Shown: piece by piece, positions 1-64,000 of the stretch
Layout of the letters: every line of letters starts with the position of its first letter
Numbering within the stretch: the first letter of the stretch is position 1
Assembly: GCA_013176395.1 (NCBI GenBank)
Contig: JABMLP010000008.1
Location: 248,001 to 312,000, forward strand
DNA length: 64,000 nucleotides
Source: Venturia oleaginea
Lineage: Eukaryota > Ascomycota > Dothideomycetes > Venturiales > Venturiaceae
Direction: 5' to 3'
Program-made: the position numbers and the translations under genes
Notes under the pieces: model-generated
Databases searched by the model: none
The model's input: only the letters and a program-made list of their open reading frames with translations
Told to the model about the DNA's origin: nothing

Positions 1-28
1 GAACAAAGGGACATAATTCCAAACAGGC

Positions 29-1144
29 ATGCCAATGAGCTATGCTGCTGCCGCTATCCGAGGAGGGTTAGCTACAAGCACACATAGCATACAAACCCAA
101 AGTGTCAAGACTCCCGCGACGTTCCGACGTGAGATTATCGTAAACATCAGGAACGCACAAACGATCCAGAGCCTGCGCGCAATGAATCCACGCAATTTAA
201 AAGCCCACGTTGACCGAGCCATTTCCCAAAGTCAAAACGAACATATAGCCAATCTAAAGATCATGTCTGCTAACCAGCTCAAAAGCGGAGATCTGAGCAT
301 CAGAACGGCGATAAATAGTGAAATGCAGCTTCTCAGACAATTCACCGAGGACTGGACCCCAAGTATTGGGAACGGGACGTCAGTACGAAATCCAGCGTAT
401 GGCGTTCTTGTACATGGCATACCTACTAGTAAGATGAATACAGACAAATACATTGAATGGTTGACCCGGAAGACGCCAACAAAAGCGATGTCGTTGGTCA
501 TCATCGAGTTTACCAAGCCTGAGGATGCAAACAAGATCATCGATGAAGGTCTGGTGTGGCAAGGGGAGATGTGTCAAAGCGAACGATATGCGAGACAATG
601 CCGACTGAAGCAGTGCTTTCAGTGCTACAAATACGGCCACATAGGAACTCAATGCAAAGCAGCGAAAACATGTGGCTACTGTGCGCAAGAACATAGTTCT
701 AGGGACTGCCCTTCGAAGACTGGACAGACCACACCTAGGAAATGCGCCAATTGCCAGGGAGCCCATGAAGCATGGAGTCAACAATGCCCAACTAGGAAGG
801 ATGAACTCACCCGGACAAAGGCAGCGTACGCGAACAGACCACGGTATCACCCTACGATGTTCACCTGTGATGAAATACCTATACAAGATTCCGCCCGAGA
901 ACCTTCTGGAAGAACGAGGTCAACTACAAACCTGACCTCACGCCAAGGGCCAAGGACCAGAGGGATGCAATTATTACCTGGAAATGGACAAAAGAGGCCT
1001 GCCCCAGGAGACAAGGAGAACGAAGGACCACACCAGAGTTGTGACGGCACGGCATGGCTCCTTTGCCGTCACGTTACTTCATGGCTCGGGCGTATCGGCT
1101 TAGCCACATTGTGGCTAAGGCGCGATATCTTCGCGCCCTCGTAG
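29..1144 (+). CDS. LINE ORF1, gag-like nucleic-acid-binding protein (5' end uncertain)
   Basis: ORF1 proteins of Tad elements bind the element RNA and act as chaperones in the ribonucleoprotein. This 371-residue frame has a central region of the kind seen in Tad ORF1 (around YGVLVHGIPTSKM). It then carries three zinc knuckles in its second half: CFQCYKYGHIGTQC (CX2CX4HX4C), CGYCAQEHSSRDC and CANCQGAHEAWSQQC. The start at 29 is simply the first ATG in the window. Because the element continues beyond the left edge, the true N-terminus may lie outside. After the knuckles the frame runs into a low-complexity tail with no recognisable domain. ORF2 starts about 200 bp downstream. Confidence 0.75.
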   Translation: MPMSYAAAAIRGGLATSTHSIQTQSVKTPATFRREIIVNIRNAQTIQSLRAMNPRNLKAHVDRAISQSQNEHIANLKIMSANQLKSGDLSIRTAINSEMQLLRQFTEDWTPSIGNGTSVRNPAYGVLVHGIPTSKMNTDKYIEWLTRKTPTKAMSLVIIEFTKPEDANKIIDEGLVWQGEMCQSERYARQCRLKQCFQCYKYGHIGTQCKAAKTCGYCAQEHSSRDCPSKTGQTTPRKCANCQGAHEAWSQQCPTRKDELTRTKAAYANRPRYHPTMFTCDEIPIQDSAREPSGRTRSTTNLTSRQGPRTRGMQLLPGNGQKRPAPGDKENEGPHQSCDGTAWLLCRHVTSWLGRIGLATLWLRRDIFAPS

Positions 1145-1348
1145 TAACTCGCTCTCTACCGTAAATTATATTATCACACTCAGTTCTTATAACCCTAGTT
1201 CATTCTATACATCCTATCGCTGCCGTGACAAGAGTCAAAGGCCACAAAGAGCAACGAAGATGTCGAGCAGGGCGCTCGAGGCGCTAGAGGGCAATACCCT
1301 AACATGCAGAAACACACAATGCATGGAAATTGATGAGGACTCGGATCT

Positions 1349-4300
1349 ATGAGAAAGAAGGACCAACTTAATATACTGCAGTACAACGTACGCAAATCAA
1401 GGAATACGGTTATGGCAACTCTGCTCCGTGATCCAAGAGTAGCAGAATACGATATTATTGCTATCCAAGAACCGTGGCGCAACCCCTTCATGTCGACAAC
1501 ACACCACCTAGCGAAGAATGTATTCCACTTATGCTACCCGACAACGAATGAGGAGGATGGCCCAGCAAGGGTGTGTTTCTTTGTCAACAAAAGGGTAGAC
1601 CACGGCAGCCTGCAATTCAAACAGCAGATAAGAGACGTCTGCACATTGAAAATCAGTATCAGAAATGGCGATCAAACAGAAGACGAGCTGGCAATACACA
1701 ACGTCTACAATTCGGCCCAAAACATGCCAAACCGCATCAGCTCACTGCCGACCCTAAGAGCTCGATTGGAGGAACACGCGCTGAAAGAACAGATGGTATT
1801 AGGCGACTTGAACTACACCATAGAATGTGGGGAGGAGCGCAGGTCGTACACGAAGACCGAGAAACGGAAGAACTTATCGAAATTATGGAGAGATTTGATA
1901 TGTCAAGCATGCTACAGCCTGGAACGGTAACGTACGAAGAAGGCAGCCGCAGGACGACGATTGATATGTGCTGGATGACATTAGGCTTGATTGAAAGGAC
2001 CATCAGTAGCAGAGTAGACAGAGAGCTAGACCACGACTCAGACCAACTCCCCATCAGCATCATACTGGATCTCCGGACGCGCTCCATGGAAATCAGGCCA
2101 AGATGCAACTGGAAACCCCTAGACTGCAAGGAGTTCTGCAGGACGCTCAGAGACACCCTACCGGCACGAAGGAGACCAAGGACGAAAGCAGCGCTAGACA
2201 TGTACACGATGGAGTTAGTCAAAGCGATCAAAGATGCAGCAGCGAAGACAATTCCCCTCACAAGACCATGCACCAAGGCGAAAGAGGGATGGGACGGAAC
2301 ATGCTCGAGAGCATTGGCAGATACAAAACGCCTAAGGCGCATACACGAGAGAAGACACACGGAGGAGACATGGGAAAACTTCCGCGAGGCGAGGAACCAC
2401 AAGACACGGACGATCAAGAAGGCGCTCCGGCAAGCATACAGAGACCGCGTAGAAATGGCAGCAAGCTCCACTGAATCGCTCTGGAAAATAGCCAAGTGGG
2501 CGCGCAATAGAGAAAGCCAGCCCCCAAGTGTGACGCCAATTATCAAGTGTCCGATGACCGGCAACCAGGCTACTACACCCTCGGCAAAAACGATTTTCCT
2601 TCGGACGCCTTCTTCCCAGCACCGCCAGAAGCAGACCTCGACGATCTACAGGATGCAAGATATGATGATTGTATACCAATGCCAAACGTTACTGAGAAGG
2701 AGGTACTGGACGCAATACAAGCAGCGTCACCCTTCAAGGCCCCGGGACCAGATGTGACCCCAAACAAGGCCTTGCAGACGGCATCTTATATGTTGGTGGG
2801 ACACCTGGCGACAATCATGAATCAGAGCCTACAACTTGGCCACTACCCGACACATTTCCGAAGCTCGACCACGGTAGTGCTGCGCAAACCAGGGAAGGAT
2901 GACTACTCGATTCCAAAGGCATACCGACCTATTGCGCTCTTGAATACGATTGGCAAGGCCATGGACGCAGTAATCGCTAAGAGACTTAGCTACCTGGTGG
3001 AATCACACCAAGTCATCCCAAGGATGTACATGGGAGGCAGGAAGTTAAGGTCAACGGAAAACGCACTCCACGCTGTAATCGAGAGAATCTACAACGCCTG
3101 GAACAACAGAAAAGGACAAGTCGCTAGCCTGCTGCTCCTTGACGTGTCGGGCGCCTTCGATAACGTATCCCACAAGAGACTCCTACACAATCTTCGGAAA
3201 AGAAAAGTTGATGAGAGAACAGTACGATGGATTGCTAGCTTCCTGAGCGATAGACGCACGCGAATTGTCATCGATGGCTACGAATCTGACGAGTACACGG
3301 TCGAGACTGGGGTACCACAGGGATCGCCCCTATCCCCCATCTTATACATATTCTACAAATCTGACCTTGTTGAGCAATGCGACTCAGGCGACGATACTGC
3401 AGTTACAGGCTATATCGATGACGCAGCCATACTTACATGGGGCAACACAACAGAGGAAACGTGCAAGAAACTCGAAAACGCGCTAGAAAAGGCAAACTGT
3501 TGGGCAAAGACACATGCATCAAAATTCGCCCCAGAAAAGTTCCAACTGACACACTCCACAAGAAGACGCACCCGTATAAACACACAACAGCCCGTTCAGA
3601 CGGCATGGGGATGTATTGCGCCTAAGACAACGTGCAAATATCTAGGCGTGACGCTAGACAGTAAACTCCAATGGAAGGAACACATCGAAGAAATCAAGCG
3701 GAAAACTACGAAAACAGTGAACGCACTGTGCTCTCTGGGTAGCTCAACATGGGGCGTCAGTCTGCTAGATATGCGAAAAATCTACCGCGGAGTAGTAGTC
3801 CCTCACATGATGTACGCGTGCTCAATCTGGTCGAATTCAGGAATGAGGGGAAAACCATACACGAGAAAAACGCTCGATACACTTCAGTCAATCCAAGCAC
3901 GTGCAGCACGAATTATCTGTGGAGCGTTCAAAGCGAAATCCAGAGTCGCCCTCGACATTGAGATCTACCTGCTCCCAGTCGAACAACAGATCTGGAAACA
4001 CAACACCGAAACCCTCAGCCGTATACTCACGTGCCAAGACCTCCCTAAACTGCTAGATACTCATTCGGAGAACCAATTGTCAAGCGGATTGTACAACGGA
4101 TCACACAACTTCACGAGTACGGAGCTATCGTGAACATCCGATGGATCACTGCCCACGAGGGAATTGACGGGAACGAGGCCGCTGACCAAGCCGCCAGGGA
4201 GGCAACTGGATGGAGAGAAGACGGAGAGGAAGGACCAAGAGCTGATATGCCACCGGAACTGTACCCGCTAAGAACGACACTCAAGACGTGGTGCTGGAAG

Positions 4301-4750
4301 GTAGTGAATAGACAATGGTTGACTAGCTGGAAATCCGAGACAAAGGGGAAAGCCACGAGGAGATACACACCTAAGCCTACTAAAAGGGTGCTCCAGCTCC
4401 ATCAAGACCGAAGCAAACGAGAGAGTGCGATCCTCGTACAGATGAGAACTGAAAAGATAGGGCTCAAGGCCTTCCTCTTCAGCCGACGTGTCCAAGGTAT
4501 CCCAGACTCTAGATGTGACTGCCGTGAAGGGATGCAGACCGTAGCCCATATCCTCCTGGAATACCACAAGTTCCAGGACATCCGGAGAGACGAGTTAGGC
4601 CGCTTCCCAGGACGAAACAACCTCCGGAATATCTTGACTACGCATAAGTTAGCCACAAAAGCTACCAGATTTATGGAACAGACGCGGGTCCTTGGGCATA
4701 GTGGAATCGAAAACGCGCAGACGACGCTGAGCATTGAGGGGAGACTGTAG
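1349..4750 (+). pseudogene. LINE ORF2: endonuclease, reverse transcriptase, RNase H remnant; frameshifted and internally deleted
   Basis: ORF2 nicks the target and copies element RNA into it. Starting at 1349, an EEP endonuclease begins with LNILQYNVRKSRN and AIQEPW. The frame changes at about 1815 inside the GDLN catalytic motif and resumes with HHRMWGG in another frame. From about 2560 a third frame gives the reverse transcriptase: FKAPGPD, LLLLDVSGAFDNVSH (motif A), TGVPQGSPLSP (motif B) and GYIDDAAIL (motif C, both aspartates kept). Near 4080 it passes to a fourth segment with only the last RNase H block (ITAHEGIDGNEAADQAA), so the first part of RNase H, with its TDGS-type motif, is deleted. 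The C-terminal zinc-like motif begins CDC...H, but its last Cys appears replaced (EYHKF, where the family has a Cys-Pro or Cys-His). Confidence 0.85.
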
Positions 4751-5040
4751 GTAGACGGAAAGCGAAACATGAGGCATTGCCTCTCGGAATCTAGATAGCA
4801 CAGATGTACTGGTAGAATAACCGATATTTACAAGAGCCATTGGGCATTTGGAAATAGTGGTTGAGGGAAAAGAGGGGGGATCGAGGGGATAGCTGATCTT
4901 GTTTTGGTAAGCAGGGCGAAGTGGGACGTGGTAGATTATATCACGTGTCGGCTGTCTGATGAAGTCCCCCTAACCGGGCATGGCTGCGTGATTAAGCGGC
5001 TGCAACCGAGTAGGATAAAATCAATCAATCAATCAATCAA
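4735..5040 (+). repeat. LINE 3' end shared with three other elements in the window
   Basis: From about 4735 (around GAGACTGTAGGT) to the ATCA tail at 5040 this sequence is repeated with modest divergence in reverse orientation at 15157-15480 and 41461-41770. It is also repeated forward at 41280-41460, continued at 42721-42865. Upstream of about 4735 the LINE and the shorter elements no longer match. The shared block includes a CACGTGTCGGCTGTCTG stretch, then GCTGCGTGATTAAGCGGCTG just before the tail. This is probably the signal recognised by the LINE reverse transcriptase. Confidence 0.85.
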
Positions 5041-5149
5041 AGCCTGCGTGGCTTCAACCAATTCGTAGTTCTTTGAGCTACGTCCTGTCGTTAAACCTGC
5101 CTGTTGGTTTGCCTGCCAGTTCGTATATAGCCTGTTGAATGATACCTGT

Positions 5150-6010
5150 TCCTGCTGCTGCTCCTTCCTCCTAATACCCGAACCCGCCCCGTGACAAATA
5201 GTTCGTATAGAACTAAATATCTCCTCTACCAACGCACCTGCTTTGGAGTAAATAGGGATAATTTTGGCGTCTAATTTTGTTTTAACTATGAGAGTGCTAG
5301 CCGTGACTATTATGATAGTAGGAACGATTGCTAATGTGATGCCGGAGAGAACGCTAGTCAGTATGTCTTTCGGATATTGCCAATTGAAAGCTTACTCGCA
5401 AAGTTAGCTTCCACTGCACCGCAAATGCGATTATGAAGGCGGCAATGAATGTGGTCAGGGCTTGAATAGTGAGCGAGAGCCTTTCGGCGATTTCTTGTTG
5501 ATCGTGTTCCCATTGGTTGTCACCTGAACGGAGATAGACTCAGGATTGGTATCAAAGAGGGCAATATTTTGCCGCAGTGAAGAAATCTTCGCGCAGGGCT
5601 CTCGTAGTTCTGATGGCCACCACGGAAATCGGGACCTATTCGAGTGTCAACGAAACACGGTAACGTCAACTTAGCTGCGTGCTCAGTGTGTATGTAGGTA
5701 AGAGAAAATTTGGCAATGAAGAGGTGAACGAAATATAATCAGGTAAATCAATCAGTTGATGTCTGAATGAAGAAGGAGATGGCCATGAACTGCATCTCTG
5801 AATCCATCATGCATACTGGGGAAACTCGGAGCAATTCTGTGCGCACTCTTACATACGTCAGTTTTGTCAAATCGCTTCGAAAATTGCCAGGACTGGATTT
5901 CCCAGTGCCGAAGTCATTGAATGTCGTTACGAATCTTCCAAAAATAATACCTATTAAAGGTAGGACTACACCAGCGCTAACTATAGTAGTAAATATAATA
6001 ATATTTAGTA
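5150..6010 (-). pseudogene. Decayed ABC-B (MDR-type) transporter, transmembrane-domain fragment
   Basis: Reverse-strand translation in several frames gives recognisable pieces of the first transmembrane domain of a fungal full-length ABC-B transporter. In order these are PLIGIIFGRFVTTFNDFG (near 5950), LRQNIALFDTNPESISVQ (near 5560), EIAERLSLTIQALTTFI then AFAVQWKLTL (near 5450), and SKAGALVEEIFSSIRT (near 5220). The pieces are in the order and spacing of the family but need at least two frame changes. No Walker or signature motif follows, because the sequence degenerates below 5150 and then meets the LINE end at 5040. The flank above 6010 is AT-rich and shows no start. This is a relic that was probably already decayed, or decayed after LINE insertion. 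Confidence in the family is high; the exact ends are approximate. Confidence 0.8.
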
Positions 6011-6985
6011 ACTAGCTTTTCTTATCTATATAGCTAAAGATATGCTGTGTTACTGGTTAATTTCCTTAATCTAACTTTTAGCGTATTAAGTAGAGTAGGC
6101 TTATAAAATAACTCTTAAAGCCTCCTTTATGTCCAGATGGCGCGTCACTCTGATGAGTTGCTTCATCGATATGGCCGTTGGAAACCGCTTTTTCATCCAG
6201 CTCCACCATGACAGGTGAGGGTCTCGAAAGATGGTGACGATTTCGTTGAGCCAACACAGAGACCTTGGATTAGCTTCTGATATGCCTATCTGGTGTGTAT
6301 GCGCGAAAGCCGTGCAGAGGTCATTGGATTGTTGGTTGATGTGTCGAGAAGGGAGAATGTTAGGACAACAGACGAAGCTACAGTAATATTAGTCGTCTTA
6401 CAAATCGTATATTACTCGGAGGCCCCCATCGAAAAGACGATGGGCATCAGTATCCAAGGCCGGATACTGATGGGACGAAGGATTCACATCTTCTCGCGAT
6501 GTTACCGGCGTCAGTAGCACCTCCCTGCACCTCGCTGTTGCCGCGAGTGCGTTCCGGAGGTGTGAAGCAAAGATGAATCCACCGACGAACGACGCGACGA
6601 CACAACACCACCACGCCCTAGGTCATCGAATACGCGCCAATACCAGCTTGAATGGACCGTAGAGTTACATAAGCATGGCAATACGCGTTGGCAAGAGGCA
6701 ATGGCAACGTGGACACGGTGGGATTCGTTACCTGACCGCAAACCAGATGCTCGCTCAGTCATAACAAGCAGAAACAAGAAATCAAGGGATATCAGGATAC
6801 GAAAACCATCCGACTCTCTGCTACCTAGCTAGTAACTAGGCCGGGCTGCGAAAGCGGCTGTGGTACTCCTAGGAGAGAGACAGGACACCCTCGAGCCCGC
6901 CCGCACTCTGAGATCAGTCGAACCGTAGAGGGAACTGACGAGGGAAAGCAGATCTCCTGTACTACAGACGTATGGCCTAAGAATA
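6011..6985. other. Intergenic, no gene recognised
   Basis: The first 120 bases are AT-rich with many TA steps, compatible with old repeat-induced mutation. The rest has only short frames on both strands with no family I recognise. Confidence 0.5.
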
Positions 6986-6987
6986 CA

Positions 6988-7226
6988 ACTAATAGGGATA
7001 GACCTCGTTAATACCTCCCGCCTAACCTCTTCGTTAATACCTCACACAAGTCTACTTCGTTAATACTTCACCCGATCTACTTCGTTAATACCGAACGCCC
7101 TACACTTCGTTAAGTCCCAGACACGGAGCATTTGGAAGGCGAAAGACACGGAGCATTAGAAAGGGTAGAGATACGGAGCATTAGATGAGTGGAAGATACG
7201 GAGCATAGGGACAGCGGGAGACACGG
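6988..7226 (+). repeat. Two abutting arrays of ~25-bp direct repeats
   Basis: The first array (about 6988-7117) has five units, each starting with a conserved core close to CTTCGTTAATACC followed by 12-14 variable bases. The second (about 7118-7226) follows at once with five units that start with AYACGGAGCAT and continue with about 14 variable bases. Period is close to 25 bp in both. The cores are unrelated to each other on either strand. They lie 550 bp before the reading frames of a LINE remnant and may belong to the leader or internal region of that element. Confidence 0.75.
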
Positions 7227-7782
7227 ACTCTATAACTGTAAGTAGTATTCCGTTTGTTAAGGTACTGGGGAAACAGGCTTGGTTAGTACGGGACCACCGG
7301 ACCTCTCTCTCTGGCAACTGAGATTGGCATACGGAACCCGTGCAAGACATGGTCGGCCTGTTCGCAGGAGACTCCTTTAGGTAACGCGAAACGGGCGTCA
7401 AAAACCCGCGGGGCGTGGTATACAATGGCAGCCACTGCTGGTCCCTAAGACCTCATCCCTTTGATGGGCTCTAACATTAGGATAGCCTCGTGGGAGATAG
7501 GATCAAGTCCTAATCAGAGAGACTATCTGTATAGCCCGAGAGGACGGATGCGCATGTCGGTGTACTAAGAGTAGGGAAGCCGGAACGAGGTGCAAACTCG
7601 GAAAGGCGTGCCCTTGAAGTATGCTTAAGGAGCAAACTAGGTGTTAACTGGGCAGGAAGGGCTTCGTCCACCCTGAATGCTAAGCCGGCTTGAAGGCCAG
7701 GCTAAACAGGGCAAAGACTAGCTGACTTTGCGGCTCTATCTACAAGGATAGAGGCTAACATCTGACCAGGCGTGGGGATGCA

Positions 7783-8873
7783 ATGACCGAGCTGGAGGTA
7801 TTACGCGGGCACCGCACATGGAGCGATTGGCAAGAGTCCAGAGGGATTGCTAGGAAGGTAACCGGGGGCTACAGGCGAACCCCCGTTGTTGCGCTGGAAA
7901 GGGAGACGTCGGTCCAGCCGATGGACCTATACGTGGAGCAGCTCGTCCTGGAACGAGTGGGAGCGGTAAAGGACCATCCGGTGGGAAAAGAGATACAACA
8001 CACAGTTGAACTCATGTGGAAGGACATGGAGGCTGTCCCCCCACCACCAAGGGGGAGAAGAAGGAGAGGAAGACCCAGGGTACTTCCCCGGCGACCGGAG
8101 ATACCGGCAGAGATGGAAGCTGCTAGACTAGCACTACGGGAAAAGCAGTCTAACGAAATGCCTCAGTATGCTCCCGCAGAGCTACCCAACTTATACTACG
8201 GAGGACCGGGCCAGAGCCAAGACCAACGCTAGGGAGACCTACACATGAAGTGGGACCCTACAACCAGAGACGGGCCATTGCCAGGACAAGGAGGGAGCGA
8301 GGAAGGCCAGACGCTGAGGAGCCGGGAGCCGAAAATAGGAGAAAGAGAGCTCCTCGAAGGGGGGGAAACCTGCATAAATATAGGCTGCCCTCCAAAATCT
8401 CCGCGCTGCTGGAGGAGATATGGAGGGCAAGGTGGGAGGAGAAGAGAAGGAACAAGGCCGGTGCGGCTTGCTCTAAGGAGTGGGAGGACGAGACACTGGG
8501 ACTGTATGATGGCCTCACGAAACTTGAAGCTACAGCGGTGTTTTTGATGAGAACAGAGGTATTGGGACTCCGGTCCTGGCTGGCAGCGATACATGTGCCA
8601 GGGATAACCCCGGAATGCGCGTGTGGATGGCAACACCAGACACTAATCCATGTATTCGACTTTTGCCCCAGATACAATAGAGACCATTTGAGGAGCGAAA
8701 CTGGTACAACATCGATACGTACGGCACTCAATACCCGCAAGGGATGCAAAGCTGCTGCTAGGTGGATGCTCGACAATAATATCCTGCCCTATCTTACCGT
8801 GGCAAACAACGTACAAAAGGAGGACAGGTCAAAATTCTCCGCGGCGCCGCGCCTGGTGGGGAGAATTGAGTAA
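7783..8873 (+). pseudogene. LINE ORF2 C-terminal remnant with an unrecognised upstream frame
   Basis: Two frames are involved. The first, 7783-8232 (149 codons), is basic, contains an RGRRRRGRPR stretch and matches nothing I know. The second runs to 8873 in a different frame and has no ATG near its beginning. It encodes the typical C-terminus of Tad-type LINE ORF2: YDGLTKLEATAVFLMRTE, then VPGITPECACGWQH with the zinc-like pattern CXC...H...C (CACGWQHQTLIHVFDFCP), then LNTRKGCKAAARWML. No endonuclease or reverse transcriptase precedes it. It is therefore a truncated or rearranged LINE, of a lineage different from the element at 1-5040. A domesticated gene is possible but the missing start argues against it. 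Confidence 0.65.
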
Positions 8874-9729
8874 GAAGACACAGGATAGGAGGGGGGACGA
8901 GCAGAGACTACGGACGGGAAGGGGGAGAAGCTGAAGTGAGAAATGAGCGGAATTCCCGGACCATGGACGGTACAAACACCGTCCATCAGTACGAACTCCA
9001 GCCAACCAGGAGGAAGCGTTGGAGAGCTGAAGGTGCGATGAGGGTCTTGAGGAGGGACTGAGGAGAGAAGAGGAGGTGTGGATTGAAGATTGTTGTGAGG
9101 TGAAGGAGGGAGGAGAGATTTGGGTGGAAGTTGTTTATTTATTAACGGCGCGTTACCAGGGCGCGCCGTGTCCGTTACCACGCCCTCACCTGGACTCGCA
9201 ATGTTTGGGTCCTCACGATGCTTGGCATATTGGATCTTGGTGTTGTAAAAGTCCTGGACCCTGGATTTACAACAACAATGGCCAACTCGGAATGTGGACA
9301 ACACCGGACCCAGAACAGAGGATTGGGAGCATCAGGACCGGAGGGTGTTCTATACTGACCACGGTGTAAATGACTCGGGTAGTGAACGGGGGGGCATAGT
9401 TCGACGGCGCCGGTCCATGGGCGGGGCGCGGTCTGGAAAGTGACGAAAGGCTTTTTTATCCCAGAGAGTTGGGTTTTTGCAATTGTAGATAGAGAGCACA
9501 CGGCACATACGCCATTACATACCACGTAAAATCTGATTATTATTATATTACTCGGAGTAGCGATTCGAGAGAAGCACGTGCCAGGCTTGTCCACCTCCGT
9601 ACTGTGTGATATCGGATGAAGACGGTTAAGTTTCCGCCCATGGTCCGGTCTAGTCGTCATCGCGACCCTCGCACTGGCTGCATATAATCGTGGTCCGCAG
9701 AATCCGCACTCCTAACCCCCTCGCGCACC
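8874..9729. other. Possible 3' region of the LINE remnant, then promoter of the next gene
   Basis: Purine-rich sequence to about 9130 is followed by GC-rich imperfect palindromes around 9150-9180 (GGCGCGTTACC / CGTGTCCGTTACC). A 161-codon reverse frame (9175-9660) resembles no family and is probably chance. The last 150 bases before 9730 should hold the promoter of the regulator gene, but I see no clear TATA box. Confidence 0.4.
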
Positions 9730-12271
9730 ATGCAAATGCAACCAGACACAAACATGGATTCGGAAAGCGAGGGTGCCACTGGAACCACCGAGAAGAAGCG
9801 AGCCGTACGTCACCCTGACTAATATTGGAGCCCCCGACTTACTGTTCCAGTGTGACCTATGCCGCACCCGAAAGATCAAATGTGATAAAGGTAGTCTGAA
9901 GTCGCTGCTCACATATTCCTCTACCGCAAGGACTCAACCCTCTCACAGGTGTACCATCGTGCTCAAATTGCCGTGCTTCCGACCAAGGCATGCCTCACTC
10001 CCGTCATGCAAAATGGTCGACGGGCGATAACTCGTGAATTTAGTATGCAAGACTACGCGCCAGATAAAGCAGCCGCGCCAAAGAGTTCTCATCTCAAACC
10101 AGTATGAGAAGAAGATCGACGGGATTGAGGACAGGCTGGCTGGCATCGAACAAGCCTTGAAGTTTCTGAGCGCCCGCCTTGGCTCTTCGCCTTACCTTTC
10201 ATCCAAGTCGAGCACAAATTCACCAGCGCGTAAAGACTCAAACGCCAAGGTCCCAGTGACGGAGAGTCCTGCCGCCTTCGAGGGCAATACCACAACACAC
10301 GCCCATAGCATCTTCGCCCGTGAAGTATTGGAAAAGGCCGTGGAAAGTTCCCCTCTGACAGGAAGGAATCCAGAAGTCACCGCTGCTATCCAATGTCTCC
10401 ACAATATAGTGAGCAGACTCAGTGTCCAAGCTTCAACTCATGAGTCCATCTCAGCTTTTCCCTTTCTGCCAGGCACCACCGACGTTTCATCTCTCAAAGA
10501 CCTGCAGCGTCCCCCTCAGAAGTTCGTCCATGAACTGATCGAGAAAACCTTCGAGCTTGAATCCGTCACCTTCACCAAATTCTTTACCTTTCTCGACAAG
10601 AAAAAATTCATTGAATTATGTGAAGCGGTCTACCGCGACAATGGCGATTGCTCTCAACCCAAACTTCTCATCTTTTATGGCGCTTTGTTTTGGCTATTCT
10701 ACGAGTACAGTACCATGCAAACCGATCATTTCCGAGTGGAATGCTTCGAGCAGTATGCGCAGCTGTGTCGCCAAAATCTAGAGGTAGTGCTCAGTGGCCT
10801 TACTCTTTTAATGCCTGCCACTTTGGAGAATACTCAAGCCCTGATGCTTGGGGTAAGTTCTTGACCTATCATTTCTGCTTTAAGCTGACGTGCAATACCC
10901 AGTGCGCTTTCGGGATCGAAGCCTCTAAACCGACACTATGCTGGAGCATGAACTCGACAGCGGCAAGTTTTTGCATATCGCTTGGATATCATCGGCGAGA
11001 GACCATGAAAAACGATACGGAGGAGGAGAAGCAGCTGAAGTACTCCGTCTTTTGGTGAGTCTTATATAAACACAATAAATCGAGACCAAGGGCTAATTCA
11101 AGGCCTCCAACTACAGGAGTGTCTATGTCATGGATAAGAGTCTCTCGCTTCGACTTGGACGTGCTTCTATTTTGCAAGACTGGGATATAAATATACCTCG
11201 ACCCACGCGATCACCTGATAGAGCACATCCAGACGGTTCCAGATGGCTCGATATGAACTACTACTGGATACAGATAGCAGAGATTCAAGGCCAAGTGTAT
11301 CAACATCTCTACAGCCCTGGATCCTTTTCCAAAACGAATGAAGAGAGGGCGCAATGGGCCATCATGGCAGCGGCACGTCTGCAGGGGTACTATGACGCGC
11401 GGGAAAAGGGTATCGGACCTTATACCGGCGACTTGATGGGCGATATTAGTCGGTTGCTTGCTCACTCGGATGAGGTTGTCTTCCACTCCGTGATGGCTTT
11501 GATTTATAGGGCGGTACCTCCACCCTGCACCCAAACACCATCTACCTTTTCTCAGGACTGCGTTTACTCGGCTCGGAAGTCGCTTCAGGCGCATCTCCTG
11601 TGCGCAAATACATACAAGTACAAGAATGCTAAGCTTTGGGCTGGGTATATCCAATGGTATGGTTTTTTAAGTGGGTCACTATGCGGTCTTCCGCTAACTC
11701 ATGACCAGGAACATACTCAACATGCCCTTCACTCCGTTCATGGTATGTTCCCTATCAGCAAACGAGATCCATCGCCAACTAAAAATAATCTTAGGTAGTC
11801 TTCTGTCACGTAATCGCAATCTACTCGCGCGACGACCTCGACCTCCTCGCCGCCTTCGTCGACTCCCTCAAACCCCTCCCAGAAGACAACTCCGAAGGCA
11901 TAGAAAAACTCTACCGACTCTGCTTCGTCTTCCACGAAGTCGCCCGCCTCTACGTAGAAGCCAAAGCCCAAGAAGCGCGAACACAAGCCCAATCCCAAGC
12001 CAACCTAACAGCAGGCGCAGTATTCGACCCATACCTCTCCATGCTCGGCTTCGCGCCAAACCAAGCACAGTATCTTGCGCCCGAGTGGCCGCAGTCCACG
12101 GATATCGTGGTGGATTGGCCGAAGGCGACGGATTTGACGGTGAATGATAATATCCAGGATTGGTTTTCGGGGAATTCGAATATCATGTCGCTTTTGGATC
12201 AGGATATTGATTATTTGGGGGCGAGTATGAATGTGAATAAGAATAATGGGGGAAATTATCAGCAGCAGTAG
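9730..12271 (+). CDS. Zn2Cys6 transcription factor (8 exons, 721 aa)
   Basis: Predicted nuclear DNA-binding regulator. Exons: 9730-9804, 9851-9890, 9949-9987, 10044-10852, 10903-11054, 11117-11656, 11709-11742, 11795-12271; the frame is continuous throughout. The zinc cluster (residues about 26-53) reads CDLCRTRKIKCDKG, then SCSNCRASDQVC, i.e. CX2CX6CX6CX2CX6C. It is followed by a basic linker and a short coiled-coil segment (KKIDGIEDRLAGIEQALKF). The middle is the usual fungal regulator region, with LGYHRRE resembling the conserved middle-homology signature. The C-terminus is Asn/Gln-rich. The cluster is cut by introns after residues 25, 38 and 51; the third intron (9988-10043) uses a GC donor. 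It lies upstream of, and on the same strand as, a short-chain dehydrogenase, but co-regulation cannot be judged. Start chosen at the first ATG upstream of the cluster. Confidence 0.85.
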
Positions 12272-13116
12272 GAGTTTCAGGTGTTCCTACATAGGTTGGA
12301 GATTTTCATTTGGCTGGCGAGGCGGTCTCATGCATTCGGATTTCTAATACCCTGATTCATTGGTTTGCAAGGTGCTGTACTAGAGACTTTGTGCGACATG
12401 ACTGATTTACAAGGAGGTGGATATAGTAGAGATAGAGTTCTTTTTGTTTAGATGTCGCAGCAACTGCGCATCGTCTATGGGGTTTACTCTGCAATCTTAC
12501 TCACCTTAGTTTGTTCTTCGCTCTGTTTGAATAGATGCGGTATAGTTTCGCCATCGCTTCTTCGACACCGCAGGGCCGGGTTACTGTTCCGACGGTTAGT
12601 AGCAACGATAAACATGCCATCCATCGAATCACAGGTAATTTGACACAGCACGAGTGGATTTCGGCATCTCGACTTGACTTGTTGCGGGTAGTTGTCGTGG
12701 TTTCTCATGTGCCATAATCGAATCGATGGATTCATTTGGGTGGGCCGGTGCTTTATTATGCCTGCGGTCTGGAGTGAGGTTCCATTTTAGGCCAGAGATA
12801 GCGCGTCGGTGAGTTGTGTCCAACATCTCCACCCATCTTCCCTATCGTCTCGTCTTCGCAAGACACCATTCAATCGAGAGGATCAATGGACGGAAATAGC
12901 GGGGTGTAAGAAATCGAGTTTTCAGCATCGGAGCTCGAACCAACTTTCGAGATGATGTCCGGCCTTGCATAGACGTATACCATGGCATTCACTTCACTTC
13001 ATAGTATAAACACCTGGGAATGGCGGCAGATGATTATAAAGTACATGGCCATCGAAAAGTACTTCTTGCGAGGAGTACTCACACAAACTAGTGCTACAGT
13101 CATTTCCTCGATCCCG
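12272..13116. other. Intergenic between regulator and dehydrogenase
   Basis: Only short frames. In-frame codons continue upstream of 13117 to an ATG at 12982, but that 45-residue extension does not resemble a dehydrogenase N-terminus. Confidence 0.5.
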
Positions 13117-13884
13117 ATGTCTGTTCCTTCGATTATCATCCTTATCACAGGAGCCAACTCCGGAATCGGTTACGCAGCGGCAAAAGTCTTGGCTACCGAC
13201 TCGACAATCCATCACGTCCTCCTCGCCGGCCGCAACCTCTCAGCTTGCGAAGCAGCAGTCTCAACCCTCCAACAAGACCCAAGCATAAAAGGCACAATCT
13301 CTTCTCTCCACCTCGACGTAACATCCCGAGAATCCATCGCCGCCGCAGCAAAACAAGTCGAGAAACAATTCGGTCGCCTCGACGTCCTGATAAACAACGC
13401 TGGAATCTCCGACCTGACATTACCAAAGGAGTGGACGTTCAAGGAGAAAGTGGACAAAGTGTTGACAACAAACGTGACGGGCCCTGCCCTCGTATCCAAA
13501 GCATTCCGGCCTTTGTTATTCAGATCGAAGAATGCATATTCCATATACATCAGCAGCGGACTGGCGTCTCTGGATCAAGCCGCCGATGTCAAGTCTCCGC
13601 GCTATTATAGCGGGAATACGGTATATCGACTGAGCAAGACGGCGCTGAATATGTGGGCGCTTCAGGAATTCAAGGAGTTGGCGGGGAAGGGTGTAAAGGT
13701 TGTGACGGTCTGTCCGGGTCTTGTACGGTCTAATTTGAGAGGGAGGGAGGAGGATAGGATATCGGCTGGAGGGAGGGCGATGGAAGCTTCTGTTTCCGGC
13801 GAGTTTTTGTCGACAATTGTGCAGGGGAAGAGGGATGCGGATGTGGGGGGATTTCTGCATAAAGATGGTGTGTATAATTGGTAG
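13117..13884 (+). CDS. Short-chain dehydrogenase/reductase, carbonyl-reductase-like (255 aa, intronless)
   Basis: NAD(P)-dependent oxidoreductase with a Rossmann fold, probably cytosolic. Counting from the ATG at 13117: TGANSGIG cofactor-binding motif at residues 11-18, AGRN after beta-2 (suits NADP), NNAG at 93-96, a catalytic serine in YISSG near 146 and the active-site YRLSK at 170-174. The PG motif follows in VCPGLV. Length is normal for the classical family. An in-frame ATG at 12982 would add 45 residues; I prefer 13117 because the fold begins nine residues later and the extension shows no targeting features. The protein resembles the carbonyl reductase branch, but the substrate is not predictable. 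The preceding Zn2Cys6 gene on the same strand may or may not control it. Confidence 0.85.
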   Translation: MSVPSIIILITGANSGIGYAAAKVLATDSTIHHVLLAGRNLSACEAAVSTLQQDPSIKGTISSLHLDVTSRESIAAAAKQVEKQFGRLDVLINNAGISDLTLPKEWTFKEKVDKVLTTNVTGPALVSKAFRPLLFRSKNAYSIYISSGLASLDQAADVKSPRYYSGNTVYRLSKTALNMWALQEFKELAGKGVKVVTVCPGLVRSNLRGREEDRISAGGRAMEASVSGEFLSTIVQGKRDADVGGFLHKDGVYNW

Positions 13885-13943
13885 TATGATCGAATTTGAT
13901 ATTCCTGTTGCTATTATCCAAAGTCTGCGCTTGCTGGGCTGTG

Positions 13944-15055
13944 TCATATAAGCTGCTGTCTCAGCGTCGTCCGAGGGAGCTCGAAATTAGCTATCATGCG
14001 CGATAATACCGCCTCGACGTTGCTGTGACCGCCCTTGACCGTGCCGGATTGATGACAATGCAAGAAGCTATCGCGGCCGTTGCACTGAAATCTGTCGCAA
14101 GCTCGGCGATGACTGGAAGGAACGACTAAAACTCTGTTATCGTCCTCGTCTTGGATCTCAAGTCGTTCCGTGCTCGTCGTATCCAGGTTCTTCCAACTGA
14201 ATTCGACCAGGGAGTCTGATTGTGAGAGACACTCCAAAATGTGTACCCATGACTTGTGAAGTGGTATATCAAACGCGTCGATCTGCATATTGAAGATCTG
14301 GAGGCGTGTAATTGTGTGGTGCTTCTGGAAGAAGATCAAGAGTGACTGCCAACGAGGATATTGCCAACCAGCAAGCGTCAGATCTCTGAGATTTTTACCA
14401 TCAAGTGTCTCAAAAAAATTGCGTTTGGTAGATGTGTCAGCCAAACTCCATAATAATTTGTCACGCCCTCTGCCTCAAAAGAAAGCCTGAGTTCCGAGAG
14501 CTGAGGAGCCGAGTTGATAAAAGACGCCACTGCCATCGCATCTTCGTTCGCAGCCGCTCTGGTATCGATGCCGGTAGGAAATATATGCAGATCCAACAGA
14601 AGAAAACCTTCTACAACGTTTGATATGTCGCAACTGCGTCGAGAAAATAGTGTCGAAGGGGTAATTCGATCAGTACTCCACCCAGCTCTTATCATCATGC
14701 CCTCCGTCAATAGTACAGGTTCATCCGTGTTGACGAACGTGATTGATTCGAGAGTTTTGCCGGAAAAATGCTTGAAGGCATCAAAGGCTTTCGCAACACC
14801 CCGATCTGGCTCTTCCACAATAAGATGCTAGACGAGGGGACCGAATTTTGGTAGTTTCATCACTTTGATTAGCTGGTTCATTGACGCGTCGGTCATTGTG
14901 ATCTTCCTGGTTCCGAAACATCTCTTCAGAAAGGCCCTGCTGGTTCGCCTCTACAAGATTCGGCACACGCGCCTCAAATGGTGTAGGCTCTGAATGTCTT
15001 CATCGTTGATCTGATCCGTGATGCTCTCGATGAGCTCGGCAGGGAGCTTGTCCAT
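13944..15055 (-). pseudogene. F-box protein pseudogene
   Basis: The reverse strand from the ATG at 15055 reads an F-box: MDKLPAELIESITDQI, then LHHLRRVCRIL. F-box proteins are substrate adaptors of SCF ubiquitin ligases. The frame is stopped by a TAG right after this box (near 14953) and by a second TAG near 14830. It then stays open from about 14818 to the A7 run at 14411-14417, where a one-base shift is needed to pass into the last segment (FETLDGKNLRDLTLAGWQYP). The end is at 13944. The body resembles fungal F-box proteins of unknown target. Both stops can be explained by C-to-T changes in CAG or CGA codons, the direction of repeat-induced or ordinary deamination. A non-autonomous element sits about 100 bp upstream of the ATG. 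Confidence 0.75.
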
Positions 15056-15142
15056 GACTCCTGTCGCCTAGGAAGCAAGTGCGCCCCCGAAGAGAAGATA
15101 GATGGAAAGGAGTTATCTGAATTGATGTGTTTGTTGTATGGT

Positions 15143-15156
15143 GAGCAAGGCTCCAG
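15143..15156. repeat. Target-site duplication, left copy (14 bp)
   Basis: GAGCAAGGCTCCAG, repeated exactly at 16760-16773. It brackets the element at 15157-16759 and shows that it was inserted as one unit by target-primed reverse transcription. Confidence 0.9.
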
Positions 15157-16759
15157 ATTGATTGATTGATTGATTTTATCCTACTCGGTTGCAGCCGCTT
15201 AATCACGCAGCTATGTCCGGTTAGGAGGACTTCATCAGACAGCCGACACGTGATAGATTATATAATCCACCGCGCCCCACTTCGCCCCGTTCACTGAAAC
15301 AAGACCAGCTGTCCCCTCCGTCCTCCCTCTTTTCCCTTAACCAGTATCTCCAAATGCCCGCTGGCTCTTGTAGATACTGGTTATTCTGCTAGTATATCTG
15401 TGCTATGTAGACTCAAGAGGCAATGCCTCGTGTTTCGCTATCCTTCTACCTACAGTCTCCCTCTAATGCTCAGCTTGTCTATCTGTTTCGCCTTATCCCT
15501 CAAGGCCAATGGGTTCCCTAAGTATGTTTCTGCTTGTGAAAGTTGCCTTGCACCAGATTCCTATGCGGCGGTGTATTTGGTTGTGTGATGCTGGAGACAA
15601 TAGTAACCATCGTAGTCGTGATTTCGCTGCTTGGGTGTGATACTCCGGGTATGCCCGTGGACGAGGCTGTCTGGTAGCTGCCGTATTGTATGGCGCCGAT
15701 CGTGCTATAGACCTGCCGTCTTATAGTCGGAGCCTATCTGCTGCTAGTCGCTCTCCCTACTTGCTATATCGCGCTCCTACTCTTGCCAATGCCATAACTG
15801 GGACGCAATAGTCTGGGGAGAGGCTCAAGGCTACGTCTGCTGGCTTGTAGGGAGGGGATTTGCCGCCAATAAGCTCCTTCTATACGTCCTTACTGCTTAC
15901 TGTGTTGCGCACCTACTCTTGCCAATGCCATAACTGGGACGCAACAGTTTGGGGAGAGGCTCAAGGCTCTGGACATCAGCTTGCAGCAGGACGGTTTGCG
16001 GAGACGATAGTAGATGAGGTTCTCTAGCAGCTGCCGTATCGTGTCGCACCGATTGTGTTGTAGACCTGTCGTCTTATAGTCGGAGCCTATCTGCTGCTAG
16101 TCGCTCTCCCTGCTTGCTATATCGCGCACCTACTCTTGCCAATGCCATAACTGGGACGCAACAGTCTGGGGAGAGGCTCAAGGCTACGTCTGCTAGCTTA
16201 CAGGGAGGGGATTTGCCGCCAATAGGCTCCTTCTATGCGTCCTTACTACTTACTGTGTCGCGCACCTACTCTTGCCAATGCCATAACTGGGAGGCAACAG
16301 TTTGGGGAGAGGCTCAAGGCTCTGGGCAACAGCTTGTAGCAGGACGGTTTGCCAAGACGTTGGGAGAGGTTGTCTAGTCGTTGCAGTGGTGTGTGGTGCC
16401 GATTGTTGCGCACCGGGCGTCTGGTGTTTGAGTTGTGTTGAAGGTATTGCCGTTCTAGCAGTGACTCGTCGACTCGGAGCGTTGCAGTGTCATCTGGGGT
16501 GATGGACTAGCCGGGAGATAGTGACTAGATGGTTGCTGTTGTCTTTGGTGGACGCATCGTTCGTGTAGCTTGCTCATGTATTCGTCTGCTTGCTCTGCCG
16601 TGGCCGCGACGGCGACTCTAGAGATATCTCATCGACGCTGAGGGACGCGCGATGGCCTCTAGAGGCCGGAGCGGCCACTGGCAGAGGTGTTTTGATGATC
16701 CTTAGATGATACTTCTGTAAATTCCAAAAATTGAGTTCTCGCTGTGTGTGCTGTTTCTC
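15157..16759 (-). mobile_element. Non-autonomous LINE-dependent element, full-length copy (1603 bp)
   Basis: The element lies on the reverse strand: its tail (ATCA repeats) is at 15157 and its 5' end at 16759. It is flanked by a perfect 14-bp duplication. The 3' ~300 bp matches the 3' end of the LINE at 1-5040. The remaining ~1.3 kb does not match that LINE's ORF2. The 5' end begins with an A-rich start and then CAGCACACACAGCGAG, identical in position to the inner copy at 42712, so both are probably full length. Near the 5' end a short frame (RIIKTPLPVAAPASRGHR) is shared by both copies and could be a relic of a LINE ORF1. No transposition protein is encoded, so mobility would have to come in trans from a LINE with the same 3' end. 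It sits in the upstream region of the F-box pseudogene. Confidence 0.85.
15771..16476 (-). repeat. Internal tandem duplication, two ~353-bp units
   Basis: Units begin at GCGCTCCTACTCTTGCC (15771) and GCGCACCTACTCTTGCC (16124). Each contains two related sub-blocks sharing CCATAACTGGGACGCAACAG. The inner element at 41461-42712 has a single unit, which accounts for the 351-bp length difference between the two copies. Confidence 0.8.
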
Positions 16760-16773
16760 GAGCAAGGCTCCAG
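16760..16773. repeat. Target-site duplication, right copy (14 bp)
   Basis: Exact copy of 15143-15156, directly beyond the 5' end of the reverse-strand element. Confidence 0.9.
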
Positions 16774-17179
16774 GTAGGAGATGTGAAGTAGAAAAGACCC
16801 ACGCATAAAACACGTGAGATCGACAAGATCGACAATCTATTTATAGGGGTGCCTCCTCTCCTCCAACCTCAACACAATCATCAATAATTCAATATCAACA
16901 TCACATTGGTATGCGTTGATTAGCAAAGCTAAACGCTTGATCTGGTCATCTGGTCCCCAATATTCACCTTTCAGCCAGATGGTAAATGCACACCTCGAAG
17001 TAATGTGCCCCCCATCAAGATTGTGTACCCAAGTCTCTCATAATCATCCAAAGACTTGCTAGCATCTAAACTTGCGCTAAGGGCGCAACCGATTTTATGA
17101 ACCCACTGTGCAAGCAATATCGATACAAATGCGCCTAGCCATAACCCAGAAATCGCCAATTGCTACAAACCACGCCCCA
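16774..17179. other. Intergenic; former upstream region of the F-box gene
   Basis: A TATA-like CTATTTATAGGG at about 16839 is followed by a CT- and CA-rich stretch typical of fungal leaders on the forward strand. I cannot find a convincing gene that starts there. Confidence 0.4.
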
Positions 17180-17205
17180 TCAAAACGTCTTATCGTCCAT
17201 CGATA

Positions 17206-17268
<63 letters not shown>

Positions 17269-19165
17269 CATCCTCGTCAGCTCCCTCACTATTATCATCC
17301 GCATGACCGAACACGACTTCCTCACCCTTCGTCACTTGCTGTTCCGCCTCCTCATTTCTGTACTTCATCTTCCGCGCCATGCTCTTCTCCCGTTCCACAG
17401 AACTCTCCCTCCGTCTAATCATTTCGAACACCTTAAGGTAATGCCTGAAATGGTTTAAAACACGCAAATCCGAATCCCCCAAATGTCTATCCTTGGGCTG
17501 GATCAGACCTTGAACTTCCAGATACCTCATGTACTTAGTCAGCTCCGACTTTGCAAAAGTCTCGTCACATCTCTTCATGGGACAGCGGTACTCCGTCCAT
17601 CCGTCCTTCTCAAAGTGCTCCGCGAGGTGGCGTTTGAATTTCGTGTAGCTTTCTGTCGCAAATCCGCAGTGTGGGCAACAGCATTCGTATTTCGGGTGAA
17701 TGGTGAGACGTTTCGTATTCTCTGTCACGCTATCACTTCGTTCTTCTGCTCGTCCTCTTGTACTTTCTTCTCTCCGTCCAGGAGAGCGTATCGGTCGCTT
17801 CGCAAACGTGGGTCCGGGACTGTTGGAACTGCCATTTGAATCGGGTTCATCAAACGAGGCCGAGTGATCCGCATCACTGCCATTTGAAAGCTTGCCCCGC
17901 CCGCTTCCATTTATGGGGGTGAATTGTGACCCTAGCGCTGGAGATGATGGCCGCGCCAATCCACGATTTGTGAGTTGACTGAAAGGTGAATCTGATGGTG
18001 AAGGATTTCCAAGCACCAAGACTAGTCGCCGTGAATCAGGTTTAGGAGATGACACCGGCTGATTTTCGTCATCTTCTAAGCTCATCTTCATTGCTCGCTT
18101 TAGATCCGCTTCGTATGAATCATCCTCTGAGTCAGATTCAACAGACGGAACCGGCTGATTCTCATCATCCTCCAAGCTCATCTCCATTGCTCTCTTCAGA
18201 TCCGCATCGTACGAATCATACTCTGGATCGGATTTAATAGACGGAACGGGTTGATTCTCATCATTGAGACCTGGAAGCCCAGCGATGACACCATCTAAGT
18301 CCGAACTCAGAGTCAGAGGTGGCGTATCAAATACTTGTCCTCTCGTTTTCTTCCGTTTCTGCATCACTGTCATTAGATCTTTTTCATCGAGGGAAAAGAC
18401 GGGCGCCTTCAAGGTCTTGGGCACCTCGTGGACGTAGTCATATAGCCGTCCGAAACTACGCGGCGACAAATTCAATCCCATCGCTGCCGCGTCTTGCTTG
18501 GATAGCAGCATTTCTTTTCCGAAATGAAAGAAACCGGTAGGAAAATTCGTGAACTGCTGTTGTGTCGCTGTCAAGTTGCCATGTCGAGGTTGAAGCGATG
18601 GAGGAGCGTGCGATTGCATGTCCCTGCTTCCGTTTACGTTACCATTTGTGAGACTGGCATGTCCAGGTTGAGAAGATGCGTCCCCGCGCGGCAATACGAA
18701 TTCGATTTTTCCCTCACTGTTGATAACGGCATAAGTACCGGTTATGATATTCGGCGTTGAGAACAACGGAGTTCCCGGTGGAAGGGAAAATCCCGGTATA
18801 AAAGAAGCTCTTCGTCTTGTTTTTGAAGCAGGCACTGGCAGTTTCTGCGTGTTTCTTGCTGGGGACATACTGTCTCTCGCCTCTGGAGCTGGAGCTGATT
18901 CTCTTGCACAGCGCTTTGTGTCAACGATCCCATTCGTTTCTGGAGCTGGAGCTGACTTCTTTCCACGGCGATCCATGTCAACGTGATCGTCTTCGGTGTC
19001 GCTCCTCGTCTTTGACATGCTCCTGGCGCTTGGCTTGGCTATCTTCCTAAAACCCAATTCGGGGCGATCCGGCATATCGACGTCCTCATTTCCGGTCTCG
19101 GAACCAGGACAAGGTCTTTTGTTGGCTTTCTCGGCGCTTTCTGGAGTTTTGGGTAGGATATGCAT
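17180..19165 (-). CDS. Tandem-UIM, C2H2 zinc-finger protein with poly-Asp tail (661 aa, intronless)
   Basis: Not a named protein I recognise. Visible parts in order: a Ser/Pro-rich N-terminus with two APAPE repeats (residues 70-100). Two ubiquitin-interacting motifs at about 320-336 and 351-367 share the core ADLKRAMxMSLEDDE, each in a ~31-residue repeat that also carries ENQPVxS. Then comes a low-complexity basic region, and one canonical C2H2 finger at 497-517 (CPHCGFATESYTKFKRHLAEH). A second finger-like block (YRCPMKRCDETF) lacks the histidines. A 20-residue aspartate run follows near the C-terminus. UIMs bind ubiquitin through the conserved Ala and Ser, both present in each copy here. 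The combination suggests a nuclear protein that reads ubiquitin on chromatin or on a DNA-bound factor, but this is inference. The start is the first ATG of the frame. Confidence 0.75.
17206..17266. repeat. (ATC)n microsatellite coding for the poly-Asp run
   Basis: About 20 uninterrupted ATC triplets, read on the reverse strand as GAT (Asp) codons. Because one codon dominates, the tract is prone to length change between strains without a frameshift. Confidence 0.95.
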
Positions 19166-19828
19166 GTTGGCAATGATACAGATGTTTTACTGGTGGAGAT
19201 GGCGGAGTGTTATGATGACTGCGTTGGAAGATTGCTCGATTGCGGAGTGGCCGCCATTGTCCTTCCAATGTTGTTGGCTTGTACGGAGAGTGACGCCTTC
19301 TCTACAGAGTGTCTGGTGGAAGGAGCTGCCAAGGAGTTGCAAGGAGCTGCGAAGTCGCAACTCGTTCCAATGGCAACCAAGGGGCCAGCGGTCTCAACGC
19401 GTGTTGATTGGGTACCGCAGTAAAAGTGAGTCAGTTATCTCATCATGCTCGATTTCGAGTTCAAAGACGTATGATGGCATACTTCAAGTTGGTCTTGGGT
19501 TTGAAGGTACCTTAGGACGGATGAGATGGGCTAGGATGAGAGTCGTGCCGTCGGCCGCAACGCTCTAGCAGTCAGTTTCCTGAATCGAGATCGAAACGCT
19601 GAATAAGCGTGTGAAGTTTTGCGAAATAGTTAATACCAAGGAGAGGAACACGGGTAGAAGGGAGCAAATTAGTCATTACCAGTTCACCACCCCGTCCTGG
19701 ATTGTAACGGTTGAGCCTTGTTTTGACTTTTTCACGCCCAATTCACCTCAACAGCGCCATGGTCAGCGAAAGAGGATCATAACTCGTGCGTCTGGATTCT
19801 TATGCCTAGCTTCACGTAGTATCGCAAC
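19166..19828. other. Intergenic
   Basis: Upstream region of the UIM protein and downstream end of the ABC-C remnant. Only short frames; nothing recognised. Confidence 0.5.
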
Positions 19829-20514
19829 CTACCTCCACAACTCCCAAATCCCCAGCACAAAATAAAGCCCAACATAAACACCCACATCAGTAACCTGATC
19901 ACTCATCGGATACGCTGTTCTCCTCTTCATCCCCACCCCCTCCCCAACCATCTCCACCAACCTCACCGCGTTGGTCGCAATTAACAGCACCCAGAACACA
20001 ACACTCGCAATCCAGTATCTGTGAAACCTCCCCCCGATACCATGTGACAACCTCAACGCCCCGGCAATTATGAAGCCCGCCCATTCTACTGGCAAAAGGC
20101 CAATACCCAGATCGGCCAATTCGAGACGCACGAGTTCGAGGACGGTCATTGCGAAGGCACTGAAGAGGGCGAGGGCGTAGAGGGTTATTTTAGCATTGTG
20201 GTAGGGACGTTTTACTTTTCCAGTAGAGGAATGATGTTACGCGTGGTTGTGTTGCGAAGAGGAAGGGGAGGAGGAGGAAGTAGACACAGACGGAGAGAGG
20301 GACGAGGATCACCTAGAGTTTCAATGTTAGTCAGTGATTGCTACATGTCGTTATTCAGATGGCGTTTATGTACATCGTTGAAGCAGGATGTGGTAATATT
20401 GGGGATCCTCCGCGATCGAGGTCCTAGGGTAGCGTGTCAGTTTAAGTGGAACCCCCTGATGAGGCTCTGGCACTTACCGAAGCCCTCCACGCGATTCTTA
20501 CAAAGCGACAACAT
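19829..20514 (-). pseudogene. ABC-C (MRP/Ycf1-type) transporter N-terminal remnant
   Basis: Reverse-strand exons 20514-20478, 20423-20374 and 20312-19829 join in frame across two well-formed introns (54 and 61 nt; the second has CTGACTAAC before its acceptor). They begin MLSLCKNRVEGFGP, then TTSCFNDVILVPLSV, which resembles the start of fungal ABC-C transporters (Cys, EGxGP, then a CFxD block before the first helix). Several hydrophobic segments follow, as in the extra N-terminal membrane domain (TMD0). One extra A in the AAAA run near 20215 shifts the frame; beyond it the second frame continues smoothly (ITLYALALFSAF...) to the stop at 19829. No nucleotide-binding domain follows. It may instead be an uncharacterised small membrane protein with a sequencing error; the ABC-C reading is moderate. 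Confidence 0.5.
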
Positions 20515-21050
20515 CGATGTTTTTCTGCAAAAGACTCACAAAGAGAACAAGAACATTGTCTGGGGTTATATTCACGCCGATCAGGGCCGTCTCCCTTGTT
20601 TCTTCCCTTCTTATTTCTAAGAGGGCGCTTGATACAAGTGACGCGCCAAAAGTCATCTCGGGATGAAACATGCGGGAAGGGGCGAAATTCTTGGGCGTTT
20701 AGGGATGGATTTGTTCTGACCATTGAAGGGTTGAGTCCGTATTGACCTTATTTCATGCTGTCTCTGTGTTTCAAAACGGATTTTTGAGCTGATGTTGACA
20801 GGAGTTGAGACACCCAGGCTATTGGCGCGGGTGACAGAGGTGAGGTGGGCTGAGGGTATTGGATGGGATCGAAATGCTAATGTCCTTGATTAAGAAAAGT
20901 GTTCGATGCCTTCGATTCTCAGGCATTCAGAGGTCAACTTCTTTCTTCCACTGCTTGAAGAGTAATAAAATGGTATCCAGCTCTCCCGATGACATAATTC
21001 CGAATATCATTTATGTACAAAAGCGTCCCAATTAACAAATTTCCAACTCA
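20515..21050. other. Intergenic
   Basis: No recognised gene. A Cys-rich reverse frame at 20442-20723 reads through an intron of the ABC-C remnant and is probably chance. Confidence 0.5.
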
Positions 21051-22460
21051 CTAAGTTGTCACCGTTCCCTCCACCCTCTTATTGGTCCTCAACATCCAAC
21101 TCCAATGTGCCCAAGGATCCTTAAGCAACTTCTCCATCTCCTTAACATCAGTATCCGTAGGCCCACCATAAATCAGCCCGGATCCAACAGCCAACCTAGC
21201 ATATTTCTGTGCTATCCAGGGCTCACCCACACCATTGAACTCAATAGCGGCAAGAGCATACGCCTCTGAAATTGGTCCATGTAATCTCTCCTGTTCATAC
21301 AAACTGATCAATAGCTCGGCCATTGATGTCGTGGCTTCAGACTCGGGAGTGTAATCTTCGAGTTCTTCGCGGAGGGAGACTATTTGATCGATTCGTTCAT
21401 CTGAAGCGTGCGTGTGCGGTTCGGGTTGTGCACATAGGGAACAGCTGCATTGAAATCCCCATGACAGGTGTAGGTAGTGTTGACGCTCTGATCGTGTCTG
21501 AGCAGGATCGATGTAGGATATGGTCAGTTCTTCCCCTGGAAGGATGGTGCGCAGGGCGTGGACGTGCTGGGTCAACGTCTCGGTATCAAAATAGTAATGT
21601 GCATTGGGTCTGCAGTCATGATTCAGGCGCTGTGACTAGTCAAAAAAGAAGTCCACATGACGTTGTGAGAACCTGATGCTTACCGATATCTCAGGAAATA
21701 CCACGTTGTATGCTGTCTCTTCGTCATCCTCCCACATGTCCACAGCAAATGAGTTCGTGTTGATGATATCCTCGACTGGATCACCACCGAAATGACCGCA
21801 AAGGTCCATGAATTTCTTTTCCGAGCGCTCTGGCAGCTTTTGCACAGCTCTGCGCAAATACATGAGTCTATCTTTTTTGGCGAATATCTCAAAGATGCCC
21901 TCCTCGATCATGACCACAGGAGTCATACTGAAAATGTGGTCTCCTTTCTGCAACGTCCTGTTCGCAATAAGTCCCACGCCCCGTCCCGGTAGCTGTCTGG
22001 ACTCGTATGGTGGATTTGGTTCCTCGTTCACTCCACGAAGGAGATCAGGATTCGTGAAGGCAGGGAGCTTGAGAAATTCCTCTGCATGTTCCGGTGTTGT
22101 CCATAAAGATATTCCTCGGTTGTGTGCGAAAGTGTGGGCGGTATATATACAGTATTCCTCTGTCATATTCTGTTCGCGCAGACATCTCGATACGTGTGAC
22201 CATTGCAGATCGTCTGCGATGTGATGTGAAGCTGATAATCGGATTTGATCGGGCTTATTCGCTGCGCGATGAATGTTGCTAGAAAGACGGGATCCGATAT
22301 CGATGCCGATAGATTGACTATTTCTTGAGCATACTGGATTCCAAGAAGAAGAATCTAGCAACGAGGCGCCAGAAAATCCAAGGTTAGATCCAAAGATGGA
22401 GTTATGCGCAGAGATGGTGACGGCTACCGAAAGAAAGTAGTGTACGGTTAATGACTTCAT
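21051..22460 (-). CDS. SET-domain protein with a signal-peptide-like N-terminus (2 exons, 451 aa)
   Basis: Exons 22460-21684 and 21629-21051, joined across a 54-nt intron in phase 0. The SET domain begins at GRGVGLIANRTLQKGDHIF and has the long insertion usual in SMYD-like or SET5-like fungal proteins. The catalytic block RLNHDCRPNAHYYF and the ELTISYID motif lie in exon 2, followed by a post-SET cysteine cluster (CSCSLC). Such proteins are lysine methyltransferases or have lost that activity; the NH-CxPN and terminal Tyr motifs are intact here. Unusually, the first 19 residues (MKSLTVHYFLSVAVTISAH) look like a secretion signal and the next ~90 residues are Ser/Asn-rich, so the protein may enter the secretory pathway. 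Many Pezizomycotina have secreted-type SET proteins of unknown role. The start is the first ATG of the frame. Confidence 0.85.
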
Positions 22461-23184
22461 GATCTACCAGAGATGACACTGAAGCTGAAGAAGAAATCGA
22501 AAATGATGTATGAATGATTGAAGCCAGAATAACTCCAAAGAGAACCAGGCGAGGTACAGACTGAATATATTGCGTTCAGGAACGACGACAATCGGAAGGA
22601 TCATCAGTAAACAGTAGGGCTAGACAAAGTTTCAAAAGGATTCACCAAACATCTGAAGCTGTTTGGCCAGCGGCACTTGCCAACACCACGGTGGTTTCAT
22701 GTTGCCAGTTCTCTGACGAAATTCGTGTAGCAAAGCGAAGGCGAAGAGTGCCAGAAGTGATTCCGATGGCCGACGGTTCGTTTATAGTTTAGAGTCCTGC
22801 TTTTGATTGAATCGATAAAGATGGGGATGTATTCTCGTTGAACGTGATGATGAAGGGTGAAGCCGACGCCGACCAAGATAGGGATAGTTTCCGACGGAGC
22901 TTACCTAAGCGGATATCCCGTCCCGTCTCGGGCGGGCCAATTCTTTTGGACACTCACACCTGCAAAGTTTCAAAACATGAAACCGTCGATTTCCTTCACC
23001 TATCAAACCATATACTATCAATATTATCTGACCATCGCCCCGTATCAAAAGACAAACAGTGTGCGAGCCGCCGCCTTTGCGATATGCGCCAGTTCCCGCA
23101 CCCCCACATGGACAGGCTTCAAATAGAAACGCCGGGATACAACGAGATCAAACCATCCTGCACCGCAACTAGCGACAACAACGC
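22461..23184. other. Intergenic
   Basis: Promoter of the SET gene and downstream region of the monooxygenase. No CGG-N10-CCG site of the type found in the neighbouring cluster was seen here. Confidence 0.5.
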
Positions 23185-24574
23185 CTACACCTTATCCACG
23201 ATGCCTGGCACTGATAGCGCCCCTACTATGGGCTGAGCCTTCGTTTCCATCGTGCCTAGGTGTTCGTTCAAGGCACGGAATCCGTCTTCCGCTGCCTTCA
23301 AGTCTGCCTCCAGGTCGTACCACCAAATCAACGGTAGGCGTCTGTTGGCGTCGTCGGTAATCTTTTGAAGATCCGCGCCAAACTTGGGGTGCTTCAAGAA
23401 ATAGATTCCTCCCACATCCTTGCTCTCGCGAACGACAGACTGCGCTCTGGGACGGCGGATAGAATCGTACATACAAAGTGCATTCTCCACTTGATCACTG
23501 TTTTTGACAAGTCCCAGCAGCCTTGACAAGATCAGTGCATCTTCTAGACCTTGTCCTGCTCCGGCTGCTTGGCTTGGACTTGAAGCATGGGCATTGTCTC
23601 CCAAAAGGCATATTCGTCCGTTGTAGTATGTGGGAGTATCTGGATGGTGGAACAGGGGCCATCTGGCTGGCTTCACGTACTGCTCTTGCGTTAGGTCATG
23701 GACAGCCGTTGCTTATTATGCCACTCACGTTTAGTAATTTGATAAGCCTGGAGTCGAACTCCGCAAATTCAGACAGCATCTCTCCTCTAGTCACTTCCCT
23801 GACAACCTGCTCACCAACCCATGGATTTGGGTCTTGGATGAACGCGACGATGTTCAGTTCTGATCCGCCTGTAATGGGGTATTGCGCCCAACCTTTCCCC
23901 TCCCGCATGAACCATTTGGCGTCTGTTGCATACTCGCCGATGATTTCCTTCGCTTCCTCCATGGGCGCAATTCCACGGTAGACGTAGGTATTGCAGTACT
24001 TCGACGCGACCTCTTCCGGATATCTCGAGCCCAGGACAGTCTTCCTCGTCATCCCCTTGATGCCATCGCAGCCAATGACCACGTCGAACTTGTACGTCGT
24101 TCCGTCGTAGAATCCCAGCGAGACCTTGCCGGCACCCTGGTCTATCCTTGACACTCGCTTGTTGAATTGAACTGTGCCCTCCGGAATCAGGCTCTCCATC
24201 ACCTCCAGCAATGCTTTTCGGTGCGCACTACTCCTGGTGAACTTTGGATGGGAGACACTTCCTCCGTGCCAGCCGGACTTCATTCCTAATCCCTCTTCAG
24301 CTCCCAAGATCTCGAACTGCTCATGGACCCTTGCCGGAGAGGTGTTCCCTACTTTGATCTCGTCGTACATCTTTGCGAACTTCTCGTCCATGAGTTCCAT
24401 AGCTCTCAACGCGTTTGGTCCGAGACCGATTCCTGCTCCGACGGGATCGAACTTGGGTGCGCTTTCGAAGACGGTGCAGTGAACGTTCTGCTTGGCGAGT
24501 CCAATAGCGAGGGCAAGACCACCAATACCGGCGCCGACGAGAGCAATCGAAATCGGTGGATCGATGGAAGCCAT
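23185..24574 (-). CDS. FAD-dependent monooxygenase, salicylate hydroxylase-like (2 exons, 446 aa)
   Basis: Class A flavoprotein hydroxylase that would use NAD(P)H and O2 to hydroxylate an aromatic ring, possibly with decarboxylation. Exons 24574-23729 and 23679-23185 are separated by a 49-nt intron in phase 0. Motifs: GAGIGG dinucleotide fold at residues 14-19, the conserved DG motif in VIGCDGIKG (about 172-180), and the second FAD motif GDNAHASSPSQAAGAG from residue 309. Length is normal for the salicylate 1-monooxygenase / 6-hydroxynicotinate 3-monooxygenase group, which cannot be split by motif alone. It is divergent from the Dabb gene across a 423-bp promoter that holds one copy of the cluster's CGG-N10-CCG site, so the two are likely induced together. 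Probably cytosolic, with no membrane segment. Confidence 0.9.
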
Positions 24575-24796
24575 AACTGTCAGATTGAGGAAGTTGAGGG
24601 CTCTGAGCTAGCACTCAAAGGAGCCACACAACTGTCGAACTCAACGTTCATAAGTCATGGAGAACTCTGTAGTCGGCACTACTGGTAAGCCTCGCCTGAT
24701 GGTGCTACTGCTTCTTCGGTAGGGTGAGGTGCCGCTCACAGTGAATTACGCGCGAGCCGTTCCGTAATACCAGATTTTCGGAACACTGTCTTAGGT

Positions 24797-24812
24797 CGGG
24801 TACATGCATCCG
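24797..24812. promoter_or_regulatory. Candidate Zn2Cys6 operator, site 1 (CGG-N10-CCG)
   Basis: Reads CGGGTACATGCATCCG on the forward strand and CGGATGCATGTACCCG on the reverse. It lies 223 bp from the monooxygenase ATG and 186 bp from the Dabb ATG, inside their shared promoter. It matches the consensus CGG-RTGCA-N5-CCG shared with sites at 27430, 31657 and 34710. Confidence 0.65.
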
Positions 24813-24997
24813 AAACGGAAGTCTGGTTGGACTGACTTTTGAGGTCCAGATTGTTTCGGCACAACGTTCCTGATCTGGAAAGTCACGAGAAGAAGCTTTA
24901 GGTTCTTGAATCGTAACTTGGCACTCGACTGTGCTTTTGAAGTGGGAGTGTTTCCGAAATTTCTTCACTCTCGGCCCTTTATTCAATCACTATAACC

Positions 24998-25777
24998 ATG
25001 TCCACTCAAATCGTCCGCGTCACGATGATTAAAATAGCCTCTGCGGAGCACCAAACAATAGCATTGCAGGGATTCTCAACCTTCACCAAGACCCAGGAAA
25101 AGGTGAGCCAGCCTCGTCTCAATTTGGAAGCTCACAGCCTTGGCCTTGCTACGCACGTTCATCCCTCAGCACATCACATCATAGCACATAAAACTTCGGA
25201 ACATCTTTTCTTCGTAGTCTCCTCCTGACTGTAGGATTGCTTTGCACCAAGTCATGAAAATGTCGGTCCGTCATGGAGCAGGCTGCCCTTGAATCATGGC
25301 AATTCGACAAAACTTTCGCGGCATCGTTCACCGGTCTAAAAGAAATTTCCGTCATACATAGGAGGTATCAACTCATATTCGCTCACCATCCCGATCTGTT
25401 GTCATTCCCTTCCCTCCCCGTGCTTTCCACCGTACATTTTATTCACCTGATCCTACCGTCCTCACCCCCGCACTCATCTATTTTCCTTCCAATCCCACCC
25501 ATTCACTCACCTATTGAGTTCCTCACCTCCCACTAACAACCCCCAGAACGGAAAACCATACATCCTCTCCCTAGAAGCCGGCTACGCCAAAGGCCATGTC
25601 CTAGACCAAGGCTACACCATCGTCACCAAATCTGTCTTTGCAAACGCACAAGATATGGAGTATTACGTGAATGAATGCCCGGGGCATATGGCGTACAAGG
25701 CTTTTTTGAAGGAGAATGCGCCGGTGGAAGGACTGATAAGTGTGTTTTTTACGCCGGAGGTTAGTTGTGTGATTTGA
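24998..25777 (+). CDS. Dabb-domain (stress-responsive alpha/beta barrel) protein (2 exons, 111 aa)
   Basis: Small dimeric alpha/beta-barrel protein. Exons 24998-25102 (MSTQIVRVTMIKI...TQEK) and 25547-25777 (NGKPYILSLEAGYAKG...) join in phase 0 across a 444-nt intron, much longer than its neighbours' introns. The order fits the family: an N-terminal beta strand, a helix, NGKPYILSLEAG, a GYTIVTKSVFANAQDMEYY block and a terminal ISVFFTPE strand. Dabb proteins range from stress-induced proteins with no known reaction to cyclases such as olivetolic acid cyclase. A role in handling an unstable intermediate of the neighbouring monooxygenase is inference. It is divergently transcribed from that gene and shares operator site 1. 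The long intron could hide a small exon; the joined product is complete without one. Confidence 0.75.
25103..25546 (+). other. Unusually long intron of the Dabb gene (444 nt)
   Basis: The donor GTGAGC and the acceptor CCCCCAG are both good. The second half is a long pyrimidine-rich tract. No in-frame exon is needed between the two coding parts. Confidence 0.6.
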
Positions 25778-26147
25778 GGGAGGCTGAGGGGAGAAGGCTG
25801 AGAGGTGGGTGGGGGAAGTGGATTCTGGAATGTAGTTTGCTCTTCGAAGAGAAAGAAGTCTTGTAGGCTTTTATGGCCGGATCTGTAATTGTATCCAAGG
25901 CGTGAATTCGAGTGTTGTTGTATTATTATTGATAGTACCACACAGTTCCAAGAAATCGTACTCAAGTTAACATCGATGAAGACGAAAATTTTCCAGCATT
26001 AATCCCTGATTTCAACATGGTGTACTGCCGTGGTCGCAATACCCAGAAGACCTGAGACAAAACTTAATGGATGATGGGAAAAGGGAAAGAATCACAGCAA
26101 CAAAGGCAGGAAGAGACAGATTATTCAAGAAGGATTCGCATCGCAAT
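25778..26147. other. Convergent intergenic region
   Basis: Lies between the 3' ends of the Dabb gene (forward) and the isomerase-like gene (reverse). Nothing else seen. Confidence 0.5.
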
Positions 26148-27021
26148 TCAATACTTCTCAAACAAACTCCCCCATCCCCCAAACTGATCCATAATCCCAT
26201 TAGTCCTATAAGCATGCCACACAGTCGCCTATCCCCCTCACCATTAGCATAAACCTCCCCACAAGAGAAAGGAAGTCAGAACCCACAGTATTAATAGCAA
26301 CAACCGGTTTCCCCAACTCAACCTCCAACTCGGCACAAGCCTTCGCAGCACAAAGATTCGTCCCCGCCTGGATCAACAATTCCACCCCTCCACCATCAAC
26401 CCTCCTAAAAGCATCCTTAATCTCTTCCCCCGTCACATCAGCAATACTCGTCGCAGTCGCACATTTCATCCCATATATCGCCACAACTTCACACCCAATC
26501 TGCTCGAAAAACTTGACAACCTCTTCATCACCTACAGGTTGGTAGGGGGTAACAATCCCAATTCTCTTAGCTTTGTAGGTTTCCATGACTTTCCCGCATG
26601 CCGCGGCACCGGTTGTAACGTCCAGGCCACCGGAGAGGTCTTTGATATATTTTACAAAGTCGGCTGCGCCGTCTTTGCCGCCCCAGAAGGTTTCGGCCGA
26701 CATGCCCATGACGAAGTAGTCTACTTTTGCGTGGAGACAGGATTCGACTGCGCGTTGCATTTCATTTCGTAGGTCGGAGAGAAAGGCGACCATGGCTTCC
26801 GAGGTAGAGAGGTCGGGGTTCTTGATCCAGATGCGGCCGCTGTGCCATGATACCCCTTTTGGCTTTGTTAGCTTTTAGTTTGGAATGAGGGTTAGAGGAT
26901 CGATATTGTAAGGGCTGGTTGTACCTGGGACGAGCATGCGGTTGAACTCGGCTTCGACACTTGTGTTTGTTGACGGTAAGATGAGGCCAAATTGGGCGCG
27001 GTTTGCTAGTTGTCCAACCAT
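26148..27021 (-). CDS. Maleate cis-trans isomerase / arylmalonate decarboxylase-like protein (3 exons, 248 aa)
   Basis: Member of the Asp/Glu racemase superfamily; the family interconverts or decarboxylates small dicarboxylates. Exons 27021-26925, 26855-26287 and 26228-26148 (introns 69 and 58 nt) give a continuous frame. Visible blocks: RAQFGLILPSTNT near the N-terminus, YFVMGMSAETFWGG (79-92), RIGIVTPYQP (130-139), LLIQAGTNLCAAKA (192-205) and INTATVWHAYRTNGI (220-234), the last typical of maleate-isomerase relatives. In biochemically known members one cysteine sits in the first loop and one just before the Thr of the second. Here those places are Met/Ser (MGMS) and Gly (AGTN), although Cys201 is close. 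The reaction is therefore uncertain. The promoter carries operator site 2, 409 bp upstream, so the gene probably belongs with the neighbouring catabolic genes. Confidence 0.8.
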
Positions 27022-27752
27022 ATTGCTTTGATCGCTATTCGAAGTCTCTTAAGGTCGAGGTGTAATGTTTGTCGATGTCCAATGGTGAAGAAACTGGTGT
27101 ATGAGCATCAAGCTCTCCCAAAATCCAGCCTCCAAACCAGCCCACCAAACTCGCATCGCGACCAGCATGCGGAAGACGCGACGCCGACGCGACTCTCACC
27201 CTCCGTTATCGCCTTGCACATGGCAAAGAGTTCTAAACATGGAACTGCCGTCGCAAGCAAGCACCCGACATGGACGATTCAGCTGCAAAATTCGGGGAAA
27301 AGCATTATTCAGTTATGCATGATCACTTGCGACAGTGCATGAGTCTCTGCATGAGTGAGTGAGACGCGTAGCTGCACACGCGGTCGTTGTGCCGCCGGTA
27401 CTCGTATCTTTGTCGACGGTTCCATATTGCGGGTGCATTCACCCGCAGGGCATTCGGTGGCGAATCTCCAGCCGTGCATCCAGCCGGACACCCGATCAGA
27501 TTGTCGGAATCGCCGCGGAAGTCGAGAATACTTCAAAGCGTCAGGTGCTCATCGATCGGATCTGCCAGTCGAAGGAAGTTTGGAGCCATATTGCAATTAC
27601 ATATGGCGGGGGTGGTTCGATGGCCTTACGGTAGGGTTTGCGACAAGGGAAACAGAAAGACACGATATATAAAGACGAAACTCAGCAAAGCGAGTGGGTT
27701 TGAAACGAATATTATCTTAGCTTTCGTCAAGCTCATGAAAGCTCCTTGGACA
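27022..27752. other. Promoter of the isomerase-like gene and 3' flank of the regulator
   Basis: Contains operator site 2 at 27430-27445. No gene was recognised among the short overlapping forward frames. Confidence 0.5.
27430..27445. promoter_or_regulatory. Candidate Zn2Cys6 operator, site 2 (CGG-N10-CCG)
   Basis: CGGGTGCATTCACCCG, embedded in a perfect 7+7 inverted repeat with a 4-bp centre (GCGGGTG-CATT-CACCCGC, 27429-27446). It is 409 bp upstream of the isomerase-like ATG. Confidence 0.65.
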
Positions 27753-30134
27753 TTATTGTTGCGAAAACACATCTCCCCTCAGCAATGCTCCTATATCGTC
27801 CCAGCCCCAATCCTGCATCTGCCCATTGGGATCGTGCATGAAACTCAACTGAGCCCAGAATTGATTGGCACTGTCTCTCGCAAGATACGAGTTCTCCGGC
27901 GACACAGCAGCACTCATCGTGAGTTCCTGTCCTGGAGGTGGGAAAACTTCCCTTTCCGGATCTGGGGCAAGATCCGGAACCGGCGGCAACTCATCCGTCG
28001 GCAAATGGTATGATGGCGCAGGCGTTTGTTCGCTGGGTAGTCCATTCACTCGTTGACTTTGGACGGAGACGGTTCTGAATTGCTCGGTCAAGGCATTCAC
28101 ATCCACCACGATTTTACCCCATTTCTCCAGCGAGCCGGGCATTCTTGGACTCTTGAGATGTTTCTGCATTATGATTGCGAGATCGTAGAGGAGGACGTCC
28201 GAAGGCTTTGCATCAATAGGCGAATTCTGTTTGACGCTGCAGAAGACGTCGAGGACCAGGACCAACGCTGAAGTGACGGTGTAGAAACAGTCGAACCACG
28301 TCCGTGAGTTAAACTTATTGATCGTTTCTAGTTTGTAGAGAATCCGACCGAGTCCACGCCCTGCATCGATGCACGTCTCGGACACTGTAACCATCGGCGG
28401 CGGCAGAACCTCATTGGGATTTTTGCTAAGTAGTGTCGCACGTCGAAGAAGAGCGGATTTAGAAACCAGAACGATGGTGTAATAGTACTGAGCATGTAGC
28501 AAGAGAAGGGGTCGCTGACTGGAAGGCGCAAGGGAATCTGCAATACCCAAGCTGAGATGCGGAGGGAGAGACTCTTTCCAGCGAGTGAGATCTCTGAGAA
28601 TGCCAGCGGTAGGCGTTAGCGGCCGACTATAAGAGTCATCCCCTGAGGCAGTTCCAGTGGGATCGAGAGCTTTGCAAGCCGACCCCAAGAGCAAAGCCAA
28701 TCGTTGCGACCACTTTAGCAGATCCTGAGGACAATGCCCTGCGACACCGACGATTCGTTCATTCGGATATGCAACAGTGCTCGATGTGTTCATGATGGCA
28801 CTGGGCCGATCGTAAGAGGATACTTGTATCTGCTCAAAAGCATAAAGCGTCCACCACAGCTGTTTCCTCAGCTCTCGAACTAGAGGACTCTGGCTGTGTT
28901 TGACATCATCCCGGTGAAGACCGATGGCAAATCCAATCCGCACAGCTGTACCGGTTAAGTTCCAGCAAGCATCTCGATGCGAAGTATTGTGTAGGTGCAA
29001 AGCTGTGAGCATCAGAGCTTGAACAGCATACATGTTCGATGTGAAGAAGACTGTGGGCAAGAGTTCTTGAGCATGTCGCCACCATTGTTTTTCGGCAGCT
29101 TCTGGAATATCGAACGGTGCTATCCGACGGGCCAGAATGAGGACGCACAGCAGACCGCAGAACCACGCAGGATCTGGCGCAGCAGTAGAGGCCACCCACC
29201 GTTCGTAGCTCTCTCGGAAAGAAGCTTCGTGTAGTACAGGAAAGTCTGAGTGTATGACGTCGAAATATGAGTCGATGAGCGCATCTAAGACAGGTCCATC
29301 AATTTCCTTGACTGATTCCGAGGGTGAGGCAGAATCAGCTGGACTCGGGTGTGAAGGATCCTGAATAGATTTGAACTCGCTCTTGTCGAATAGAGCTGGT
29401 ACTGCCTGAGAAGCATCGTAGCGATCCGCGGCATTGCGACCAAACATGGCAAACTCAAAGGACGAGTAGTTGCCCATCAATCTCCGTAACGTCAAATGGA
29501 ATTGGAACGAGCTGGCTGGGCCAATATATTGAACCTGTCCTTGCTGATCCGGAAGTAGAGGCAGAGTGTTTTCGTCCTCGACTTTTGACACAATCTTGTC
29601 TCGGTCCGTCCGATGAACTTCTTCCACCACAGGGAGCGGTATACCCAGACTCTTTCCCAGTTGCAGCATTTCTGTATTGCTAGACAAGTCTGCTTCGGGA
29701 AGCAATCCTTTAACCAGTGATTCCAACAGAGCCAGCCTGCTTCCAACCCCCTCGACGCTCTCGTAGATACGCATCTTGCGCGGCTGAGTCGTCGTACATT
29801 TTATGTTGTGTATCTCGCAGTATCGGCATTGATCTTGGCCAAGCAATCTATCACATTTCTGCTTCCTGCTCTTGCACTTGTCACAACTCGTCTCTGTCCT
29901 CTTCCTCTTCTCCAACGGCACTCTTCGATTGTTCCTGATCATGGTGAGATTGCTCGGCCGAGAAGTGTAGGGCAAGTCTTTGGCGATGGGGGAGAAATCA
30001 GTCTTGACACGGACAGAATTGGTTAAGGAGGAAGTCGACTGAGGTATGTTGGAAAGTATCTCTTGGTGATCAATGACATCTGATGACTGGGCATGGTTAC
30101 GAGGTCCCTTCGAGCATCTCCAAATAGTTGCCAA
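27753..30134 (-). CDS. Zn2Cys6 transcription factor, candidate regulator of the 23-36 kb cluster (793 aa)
   Basis: Single-exon regulator. The zinc cluster at about residues 84-113 reads CDKCKSRKQKC, DRLLGQDQ, then CRYCEIHNIKC (CX2CX6CX8CX2CX6C). A basic linker and a leucine-rich helix follow (VGSRLALLESLVKGLLPE), suited to dimer formation. The central fungal-specific regulator domain spans about 290-560, with YFDVIHSDFPVLHEASF, then RIGFAIGLHRDD as the conserved middle signature. The C-terminus is Pro-rich and acidic. The frame opens at 30134; another ATG at 29942 (residue 65) begins 19 residues before the cluster and is an equally good start. It is the only regulator inside the group of enzyme and transporter genes whose promoters share an inverted CGG site, and dimeric Zn2Cys6 proteins bind such sites. 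That it binds these sites is inference. Confidence 0.88.
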   Translation of the reverse strand: MATIWRCSKGPRNHAQSSDVIDHQEILSNIPQSTSSLTNSVRVKTDFSPIAKDLPYTSRPSNLTMIRNNRRVPLEKRKRTETSCDKCKSRKQKCDRLLGQDQCRYCEIHNIKCTTTQPRKMRIYESVEGVGSRLALLESLVKGLLPEADLSSNTEMLQLGKSLGIPLPVVEEVHRTDRDKIVSKVEDENTLPLLPDQQGQVQYIGPASSFQFHLTLRRLMGNYSSFEFAMFGRNAADRYDASQAVPALFDKSEFKSIQDPSHPSPADSASPSESVKEIDGPVLDALIDSYFDVIHSDFPVLHEASFRESYERWVASTAAPDPAWFCGLLCVLILARRIAPFDIPEAAEKQWWRHAQELLPTVFFTSNMYAVQALMLTALHLHNTSHRDACWNLTGTAVRIGFAIGLHRDDVKHSQSPLVRELRKQLWWTLYAFEQIQVSSYDRPSAIMNTSSTVAYPNERIVGVAGHCPQDLLKWSQRLALLLGSACKALDPTGTASGDDSYSRPLTPTAGILRDLTRWKESLPPHLSLGIADSLAPSSQRPLLLLHAQYYYTIVLVSKSALLRRATLLSKNPNEVLPPPMVTVSETCIDAGRGLGRILYKLETINKFNSRTWFDCFYTVTSALVLVLDVFCSVKQNSPIDAKPSDVLLYDLAIIMQKHLKSPRMPGSLEKWGKIVVDVNALTEQFRTVSVQSQRVNGLPSEQTPAPSYHLPTDELPPVPDLAPDPEREVFPPPGQELTMSAAVSPENSYLARDSANQFWAQLSFMHDPNGQMQDWGWDDIGALLRGDVFSQQ

Positions 30135-32026
30135 CTCTCACACAAAGGCGGCAAAGTGGAGGTGGAGACGAGACGCACCAAAGAGACGGACGTGCGCGCA
30201 GTCTTGCAGGGAGACGTGATAAGGTGCCCGGTTTCTTCAACGGGGAGTTCCGAGAACCATTGCCCTGGGAACACGATCGGTACGCTGGTACTTGTCACAG
30301 CAATTGACTGGGATATTCGTGTCAGCATTTGGAGAGCGAAGTTGAGGTACAAAGTGCTGCGAGTAATGTATCATACAGAAGCGAAGAGGACGAGTCAAGC
30401 CCGACTAGCACTTAGCACGCAACAGAGAGCGCGACCTTAATCAGTCATCAAGTAGGAGAGGTACCTACTCGAGTATGTATATCCAACTTGTGCTCTCTGA
30501 TCATCTTCTCTGCCGCCATCTCCCCAACCGTATATGCCGTCGACTCTCGGCCGAGTCAATCCATGGGAAAGATAAACCCACTTTGGCACGCTGAGATCAA
30601 AACCACTCGAAGACCGTCCATCTCAAACACTCCGAACTCCGAGTTTACACACGCAGAGTGGAATTCTTTCCTATTCGAACCGTGCTGCTCATGTGCCAGG
30701 GTTTGGCGAGCTTCCTCTCGATATTCCTATCGTACTGCCATGAAGGTTGGGGATCAATCAATCTTAACGCTTTGGAAATACCCCATGTCTTGTCAGTGGG
30801 CCCCAAGCCTCGCAATTGCCGGTTGCGCGTAGACCGGAGCTGCAAGCAGACGCATTGAATGGCGAGCTGTTTCGATGATAACGCGACGATCAAAGGCGTA
30901 CGTACTGTGTACTATGGTACTATGTGAGGAACCTGGGATCGATCAAGGGAGCCGCCGAGGGATCGCTAGATTGAATAGTGACAGTACCACGGCTTTGGGG
31001 ATTTATTACCAGGGATATCGCTCCGAGAAATGAAACACCTGGCTCGGCGGTATACTATGACAAGAAATCGGGTGGTGTAAGGCTGGAAGTGGTATCTCAT
31101 GATGTAGATTCTGCATCCGGCCTAAACGTCGTTTGGCATTTTGCCAGTTGAAGCTCTGGTCGACTACTAGATGCTTGAGATGTGATTTTATAATTCCAGT
31201 TCAATGGAGGGTTGGGGCTACTCGAGTAAATGCCAGATCAAATCGCTCGTCTGCGGAGAGATGCTCGGTGGTCTGTTCTGGCAGGAGTACTAAGTACTGT
31301 CAGTTTCGCTGGGGAGCGTGCGAGTCGAGACGCCACAACAGATCCCGAAGGCCCGGCTGAGGGATGGTTAGCCTTGTCCTCTTTCCTCTTCCAAGGTGAA
31401 CGAACCTCCAACAAAGATGAAATCGCAATTTTATATCACGTGTTATAGAATAACCCTGTGCAGGTCAAATTTCAATCCTGGGGAATAAGAATTTCAAAAT
31501 GAACAACGACTTTCTTCCCCACGAGTATGGCAGATTCGCCGCGAAAAAAGAATGATGGATGCACCAAATCCCATGCCACGCTTCGACCATGTCCTCGGCC
31601 TTCTATCCGCATGTCAATCTATGTCCAATCTGGTATTCTTACCGCTGTCTATGCGTCGGGTGCAAGTAACCGGCGGTCACAATCTTGGTGCCAACCGGAC
31701 GAGGACCAAAATTGATGCGCGTCGAGAGTCGGGACCACACGTCGATGGACCAATCTTGACGACACTGCTTCTGCCTCAGCCTTTCTGGATCTCTTATCGT
31801 GTGAACCGTTCGCCAAGCGAGGTGTTCACCCTAATCTAGGCTTTTGGACTAAGAAACGTCATCCTATGAGGATTCTAAACCAAGTATCAGCCTTGTGGAA
31901 CGTTGGGAATCGAGTATAGATTGCTCCTCTTCCTTTGGCTCTTGGAAAGGTAATGTTTCCATAAATTCGGCGATTATAACTCACGCGACATCTCCATCGG
32001 AGTGTGGAGTATCATATCGTTTTACG
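30135..32026. promoter_or_regulatory. Long divergent region between the regulator and the permease (1.9 kb)
   Basis: No gene recognised; frames are short. It holds operator site 3 (31657-31672), an isolated half-site CGGATGCA (reverse strand, 31112-31119) and a degenerate copy TGGATGCACC near 31554. The size is large for this window and suggests a complex promoter or an unrecognised non-coding transcript. Confidence 0.45.
31657..31672. promoter_or_regulatory. Candidate Zn2Cys6 operator, site 3 (CGG-N10-CCG)
   Basis: CGGGTGCAAGTAACCG, 355 bp upstream of the permease ATG. It shares CGGGTGCA exactly with site 2. Confidence 0.65.
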
Positions 32027-33934
32027 ATGACCGTCTCCAGCTTCATGCAGAAGCTTGAGGTCAAGCCTACGGAAGATGAATTTGAGTCTATCCAGACAAG
32101 TCGATGGGGCAATAGAGATGTCTATCCTATTCCTCATGACAAGAGAACCTATGGAATCTATGCGTTCGTAAGTTACTGGGGTGAGTGAGGTCCAGTCCTT
32201 GGATGTGGTCCCGAGGGTCATGTTTTGATGATTTCAACCAGGAACATGTGGTATTTGCCTTTCATCGTGGACCATTGGTAGCAGTCTTATTGGCATTGGG
32301 CTCACGCCTGGTCAAGCAATGGCATCCGTGGTAAGCAGAAGCGTGACAAACTCCATAGAACTGAGACTGAGTATTCTAGGTTGTTGGCATGTTCCTGGCT
32401 TGTATCAATGCCTTTCTCAACGGTACTCCTGGAGCCAAACACCATTTGGGGTATGGCATGCTTGCCCGAGCGGCTTTTGGCATGTGGGGGTCGTACTTCT
32501 GCATCATGCTGAATGTCTTCCAGTCGTTTGTGTTTTATGGGTATGGTCTAAATTCTCTCGTGTCCAAATGATGGGCTGATGTGAACCAGAACGCAGATGT
32601 ACTTTGGAGGTCAATCATTCGTGATCATCCTCAATTCACTCTCTCATTCATTCTTAACGATGAGTAATACTTTGCCCGAATCTGCAGGTATCACCACTCC
32701 AGGCCTCATCGGCTTTATCTTGTTCATCATCCTGTATTTCCCCATCATTTACTGGATTCCAGCCCACAAGATCCAGAAACTTCTTGAGGTACAAGTTGTC
32801 ATAGCAGCTGCAACGCTCCTAGGAATCATGGTATATCTAACTTGAGCCGCTTAGAGGGCCGCAAGCTGATATAAATCTAGGGATGGGCCGTCCATATGAA
32901 TGGTGGACACGCAGGAAATCTTGTCGCCCCAGCCATATCCCTCACAAAAGCTGAAGCCGGTTTTCGCATGATACAAGGCATCACCAGCGTAGCAGGAACC
33001 TACACAGGAGGCTCCGACCGTGTCTCTGGTAACAACACCTCCATTATTCTTTCATCCCTCTTGACTGACAACCAAATCAGATTGGACGCGCTACGGCCGC
33101 ACTCGCCATACCTCAACCCCAGCCATCTTCTGTCTCTTCATAACTGTCATCCTCACCGCCCTCATTGGTATAATCTCAACCTCAGCCCTCGTAAATGTCT
33201 ACGGCGAACTCCAATGGAACCCGCTAATCACACTCCAACTCGTCCAAGCAACAACATACACCGCCAAATGCCGCGCCGCCACCTTCTTCGCCGGTCTAGG
33301 TCTCCTCTGCGTCACCGTGTTTGTGAATTACACCCAAAACTGCGTTTCCTCCGGAATGGATGTTGCCATGTTAATCCCCAAATATATATCCCAACGACGC
33401 GGCGCAATTATCTTTTCAATACTCGGTGTACTAGCTCAACCATGGAGGTTTCTAACGCAAGCCACAACATTCATCACGGTACTTAGTTCATTCGGCGTAT
33501 TCATGGCCCCCGCCGCCGCCATCCTCATCGTCGATTTCTGGATCATCCGAAAGACGAGATGGAATATCCCTCAATTGTATAAACCAGGTGGGATATATTG
33601 GTTCACAGGCGGTATAAATTGGCGCGCCTTTGTCGCTTATTTCCTTGCCATGTGGCCTGCTTTACCTGGGTTTGTGAATGCGACGGGAGGGGTGGAAGTA
33701 GATATTGTGTGGAAGAGATTCTATCAGATTTCCTTTTTCTTCGGATATCTTGTTGCTGGTGGGTTGTACTGGATCTTCTGTATTGTTAGTCCGCCGCCTG
33801 GTGTTGGGATACAAATTAATTTTGACGTTGATGGGAGGGCGCTTGTTGTTGATGGAGTGGGGAGTTGTGAAGTTTCTGTGGATAATGGGGTGGTGGAGAA
33901 GCGGGATAATAGTGTTGAGACTACGGCTTATTGA
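32027..33934 (+). CDS. NCS1-family nucleobase/heterocycle permease (6 exons, 548 aa)
   Basis: Plasma-membrane symporter of the nucleobase-cation-symport-1 family, Fur-like branch (uracil, allantoin, uridine, thiamine and similar heterocycles). Exons 32027-32180, 32242-32330, 32380-32540, 32590-32830, 32881-33028, 33081-33934 keep a single frame. The N-terminus carries LEVKPTEDE and the ESIQTSRWGNRDVYPIP block that precedes helix 1. Then come YWGTCGICLSSWTIGSSL, IGIGLTPGQA and NGTPGAKHHLGYGMLARAAFG, the classic signatures of fungal Fur transporters, and DFWIIRKTRWNIPQLY in the second half. About twelve hydrophobic segments are visible. Substrate cannot be read from sequence. It is divergent from the cluster regulator, and operator site 3 lies upstream, so it probably imports the cluster's substrate. 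Confidence 0.9.
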
Positions 33935-34908
33935 TTTTAGTGGAAGAAATTTTCGTCGCCCAGTCTCTTAATTGGGGTAATCTGTATTTTGTGGTTTTCT
34001 TCTAATTCGGTCCGATCAGGCTGAAGTCTCTTCTAGTGTTAGGATCAATCATTATTCGAGCCAGCCACTGCTTACACAAGGTGACACATCCAAATGTGTT
34101 TTCTTCAGACCTGAAAACGGGATGTATGGGACAGCTTGGATATTTAGCGACCAAGAATGAACACGACTCCGCTGCCCCCTTTCCGTTATCGTATCACGAT
34201 CAGGCATAATACCTACAACTCCTCTCATGCGCCCTATCTCCCTAAACCTGGTCCCAAACAACCCCCCAACACCCCGCTAAACAAACCCATTAAAACTCGA
34301 ACTTAGACCTAGAGCAAGTAATATGATCACACCCGTCATTCTTCTCAACATTGTATAGACAACGTTTTCCCGGACATCTATTCGTCGTACTCTGTACCAC
34401 GTCCCTAATCGCCTGTTCCTAGGCTGCGCAATCTCTTGACTGTTTGTCAGAGGTGTGGTACTAGTATTCTTTGTATGTTTCGTCGGAGTGCTAGGTAACT
34501 TCGTGGATGATGCAAAGTTATGGTTGCATGTGTTATATGTGTAGACGGTATCACGGGTGGTTCCACGTCCTCCAGGGCAACGTAGAGGAGCTAACAGAAG
34601 ACGATGCTTAGACCTTGAAAGCAGCGTCGGAGTCTCTGAAAGTGCGATTGTGGTGAGATGGTTGTTGGAGGTGAGTGTCCGTGAGAGGCGGCCGAAGACC
34701 AACTGCCGACGGCAGTATGCATCCGTAAAATGAGGGGCAAGGCCCTGAACGGTGGTGGGAGAGTACAATGATGCTATCAAGGATCACAAACACGGCTCGC
34801 CGTGAACCTGAGCTTGTCGAACTACCATGCTGTATATCATTGTTCCAAGATGGCTTTCTCAAGCATAATCCCTTCTACAAGTCTCAAGCTTGAATATTCA
34901 TTGCAAAT
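33935..34908. other. Intergenic; promoter of the aldehyde dehydrogenase
   Basis: Holds operator site 4. A reverse frame (34277-34780) with a hydrophobic end is open but resembles nothing and overlaps the promoter, so I left it out. Confidence 0.5.
34703..34725. promoter_or_regulatory. Candidate Zn2Cys6 operator, site 4, overlapping an everted CCG/CGG palindrome
   Basis: The 16-bp site is 34710-34725, CGGCAGTATGCATCCG (reverse strand CGGATGCATACTGCCG), 184 bp upstream of the dehydrogenase ATG. Its left CGG is also the right half of a perfect palindrome, CTGCCGACGGCAG at 34703-34715, so two binding geometries overlap here. Confidence 0.6.
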
Positions 34909-36513
34909 ATGACGGGGCCCCTTGAGACACAACTGCTCATCAACAACAAGGTATTGCCCTATACAAGTTGACGACGAGCCTGTCACTAATCATTTTTAGA
35001 ATGTTCCCGCTTCTACGAACGAGACGTTTGATCTGTTCTCGCCTCATTCAGGGGAGCTTGTAGCAAAAGGTATACACCTTATTGGCCTCTAGCTAGAAGT
35101 ACTCCATGCTCACATCCTCCCAGTCGCAGAAGCGTCCGAGAACGACGTAAATACAGCCGTGGCAGCCGCCGAAGCTGCTTTCCCAGCATGGAGTGCTCTA
35201 TCGCCTACAGAACGAGGCGTGCCCCTCAAGAAGATGGCGGAAAAAATACTAGCCTCAAGGGATGAACTAGCCTCTCTCGATGCCATATCAATGGGTCGAC
35301 CGGTGGATGGCTATTTCGACGCCAATTACGCTGGTGTACATTTCAATTACTTCGGAGAAGCGGCATATGCGCAAGGAAACACCAGTTTGAATACTCCTGG
35401 GTTCCTAAACATGAGCTTGAGACAGCCGTTTGGTGTGGTGGCTATCATAATCCCATGGAACGCACCACTAGTCTTCTTCAGCAAGAAAGTTGCGCCAGCG
35501 GTAGCAGCTGGAAACACGGTCGTGTTGAAGAGTAGTGAGAAGGCACCTTTGACAGTATGTTGATCTCTCTTGCTTTCATGACCAAAATTGACCACAAGCA
35601 GTCATGGAAAGTCTCTCAATGGATCGAAGAATGCGGTTTTCCCCCAGGCGTCATCAACGTCCTCTCCGGCCACGGCCAAACATCCGGCAACGCCCTCTCA
35701 ATGCACATGCGCGTCCGCGCCATCTCCTTCACAGGAAGCGCCCGCACCGGCCGCGCCATCCAAATCGCCTCTGCAAAATCGAACCTGAAAAAACTCGTCT
35801 TCGAACTCGGTGGCAAAGGCCCAGCTGTAATATTCGAAGATGCGGACATGGAAGAGGCAGCAAAGGGAACGGAATTCAGCATAAATTTTAACTCGGGACA
35901 AACCTGCATGGCAAACAGTCGCATCTACGTCCAAGAATCGGCAAGAGAGAAATTCGTCGCGGCATTTATGAAATTGGCGAATGCCAGGAAATTCGGCAAT
36001 CCGACGGCAAAGGGCGTAAATCATGGCCCGCAAGCAGACAAAGTACAATACCAGACGGTGGTAAAGTACATTGAAATCGGCAAGAAGAGTGGCGGTGAGT
36101 TGCTACTAGGAGGCAAGACAGACGATACCAAGCTAGGAAAAAACACAGTCCATCCCGTCATCTTCGCCGACCAACCCGAGGACTCACAAATGATGAAAGA
36201 GGAGGTTTTCGGACCTGTCGTTGTTATCAACACTTTCAAGACGGAAGAAGAGGTCATTGCCAAGGCAAACGATACAGAATATGGTCTCTACGCGTGTCTG
36301 TATACACAAAACCTTGAGCGCGCGCTACGCGTGAGTAAGAAGATGGAGAGCGGGATGGTTGGTGTGAATTGCTCAAGTCCCACTATGTGCTGGGATTTGC
36401 CGTTCGGTGGGTATAAACAGAGTGGAACAGGACGCGAGAGTTTGCTAGACAGCATGGATCACTTCATGGAGCATAAGAGTATATTCATCAAGGTGCCTGG
36501 CATCGGAGGTTAG
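34909..36513 (+). CDS. NAD(P)-dependent aldehyde dehydrogenase (4 exons, 484 aa)
   Basis: Oxidises an aldehyde to the acid; cytosolic, with no targeting sequence. Exons 34909-34950, 35000-35069, 35124-35554 and 35602-36513 (introns 49, 54 and 47 nt). Motifs: PWNAPLVFF with the cofactor-side Asn, KSSEKAPLT, the glycine-rich SFTGSARTGR, the active-site FELGGKGP (Glu about 249), the catalytic FNSGQTCMA (Cys about 283), and EVFGPVVVI near the C-terminus. Length is normal for the superfamily. The last intron's acceptor is taken at CAG (35599-35601), giving APLT-SWKV; an acceptor 3 nt upstream would add one Gln. The promoter carries operator site 4, which ties the gene to the monooxygenase-permease group as the likely aldehyde-oxidising step or a detoxifier of an aldehyde intermediate. 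Confidence 0.92.
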
Positions 36514-36686
36514 ATATGGTATAAAAAAAAACGGACATCTCGCACGTCGTTCGAATGTCAACGAGACTGGATGTTTTAATCGATTCAAATTGTAAGCTAA
36601 CTAATATCAATTAGCATTGCCACACTGCCGTCCCAATGCCTCCACTCCAAGCCAATATCCAGCAAACTCATCATCATCCTTCCATC

Positions 36687-38678
36687 TCAATGCTCAGAGC
36701 GCGGAATAACCTTAACACCCCCAAAATGCCACCCACCCACAAACTCCCCCCTCTCAAACTTCTTATTGATCACAAACCCCAACTCCCCCTCAACACCAAC
36801 CTCAACATCCTGGTCCCCCTCAATCTCCACCCAACTCTTCCCCTTCTTTTCCTTATACCGCCTTCTCCCAACCCTAACCCTGACAGCATCCGGACACAAC
36901 AAAACACCAACAACATCACTCGAAATCTTAACATCAACAAAGCGGTCCAAAAAGACGCGAGAATCAAATGGTTTACCAACCGAAAGGATAAGTTCGGTCG
37001 GCACTGTTTGTTCCGTTGCTGTGAAAGCCATGATCCACTTAACTCTGTATTTCCCCTGCGGAATCCCCTGTCTCAAAGCACGCAGACAAATATTATCAGC
37101 GCGATTGCAAGTGAGAATCATAGCTTCCTGTCTTCGCCCCTCCTCATCAAGCTCTTGACGCACTGGCATTACTTTTCTCGAAGAACCTTGAATATCGACC
37201 GTTACATCTGTTCTTCCAGGCGGACTCTGAGGGCTCGAGTCAATCTTCATATGGTGCACATGCTCTGGCGTGACATCGAAACTTCCAATGCGAAACCCAG
37301 TTCCATAATCCAATTTCTTCATTGAGAACGCGCCGTTCTCTAGGTCTCTACCTCCTCTCATACCAATGTTAAATCTTTGAGCTTGGATCTCGAATTTTGG
37401 CGGGAGAGCGCTCAGTTTGACGAGTTGGCTGGCAACGTACTTGGATCGTTCCGATTGTCTTGGGTCATGCATGTACTGCTCAGTCAGGGCCGTCATTTCG
37501 TCTTCCTTCATCCACTGTTCCAGAGATATATTGGCCATTCCGGCGTCAACGTCGAATCGGAAGTACTTGGTGGTGGACGAACTGTACATTCGCTGCATGT
37601 CGTTGTGGACTCGTGCAGTACTTGTCGCCATAGAAGCCATGGCTGATGCAAGCACGAGATCCAGCCCCAGGCCAAACGGTAGACATGAATTGGATGGCTT
37701 GACGGCGGGGATTGTTTGGAGACCTGTCCCGATCGAGACAGCAAGACCGATCGGTCGACCCTCCCATAGCGATTTTGCTTCGTAATCAACCTCAAGAGCA
37801 GGATTGTTGAAGCCCATGCCACCATCGAGATAAGTCAACTTAGGAGAACCCATTGTCATCTCCTCAAAGAATGTCGGCGCGGCCGAGGTTGCGCGAAGAG
37901 CTTGCCAGATTCGAGTCCCACGATCATTAGCATCGTATGTCTTCAGAATCTTCGGCGTCCCGAGGGCATTCTTCAGAGCACAAACAACAAATGCGCGACA
38001 GCCACGTCGATCTTTCTTTCGATGAACCGAGCTCTGGCTGCGCACTTTCCAAGTGGCTCGTCTTTGTATTGAATCGACGGCAGCCAAGGTAGAAGTCAAC
38101 AATGACGACTGTGAATCTTGAATAGTTTTAGGCGTCTGAGATCCCTCGTCTGCAACAGGTGAATCTTCCATATTCTTAGTCCATATGCTGTGCTGCGGTT
38201 CAAAGCTGTCTTCGGCATCCTCGAACAAGCCCTCGTCCCATAGCCGTTCATTTTCGTCGAAGCCATATTCTTTCAAGGCAGTCTTCACGGCAGACTCTAA
38301 AACAGCAGCGGAGAATCGATTTGGGCCCGTTGGTATCTTCGCCGTCCCAATCCGCAGCGAATGGTCCTTGCGGAATATGATGGCTGACATTTTCAGATAA
38401 ATCTTGATGCAATCTCGAACGTCAAGCCGCAGGCGACCAAGAAGAACCGCAATGATGCCACCAGTACTGGTGCCTCCGATGAGGTCAAAGTAGTCGCAAG
38501 GGTGAGGTAAGTCGTTGTTGTCTCTTGGTCGGATTCGTAGTCTTTTCTCCTCATGGGCGACCTTTTGCATCAGATCTTGAATAATCAAGAGACTTGATAG
38601 TCCTCGAACACCTCCGCCATCTAGTGATAAGAGTCGAAGGGGATGATGCGGATTTATGTCGTGAAAATTGGCTTGCAT
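36687..38678 (-). CDS. Patatin-like phospholipase (663 aa, intronless)
   Basis: Acyl hydrolase with a Ser-Asp dyad. LLSLDGGGVRG at residues 16-26 forms the oxyanion hole, FDLIGGTSTGGIIAV contains the nucleophile motif GxSxG (Ser71), and YLDGGMGFNNP holds the catalytic Asp. A basic, Ser-rich insertion lies between the nucleophile and the Asp (about 150-220). The C-terminal ~200 residues have no domain I recognise. Fungal proteins of this layout are often fused to NB-ARC or repeat domains, as in NLR-like receptors; here none follows, and the frame ends cleanly. It is convergent with the aldehyde dehydrogenase (173 bp apart). No cluster operator was seen upstream, so I do not count it in the regulon. 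Start is the first ATG of the frame, 15 residues before the patatin motif, which is usual. Confidence 0.88.
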   Translation of the reverse strand: MQANFHDINPHHPLRLLSLDGGGVRGLSSLLIIQDLMQKVAHEEKRLRIRPRDNNDLPHPCDYFDLIGGTSTGGIIAVLLGRLRLDVRDCIKIYLKMSAIIFRKDHSLRIGTAKIPTGPNRFSAAVLESAVKTALKEYGFDENERLWDEGLFEDAEDSFEPQHSIWTKNMEDSPVADEGSQTPKTIQDSQSSLLTSTLAAVDSIQRRATWKVRSQSSVHRKKDRRGCRAFVVCALKNALGTPKILKTYDANDRGTRIWQALRATSAAPTFFEEMTMGSPKLTYLDGGMGFNNPALEVDYEAKSLWEGRPIGLAVSIGTGLQTIPAVKPSNSCLPFGLGLDLVLASAMASMATSTARVHNDMQRMYSSSTTKYFRFDVDAGMANISLEQWMKEDEMTALTEQYMHDPRQSERSKYVASQLVKLSALPPKFEIQAQRFNIGMRGGRDLENGAFSMKKLDYGTGFRIGSFDVTPEHVHHMKIDSSPQSPPGRTDVTVDIQGSSRKVMPVRQELDEEGRRQEAMILTCNRADNICLRALRQGIPQGKYRVKWIMAFTATEQTVPTELILSVGKPFDSRVFLDRFVDVKISSDVVGVLLCPDAVRVRVGRRRYKEKKGKSWVEIEGDQDVEVGVEGELGFVINKKFERGEFVGGWHFGGVKVIPRSEH

Positions 38679-40936
38679 GGTGGTACTCGCCCTGTCCGAG
38701 ACGGCTTCTCAAAACCTCGGAAATTCGATTTTTAATCCGCGAAACCCCTACTCAAAATGATTTTGCGGGTAATTGGAATGCTTGCTGAATAATGAAATCT
38801 GGTTGATCCGCTATGAGGTTTCATGAAAGGGATCTGTTTGGTCTGAGAATAATTGAGCTCGCCATCGCTGCTTCCATAAGTACCTTTGGCAAAGATCCCG
38901 AGGTATGAGTCAATAACAGCCTCAACGCAGTCTCGACCGGTGATATTCGGTGCGACACGCAGCTTTGTAAGACCACTGTTGCGACGCCATGGTGAGGCAT
39001 TTTGAACAAAGGCATCTAGCTACGTGACCGGCACTCTGTATAGCCTCGTCCAGATAAATAAGACGACTCTTTTTGGAAACTGGGAGTCCATCGCAATGAT
39101 CCTGGCGGGCTACAAGAGGACCTTCGACCGGAAATAGCCGAACAAAGACTGGAGCGTGATGGTCGTACCTGCCGAGTATCCCTTGCTCTTTCGGTGCAAA
39201 AGGTATCGACAGCTGACCGATTCATCGAATCATGAGACAGGCTCAAAGCAGACATGTTTCCTCTTGTCCATCAAGATGAAAGAAGCGTTGATATTCGGGA
39301 GGAGAGGACAGAGCGAAGGGCATGGGACTCGTCCATGATTTTGCCCGTGTGACTCGAACAGGTTACACCGATGAGACGATGAGTTTCTTGGTTGTGCGGA
39401 ATGAAGCGTGTATCATATACTTACGTAGCGAACCATACTTGCGCAAGCCAGGTTTCTAGCACAAGATATACTGGATGTGGCAACATCGTTTTCTCGGCAG
39501 AAACTCCTCAAAAAAGTGAGTTGGCCTTATTCAGGTGATGGAGAAATCTACAATACCAGGTATTTGAAGCATTTTGATAAATGTAGTCGGTATTCATGAG
39601 GCCCCATGCACCTGACAATTCCCTCGAAATACCTGATGCTAGCCTCCAGCTCGGCTTTTCTCTTTCTCATGTTACGAGTGTGATGCATTGAACAGCAACC
39701 TTGACACGGCGTGTCTGAATGGCAAGAGCTTGCAATGGAGCAAGAGCCTTCTTTCTCTTATCAAATGGGCCTCGCTCGATTTCTCGATAGTAAGGGCCCC
39801 ACCAATCTAGTCCTCAATGATTAGTGTTCGCAAAGAGTCAAGCCGTTGCTGGCAGCATGCTTACCGAGACCAATGACCACGGTTTCACCATCGATGACTC
39901 TTTCAGCCACAACTTCCCTTCTACTACCGTGATGAACTATTCCCTTCTTCCTGTGGGCCCCAATTACAAAATGGAAGATTATGTTGCGGAGTTTTAAAGA
40001 TAGCTTGGCGAATAAAGGGCGCCTATTCTGAGGATTGGTCCTTCTTCCTTCGGGCCGTCCCTTGTTTTTCCTGTTCTTCGGCTTCGGCTGGTCCACGAAA
40101 GAGTCCAGGTAGCATTGACGATGTGCAGGCCCCAAATACTATTCATTTTGAGCCTACCCACGTCCCCTTACCTTGTCTCTTTTGTCGCATTGCGATTCTT
40201 AGCGAGCGGAAGAGACAGAGTGTGTGGTCGTGTGCAAGAGCTGTGCGAGTTGTGTATGTTTTGTAGCAAAGTGTGATTGAAAGCCAGCTTAGAGAAGGGT
40301 TCCCTATATGTCAATTATGTGGATGAAGAATGGAAGGACAGAGTCGTCCTTGCCTGTAATCATGCACAAAAAGAGCGGGACTTCTCTTTGCACCACTTGC
40401 GTATAAAGACGCCTTTAACAGAGTATAATCGAGAAAGATTCCTGGCCATGGTAAGTTGACATTCTTCTTACCAAAATCCATCTCATGGCCTTCCAAAGAG
40501 AAACCTAGGAAATCACGATTGAAAGAAGGCAAAAAATTAGTACAGGCAATAAGTCTTCGAAAATGGCGCTCCAACAAATGTGCTGAAAGCTTTTTGACGT
40601 GCCTCGCTTGAGATCTCTGGCAAGTTCAGCTATGGACATTGCCAGAAACTTTTCGATATCGCTATCGGAATGAGGACCTCAGTCTTAATCAGAATGATCG
40701 ACAGTCGGTGAGAGCTACCAGTTAAAAGTCTGGATGTGGTGAATTTCTAGTTGACTATGAGGCCGTAGCTGTGTTTAGTTGTCCGAATACTGCTCTGCAC
40801 ACCACGACAGATACGGAACACCATGCCGGCCTATTTGAGGCAGAGGAAGAGCAACCGTCCCTCATCTGAACAGATTCAGCTATACCGACCACACGACAGA
40901 CAACATCACCGCACCTCACGAACCTTTCGGACCATC
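38679..40936. other. Degenerate region with possible gene relics
   Basis: No intact gene. On the reverse strand 39821-40135 contains PLFAKLSLKLRNIIFHFVIG, reminiscent of the start of fungal proteins with a FxKLPxExRxxIY-type box, followed by stops near 39690 and 39520. This may be a decayed member of that family. A forward frame near 40277-40459 ends in a good donor (GTAAGT) but has no recognisable partner exon. Confidence 0.3.
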
Positions 40937-40946
40937 ATGTCCGACT

Positions 40947-40958
40947 ACCGTGTCTATA
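40947..40958. repeat. Target-site duplication of the outer element, left copy (12 bp)
   Basis: ACCGTGTCTATA, repeated exactly at 42866-42877. Confidence 0.9.
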
Positions 40959-42865
40959 ATGGCAGTGGCAAGAGTAGGAGCGCGATATAGCAAGTAGGGA
41001 GAGCGACTAGCAGCAGGTGGGCCCCGACTATAAGACGGCAGGTCTATAGCACGATCGGTGCCATACAATACGGCAGCCACCAGATAGCCTCGTCTACGGG
41101 CATACCCGGAGTATCACACTCAAGCAGCGAAATCACGACTACGATGGTTACTAATGTCTCCAGCATCACACAACCAAGTACACTGCCGCATAGGAATCTG
41201 GTGCAAGGCAACAATCACAAGCGGAAACACATTTCGGGAACAGACAAGCCTTGAGGAATAAGGCAAAACAGACAGACAAAGCTGAGTACTGGAGGGAGAC
41301 TGTAGGTAAAAGGTTAGCGAAACACGAGGTATTGCCTCTTGGGATCTATATAGCACGGATATACCAGCAGAATAACCAGTAACGACAAGAGCCAGTGGGC
41401 ATTTGGAAATACTGGTTTAGGGAAAAGAGGGAGGACGGAAGGGACAGCTGGTCTTGTTTTGGTGATTGATTGATTGATTGTTTCCTACTCGGTTGCAGCC
41501 GCTTAATCACGCAGCTATATCCGGTCAGGAGGACTTCACCAGACAGCCGACACGTGAAAAATCATAAAATCTACCACGCCCCACTTTGCCTCGTTCACTA
41601 AAACAAGACCAGCTGTCCCTTCCGTCCTCCCTCTTTTCCCTAAACCAGTATTTCCAAATGCCCACTGGCTCTTGTCGTTACTGGTTATTCTGCTGGTATA
41701 TCCGTGCTATATAGATCCCAAGAGGCAATACCTCGTGTTTCGCTAACCTTTAACCTACAGTCTCCCTCCAGTACTCAGCTTCGTCTGTCTGTTTTGCCTT
41801 ATCCCTCAAGGCTTGTCTGTTCCCGAAATGTGTTTCCGCTTGTGATTGTTGCCTTGCACCAGATTCCTATGCGGCAGTGTACTTGGTTGTGTGATGCTGG
41901 AGATATTAGTAACCATCGTAGTCGTGATTTCGCTGCTTGAGTGTGATACTCCGGGTATGCCCGTAGACGAGGCTATCTGGTGGCTGCCGTATTGTATGGC
42001 ACCGATCGTGCTATAGACCTGCCGTCTTATAGTCGGGGCCCACCTGCTGCTAGTCGCTCTCCCTACTTGCTATATCGCGCTCCTACTCTTGCCAATGCCA
42101 TAACTGGGACGCAACAGTCTGGGGAGATGCTCAAGGCTACGTCTGCTAGCTTACAGGGAGGGGATTTGCCGCCAATAGGCTCCTTCTATGCGTCCTTACT
42201 ACTTACTGTGTCGCGCACCTACTCTTGCCAATGCCATAACTGGGAGGCAACAGTTTGGGGAGAGGCTCAAGGCTCTGGGCAACAGCTTGTAGCAGGACGG
42301 TTTGCCAAGACGTTGGGAGAGGTTGTCTAGTCGTTGCAGTGGTGTGTGGTGCCGATTGTTGCACACCGGGCGTCTGGTGTTTGAGTTGTGTTGAAGGTAT
42401 TGCTGTTCTAGCGGTGACTCGTCGACTCGGGGCGTTGCAGTGTCATCTGGGTTGATGGACTAGCCGGGAGATAGTGACTAGATGGTTGCTGTTGTCTTTG
42501 GTGGACGCATCGTTCGTGTAGCTTGCTCGTGTATTCGTGTGCTTGCTCTGCAGTGGCCGCGACGGCGACTCTAGAGGTACCTCCTTGATGCTGAGGGACG
42601 CGCGATGGCCTCGAGAGGCCGGAGCGGCCACTGGCAGAGGTGTTTTGATGATCTTTAGATGAACTTCTGTAAATTCCAAGAATTGAGTTCTCGCTGTGTG
42701 TGCTATTTTTTCCTTGTTTTAGTGAACGAGGCGAAGTGGGGCGTGGTAGATTTTATGATTTATCACGTGTCGGCTGTCTGGTGAAGTCCTCCTGACCGGA
42801 TATAGCTGCGTGATTAAGCGGCTGCAACCGAGTAGGATAAAATCAATCAATCAATTAATTAATCA
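40959..42865 (+). mobile_element. Outer non-autonomous LINE-like element, 5'-truncated, interrupted by a second copy
   Basis: Forward-strand member of the same family as 15157-16759. It begins inside the internal repeat unit (GGCAAGAGTAGGAGCGCG), so it is 5'-truncated. Its own sequence is 40959-41460 plus 42721-42865, ending in the ATCA-type tail at 42865. A perfect 12-bp duplication (ACCGTGTCTATA) brackets the whole stretch, proving that the inner element arrived inside it. No protein is encoded. Confidence 0.88.
41461..42712 (-). mobile_element. Inner non-autonomous LINE-like element, full length, inserted in opposite orientation
   Basis: Reverse-strand copy: the ATCA-type tail is at 41461 and the 5' end (A-rich, then AGCACACACAGCGAG) at 42712. 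It is 1252 bp long with one internal ~353-bp unit instead of two. It is flanked by CTTGTTTT (8 bp) at 41453-41460 and 42713-42720, and it interrupts the outer element exactly between these, within the 3' region shared with the LINE. The 78-codon frames at 41120-41356 and 41704-41940 are the same repeat read from opposite strands, not genes. Confidence 0.88.
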
Positions 42866-42877
42866 ACCGTGTCTATA
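42866..42877. repeat. Target-site duplication of the outer element, right copy (12 bp)
   Basis: Exact copy of 40947-40958, directly after the ATCA-type tail. Confidence 0.9.
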
Positions 42878-44456
42878 CGGCAAATGCCAATCACAAAAAA
42901 TGTATGCATATCACTTCTGTAGTCACAGATGCATTCGGATGCATTGTGTGCAGTGAGTGGGACAGCAATTCGAGCGCAGGCTGCGCATTTTGGGGCTACT
43001 TCAAGGTAGAGGGGGCCTCTGAGGTTTCCAGAATCGGTGAGCGAGTGAGGAAAACTTGATGGCAATACAGCAAAGAGGCCACCCCTTTTTTCTTGAGGAC
43101 CCTCGTGGTTGCTGTAAATCATGATTTTTTCAATCTCTATCTGGAGACAGGAGGAAAAGTGAATCGAATACTCAGAGAGTTCGGAGAACTGCTGATCTAC
43201 AACAAGATGCTGGAACAGTTCAAAGCGATTTGCCGACCCGACACCCAGATGAACTCCACCAGGGCTCAAGTCATGCAATGCCTGTCCGACGTGAACACAA
43301 CAAAGGCCTACCAGGCCCGGACAGATGGAATCAAACGCCTGGAAGCAGTCTCTGGGGACTGGGACCCTCTTGAGAAATTGGTGGCCTACACCATTACGCA
43401 ACTAAGTCATGATCGCAAAATAATAAAAGGTCGAACAACATCGAATATATCAGTAGTGGACGGTTTCTATAGGACCGGAAACCTTCGGCCCAAGCAATTG
43501 CGGGGACAAGAAGTGGAAACACTTGGCATGATTCAGGATAGAGCCTTTTAATGTTCTGAGAGGTTTGATGATTGAAAAGATCTTGAGGCCGAAGAGTTTG
43601 CCGTCTATATTTCCTGTAAAGCACGCGGATCCTAGGACGCAGGAGACATCTTCGCCGCCAGGCCACCGTATCGAAGTTTCTCCAGCGCCATTAGATTGCC
43701 TATCGTCCGAGGGGACAGTTGAGGATCAGGCTATACCAGATCTTGCACCACCGACCCTCGATGAAGCAACTACCGAAGACACGATCCTGAAGCCGAACGG
43801 TTACGAGATTGGAAAAGAGGTGCGATCGCAAGACAAATGCCCGCCTCCGTACCCGGCTAGTCTCCACGATATGTCTCTTTCATCACATAAATCTCCAGTC
43901 TCGTCTGTCAAGGGCCGATCACCCCTAAATGGAATTCAAGCGCCAAACCTGGAGCAAGGAAAAGTGACCCCATCACAATATGATAAGCTCAAGCGACAAG
44001 CTCACTTCTCGCAACCGCCATCTCGCGTCTCCAAGCGAGTTCGTGTGCCTGTGGAGATAGCAGCGAATGCCGAGGATCCCGAAACCAATATTGCCAAAGA
44101 ATAGAAAGCTTCGGCAGTATAAGAGATGCGTGCTCGTCAGAGTCGATGCGAATTACTTGGGGGTTGGACTTGTAGTCAAGTAAACAGATGAGCATTGATG
44201 GCGTTGGTACGATGAGGTAACTGGAAGGAATGGTGATGTAAAGTAGGAGTGTAACGGGAAGGGAGCGGAGCGGCTGGTTTTGGGGCAAGTTCGTGGCACC
44301 TTCGCGTACCTGCTGCGTTCATGCTTCTGGATGGATGGAGATTGCACATGCACCATCTTCTCAAACCCGAAGGATCCACCTTGGACAGTGCCGAACAGTT
44401 CACAACCTCACACCCCAACCAAGCATACCCGCCAAACCCATCCACCAACGCCCGAC

Positions 44457-44741
44457 TTAGGAACGCTCCCAAAAACACAGTATCCAGTAGCGATATAAGA
44501 GTGGAAACGGACAGATGACAACAATGGAATCGTTCTCAACATCATCAGGCGCATCCCAAGCGAAGAGTTCGCGCATTGGCACGACGAGAAACAGCAAGTG
44601 AGAGATGACGAATAAGAAGTGAAGTAGCCGAATTAAATCTGCACGGTCCCCAATCCTTTTGATCGGAAAATATACGTGCGCCTGTAATACTAATCCTACC
44701 ACGCCCCCGATTAGAAGTGACATACCCATTCTCCAACCCAA
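44457..44741 (-). pseudogene. Membrane-protein fragment, possibly from an MFS transporter
   Basis: The frame starts MGWRMGMSLLIGGVVGLVL and continues with a charged loop (FPIKRIGDRADLIRL) and another hydrophobic segment (LHFLFVISHLLFLVVP). The helix-loop-helix pattern GxxGLxLQxxVYxPxxRRxG resembles the start of the second half of fungal MFS transporters. It stops at 44457. Other frames downstream to about 44180 give further short hydrophobic pieces that cannot be joined with confidence. TATA-like sequences lie upstream at 44780-44845. Low confidence in the family. Confidence 0.3.
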
Positions 44742-44935
44742 GCCTTCCTAACCGACATCCCAATACGCCTCGCTCACATGCATATATATGAATCGCTATT
44801 TCAATGCCCCATCCAGCCAGCCATGAGGGAGTATATATAGTAGAGGTTAAAGTACCATCCCCATCGCCAGATCACCCGCGCCGCGCCACGCCACATGCCA
44901 CACAGTAGTGACGATTAGAAACGGACCCAGAATAG

Positions 44936-44965
44936 AGAAAGAAGAAGAAGAAGAAGAAGAAGAAA
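44936..44965. repeat. (GAA)n microsatellite
   Basis: About nine GAA triplets in a purine-rich stretch downstream of the histidine kinase gene. Confidence 0.9.
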
Positions 44966-45107
44966 GTGTGGGAATACTCAAACAAATGTCTCCTTCCTCC
45001 AGCATACGCTACACATATCTCGCTGCTGATGATTCTTCCACAACTTCAGGATCCTACTTTCCCTCTTTGCCTCGCGCCCCAAGAATTATGGCAGGCACCA
45101 ATGCCGC

Positions 45108-48100
45108 TCAGGCCTTCACATTCCTCATGAATTCGTGATTTTGTCCCTTGGTTTCCGGATCCAAAAACTTGTTCATCTGGACACCCAGCTCTTTGAAGTC
45201 CACAGGCTTGGTGACATAGCTGTTGAACCCAGCCTCAACGCACTTGGCGTACACATCTCCCAGCACATTGGCCGAAAGCGCAATAATAGGCAAATGCTTG
45301 TATTTATTCTTTCGTTCCCAACGACGGATATCCTTGCAGGTTTGGTAGCCGTCTTTGTTAGGCATGTGGAGATCGCACTGAATATGGCGGTTAGCAATGA
45401 CATTAGCACACAGTGATGAAGGACAGACCAGGATGATGGAATAATAATCAGGTGGCTGGGAAAAGACTTTGTCAGTGCATTGGACACCATCGAGGGCGGT
45501 TTCCGCCTCGATTTCGGAGCGCTTGAGGAATTTCAGAAGCACCTGTCTCCATTAGCAAAAGCAGCACATCATAGCAGCACACAACTGACCATCTGGTTTG
45601 TCTTGTTGTCTTCCACAAGCAACACTCGAATTCCTCTGTTTCCTAACCGGCGTCTCATGTCTTCAAAGACTTGCTTCTGACTGACAACAACAGCCTGTGC
45701 GCTATCATGACTGCGATCCGTACTCAACTCACGCAGCTTCTCTGGATCAAAGATGACTGCAAACTTGGATGGCTTGAGCGGTTTGTACACCCAGCGGATA
45801 CGACTCGTGTCCTGGCCAAGTTTCTTATAGTCAAACTCCTCGGCGTGCTCTTCGATTTCTTTACGTTGCTGAAAGTCTGTGATGATGATAATAGAAGTCG
45901 AAGCGTACGAAGGAGATCGCAAAGCGTGGTCGACCAGAGCGGTGATCTCTACTACGTTGTGAAGCATGACGACAATGTGCGTAAACACAACAGCTTCTTC
46001 CTGCCCCTCCATGCCTAACAAACGCCTGGCTTCTTCACATGTCTCAGGGGCAGTGATGTGACTAGGTAGATTCTTCGGAATGGTTGTCTCAATGTGCTTG
46101 ACAGTGGCGGTCCGGCTATGTGTCAATGGACAGACGACCAAGATTGAATACATCACAGGTGGACTCGTTACGTTTTGGAGGACTTGAATGGAAGGCTTCA
46201 TAGTCCGGACAGACTCGTCAGAGCTAGGTGTGCTCGCTTCTTCCATGGTAGTAGGACGCCCACCACGCAAGTGACTTGGCAATTCAAGTGAAATCGGCTG
46301 ACTTTTGGTGAAGATCGATTCAGAAAGAGATGATGCCGATGATCTGTGAGAACCAAGGCTCGCTGTGCGTCCTGTTCGAATAGATGGATCGGAGCTCCCC
46401 GATGAGGCTGCGGAGTCGTGATGAAATCGAATCGGTGACTGCACCATCGGAGAACTCGATTCGGAATATTGGGGAGGCATCGGAGGCAAGCCAGGTGTAT
46501 ATGATGCTGCTGCGCGAGGGATGTGAGATGAAAGCCGCCTATCGATGGTCTCATCGTGTGCCGCTGGTGTTGGGGCGGGAAAGTCTGGAGGCTGGTCTGT
46601 TGCTGAAGGAATCTGAAATTTGACGGAAAAGCTAAAGGTTGAACCTTTGCTGGGCACACTGGTGGCTGTCATTTTGCCTCCATGAAGCTCAACGAGTTGC
46701 ATGGAAATGGCAAGCCCAAGCCCTGTTCCGCCATGCTGTTTGGTACTGCTGCTATCGATTTGGCTGAAACGTTTGAATAGAAACTCGGCTTCTTTCTCCG
46801 TGAAACCAGATCCTGTGTCCATAATATTAAAGCACAGTAGCATCTCGTCGTCTTCCAAATCTGCAGGCTGCTCTTTGCAAAGCCGGCAGTTGACATATAT
46901 CTCGCCCTGTTGTGTGAATTTGATAGCGTTTCCGACGACATTGAGAAGTACTTGTCTGAGACGGAACCTGTCACCTTTCACCATCGGGGGAACGTTGTCC
47001 TCGATCAGATAGTTGAGTTCCAACCCCTTTCCAACCGCCATGGCTGACGTGAGATCATTCACCTCTTCAACCAAGGAACGCAGATGAAGCCAATCGTACG
47101 CAAGCGAGATCATACCCGCCTCTACCTTGGACAAATCTAAGATATCGTTGATTAGATCGCGAAGGCCTTCGGTACTATTACGGATGATGTGAACATGTTC
47201 TAGTTGCTCCTGCGAGAGATGACTGTCAATCAAAAAGTTGACCATGCCAGTGATGCCATTCAGTGGCGTACGAATCTCGTGAGACATGTTACTGAGAAAG
47301 CGGGACTTTGCATCCATGGTTTCTTTCAGAGTCTGCTCAAGCAATTTGTGGTCGTTGATGTCGGTGCATGTACCATACCAAGTCCCTTCCTCATCTTCGC
47401 CACGAACTGGAGCAGAGAGAAGAACTCGCACCAAATGCCAACGATAGTCTCCTTCCTTGTTGCGCAGCCGCACTTCGGTGGTGTAAGACGGTCGGCCATC
47501 TGAGTCACGGGAGATTTTGAGAATACCAGTGCCTGCCAGTTCCGACAGTCTCTTTTGAGGAAGTGGACCCATACCAGGCGATGTACCTCCTGGGCTTGTG
47601 ACAGTTTTGTCCGTCTCCGAGGAGCCATCGGAAGAGTCGTGCGATGACTTTCGCTTAGTCTCCGTCGGTATGGTGGTCGGAGCGTCGACAATGAAGGTTC
47701 CATCTGGATTCATGGTCGGTAATCTGCATTTTTCTAGGTCTTCTGGATGAACGAAGTCCATAAAGCCAAGAGCTGTTGCCTGTGCTTCGGTTTGTCCAGC
47801 ATAAAGCAGCCACTGAGAATTACAGAATATTACACCACGGGCTTGCGTGACCGCGAAGACAATCTGCGGACTGGAATTTGCGAGTGCACGATATCGAGCT
47901 TCAGAAGCTGCTGTTTCTTGCTGCCGAGCGGCACTGACTTCTGCTACATGCTGCTCGTGAATGTCCATGTACGTGCCCGTCCAGTGTACAGTGTTCTGCC
48001 TCTTGTCCTTCAGCGGTGTAGCTCGAACGAAGAACCATCGATACTGGTTGTCAAAGCGTTGCAGCCTGACCTTGTGAGCAAAAGGCTGTCCGGTGTTTAG

Positions 48101-51100
48101 CGATCGCTGCCATTGATTCATGTAATGCACCCGATCACCCGGATGTATAGCTTCCCATGGACTGGCTATGATCTCGTGTGGCTCTCTGCCGCGATACGCA
48201 ACAAATTTCGAGTTAACCCAGGTTAAAGCGCCAGACCCAGGGGAGGCTGTGAAGATCTGAACAGGCAAAGCGTCGATGATTGTCCGAAGCAACCTCTCAG
48301 AAGGTGGAAGCATGTCTTTCTCGTCTTCTTCTCCATTCTGCGCCTGCATAGCGCCCAAGCGCCCAGGGATTGCAGTCGTTGAGGAGAGACCTTGGAATGT
48401 GGACCCAAAATCTGCGCCATATGAATGAAGCTGAGAATGGTGTTTCCGATCGGACTTATTGAGCGGAGTCGCGGGTGTTATCTTCGACACAGGACGTCTT
48501 GGAGAAGTTGCCGATTTCCCATTACGGCTACTAGGTGGCTCTCGGCGCGCCCCACTGGCACCAGATGAACTGTCTTGACTGGCCGTGCGCGGTCGGCGCT
48601 GAATTGTCTTTGGTGTCTCGAAGTCTTGCTCTGCAACTTGTTGGTGCAGTGGTGTCAACAAGAGAGGTTCTTTGTGTGACTGACTCCCAGACCGGGATGC
48701 ACTACTCCTCCTTTTCGCATCGAAGTAATTGTCAATAATTTCGGCACCTTGACCTGGAGTACCTCCTGTCGATGCCCTCCCAAACGCCGCCATCGGATCC
48801 CATGCTGGCGTACCAAGAACAGAGCCACCGGGACTCGCTCTAGATCGTCCAGAGTAATCTGAAGGGCTTGTGATGCTTCCAGTAGCCGATCCAAAATCAA
48901 GATCAATGTCAGCGAGGTGATCCAATCCTTCGGTGTCGGTGGAGAACGGGGTAAACCCCAAATTGTGATTCAAGTCCAGTTTCCGTGACATTGGAGCTGA
49001 CGATTGCCGGTTGTGTAATCATATGCATTTGAGTAACTGGTGGCAAGGTGGAGGGCAAGCATTTTCAAAGCGTGGTTGAGATTTCTTGGGTACGGCACGA
49101 TAGGTGAAAGAATCGACAAAATTGCAATGGGTGCCTTCTTGGTCGGTTTCTCATCTTCACCAGACTTCGATCCGTCGTAATATCGTACCAATTGGCCAAA
49201 GTGACGCGTAGTAGGCGTATCCGGCTCATTATCATCAGCATTAGAGTGTACATCTTGGGATTTAAGTGGATGCATGAATGGAATGTGAATGACGGTGCTA
49301 GCTCTCTCAAGGCCAATGGCTTCAACCTGCGTCAATTTGGCGTAGTCGGGAGTAGCCGCCTCTTTCGGATCGAAGGATTCTTCATCGACATGGCCAGAGG
49401 TGAAGAAAGGATTCTCATTTGGATCGCTTTGAATAGCAGGAGATGGGGCCGGAGACTGAGCCCACGGTGAGGATGGAAATTGCTCATATTCATCAAATGG
49501 CAATGGCTTTTCTCGCAAAAGATAGTCGTGTGTTGGCTGGTTCCACTCTTTCGGCTTTGAAGTTTCGTTGACCAAGTTTGATCTCTTCGTTGGAGCCCCT
49601 TTTGTAGTCTCCATCGACATTTTGCGTGACGAGTCATCTCCATAATAATCGCGAGTCAGAATCACCGTCTTGCCTCTTTCTATGATGCGATTGACATATC
49701 TCGACTCGATCAAAGCGTGCTTTTCGTGTTCCAGTGGTTTCAGAGTCGGATAGACTGCGCGAAATGGACCAGGGGGCGCTGTGGATTCTATGCTGGAAAA
49801 TTCGGGGTCGCTGAAATTAACGAAACTTCCAGGCGTTCGAGCTCTGGGACCAGCACCTGGTGATGGCGTTGGAAAGGCCTGCACATGACTTCTGTGATTC
49901 ATTGCTTGTGGAACGTAGCTCTTCGTCCGCATAGGACCCTTTGGCCGTTCCGAGTGAGTGACAGACTCTGTGCTCGCCATCTCATGTCTTTCGCCCCCGG
50001 CGTAGGAATGCCGCGAAGTCATCGACGGCCGTTTGGAAATGCCAGGACGTGTGGACTTGGCATCATCGTGAATATTACGCAATGGGCCAGGTCCGTTCGA
50101 TCCCCTAGCAGTTTTGAAATCTGGAAGTCTCAGGTCAGGTTCTGCCTGTTTCACAGCAGCTGTTTCGGGCGGTCCAGACACGCAGAATGTCGCCTTCTGA
50201 CCCCATGGCACACTTTCCAGCTCTCCATCCATGTGTGGCACCGACAATGAGGCTCGCGTCACACCAAAATCGCGCCGTAAGATTCGCGAGACGGCTGTCC
50301 ACCACGATGAGAGCCCTGGCTCCACGGTAAGCTCGAGAGTGAGTTCAAACAGGTTTGGCGTCGGAAATCTGGCCTCGTCGCTTTCGGGCATGGGCGATGC
50401 GCCGCGAGGCATGAAGGGTTCAGCTGAGCCGTGTGGAGTAATGCTGAGCTCAGAGGCAGATCCGTCATGCGGCGTGCCCCTATCATGAATATTGATTGCG
50501 GACACGGTCGGCGACAATGTTGTAAAAGGACGATGGAAAGGAGAACTTTGCGACCAGACTCGCGGAGTTCCAACATAGGGAAACGGATAGGATGGTGTAC
50601 GTAACGGTTGGGCATTGGGAGTGGCGGGAATACTACCACCTCGGACGGTGCTCGCGGATTCAGTCGATTCAGTCGAGGTTGTAATTGTGCCAGTGGGTAG
50701 AGGACTTTCGAAAGCACCCTCCAAGGTTGGGGAAATGCCGGGGCCAGTCCCCTCTTCTTTGATTGGCGATACGCGTCTCGTTACTCCCAGCGCTGACGTC
50801 GTTCTTGGAGGCAAGACCTTCTGGTGAGGAGCATACATCTTCTCATGAATCTGTTCCCTCAGCTTTTGCACAGTGAGATCGTCGGACCCGTCCAGGTGTC
50901 CCTTTGGCGGTTTGTTCCTGGCGGGTGAAGCCTTCCTCCCCTCTCCTTGCGACATATCCTGGCTACTCGACTTGCCCTCGTCGGTGTCGACATTTCTCTC
51001 GACGGATGCAGCGCGCGGTTGTGGTGTGGGTGGGTCGGTGGATTGCGGAGGTGTGGTGCTCGCTGGCTTTCGCTGTAAAGAAGGACGCAACGGAGATTTG

Positions 51101-51213
51101 CTGGGCGAGGGAGGCTCGTTCGCAGTAGATTGGGGTGGATAGGGATGTTCTATGGAAGGAAACGACTGTGACGTAGGGGAATGGGGCGGAGGGTATTGTG
51201 TGGCACTTCTCAT
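45108..51213 (-). CDS. Hybrid histidine kinase with GAF-like, PAS-PAS, HisKA, HATPase and receiver domains (about 1988 aa)
   Basis: Cytosolic two-component sensor that would autophosphorylate on His, then on its receiver Asp, and pass phosphate to the HOG-pathway phosphotransfer protein. N-terminal part (51213-about 49038): long low-complexity Pro/Ser-rich stretch, then a GAF-like region (LTLELTVEPGLSSWW ... MLALHLATSY). C-terminal part: PAS domains at about 960-1077 and 1090-1275, H-box SNMSHEIRTPLNG (His about 1298), N-box NVVGNAIKFT, DTGSGF, GGTGLGLAI, a degenerate receiver, and a terminal receiver with LLVEDNKTNQ, CDLHMP and TKPVDF. The 3' introns are 45589-45543 and 45428-45378. The two large frames overlap near 48970-48996. 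They join either through a 41-nt intron (49037-48997, weak GTTACT donor) or through a one-base frameshift; the first keeps the frame but trims the end of the GAF-like region. Confidence 0.85.
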
Positions 51214-51545
51214 AGCGTCCTGATGGGCTCCATTCGTTCCATGCGAACAGCTGGAGGGTTATAGTTGTCTGTCAAGACGGTGTGGATATTGCTTAATCGT
51301 GGGAATGCATGGGTGGCTTCAATAAGGGTCGGTAGGAGGGTGAGGCAGTTGGATTGGCGAGTGACGTAGGGGCGGGAATCTCTCTAAGTGAGACGTTGTT
51401 GGAGATGCAGACGGGAGTTGATGATCTTCGCACAAGCTTCAATCCAAAGCACCATCGCCGGGCGCAGGAACAGCAACAACAGCGGGAATCTGGGGGATGC
51501 CTCTGGCTAGGTAGAAGGGCAAGGGCGGTGGCAGTGTGGCAGTGA

Positions 51546-51640
51546 CAGTGGGTGGTAGTGGCAGTGGGTGGTAGTGGCAGTGGGTGGTAGTGGCAGTGGG
51601 TGGTAGTGGCAGTGGGTGGTAGTAGTGGCAGTGGCAGTGG
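51546..51640. repeat. 16-bp minisatellite (GTGGTAGTGGCAGTGG-type), about 5 units
   Basis: Perfect or nearly perfect units in the upstream region of the histidine kinase gene, followed by shorter GTGGCA runs. Confidence 0.9.
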
Positions 51641-51884
51641 CAGTCAGTGGCAGTCAGTGGCAGGTCCGAGGAATTGCAGGTACAGGGTCGACTGGACTTG
51701 GGGTGGGTGCAGAAGGCAGTAGGCAGTCAGCTAGAAGGGATTGGCTCACTTGTCAGGCAGGAGGGATTGGCTCACAGCTGGCAAAAACAAGCGTGATAGT
51801 GCTGCGGTGTGAGAGCAATGACGTCGCCATGGATGACAGCCGGATATGTCTCCCCTTTGTATGGAATCATTGGATCATTGGAAT

Positions 51885-51931
51885 CATTGCCATTGCCATT
51901 GCCATTGCCATGCCATTGCCATTGCCATTGG
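51885..51931. repeat. (CCATTG)n hexamer repeat
   Basis: About eight units with one truncated (CCATG) in the middle. Confidence 0.9.
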
Positions 51932-53502
51932 CAAGGCCGAATCTGACCATTGACTGCTACGGTACTCACTCAAATATGGCATCGTTGCGGCCCGTTGCAC
52001 GTTGTGAGTCAATCTGAAGGCCATCTTGGTCGAATGACGATCGTCGACAGCTCTCAGGGGGGTTTGGATATTCCACATTCCTCGGCGCATCAGTCAGCCC
52101 AGAGTGCGCACTCAAATCATCCGTCTTTGATGGATGCTTGGGGATAAAAGCGTGTCAGCGGCTGGCCTCATTAATCCCGCCAGTGCATTGTCTACTCTAT
52201 GATGACGATAGAGGCCGCGCTCAAGACTCTTCACCTGCCGTGACCTTCAGTGCGCCTCAGGGTTCGCCCTAAGAGGCAATGATAGCCAGCCTCTCACGCC
52301 CACTACGGTCCCTTCTCCGGTCGGCTGCATAGAGACATCTGTTCTTACTCGCCGTACAATGCCATTATCGTCGCTTTCATTTCTTGATGCATGAATGTCG
52401 GTTCCAGCAGATGGAATTGTGATTCTTGATTTTGCCGGAGCAATGCACCATCGTCGAATTCCGTCTCGTGTGGACCTCTTGAATTGAAGAAGAGAGTGCA
52501 TTCGGCTGACAGATCTTCGGAAGATCCATACGGAGCACGGGAGCTGCAGTTGAACAAGACGACACGTCATACTAGGTACGCGATGCATCAGAATCTTAAC
52601 TGGCTAAGGCGCGTTCCATACAATCCAATATATGCGGTTGATACAGCGGGACCCAGTATAGATCGATTGATACTGAGGTGATTCAGTTCACTGAACTAGA
52701 TACGGAATCAGAAAGAATCAGAAATCTGGCTATATAGACCTGACGTATATACACATATATCGTAGTCTCCGAGCATTCTCGGGCACTTTGGGGATTATCT
52801 TTAATAATAATTCTACTCTTATACTTCTTCAAGTATTCCTTCACACTTTTAGAGTTCGGTTCCATATGCGTTTAAAGTTTAGCTCTATATGCGCTCAAAG
52901 TTTCTATCCGTTTATTTATCCGTATTTAGTATCTTTCTCTAAGATCGCGCGTTCTAATTACCATATAGGTTGCTTAGGAACTTGATCTCTTAAGAAAAAG
53001 ATACCCTAGTACGACCTCCAAATGTAAGCGGGTTTAGCGTGGTAATATAAGTCCGGATTGATGTCAACCTTCCTCGCTTAACCGTAGGTGATTGTTGGCT
53101 TGATCTCGTTTAGTACTACTATATATGTCGCTGGTTCTCGTTCCGTTCTGTGCAAATAAATGTAGGATCTTTCAGAGGTCTATAAATAAATGAAGAATCT
53201 CTTTCACAAAAGAGCAATCGGACGTTCCTGGAGCTAACGCATAATATTTTTGAACTTGGCGTTGGTTGTTGTTCTTGGGTTGCTTCTAAGTCCCCTTTTC
53301 AACTGCTTCAGATCCCGTGACTAACTGCAAGCAACAATAGCCATGCTAACACCAATCCCCCTTACACCACCCTCCCGATGTATCTTCCTGAGAACGCCCA
53401 AACCTGTATCAAGAGTTAGTATCGTACATCAAAAAACTCTTCTCGGGAGTAGAATGACTTACCTCACTCAGCACCCATATATAGAGCCTACTGCCGCTGA
53501 CG

Positions 53503-54003
53503 TTACAGGCGAGCGGTAAGGGCAGCACCGTGTACGCGGAAGATCCTGTGCAGACTCTGCCTTATCTGCTCCTCGGTCGAAAACCTGAGAGGGACAGGTG
53601 CAAACCTATTCCTGAACATGTTGACCGTCAAGCGCTGCTGTCGAGGTGGAGCCTTGGGAAGTCTTCCTCCCACCGTGAGGACCACGTTTCTCGGAATGGC
53701 CGGCTCTGGGTTGTTTTCCATGGTAGTGACAACTTTGCGAGGGGTTGACCTGCATTTGAAGATGATGGGCTCGCGGGGAACAGGCGTATATGTAGGCTGT
53801 GGGTAGTTTTTCACCATATCGGCAACTTTGCGAGGCTTTGACTTGCATTTGAGCATGATGGGCTCGGGGGGAGCAGGCGTATTTCCAGACTTGGACTCGG
53901 CAAGCGTAGATACAGCTAGAGCACAACTGGACCTTGTGCGGCCAGCTGGACCGGCATCAGCGGAAGTAGCAAAGCTGGCGATGTCGTTGAGAAGACAAGA
54001 CAT
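53503..54003 (-). CDS. Hypothetical basic protein with two 31-residue repeats (166 aa)
   Basis: I do not recognise the family. The frame opens MSCLLNDIASFATSADAG. At residues 42-72 and 73-103 two repeats align without gaps: TPxPxEPIxxKCxSxPRKV, then a divergent dozen residues ending NxPxP. In DNA this is a 93-bp tandem duplication (53880-53788 and 53787-53695). The C-terminal 60 residues are basic (PRQQRLTVNMFRNRFAP). No signal peptide or membrane segment. Repeat conservation is stronger in protein than at random, which favours a real gene, but no intron or homology supports it. Confidence 0.4.
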   Translation of the reverse strand: MSCLLNDIASFATSADAGPAGRTRSSCALAVSTLAESKSGNTPAPPEPIMLKCKSKPRKVADMVKNYPQPTYTPVPREPIIFKCRSTPRKVVTTMENNPEPAIPRNVVLTVGGRLPKAPPRQQRLTVNMFRNRFAPVPLRFSTEEQIRQSLHRIFRVHGAALTARL

Positions 54004-55270
54004 ATTGTCGGTTTGAGAGTTGTGATGCTAAGATGCATATTAGGACTAGAGATCAAATTTGCTGCGAATGTAGATGGTTACTTACAGGTTGAGCGGTAGC
54101 TTATTTTGAGATCGTCGCAGCTTGTTGTGAGAGTGAACAAATGTGTGTTTGTATGAAAGGAGAAGAAGCTCGAGGAAAAACTCTGCTGGCTATATGTTTA
54201 GGATTCGCTTTGACAGTACGCCTTGGCAATACGGTTTGGCAATACGGTTTGGCGATTCGCTCTGGCAATTCGCTTTGGCCATACACTCCATCACGGTACT
54301 GCTACACGATCCTACGGATCATTACGATTCCATATGGTTTCCTTGGAAACTTGGAGCGTGTTGGCGAAAATGGGGCTGATTAAAACTACGATATATGTGA
54401 TCCTACAATTGAATAGATCCGCCAGGTCTCTTTACTGACGATTGATTTTAGCAGATCGCGCCTCGACCTGATAGTCCGATGTATCATTCTGCACAGTCAA
54501 GTGTGCCATTCTGGGCTCACATATGAGGCTAAACCAAACGGTCCCCACAAGTATAGGCGGAGCATTTCTACCACGTAGGTTAAGCTCTCAAAGTTCCGAG
54601 CTTACCACCTCATCGGCACTGCCATAGTGCCCCACACATCGAATCCATATGTTGCGAAGGAAAGAAAACAAAGTAAGAATTGAATGGAAGATACGAAATT
54701 ACGAAACAGATTTGGATGAACTACGGAAACAATTACTCACTTCGGTTCTATTAAGTATGGTAATCTCATCAGCTCTCTCTGTACATAATCACCACATCAC
54801 TGGCTTGAGGACAGCAGCCAAGATTGAGGATACTTTCTTCATTAAATTCGCAGCCCAGATGGCCTTAAAACTGGGGGCGGGGCGGGACGGGCAGTCGCGT
54901 GGCCGGAGAATTTTCGCAGAGCAGTGTTTGGGAAATGTGCTCAGCAGGCCTAAGATCGAGGGGATCCAAAGGATTAGGTATTGTGAGCTGAGTCAGAGAT
55001 CAAAGGTTTGCGTAACTCGGAACTCAACCAAGAGACACGCGCAACCAAGAAAACAATCTCAATTACCTTGGTACCGAAACATGGTCGATCTGTAGCGTGG
55101 AAACTCGCTTTGAACCTCAAAGAAGCCTCCCGTCCTATGGTTTCAAAGTCGGCCATGCCTTTGCGAAAGCCGGCACAAAGTATGTTCATCGTGAAATCCA
55201 TATCCGTGTGAATCCCTAAATGCGCCAACCCGCTTATTTATCATCAGTTACTTGTTGTCCTTACATCTCA
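54004..55270. other. Intergenic with short minisatellite; no clear gene
   Basis: A forward frame from 54649 (EWKIRNYETDLDELRKQLL) ends in a plausible donor (GTAATC near 54758). It resembles the helical N-terminal segment of fungal STAND proteins, but I cannot find further exons. A reverse frame at 54974-55228 is also open; neither is convincing. Confidence 0.3.
54206..54283. repeat. 13-bp tandem repeat, six units
   Basis: Units of the form CGnnTTGGCAATA, for example CGCCTTGGCAATA and CGGTTTGGCAATA, in perfect 13-bp phase. Confidence 0.9.
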
Positions 55271-55780
55271 TCACTCCTCCTCTTCATCACTTGTTGCATC
55301 GAAGTTGCGCTTCGTCTCCTTCTCTGCCTCTACCTCTGCCTCGATACCACGGCCACCACCATCATAGTCCGGTCGTGGAACTGTGATACCCTTCTCAGCC
55401 AACGCAGCCGTGAGTTCTGGAATTGCGAGGAGAAGGGTGGAGAGTTGTTCAATGTTGAGATTGATGCCGGTCTTGCCTGGCAGCATCTTGCCGTCCTTTT
55501 CATAGTAGTCGCGGATGGCGATTGAGGTGTTCCCTTTGTATTCGGAGATGCCTAGACGTCGCTTACTCGATAACTGTGGCGGGAAGTTGTGAGCAACTGC
55601 GCATGTAATGGCATTGGAAGCTGATTGTACCTCCCAGTATGGCAGTCCCTGATCGTCTGCCTTCTGCTCTAGCTTCTCTACGGGCTTGGCCTCTTTGGTT
55701 TCGGCTTTGGCGCGTTTCTTGGTGACGGGCTCAACTTTGTCGTCTTCGTATTCATCAAGTTTGCTCTTGCGCTTCGGCAT
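55271..55780 (-). CDS. SUB1: PC4/Sub1-type transcriptional coactivator (2 exons, 150 aa)
   Basis: Nuclear single-stranded-DNA-binding coactivator of RNA polymerase II and III transcription. Exons 55780-55631 and 55573-55271, separated by a 57-nt intron whose length is a multiple of three, so the frame also reads through it. Removing it yields YWE-LSSKRRLGISEYKGN, exactly the start of the PC4 fold, whereas read-through puts 19 foreign residues there. The N-terminus is a Lys/Glu-rich nuclear-targeting region (MPKRKSKLDEYEDD..., KKRAK). The PC4 domain spans about 50-117, with IAIRDYYEKDGKMLPGKTGI. The C-terminus is acidic. Length and layout fit fungal Sub1-like proteins. The gene symbol follows the yeast name. 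Confidence 0.92.
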   Translation of the reverse strand: MPKRKSKLDEYEDDKVEPVTKKRAKAETKEAKPVEKLEQKADDQGLPYWEVQSASNAITCAVAHNFPPQLSSKRRLGISEYKGNTSIAIRDYYEKDGKMLPGKTGINLNIEQLSTLLLAIPELTAALAEKGITVPRPDYDGGGRGIEAEVEAEKETKRNFDATSDEEEE

Positions 55781-56109
55781 TGTGTGTAGTTTGTGATGAG
55801 GAAACGCGTCTTGTACTTATTGGGATGGTATTTGGTGGTTGAGCGCGTTGACTGATATCATCGCTCACCACATCATTCAATCAACAACACCAACACAATC
55901 AGTATACTCTAGACGGAGACAGAGTATCATCAATGCCATCGAATTAATTCACAGCAACGGGTATCGCTCTATATACCTGCAGTACAAGACCAACAACCCG
56001 GAGTCTCCTCCGTCCCGTCCAAGACACTCGACCCGCTTCAGTACTATTCTAACGCTCCCAAGCACCAATAACGCCTAGTTCTAACGCGGTCCACTGTAAA
56101 TTTTAACCT
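55781..56109. other. Intergenic between Sub1-like and glycosyltransferase genes
   Basis: Upstream region of the Sub1-like gene; nothing else seen. Confidence 0.5.
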
Positions 56110-57290
56110 CTATACTCTATCCAAATTCTGTTGCTCACTCCTCTCTTCAATTGTATTCCTTATACGAGTATTCCTGTACACGTCCGGAAACTGCGCGCGC
56201 TTTGATCCAGTCCATCGCTTGCCACCATCATAAAATGCCTCCATTTTCTTCCTCCAGTCAAACCACAACTGCGTCAATTCCTTCGGTCCCGTCGCCCAAA
56301 ACTTCTCATGCAAACTCGCGATCCCCGCCTTCAGATCTTGTAAACCTGGCCTGAGTCGGCTGGTCAGCATGCACCTCGTATTAGATCATAGGAGTGTCAA
56401 ACTCACCAAGTCGCGGACCACTGCCAATTCAGCTCACCCCAAGGCATCGCACCATCTCTCCGAAACGCGTAGTTGAGCAGACTCTGTTCCATTCCATTCG
56501 GGTTGAATCGAAGCCAGTGGTCCATGATCGACATGAGATAGTCAAACAGCTCGTCGCTAGGTGCCGCCAACCAGAATCCGGCGCTGAATCCCTTCGTCGC
56601 AATGGGAGGAATGGGATGGTTACGACGACCATTAGGCTGATTATCCGATCGAGCCGTGAAAACGTAGTTCGCTGGCATCTGCGCCTCGTCGCCACGGATC
56701 TTGCTCCTGAGCATGAATTTCGTCTTTGCTGGAACTCTGGCGATTTCCTCGTCGAATATGCCGTCGATTGGACGAGTCAAGATTCCATCTGCATCGATAA
56801 ACAGGATCCGATCATACTTTGTCATCTGAAGTAGACGTAGCTTCGTAAATTGGTCCTTCCAGCGCGGTACAGTTGATTTTATCCACCATCGCAGCGGTAT
56901 ATCTGCCACCGGAACAACTGTCGCCCCATCCTTCGTCAATTGATCTCGCTTTTCCTGCGAAACAGTATCGGTCACAGCAACGATAAACGGTATATCTCCC
57001 CTCACGCATTTGGTGTTGTTGTTATGGAGGATTTGGTAGGTCAAAATTCGAGTCGCGACAAAGTAGTAGTCTTTCTCGTAAGGGGGTTTTCTGTCGTCGC
57101 CATTGAGGAAGGTAGCAATCGCGTATTTCGAATCTTTCGAAGTCTCCTTCAAAACGCCGTAGGAAGAGTCGATTATAGGTGGAGGCGCATCTCCTGATGA
57201 AAGGTAAAATATCCAAATCGTGAGTGTGAAGATGATGCCGAGGATAATCAGATGCCGCCGCGACACGCTGCTAGCAGAAAAATTGGCCAT
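56110..57290 (-). CDS. GT8-type glycosyltransferase, glycogenin/GNT1-like, type II membrane protein (2 exons, 377 aa)
   Basis: Probable Golgi or ER glycosyltransferase. Exons 57290-56407 and 56359-56110 (47-nt intron, phase 2). Residues 13-31 (HLIILGIIFTLTIWIFYLS) form a single signal-anchor after a short basic N-terminus, so the catalytic part faces the lumen. The domain has the GT8 pattern: TRILTYQILHN, PFIVAVTDTV, KLRLLQMTKYDRILFIDADG with the metal-binding DAD (166-168), then FSAGFWLAAPS and MEQSLLNYAF, and IASLHEKFW with the conserved His at the end. Fungal members of this shape include N-acetylglucosaminyl- and other sugar transferases; donor and acceptor are not predictable. Length is typical. 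Confidence 0.88.
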
Positions 57291-58455
57291 ATTTTAACAA
57301 AGGTGAGGTAGAATGCTGTAATAAAGATGAAGAGCCTCCGCGTTTTGAGGTTTGCGGAAATCGAAAGAAGATGCCAGCAGCGTACGCAGCCACTTCCTAC
57401 CGAGAGGAAATCTGTCTGAAGGCTGCCTGATCCATTGGTGCGATCCTTTACATAGTACAGAAAGGGCACATGGGGATGCGATCCTCTGGAAGGATCATAT
57501 ATTTGCTGGGAGATCCTACGTGTTAACAGGATAGTCGCGCGAAAAAGCCATGATCCGATACAGCACCTCCCTTGAAGAAGATGGAAAAGCTGGAAAGAGC
57601 ACATATACATAGTAAATATTGCGATTTGTGAAGCATTGAGCGCAATGCAGACTCGCATTTGTCCACTCTGTTTGTGATGGCCACCAGGTTTCATAAATGA
57701 CTGAAACGCCACGATTCTTCTATTCTGGGACTCAGCCCTATCACCCCCGCGCAACTTTTATTTAATTATTCCGAATCTAGTCCACTCTGACATCTTTTAC
57801 TTTCGCAAACCATCCAATCGAACCTTGCGCTACCTTTCCCATTGCCGCCGTACTTCCGAGTTCCGGAACTTGCACCGATGTTTGTTTCCAAATTTGATGG
57901 TCAGCTTCAGCCTCGGCTCCCGATGGAATCTAGAACCCGACCAGCAAATCAACGTATATACGGCATCCCTTATCTGGTCTGGGTGATTTTCAAAGCGACT
58001 GTAGCGTGGACGATCTTTGCATTCTATCCACCAGCCACAAACAGCGTATGTGCCAGCCTGAACGAGCCTAACGAGAGGCTCCGAATGACCCCGGAGTCGG
58101 ACGCCTCGAAAACCAGATAAGGGTTATCTCGATCACGCTAGCGACATCTAGCAAGGGGAGTGATTCTGACCAGACCGCGCCCCATTTGCTGCTCATACAA
58201 CTTTTCACCAGTCAGTACCATTCCATCGACTAAGACAGAGAAAGGTCAGCTAGCTCAGCACTGTGTGCATGTGTTGAAATGGCAGCAACAATAACGAGCC
58301 CATTTTAGTCACAGAAACTATTCGATTGGCGAAATAAATTATCGCGACCGTCGCGTAGGACACAGATAAACCAAAAATACAACATAAAAGCGAAAAGTCT
58401 CCACTCATCATCAAATCCACAACTCTCCCCCTTCTCCCCTTCCCGCCTTTCAAGC
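57291..58455. other. Intergenic
   Basis: A 92-codon forward frame (57842-58120) is open but resembles nothing and has no supporting signal. Confidence 0.45.
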
Positions 58456-59383
58456 TTACTTTTCCTCATCCTCTTCATCCTCCGGGAGCCCATTGCCCCC
58501 ACCCGGAGGCGGAGGGCTCTGTTCCCATACCGTAGGCGGATAACTTTTCGGTGGCGAAGCCGGAGTCGCTGGACTAACGGCAGTAGGCGGAATCTGCTGA
58601 TATGGTACTGAAGGAGGAAGCTGTTGAACTGGTTTTGGCGGCGGGACGATCGCTGGAGGGGTTTGTACTGGGGGCTTTGGAATCGCCGGTGGAGCTTGTA
58701 CCGGGGGCTTTGGAATCGCCGGTGGAGCTTGGACTGGGGGCTTTGGAACGGGTGGTATGACGACCGTTGGCGGAGGCTGGACTGGCTTAGGGGGGTTTGG
58801 AAGAGCCGGGATCGCTGGAGGAGCTTGTGAAGGAGTTAGTACAAACGGGTATTAAGGTGAGGGATCTGCTATCAAGATAGGTGAGGCTACTTTGAAGTTG
58901 CGCGAAGCAACAGCAGAATTGCGAGAGTGCACTCCGTATAGTAAACAGCGCTGTGCTGTATATGAGCATGCTGGGCTGCACCAAACTATGTTGCGAGTCT
59001 AGACCAGAACGCAGTCATGAGGAAAACTAACCTGGTGGTGGTGAAGGAACAGACACTGGCGGCTGCGCTGGCTTAGGCGCTGGTGGAGGAGGGACAGCCT
59101 TAGGCAAAGGAATCGGAACCGGCACAATGCTTGTTGGGATCACTGGAATCACAGGTGGTGGCGGGAGGAGCAGAGTCCCAGTCGGCAAAGTTGGCAGTTT
59201 CGCCGGACCTAGGATTCCCGCAACTGTGACATTGGGGAACTTGGGTACAAGACCTGGAGGAAGCGAGGGAGAACTGACTCCAATGGGCGTGATGCTGACT
59301 CCAGAAGGTTTTTGAGGAGGGTCGGTCGGTAAAGCAGCAACAGCGCTGGCAAAAGCCAGCGCAGCAACGACGAAAGAGCGCAT
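58456..59383 (-). CDS. Secreted proline-rich protein (2 exons, 239 aa)
   Basis: Exons 59383-59032 and 58823-58456 join in phase 1 across a 208-nt intron. The start is taken at 59383 because MRSFVVAALAFASAVAAL is a clear signal peptide followed by a cleavage-type LPTDPP; the frame is open upstream to 59497, but that part is not hydrophobic. The mature protein is dominated by Pro, Val and Ile, first as irregular PPPxIPV stretches, then as an 11-residue tandem repeat KPPVQAPPAIP (about three copies). It ends in a short acidic tail (EDEEDEEK). No catalytic domain. Proline-rich secreted proteins of this kind are usually cell-wall or surface proteins; there is no GPI signal. Exact function unknown. 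Confidence 0.75.
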
Positions 59384-60676
59384 AACGAGCGTTGTCTGAA
59401 TGAGTGACGAAGAGTAAAAAAGCAAGAGAGTATTAGGACGAAGGAAATCCGTACAGCGATGAGCAAAAGAATCAATGCGACAGCTCATCTTATACAATTA
59501 CCCTTCATTCACGATGTCAAAAGGAAGTCAACCAAGGAAGAATTCGACCCATGTTAATTCAATCGGTATAGAGCTTAACTTTCCGACGTGATAGCTACCT
59601 CTCACCCCAATGGAGGCTCTAGCAATTCCGTTTCAGACCATACTGAGAAGATCCGTACCCAATCCGGTTGGTCCACGTGATCCTGTAATCGGCTACGTTG
59701 CCCATTTATCTAACCCGAGGGAAAGAGTAGTTGTAGCCGTTGGAAAGTCAGATTGCCAATCCTATGAAACACAAATGGAGATCCTGAGAGATCTAGAAGC
59801 ACGGATCTTGGCACTCCGCTATTTTATCGGGGGGCGTTAATCTGTTATGACAACGGCGACGTGGACACTTTGTGTATATCGTTGGCACGGACTCGTCTTT
59901 CGCCAGCGGTCGGCTGGATAACAATGTTCGGAATTGTGTGACGTGGTGGTAGAAGAGTGGCCTAGAATTCTAAGCTCATTGTTTCATGCAGTCTGCATGG
60001 ATTTCGTAAGCCTTCCGAAGGCTGGCAGAGAGGACCAAATATACCGGGGGCTTGGTAAATTATACCACAGATTCAATTCACTACCAACCCTGCCTCCTAC
60101 GATACCTACATTTTGTCCAAATCAATTGCTCCAACATCCCGACAGAAAGACACCAGAGGCAACCATGATCAACCTCAAAGAAAGTGGGACTGAAGATGGT
60201 AGGCTACCTTCGTGATGGTCGGCATAATGTGATGCTCATTTCGTTGTGTTAAAAGTGCGGACTGATCTATATGTAGGGCCGATTCAACGGGTGTTGTCGC
60301 CTTCACGGATTAGACACTGTGATGCTGCAATGGTCACAATGGACAGGGAGTTTGCGGGCGCTGCAGCTGCAATTTAGATCGTCGGAAGGCTGCGGGAAGC
60401 GATTGGCGAGAGTTGATCCGGGCAATGAGCACAAGGGAGCAGTATGTCAGCCAACCTGGGTGATAATGTACGAGCTGATGCGAGTCGTACTGTTGGAGGG
60501 GCAAGAGTATCACTGCGATGGAAGGCGTCAGCAGACGGTCAACATGATGCAATGGACTAGACCGCATACTGTCTTCTGCATCGGATCAGTTCGGGCACCA
60601 TTCGACTCTTGCGAAATCCGCACTTCAATACATGTAAAGTTGCGAACGCCAACGTTTCCTTGGCCCAACTTGGTGG
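59384..60676. other. Intergenic with short open frames
   Basis: A 76-codon forward frame (59610-59840) and others are open, but none shows a family or splice partners. Confidence 0.4.
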
Positions 60677-63292
60677 TTATAGAAGTAAGCCCTTCAACTT
60701 CTTAAGATCTGGGCTGACAGCTTCCTGGCTCTTCAATGTCAGTACTGCTGCTTTCTGGGCGAAATCGACCATCTCTTCAACGCCTTTACCAGTCTTTACC
60801 AGTGACGCAATGAGTGCACCAAGGAAAGTATCACCAACACCATTCACACTGATAATATCCGCCGCGGCGACAACTTCAGCAGGTGGGAAGAGTCTCATAT
60901 ACACACCACCGACCTCACTTTCAGGGTTCTCGCCATGTGTCCTTGAAACTATATAAGGACGCGCATGTTCACTCCATAGGCGATTGTCATCCTTGTGCAG
61001 AAGCTTTGTTAGAAGCGCGCCCTTCGGGCCAAGTTTCGTAACGATGCTCGGAATAAATGGCAGAAGTTGAACATTCCGCTGCGGAATTCCTTCGTCCACA
61101 AGCTCTTCAGATGTTGCTCGTGCGAATTTGGATCGGGCACCGGAAGAGGGGATGCCCATGGAGTCAACAATCGACCACCAATCTTCTCGTTCAAGAAGTC
61201 CATTTGAGCGCGCTGCGATATGCATTGAAGCCAGCTCATATGTATTGGGAGTAGAAATGTCCACGAGATGATTCGGCCAGACAGGCATTTCGTAGGCTTC
61301 TGAGGTAACAGCATCTCGTGTTACGGTGAAGAGACCTTTTGACTTGGCAGTAGACACTGGCTCAAACGCTGTTCGGATACCTGCATTCTTTGCAGTCTGC
61401 AACCATAATTGAAGAGTTCGGGCGTCCCAATTGGCATCTGCAATAAGCCATTTCGGTCGAATAGATAATAGCTCGTCTCGCCAGGCAGGAAATGCCGTTT
61501 GGCTGTTTTCGAGAATGCCGATATCGGCCATGGCAAGGACGAGATCTTTCTTCACATCATTTACGGCAACGTATTGAGCAGTCCTGGCGCCGTTGATTGT
61601 CTTGATGCCGCTGGTTTGTATGCCTTCAGCATCTAGCTGCTGGATGGCAAACTTTCCAGGGAGGTCATCTCCGACTGCTGATATTAGACGCACGTTGCCG
61701 ATGAGATAGTGGGCAGCCTTTGCTACATTATGCGCAACACCGCCCAGACTTTGGCGGATAGATGAAGGATTTGAAGTGTGTAATTGTGGCGTTTTATTGA
61801 CCATTCCACCATCAAAAGGTACATGGTCACAGGAGTAGTCGATGGCTAAGGCTCCAGCTACCACGATGTCTGCAGGGTCCCGATGCAAGGACTCTATGGG
61901 AGTCTGTAATATTGTCGGAGCGACAGTAGTGGCGACAGTAGTTTGTGCTCTCGGTATGGAACCTGCCACTGAGCTTGGTCTGATGGGTTCATGTTTGTCA
62001 TTACTCCTACTTTCATTAGCTATGGATCATACATTGGATAGCCCACATACACCTAGTCTTTTATGGGCAGGCCTTACCCTTCATGATCAAGCATCATCTC
62101 AAAATTTGCCAATTCCTTCGCGACATTTGTACCTCGTTTCACATTGGACACGATTAATGCTCTGTTTGCCGGGAGACTCTTGCCTCCGCTGAGTTCCTTG
62201 ATCTTGTTTAGAATGAACGGCGTATTATCTTTGCCCGTAATGCCAGCAGCGTCTGCTTCTTCAATGGCCTCGCGTATGGTTATGTCCATTTCTGCTTTGG
62301 GGATTGCCCACTCGGAAGGGATAGGATTGGCGAAAAGAAGGCCTGAAGCAATTGGCAGTTTCATCTGGGCGTCTGAAAGTGTCAATTGGTGACAGCTCTG
62401 GGCAGAAGGCTGCAATAGACTTACAGATAATAGCTGCAGCTTCTCTTTCATTCTCTATAGTCACAGGGCTCCTCACGCCGCTATCCCTTGACCAGAAAGC
62501 AGGAAAGTCCACCTTACCCTCCCTGCCGTCTGCAAAGGTAGCGATGCCAACACCTTCTGTTTCAAGGTACTCGATTGTCCTTGGTATATCCAGAAAACTC
62601 TTGCAGCCGCTGCTCACCACAGCCACAGGAGTTCGACCGAGTTCAGTCAAATCTGCCGAAATGTCCATACTCGACTCAGCTCCTCTGTGTACTCCTCCAA
62701 GTCCCCCTGTTGCAAATACGCGAATGCCAGCGAGATGGGCGAGTATCATAGTGCCAGCAATGGTAGTGCCACCGTTGAAGTGTTTTCCAGCCAGTCTCAT
62801 CCCGCAGACGTAGCTCAAATCACGTCTCGAGAGCTTCAATGTGGTGTCTTTGCTTGCGGAGGCTGCGAGTTGTATGATTTGCTCGGCACTCATGCCAACG
62901 TGAGCTATGCCATCGAGGATACCAACAGTTGCAGGGACGCCTATATAGTGTGGTTAGAACGAGTATTCGGAGCTGGTTGAGAGTTTCGGACCTCCGTTTA
63001 CTCGAACGACAGATTCAAGCTCCGATGCTAGTGCTATGTTGTCAGGATATGGATAGCCTATTACTGTCAGCTTAGTTCATGTCAACCGTACGACTTCTTT
63101 ACCATGGGTATATATTGTCGTTTCCAAAGCTACTATTGGTTTCTTGGTGTGTATAGCTTCGCGGATCTCCTCCGATATCTTCAGGAAACCATTGTTCGTG
63201 GACAGAGCTCGGTATGATGGTGAAAGTTGCTTCGGAGCAGTCCATATACGACCGAACCTGAGAGAGCTTCTCCCTAAAGATCGCGAGAGCAT
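60677..63292 (-). CDS. Bifunctional pseudouridine-5'-phosphate glycosidase / PfkB kinase (5 exons, 799 aa)
   Basis: Breaks down pseudouridine: a PfkB-type kinase phosphorylates it, and the glycosidase splits the C-C glycosidic bond to uracil and ribose 5-phosphate. Exons 63292-63103, 63057-62992, 62940-62425, 62372-62078 and 62009-60677 keep one frame. Residues 1-32 are Arg/Ser-rich without acids, like a mitochondrial presequence. The glycosidase part carries ALETTIYTHG (catalytic Glu), GKHFNGGTTIAGTM (Lys), RGAESSMDISADL (Asp) and SSGCKSFLDIPRT (second Lys), the four residues known from the bacterial enzyme. The C-terminal half has the ribokinase pattern: IVVAGALAIDY, GGVAHNVAKA, and NGVGDTFLGAL with the catalytic Asp. 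In bacteria these are two proteins; fusion is known in eukaryotes. The order glycosidase-kinase and the length fit. Confidence 0.9.
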
Positions 63293-64000
63293 ATTCAGAT
63301 ATGTTGGAGGAATATGGTGAAAGCTCAGAATTGCTGTCGAGTCGCCTGTTGAAGTAGAGCTCGTTTGCAACTGATTCGTCGTCCTGCGACGATGGGGGTA
63401 CCAAAAAACCCAACCATTTTTAATGTTGTCTCCCAAACAACAATCTTGACTTTGTTGTAGAAATGGCTGTTGCAACGATTGTACTCCTTGAACGGTTGAC
63501 GATCTTCTAGGACGCTCATCCAGACTTAACCTGCAGCTTGATATCGTCAGCTCCGTACTCCGATTCCCGAAATAGTACGGCTGGACGACCGCATTGGTAT
63601 TGGTGTTGATTGTGGTGGGAGTCATCGCTGGAGTCAAACGAGACATCAGGCTCAACTACGATAATATATCAGGCCCAATACTTGGAGCCGCTGACATACT
63701 TTTTTTTTGGTAATATCCCGTCGACAACATGGAAACTCTTCCCAGCCCGAGACTTGGGTGGATAGGTAAGCTTCTGCTCAGTTCATAACTAGCTTCATTC
63801 GAAGGAACATCGCGTTCATCAGAGCATTGATTCTCAATATTTATATCCAGTGGCATCACTCGGTGTCAAGACAAAGAGGTATCAATAAGTGATGCAGGAA
63901 TCTTGCTCAATCATCCTTTCTGGAGAAGAAACCCCTGCCACATGCAGCATTATGGAAAGGGTGTAGGCGATTCTGTTTGCTCTACACCTTTCGACAACTT
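63293..64000. other. Upstream region of the bifunctional gene; nothing else supported
   Basis: The reverse frame stays open upstream of 63292 to 63655, but the added residues are Ser/Thr-rich and contain no fold. A forward start at 63729 (METLPSPRLGW) followed by a donor (GTAAGC) could be a first exon whose rest lies beyond the edge. Confidence 0.35.

Follow-up and report, generated by a model that had tools for sequence, protein, structure and literature searches.

An obvious question raised by this locus is whether neighboring genes of Venturia oleaginea are controlled through a common operator by the regulator that lies among them. The window that we analyzed is a stretch of 64,000 nucleotides, and a sequence-only reading of its positions 23,185 to 36,513 had proposed an undescribed regulon of six genes in which a Zn2Cys6 protein binds four copies of CGGRTGCAN5CCG. 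The locus is probably a conserved ascomycete catabolic gene cluster under its own Zn2Cys6 regulator. The conserved six-gene cluster, the shared rare operator and the linked Zn2Cys6 gene all stood up to analysis, whereas the number of predicted target genes is five rather than six, served by four promoters, because the regulator gene lacks a proximal site (no exact site occurs within 450 bp upstream of its start). The word undescribed has to be taken as not found in the open-access literature searched; judged by title and the start of the abstract, no published description of such a cluster was found in the PMC open subset.

The gene MO (23185..24574, minus strand, intron 23680-23728) encodes a salicylate-hydroxylase-like FAD monooxygenase of 446 aa. 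Its best family is salicylate 1-monooxygenase (NCBIfam equivalog), yet the score of 272.8 bits falls below the curated cut-off of 446.35. DABB (24998..25777, plus strand, intron 25103-25546) encodes a Dabb (dimeric alpha/beta barrel) protein of 111 aa, and ALDH (34909..36513, plus strand, three introns) an aldehyde dehydrogenase of 484 aa. The product of PERM (32027..33934, plus strand, five introns) is an NCS1-family permease of 548 aa that matches PF02133 over the full length of the profile (8.9e-75; profile positions 1-440 of 440) and scores 305.5 against TIGR00800, below the cut-off of 353.1.

ISO (26148..27021, minus strand, introns 26856-26924 and 26229-26286) encodes a 248-aa protein with the Amdase/maleate-isomerase fold. 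Its earlier description as isomerase-like is doubtful because both catalytic cysteines of maleate cis-trans isomerase are missing. ISO has the fold (2xed, TM 0.85) and the Pfam Amdase domain in common with the maleate cis-trans isomerase and arylmalonate decarboxylase family but not the catalytic cysteines, whose aligned positions are occupied by Met84 and Gly197, both invariant in 16/16 aligned sequences. Its score of 53.4 bits against the arylmalonate decarboxylase equivalog of NCBIfam is short of the cut-off of 225, and the genome holds no close second copy of ISO, only a 23% match.

ZN (27753..29942, minus strand) encodes a 729-aa Zn2Cys6 regulator with a Fungal_trans domain, and its match to PF00172 (1e-05) is above the family cut-off. 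The cysteines of the cluster C-x2-C-x6-C-xn-C-x2-C-x6-C (C20, C23, C30, C39, C42 and C49) are invariant in 12 aligned sequences, as is the DNA-binding core across the 12 aligned orthologues, including K27, which in an alignment made by eye appears to take the place of the CGG-contacting lysine of Gal4. The open frame had been read as 27753-30134, but the start is most likely 29942 since this is the Met with which the aligned orthologues start.

All four exact matches to CGGRTGCAN5CCG have the coordinates and strands given by the sequence-only reading, each lies in a promoter region, and a start codon follows each operator at less than 450 bp (4/4). Operator 1 (CGGATGCATGTACCCG, 24797..24812, minus strand) occupies the promoter shared by MO (ATG at 24574) and DABB (ATG at 24998), and it also matches CGGNTRCAWGYANCCG on both strands. 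Operator 2 (CGGGTGCATTCACCCG, 27430..27445, plus strand) is ~410 bp 5' of the ISO ATG at 27021, operator 3 (CGGGTGCAAGTAACCG, 31657..31672, plus strand), which likewise matches CGGNTRCAWGYANCCG, is ~355 bp 5' of the PERM ATG at 32027, and operator 4 (CGGATGCATACTGCCG, 34710..34725, minus strand) is ~185 bp 5' of the ALDH ATG at 34909. The spacer of the motif had been described as five free bases. These bases are not wholly free because each site forms an imperfect CGG-N10-CCG palindrome, with 3/5, 4/5, 2/5 and 2/5 complementary inner base pairs in operators 1 to 4, respectively. A weak site, CGGGTGCTTGCTTGCG (27252..27267, minus strand), lies 231 bp before ISO and has three mismatches to CGGNTGCANGCANCCG on its strand.

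A second, distant fungus has all six orthologues on a single contig (L125), which is filed in a bacterial MAG. A motif derived from both fungi, CGGNTRCAWGYA, has three matches in the 20-kb cluster of this contig (before ALDH, before ISO and between DABB and MO; shuffle mean 0.07) and none in the adjoining 20 kb. Of the four sites in the window, operators 1 and 3 fit this motif, whereas operators 2 and 4 do not. The site before ISO in L125 has GCG in place of the terminal CCG, and the variant on the ALDH side has an 11-bp spacer. The sequence-only reading had named absence of the sites from syntenic clusters of relatives as a ground for refutation; motif variants are present in this one syntenic cluster, though not near PERM, where L125 has no site; the ALDH-PERM intergenic region of ~3.2 kb holds its one variant at the ALDH end. 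The 231 bp between the weak site and ISO in the window is close to the 207 bp between CGGATGCAAGCAAGCG and ISO in L125, which is suggestive only of CGGGTGCTTGCTTGCG being a counterpart of CGGATGCAAGCAAGCG. Orthologues on the same contig were found across ascomycetes for ISO and ZN (18 cases), ISO and MO (15), ZN and MO (21) and all three (9), on 36 contigs altogether. Aspergillus californicus and A. crustosus are among the species with ISO, ZN and MO linked, and the cluster occurs in at least three classes, namely Dothideomycetes, Leotiomycetes and Eurotiomycetes. Beyond MO in L125 lies a gene with a probable metallo-beta-lactamase fold, recognized by eye, that is preceded by a one-mismatch site. 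It was dropped as a seventh member because its 66% relative in the genome of the window is on another contig, and the 3.7-kb locus of that relative has one CGG-N10-CCG without the motif.

How far the sites themselves argue for regulation depends on how they were found. The sequence-only reading had held that they were not due to chance, and they are indeed rare and placed in promoters, but its estimate ignored that the motif was chosen after the fact. Exact matches number four in the region, compared with a mean of 0.07 and a maximum of 1 in 100 dinucleotide shuffles (0/100 with four), and 16 in the whole genome (46,083,126 bases), or one per 2.9 Mb, 12 of them elsewhere; they are not scattered over many promoters, and 4/16 lie here. 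The naive Poisson probability of four sites in 9.9 kb is 2e-12, with the motif read off the same sites. When the spacing was left free at 4-20 and any shared inner columns were allowed, 35 among 1500 shuffled versions of the 13.3-kb region equaled or beat the observed set. A reversed control pattern has 14 matches genome-wide versus the 16 real ones, so a genome-wide excess is absent and only the local group stands out, and for the wider CGGNTGCAN5CCG the strand matches number 55, versus 62 for its control. The after-the-fact choice of motif makes the site count alone weaker evidence, and other evidence carries the case. The outcome of the 1500 shuffles, the lack of a genome-wide excess and the fit of only half of the window sites to the two-fungus motif speak for the view that the cluster is real and the operator a chance set. 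We regard that view as improbable, however, since all four sites are in promoters, an arrangement with a probability of ~8e-4 under random placement (promoters cover 2,223 of 13,329 bases), and since the orthologous DABB/MO promoter of L125 has an exact CGGNTGCAN5CCG, of which there are just 8 in the 7.3 Mb of the whole record, with two variants at other orthologous promoters. Around the other exact genomic sites, tblastn with five proteins found no paralogues in the 3-kb loci of nine of the 12 (L001-L008 and L026; ISO matches left out), and no further cluster copies were found in viral contigs. A repeat of ~187 bp contained no tRNA in six loci and had no Rfam match in two.

It is also conceivable, if unlikely, that the operators are genuine targets of a different CGG-binding regulator while the linked ZN acts elsewhere. 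The CGG triplets alone do not name their reader because paired CGG triplets are commonly read by Zn2Cys6 proteins (PMC5559640), and the start of ZN has no site nearby. Against this, linkage of ZN orthologues with ISO and MO persists in many ascomycetes, and the sites do not extend beyond the linked genes. Very improbable is that the cluster is a form of the known fungal nicotinate (hxn) regulon. The hxn regulon of Aspergillus nidulans is likewise a set of catabolic genes that has its own pathway regulator, bidirectional promoters and a monooxygenase of the salicylate-hydroxylase type (PMC8478523, PMC9304392). MO matches 6-hydroxynicotinate 3-monooxygenase (4e-32), and nicotinate catabolism is also brought to mind by the maleate-isomerase fold and by the amidase-type partners in bacteria. 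MO is nearer to salicylate hydroxylase (5e-64), however, and the C2H2 regulator HxnR, the MFS transporters and the molybdenum hydroxylase HxnS that define hxn (PMC5746545, PMC8478523) are all absent among the six genes, which instead include a Zn2Cys6 regulator, an NCS1 permease, DABB and ISO.

It is likely that ZN controls the cluster genes through the four sites, a prediction from sequence, and just as likely that the genes make up one catabolic pathway. A ZN dimer would read the imperfect palindrome, best written CGGNTRCAWGYANCCG, in which 10 bp separate the inverted CGG triplets and some spacer bases are preferred, and in the presence of an inducer would switch on MO and DABB, ISO, PERM and ALDH together. 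Put3, which reads CGG(N10)CCG and contacts spacer bases too (PMC5729217), offers a parallel. The proline utilization regulon of Put3 has inverted CGG triplets 10 bp apart, as do all four target promoters here, and a Zn2Cys6 regulator, but its genes differ, the sites of our cluster carry a TRCA word in the spacer, and binding is predicted only. We infer the co-induction and all of the enzyme and permease roles as well: PERM would import a nitrogen heterocycle, MO would hydroxylate the ring, perhaps with decarboxylation, DABB and ISO would process the MO product, and ALDH would oxidize an aldehyde arising from the substrate or after ring opening. That the substrate is an N-heteroaromatic compound is a guess with even chances; vitamin B6 or thiamine is a further guess. 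We also weighed naringenin (fde) and OpaE as analogues, on brief descriptions only.

Some bacterial operons combine a flavin monooxygenase, an ISO relative, a Dabb protein and an amidase-fold hydrolase, and the neighborhood counts are lower bounds because the ORF caller was crude (nothing was called in 3 of 79 loci). In the lower part of nicotine and nicotinate breakdown, bacteria use HspB, maleamate amidase and maleate isomerase. Some of the bacterial ISO operons resemble it in having an HspB/PnpA-like monooxygenase, a maleate-isomerase-fold protein and an isochorismatase-fold hydrolase, but differ in that their ISO is cysteine-free and a Dabb protein is added. A tentative and rather doubtful idea is that ascomycetes and bacteria, mainly actinobacteria, have in common a so far undescribed aerobic N-heteroaromatic breakdown pathway. 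In it, the product of the flavin monooxygenase would be resolved jointly by Dabb and a cysteine-free protein of the Asp/Glu racemase superfamily. Bacteria may have been the source of the fungal ISO, which would then have come under a new Zn2Cys6 operator.

The cluster, present in three or more classes of Ascomycota, offers a candidate regulator-operator pair that is open to direct test. Within a well-studied enzyme superfamily, it also draws attention to a cysteine-free branch that in some bacteria has partners of the same kinds next to it.

The six genes at 23185..36513 were modeled with splicing, and Pfam supports each model. They encode an FAD monooxygenase (MO, 446 aa; best solved chain salicylate hydroxylase 6bz5, 5e-64), a Dabb protein (DABB, 111 aa), a protein with the Amdase/maleate isomerase fold (ISO, 248 aa), a Zn2Cys6 regulator (ZN, 729 aa, intronless in this reading), an NCS1 permease (PERM, 548 aa) and an aldehyde dehydrogenase (ALDH, 484 aa), whose best match among solved chains, 4go3, is a putative gamma-hydroxymuconic semialdehyde dehydrogenase. 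The sequence-only reading placed ZN at 27753-30134, but 30134 probably reflects the open frame and not the start, since the aligned orthologues start with the Met whose codon is at 29942. MO is 91% identical to its counterpart in V. inaequalis and 87% in V. effusa, and ISO has a listed identity of 87% (92% in the alignment) with that of V. nashicola; these relatives put the fungus within Venturia or close to it.

The four CGGRTGCAN5CCG sites claimed for this region lie exactly where they were placed, at 24797-24812 (reverse; site 1, MO/DABB), 27430-27445 (forward; site 2, ISO), 31657-31672 (forward; site 3, PERM) and 34710-34725 (reverse; site 4, ALDH). The whole-genome scan proposed in the same reading found a single tight group of matches here and no general excess: the 46.08-Mb assembly has 16 matches versus 14 for the reversed control pattern, and for the wider CGGNTGCAN5CCG the strand matches number 55 versus 62 for its control. 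The assertion that the sites are not chance calls for caution because the motif was taken from the same four sites, and a post-hoc search (spacing 4-20, any inner columns free) found an equally good four-site set 35 times in 1500 dinucleotide-shuffled versions of the 13.3-kb region. Placement is a fact separate from the site count: promoters account for 2,223 of the 13,329 bases, and all four sites fall inside them, which by chance has a probability of about 8e-4.

A precedent for this operator form is Put3, which reads CGG(N10)CCG with additional spacer contacts, as described in PMC5729217. Read as CGGNTRCAWGYANCCG, the operator gives nine matches, counted by strand, at five genomic places (control 0), namely sites 1 and 3 and the loci L027, L028 and L134. 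The matches at these three loci all lie within one dispersed repeat of ~187 bp, as does L004, which is among the other 12 exact CGGRTGCAN5CCG matches. The repeat, found at about 1370-1560 (or 1458-1645) in L004, L014-L017, L020, L021, L023, L027, L028 and L134, bears the operator-like palindrome CGGTTGCATGCAGCCG or CGGTTGCATACAGCCG, and thus a mobile or dispersed element spreads operator-like sequences. No tRNA was found in six of its loci and no Rfam match in two. In the window, repeats that are related to one another, partly inverted and sharing 83-99% identity, flank the cluster region on either side at 4718-5038, 15156-16756 and 40959-42708.

Bacterial and archaeal genomes scanned with an ISO alignment yielded 285 relatives, from which 80 loci were kept. 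One contig, NYXK01000009.1 (L029), is titled as a Deltaproteobacteria MAG, and its ISO is in two pieces, as if split by an intron. The contig also codes for MO, DABB, PERM and ZN, with ALDH near its edge, and a 20-kb stretch of it (L125) holds all six orthologues in the order ALDH(-), PERM(+), ZN(+), ISO(+), DABB(-), MO(+). Among named matches, the closest relative of its ISO is from Mollisia (82%; P0006). We concluded that the contig is fungal; given its intron-bearing fungal genes, the public bin seems to contain fungal DNA.

Variants of the operator occur in L125. The DABB/MO promoter contains CGGCTGCAAGCAGCCG, roughly 198 bp upstream of DABB and 180 bp upstream of MO (186 and 223 bp for the window's site). 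Upstream of ISO, at 207 bp, is CGGATGCAAGCAAGCG, with GCG in place of the expected CCG, and upstream of ALDH, at roughly 200 bp, is CGGATACAAGTATACCG, whose spacer is 11 bp long. The pattern CGGNTRCAWGYA matches exactly these three in the 20 kb (shuffle mean 0.07, an optimistic expectation because the pattern was derived from both fungi) and has no match in the following 20 kb; of the window's four sites it fits 1 and 3 and not 2 and 4. Free of the weakness of a pattern drawn from both fungi is the exact CGGNTGCAN5CCG in the L125 DABB/MO promoter, one of 8 in the 7.3-Mb record (about 4e-4 for the 393-bp intergenic region). Counting against a shared operator, no site was found near PERM in L125. 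The gene following MO there (16550-18049), by eye a probable metallo-beta-lactamase fold, has a one-mismatch operator, CGGAAGCAAGTTGCCG, upstream; the window's genome carries a relative of this gene at another place, and the motif was not found there.

Linkage extends to other ascomycetes. Among the best 120 matches each for ISO (of 4,625), ZN (of 314) and MO (of 3,287), and assuming the same contig where longest contigs are equal in size, 36 contigs are linked: ISO and ZN share 18, ISO and MO 15, ZN and MO 21, and all three 9. Locus tags, where given, are consistent with this (Helicocarpus griseus AJ79_08633/08634/08635; Capronia coronata A1O1_02867/02869/02871; Aspergillus nanangensis FE257_006920/006921; Blastomyces parvus GX51_05854/05855), and a single Aaosphaeria arxii model (P0205) carries both Amdase and Fungal_trans domains. 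Dimorphic fungi such as Blastomyces also have ZN and MO orthologues (P0153, P0261 and others), with adjoining tags in B. parvus.

The model of an ISO orthologue (P0002; pLDDT 86.4) is nearest to maleate isomerase 2xed (TM 0.85). In a pairwise alignment, the two catalytic cysteines of 2xed correspond to Met84 and Gly197 of ISO, and all 16 relatives in the alignment keep these two residues. ISO has the maleate isomerase fold, but should not be given that name. Within 4 kb of ISO in the 79 loci with bacterial titles (L029 excluded), a crude ORF caller, which made no calls in three of them, found a flavin monooxygenase in 17, a Dabb-cluster protein in 13 (Pfam backed three of three tested) and an isochorismatase-fold hydrolase in 18; the first two co-occur in nine loci and all three in seven. 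L032 has an aldehyde dehydrogenase ahead of its flavin monooxygenase and ISO, and in L031 the hydrolase is nearest N-carbamoylsarcosine amidohydrolase and the monooxygenase nearest PnpA and HspB. At a cut-off of 1e-5, none of the bacterial loci matched MO itself, so the bacterial and fungal monooxygenases are analogous and not close kin. In 44 of the 79 loci the neighbor of ISO is instead a Rieske oxygenase cluster, of which one member was tested, and ISO relatives therefore serve more than one pathway. This second, larger conserved operon (e.g., L049-L106) apparently represents another pathway with the same cysteine-free fold.

The interpretation of the cluster as one inducible regulon is partly borne out. 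Most likely, ZN would sense an inducer and activate the four promoters serving five genes; PERM would import the compound, ALDH and MO would oxidize it, and DABB and ISO may deal with the product. The NCS1 family of the permease and the amidase-type partners in bacteria give only an even chance that the substrate is a nitrogen heterocycle. The fungal nicotinate regulon, as portrayed in PMC5746545, PMC8478523 and PMC9304392, differs from this cluster in regulator, transporters and first enzyme. Our verdict is that the cluster is probably a regulon of a known kind with an unusual enzyme within it.
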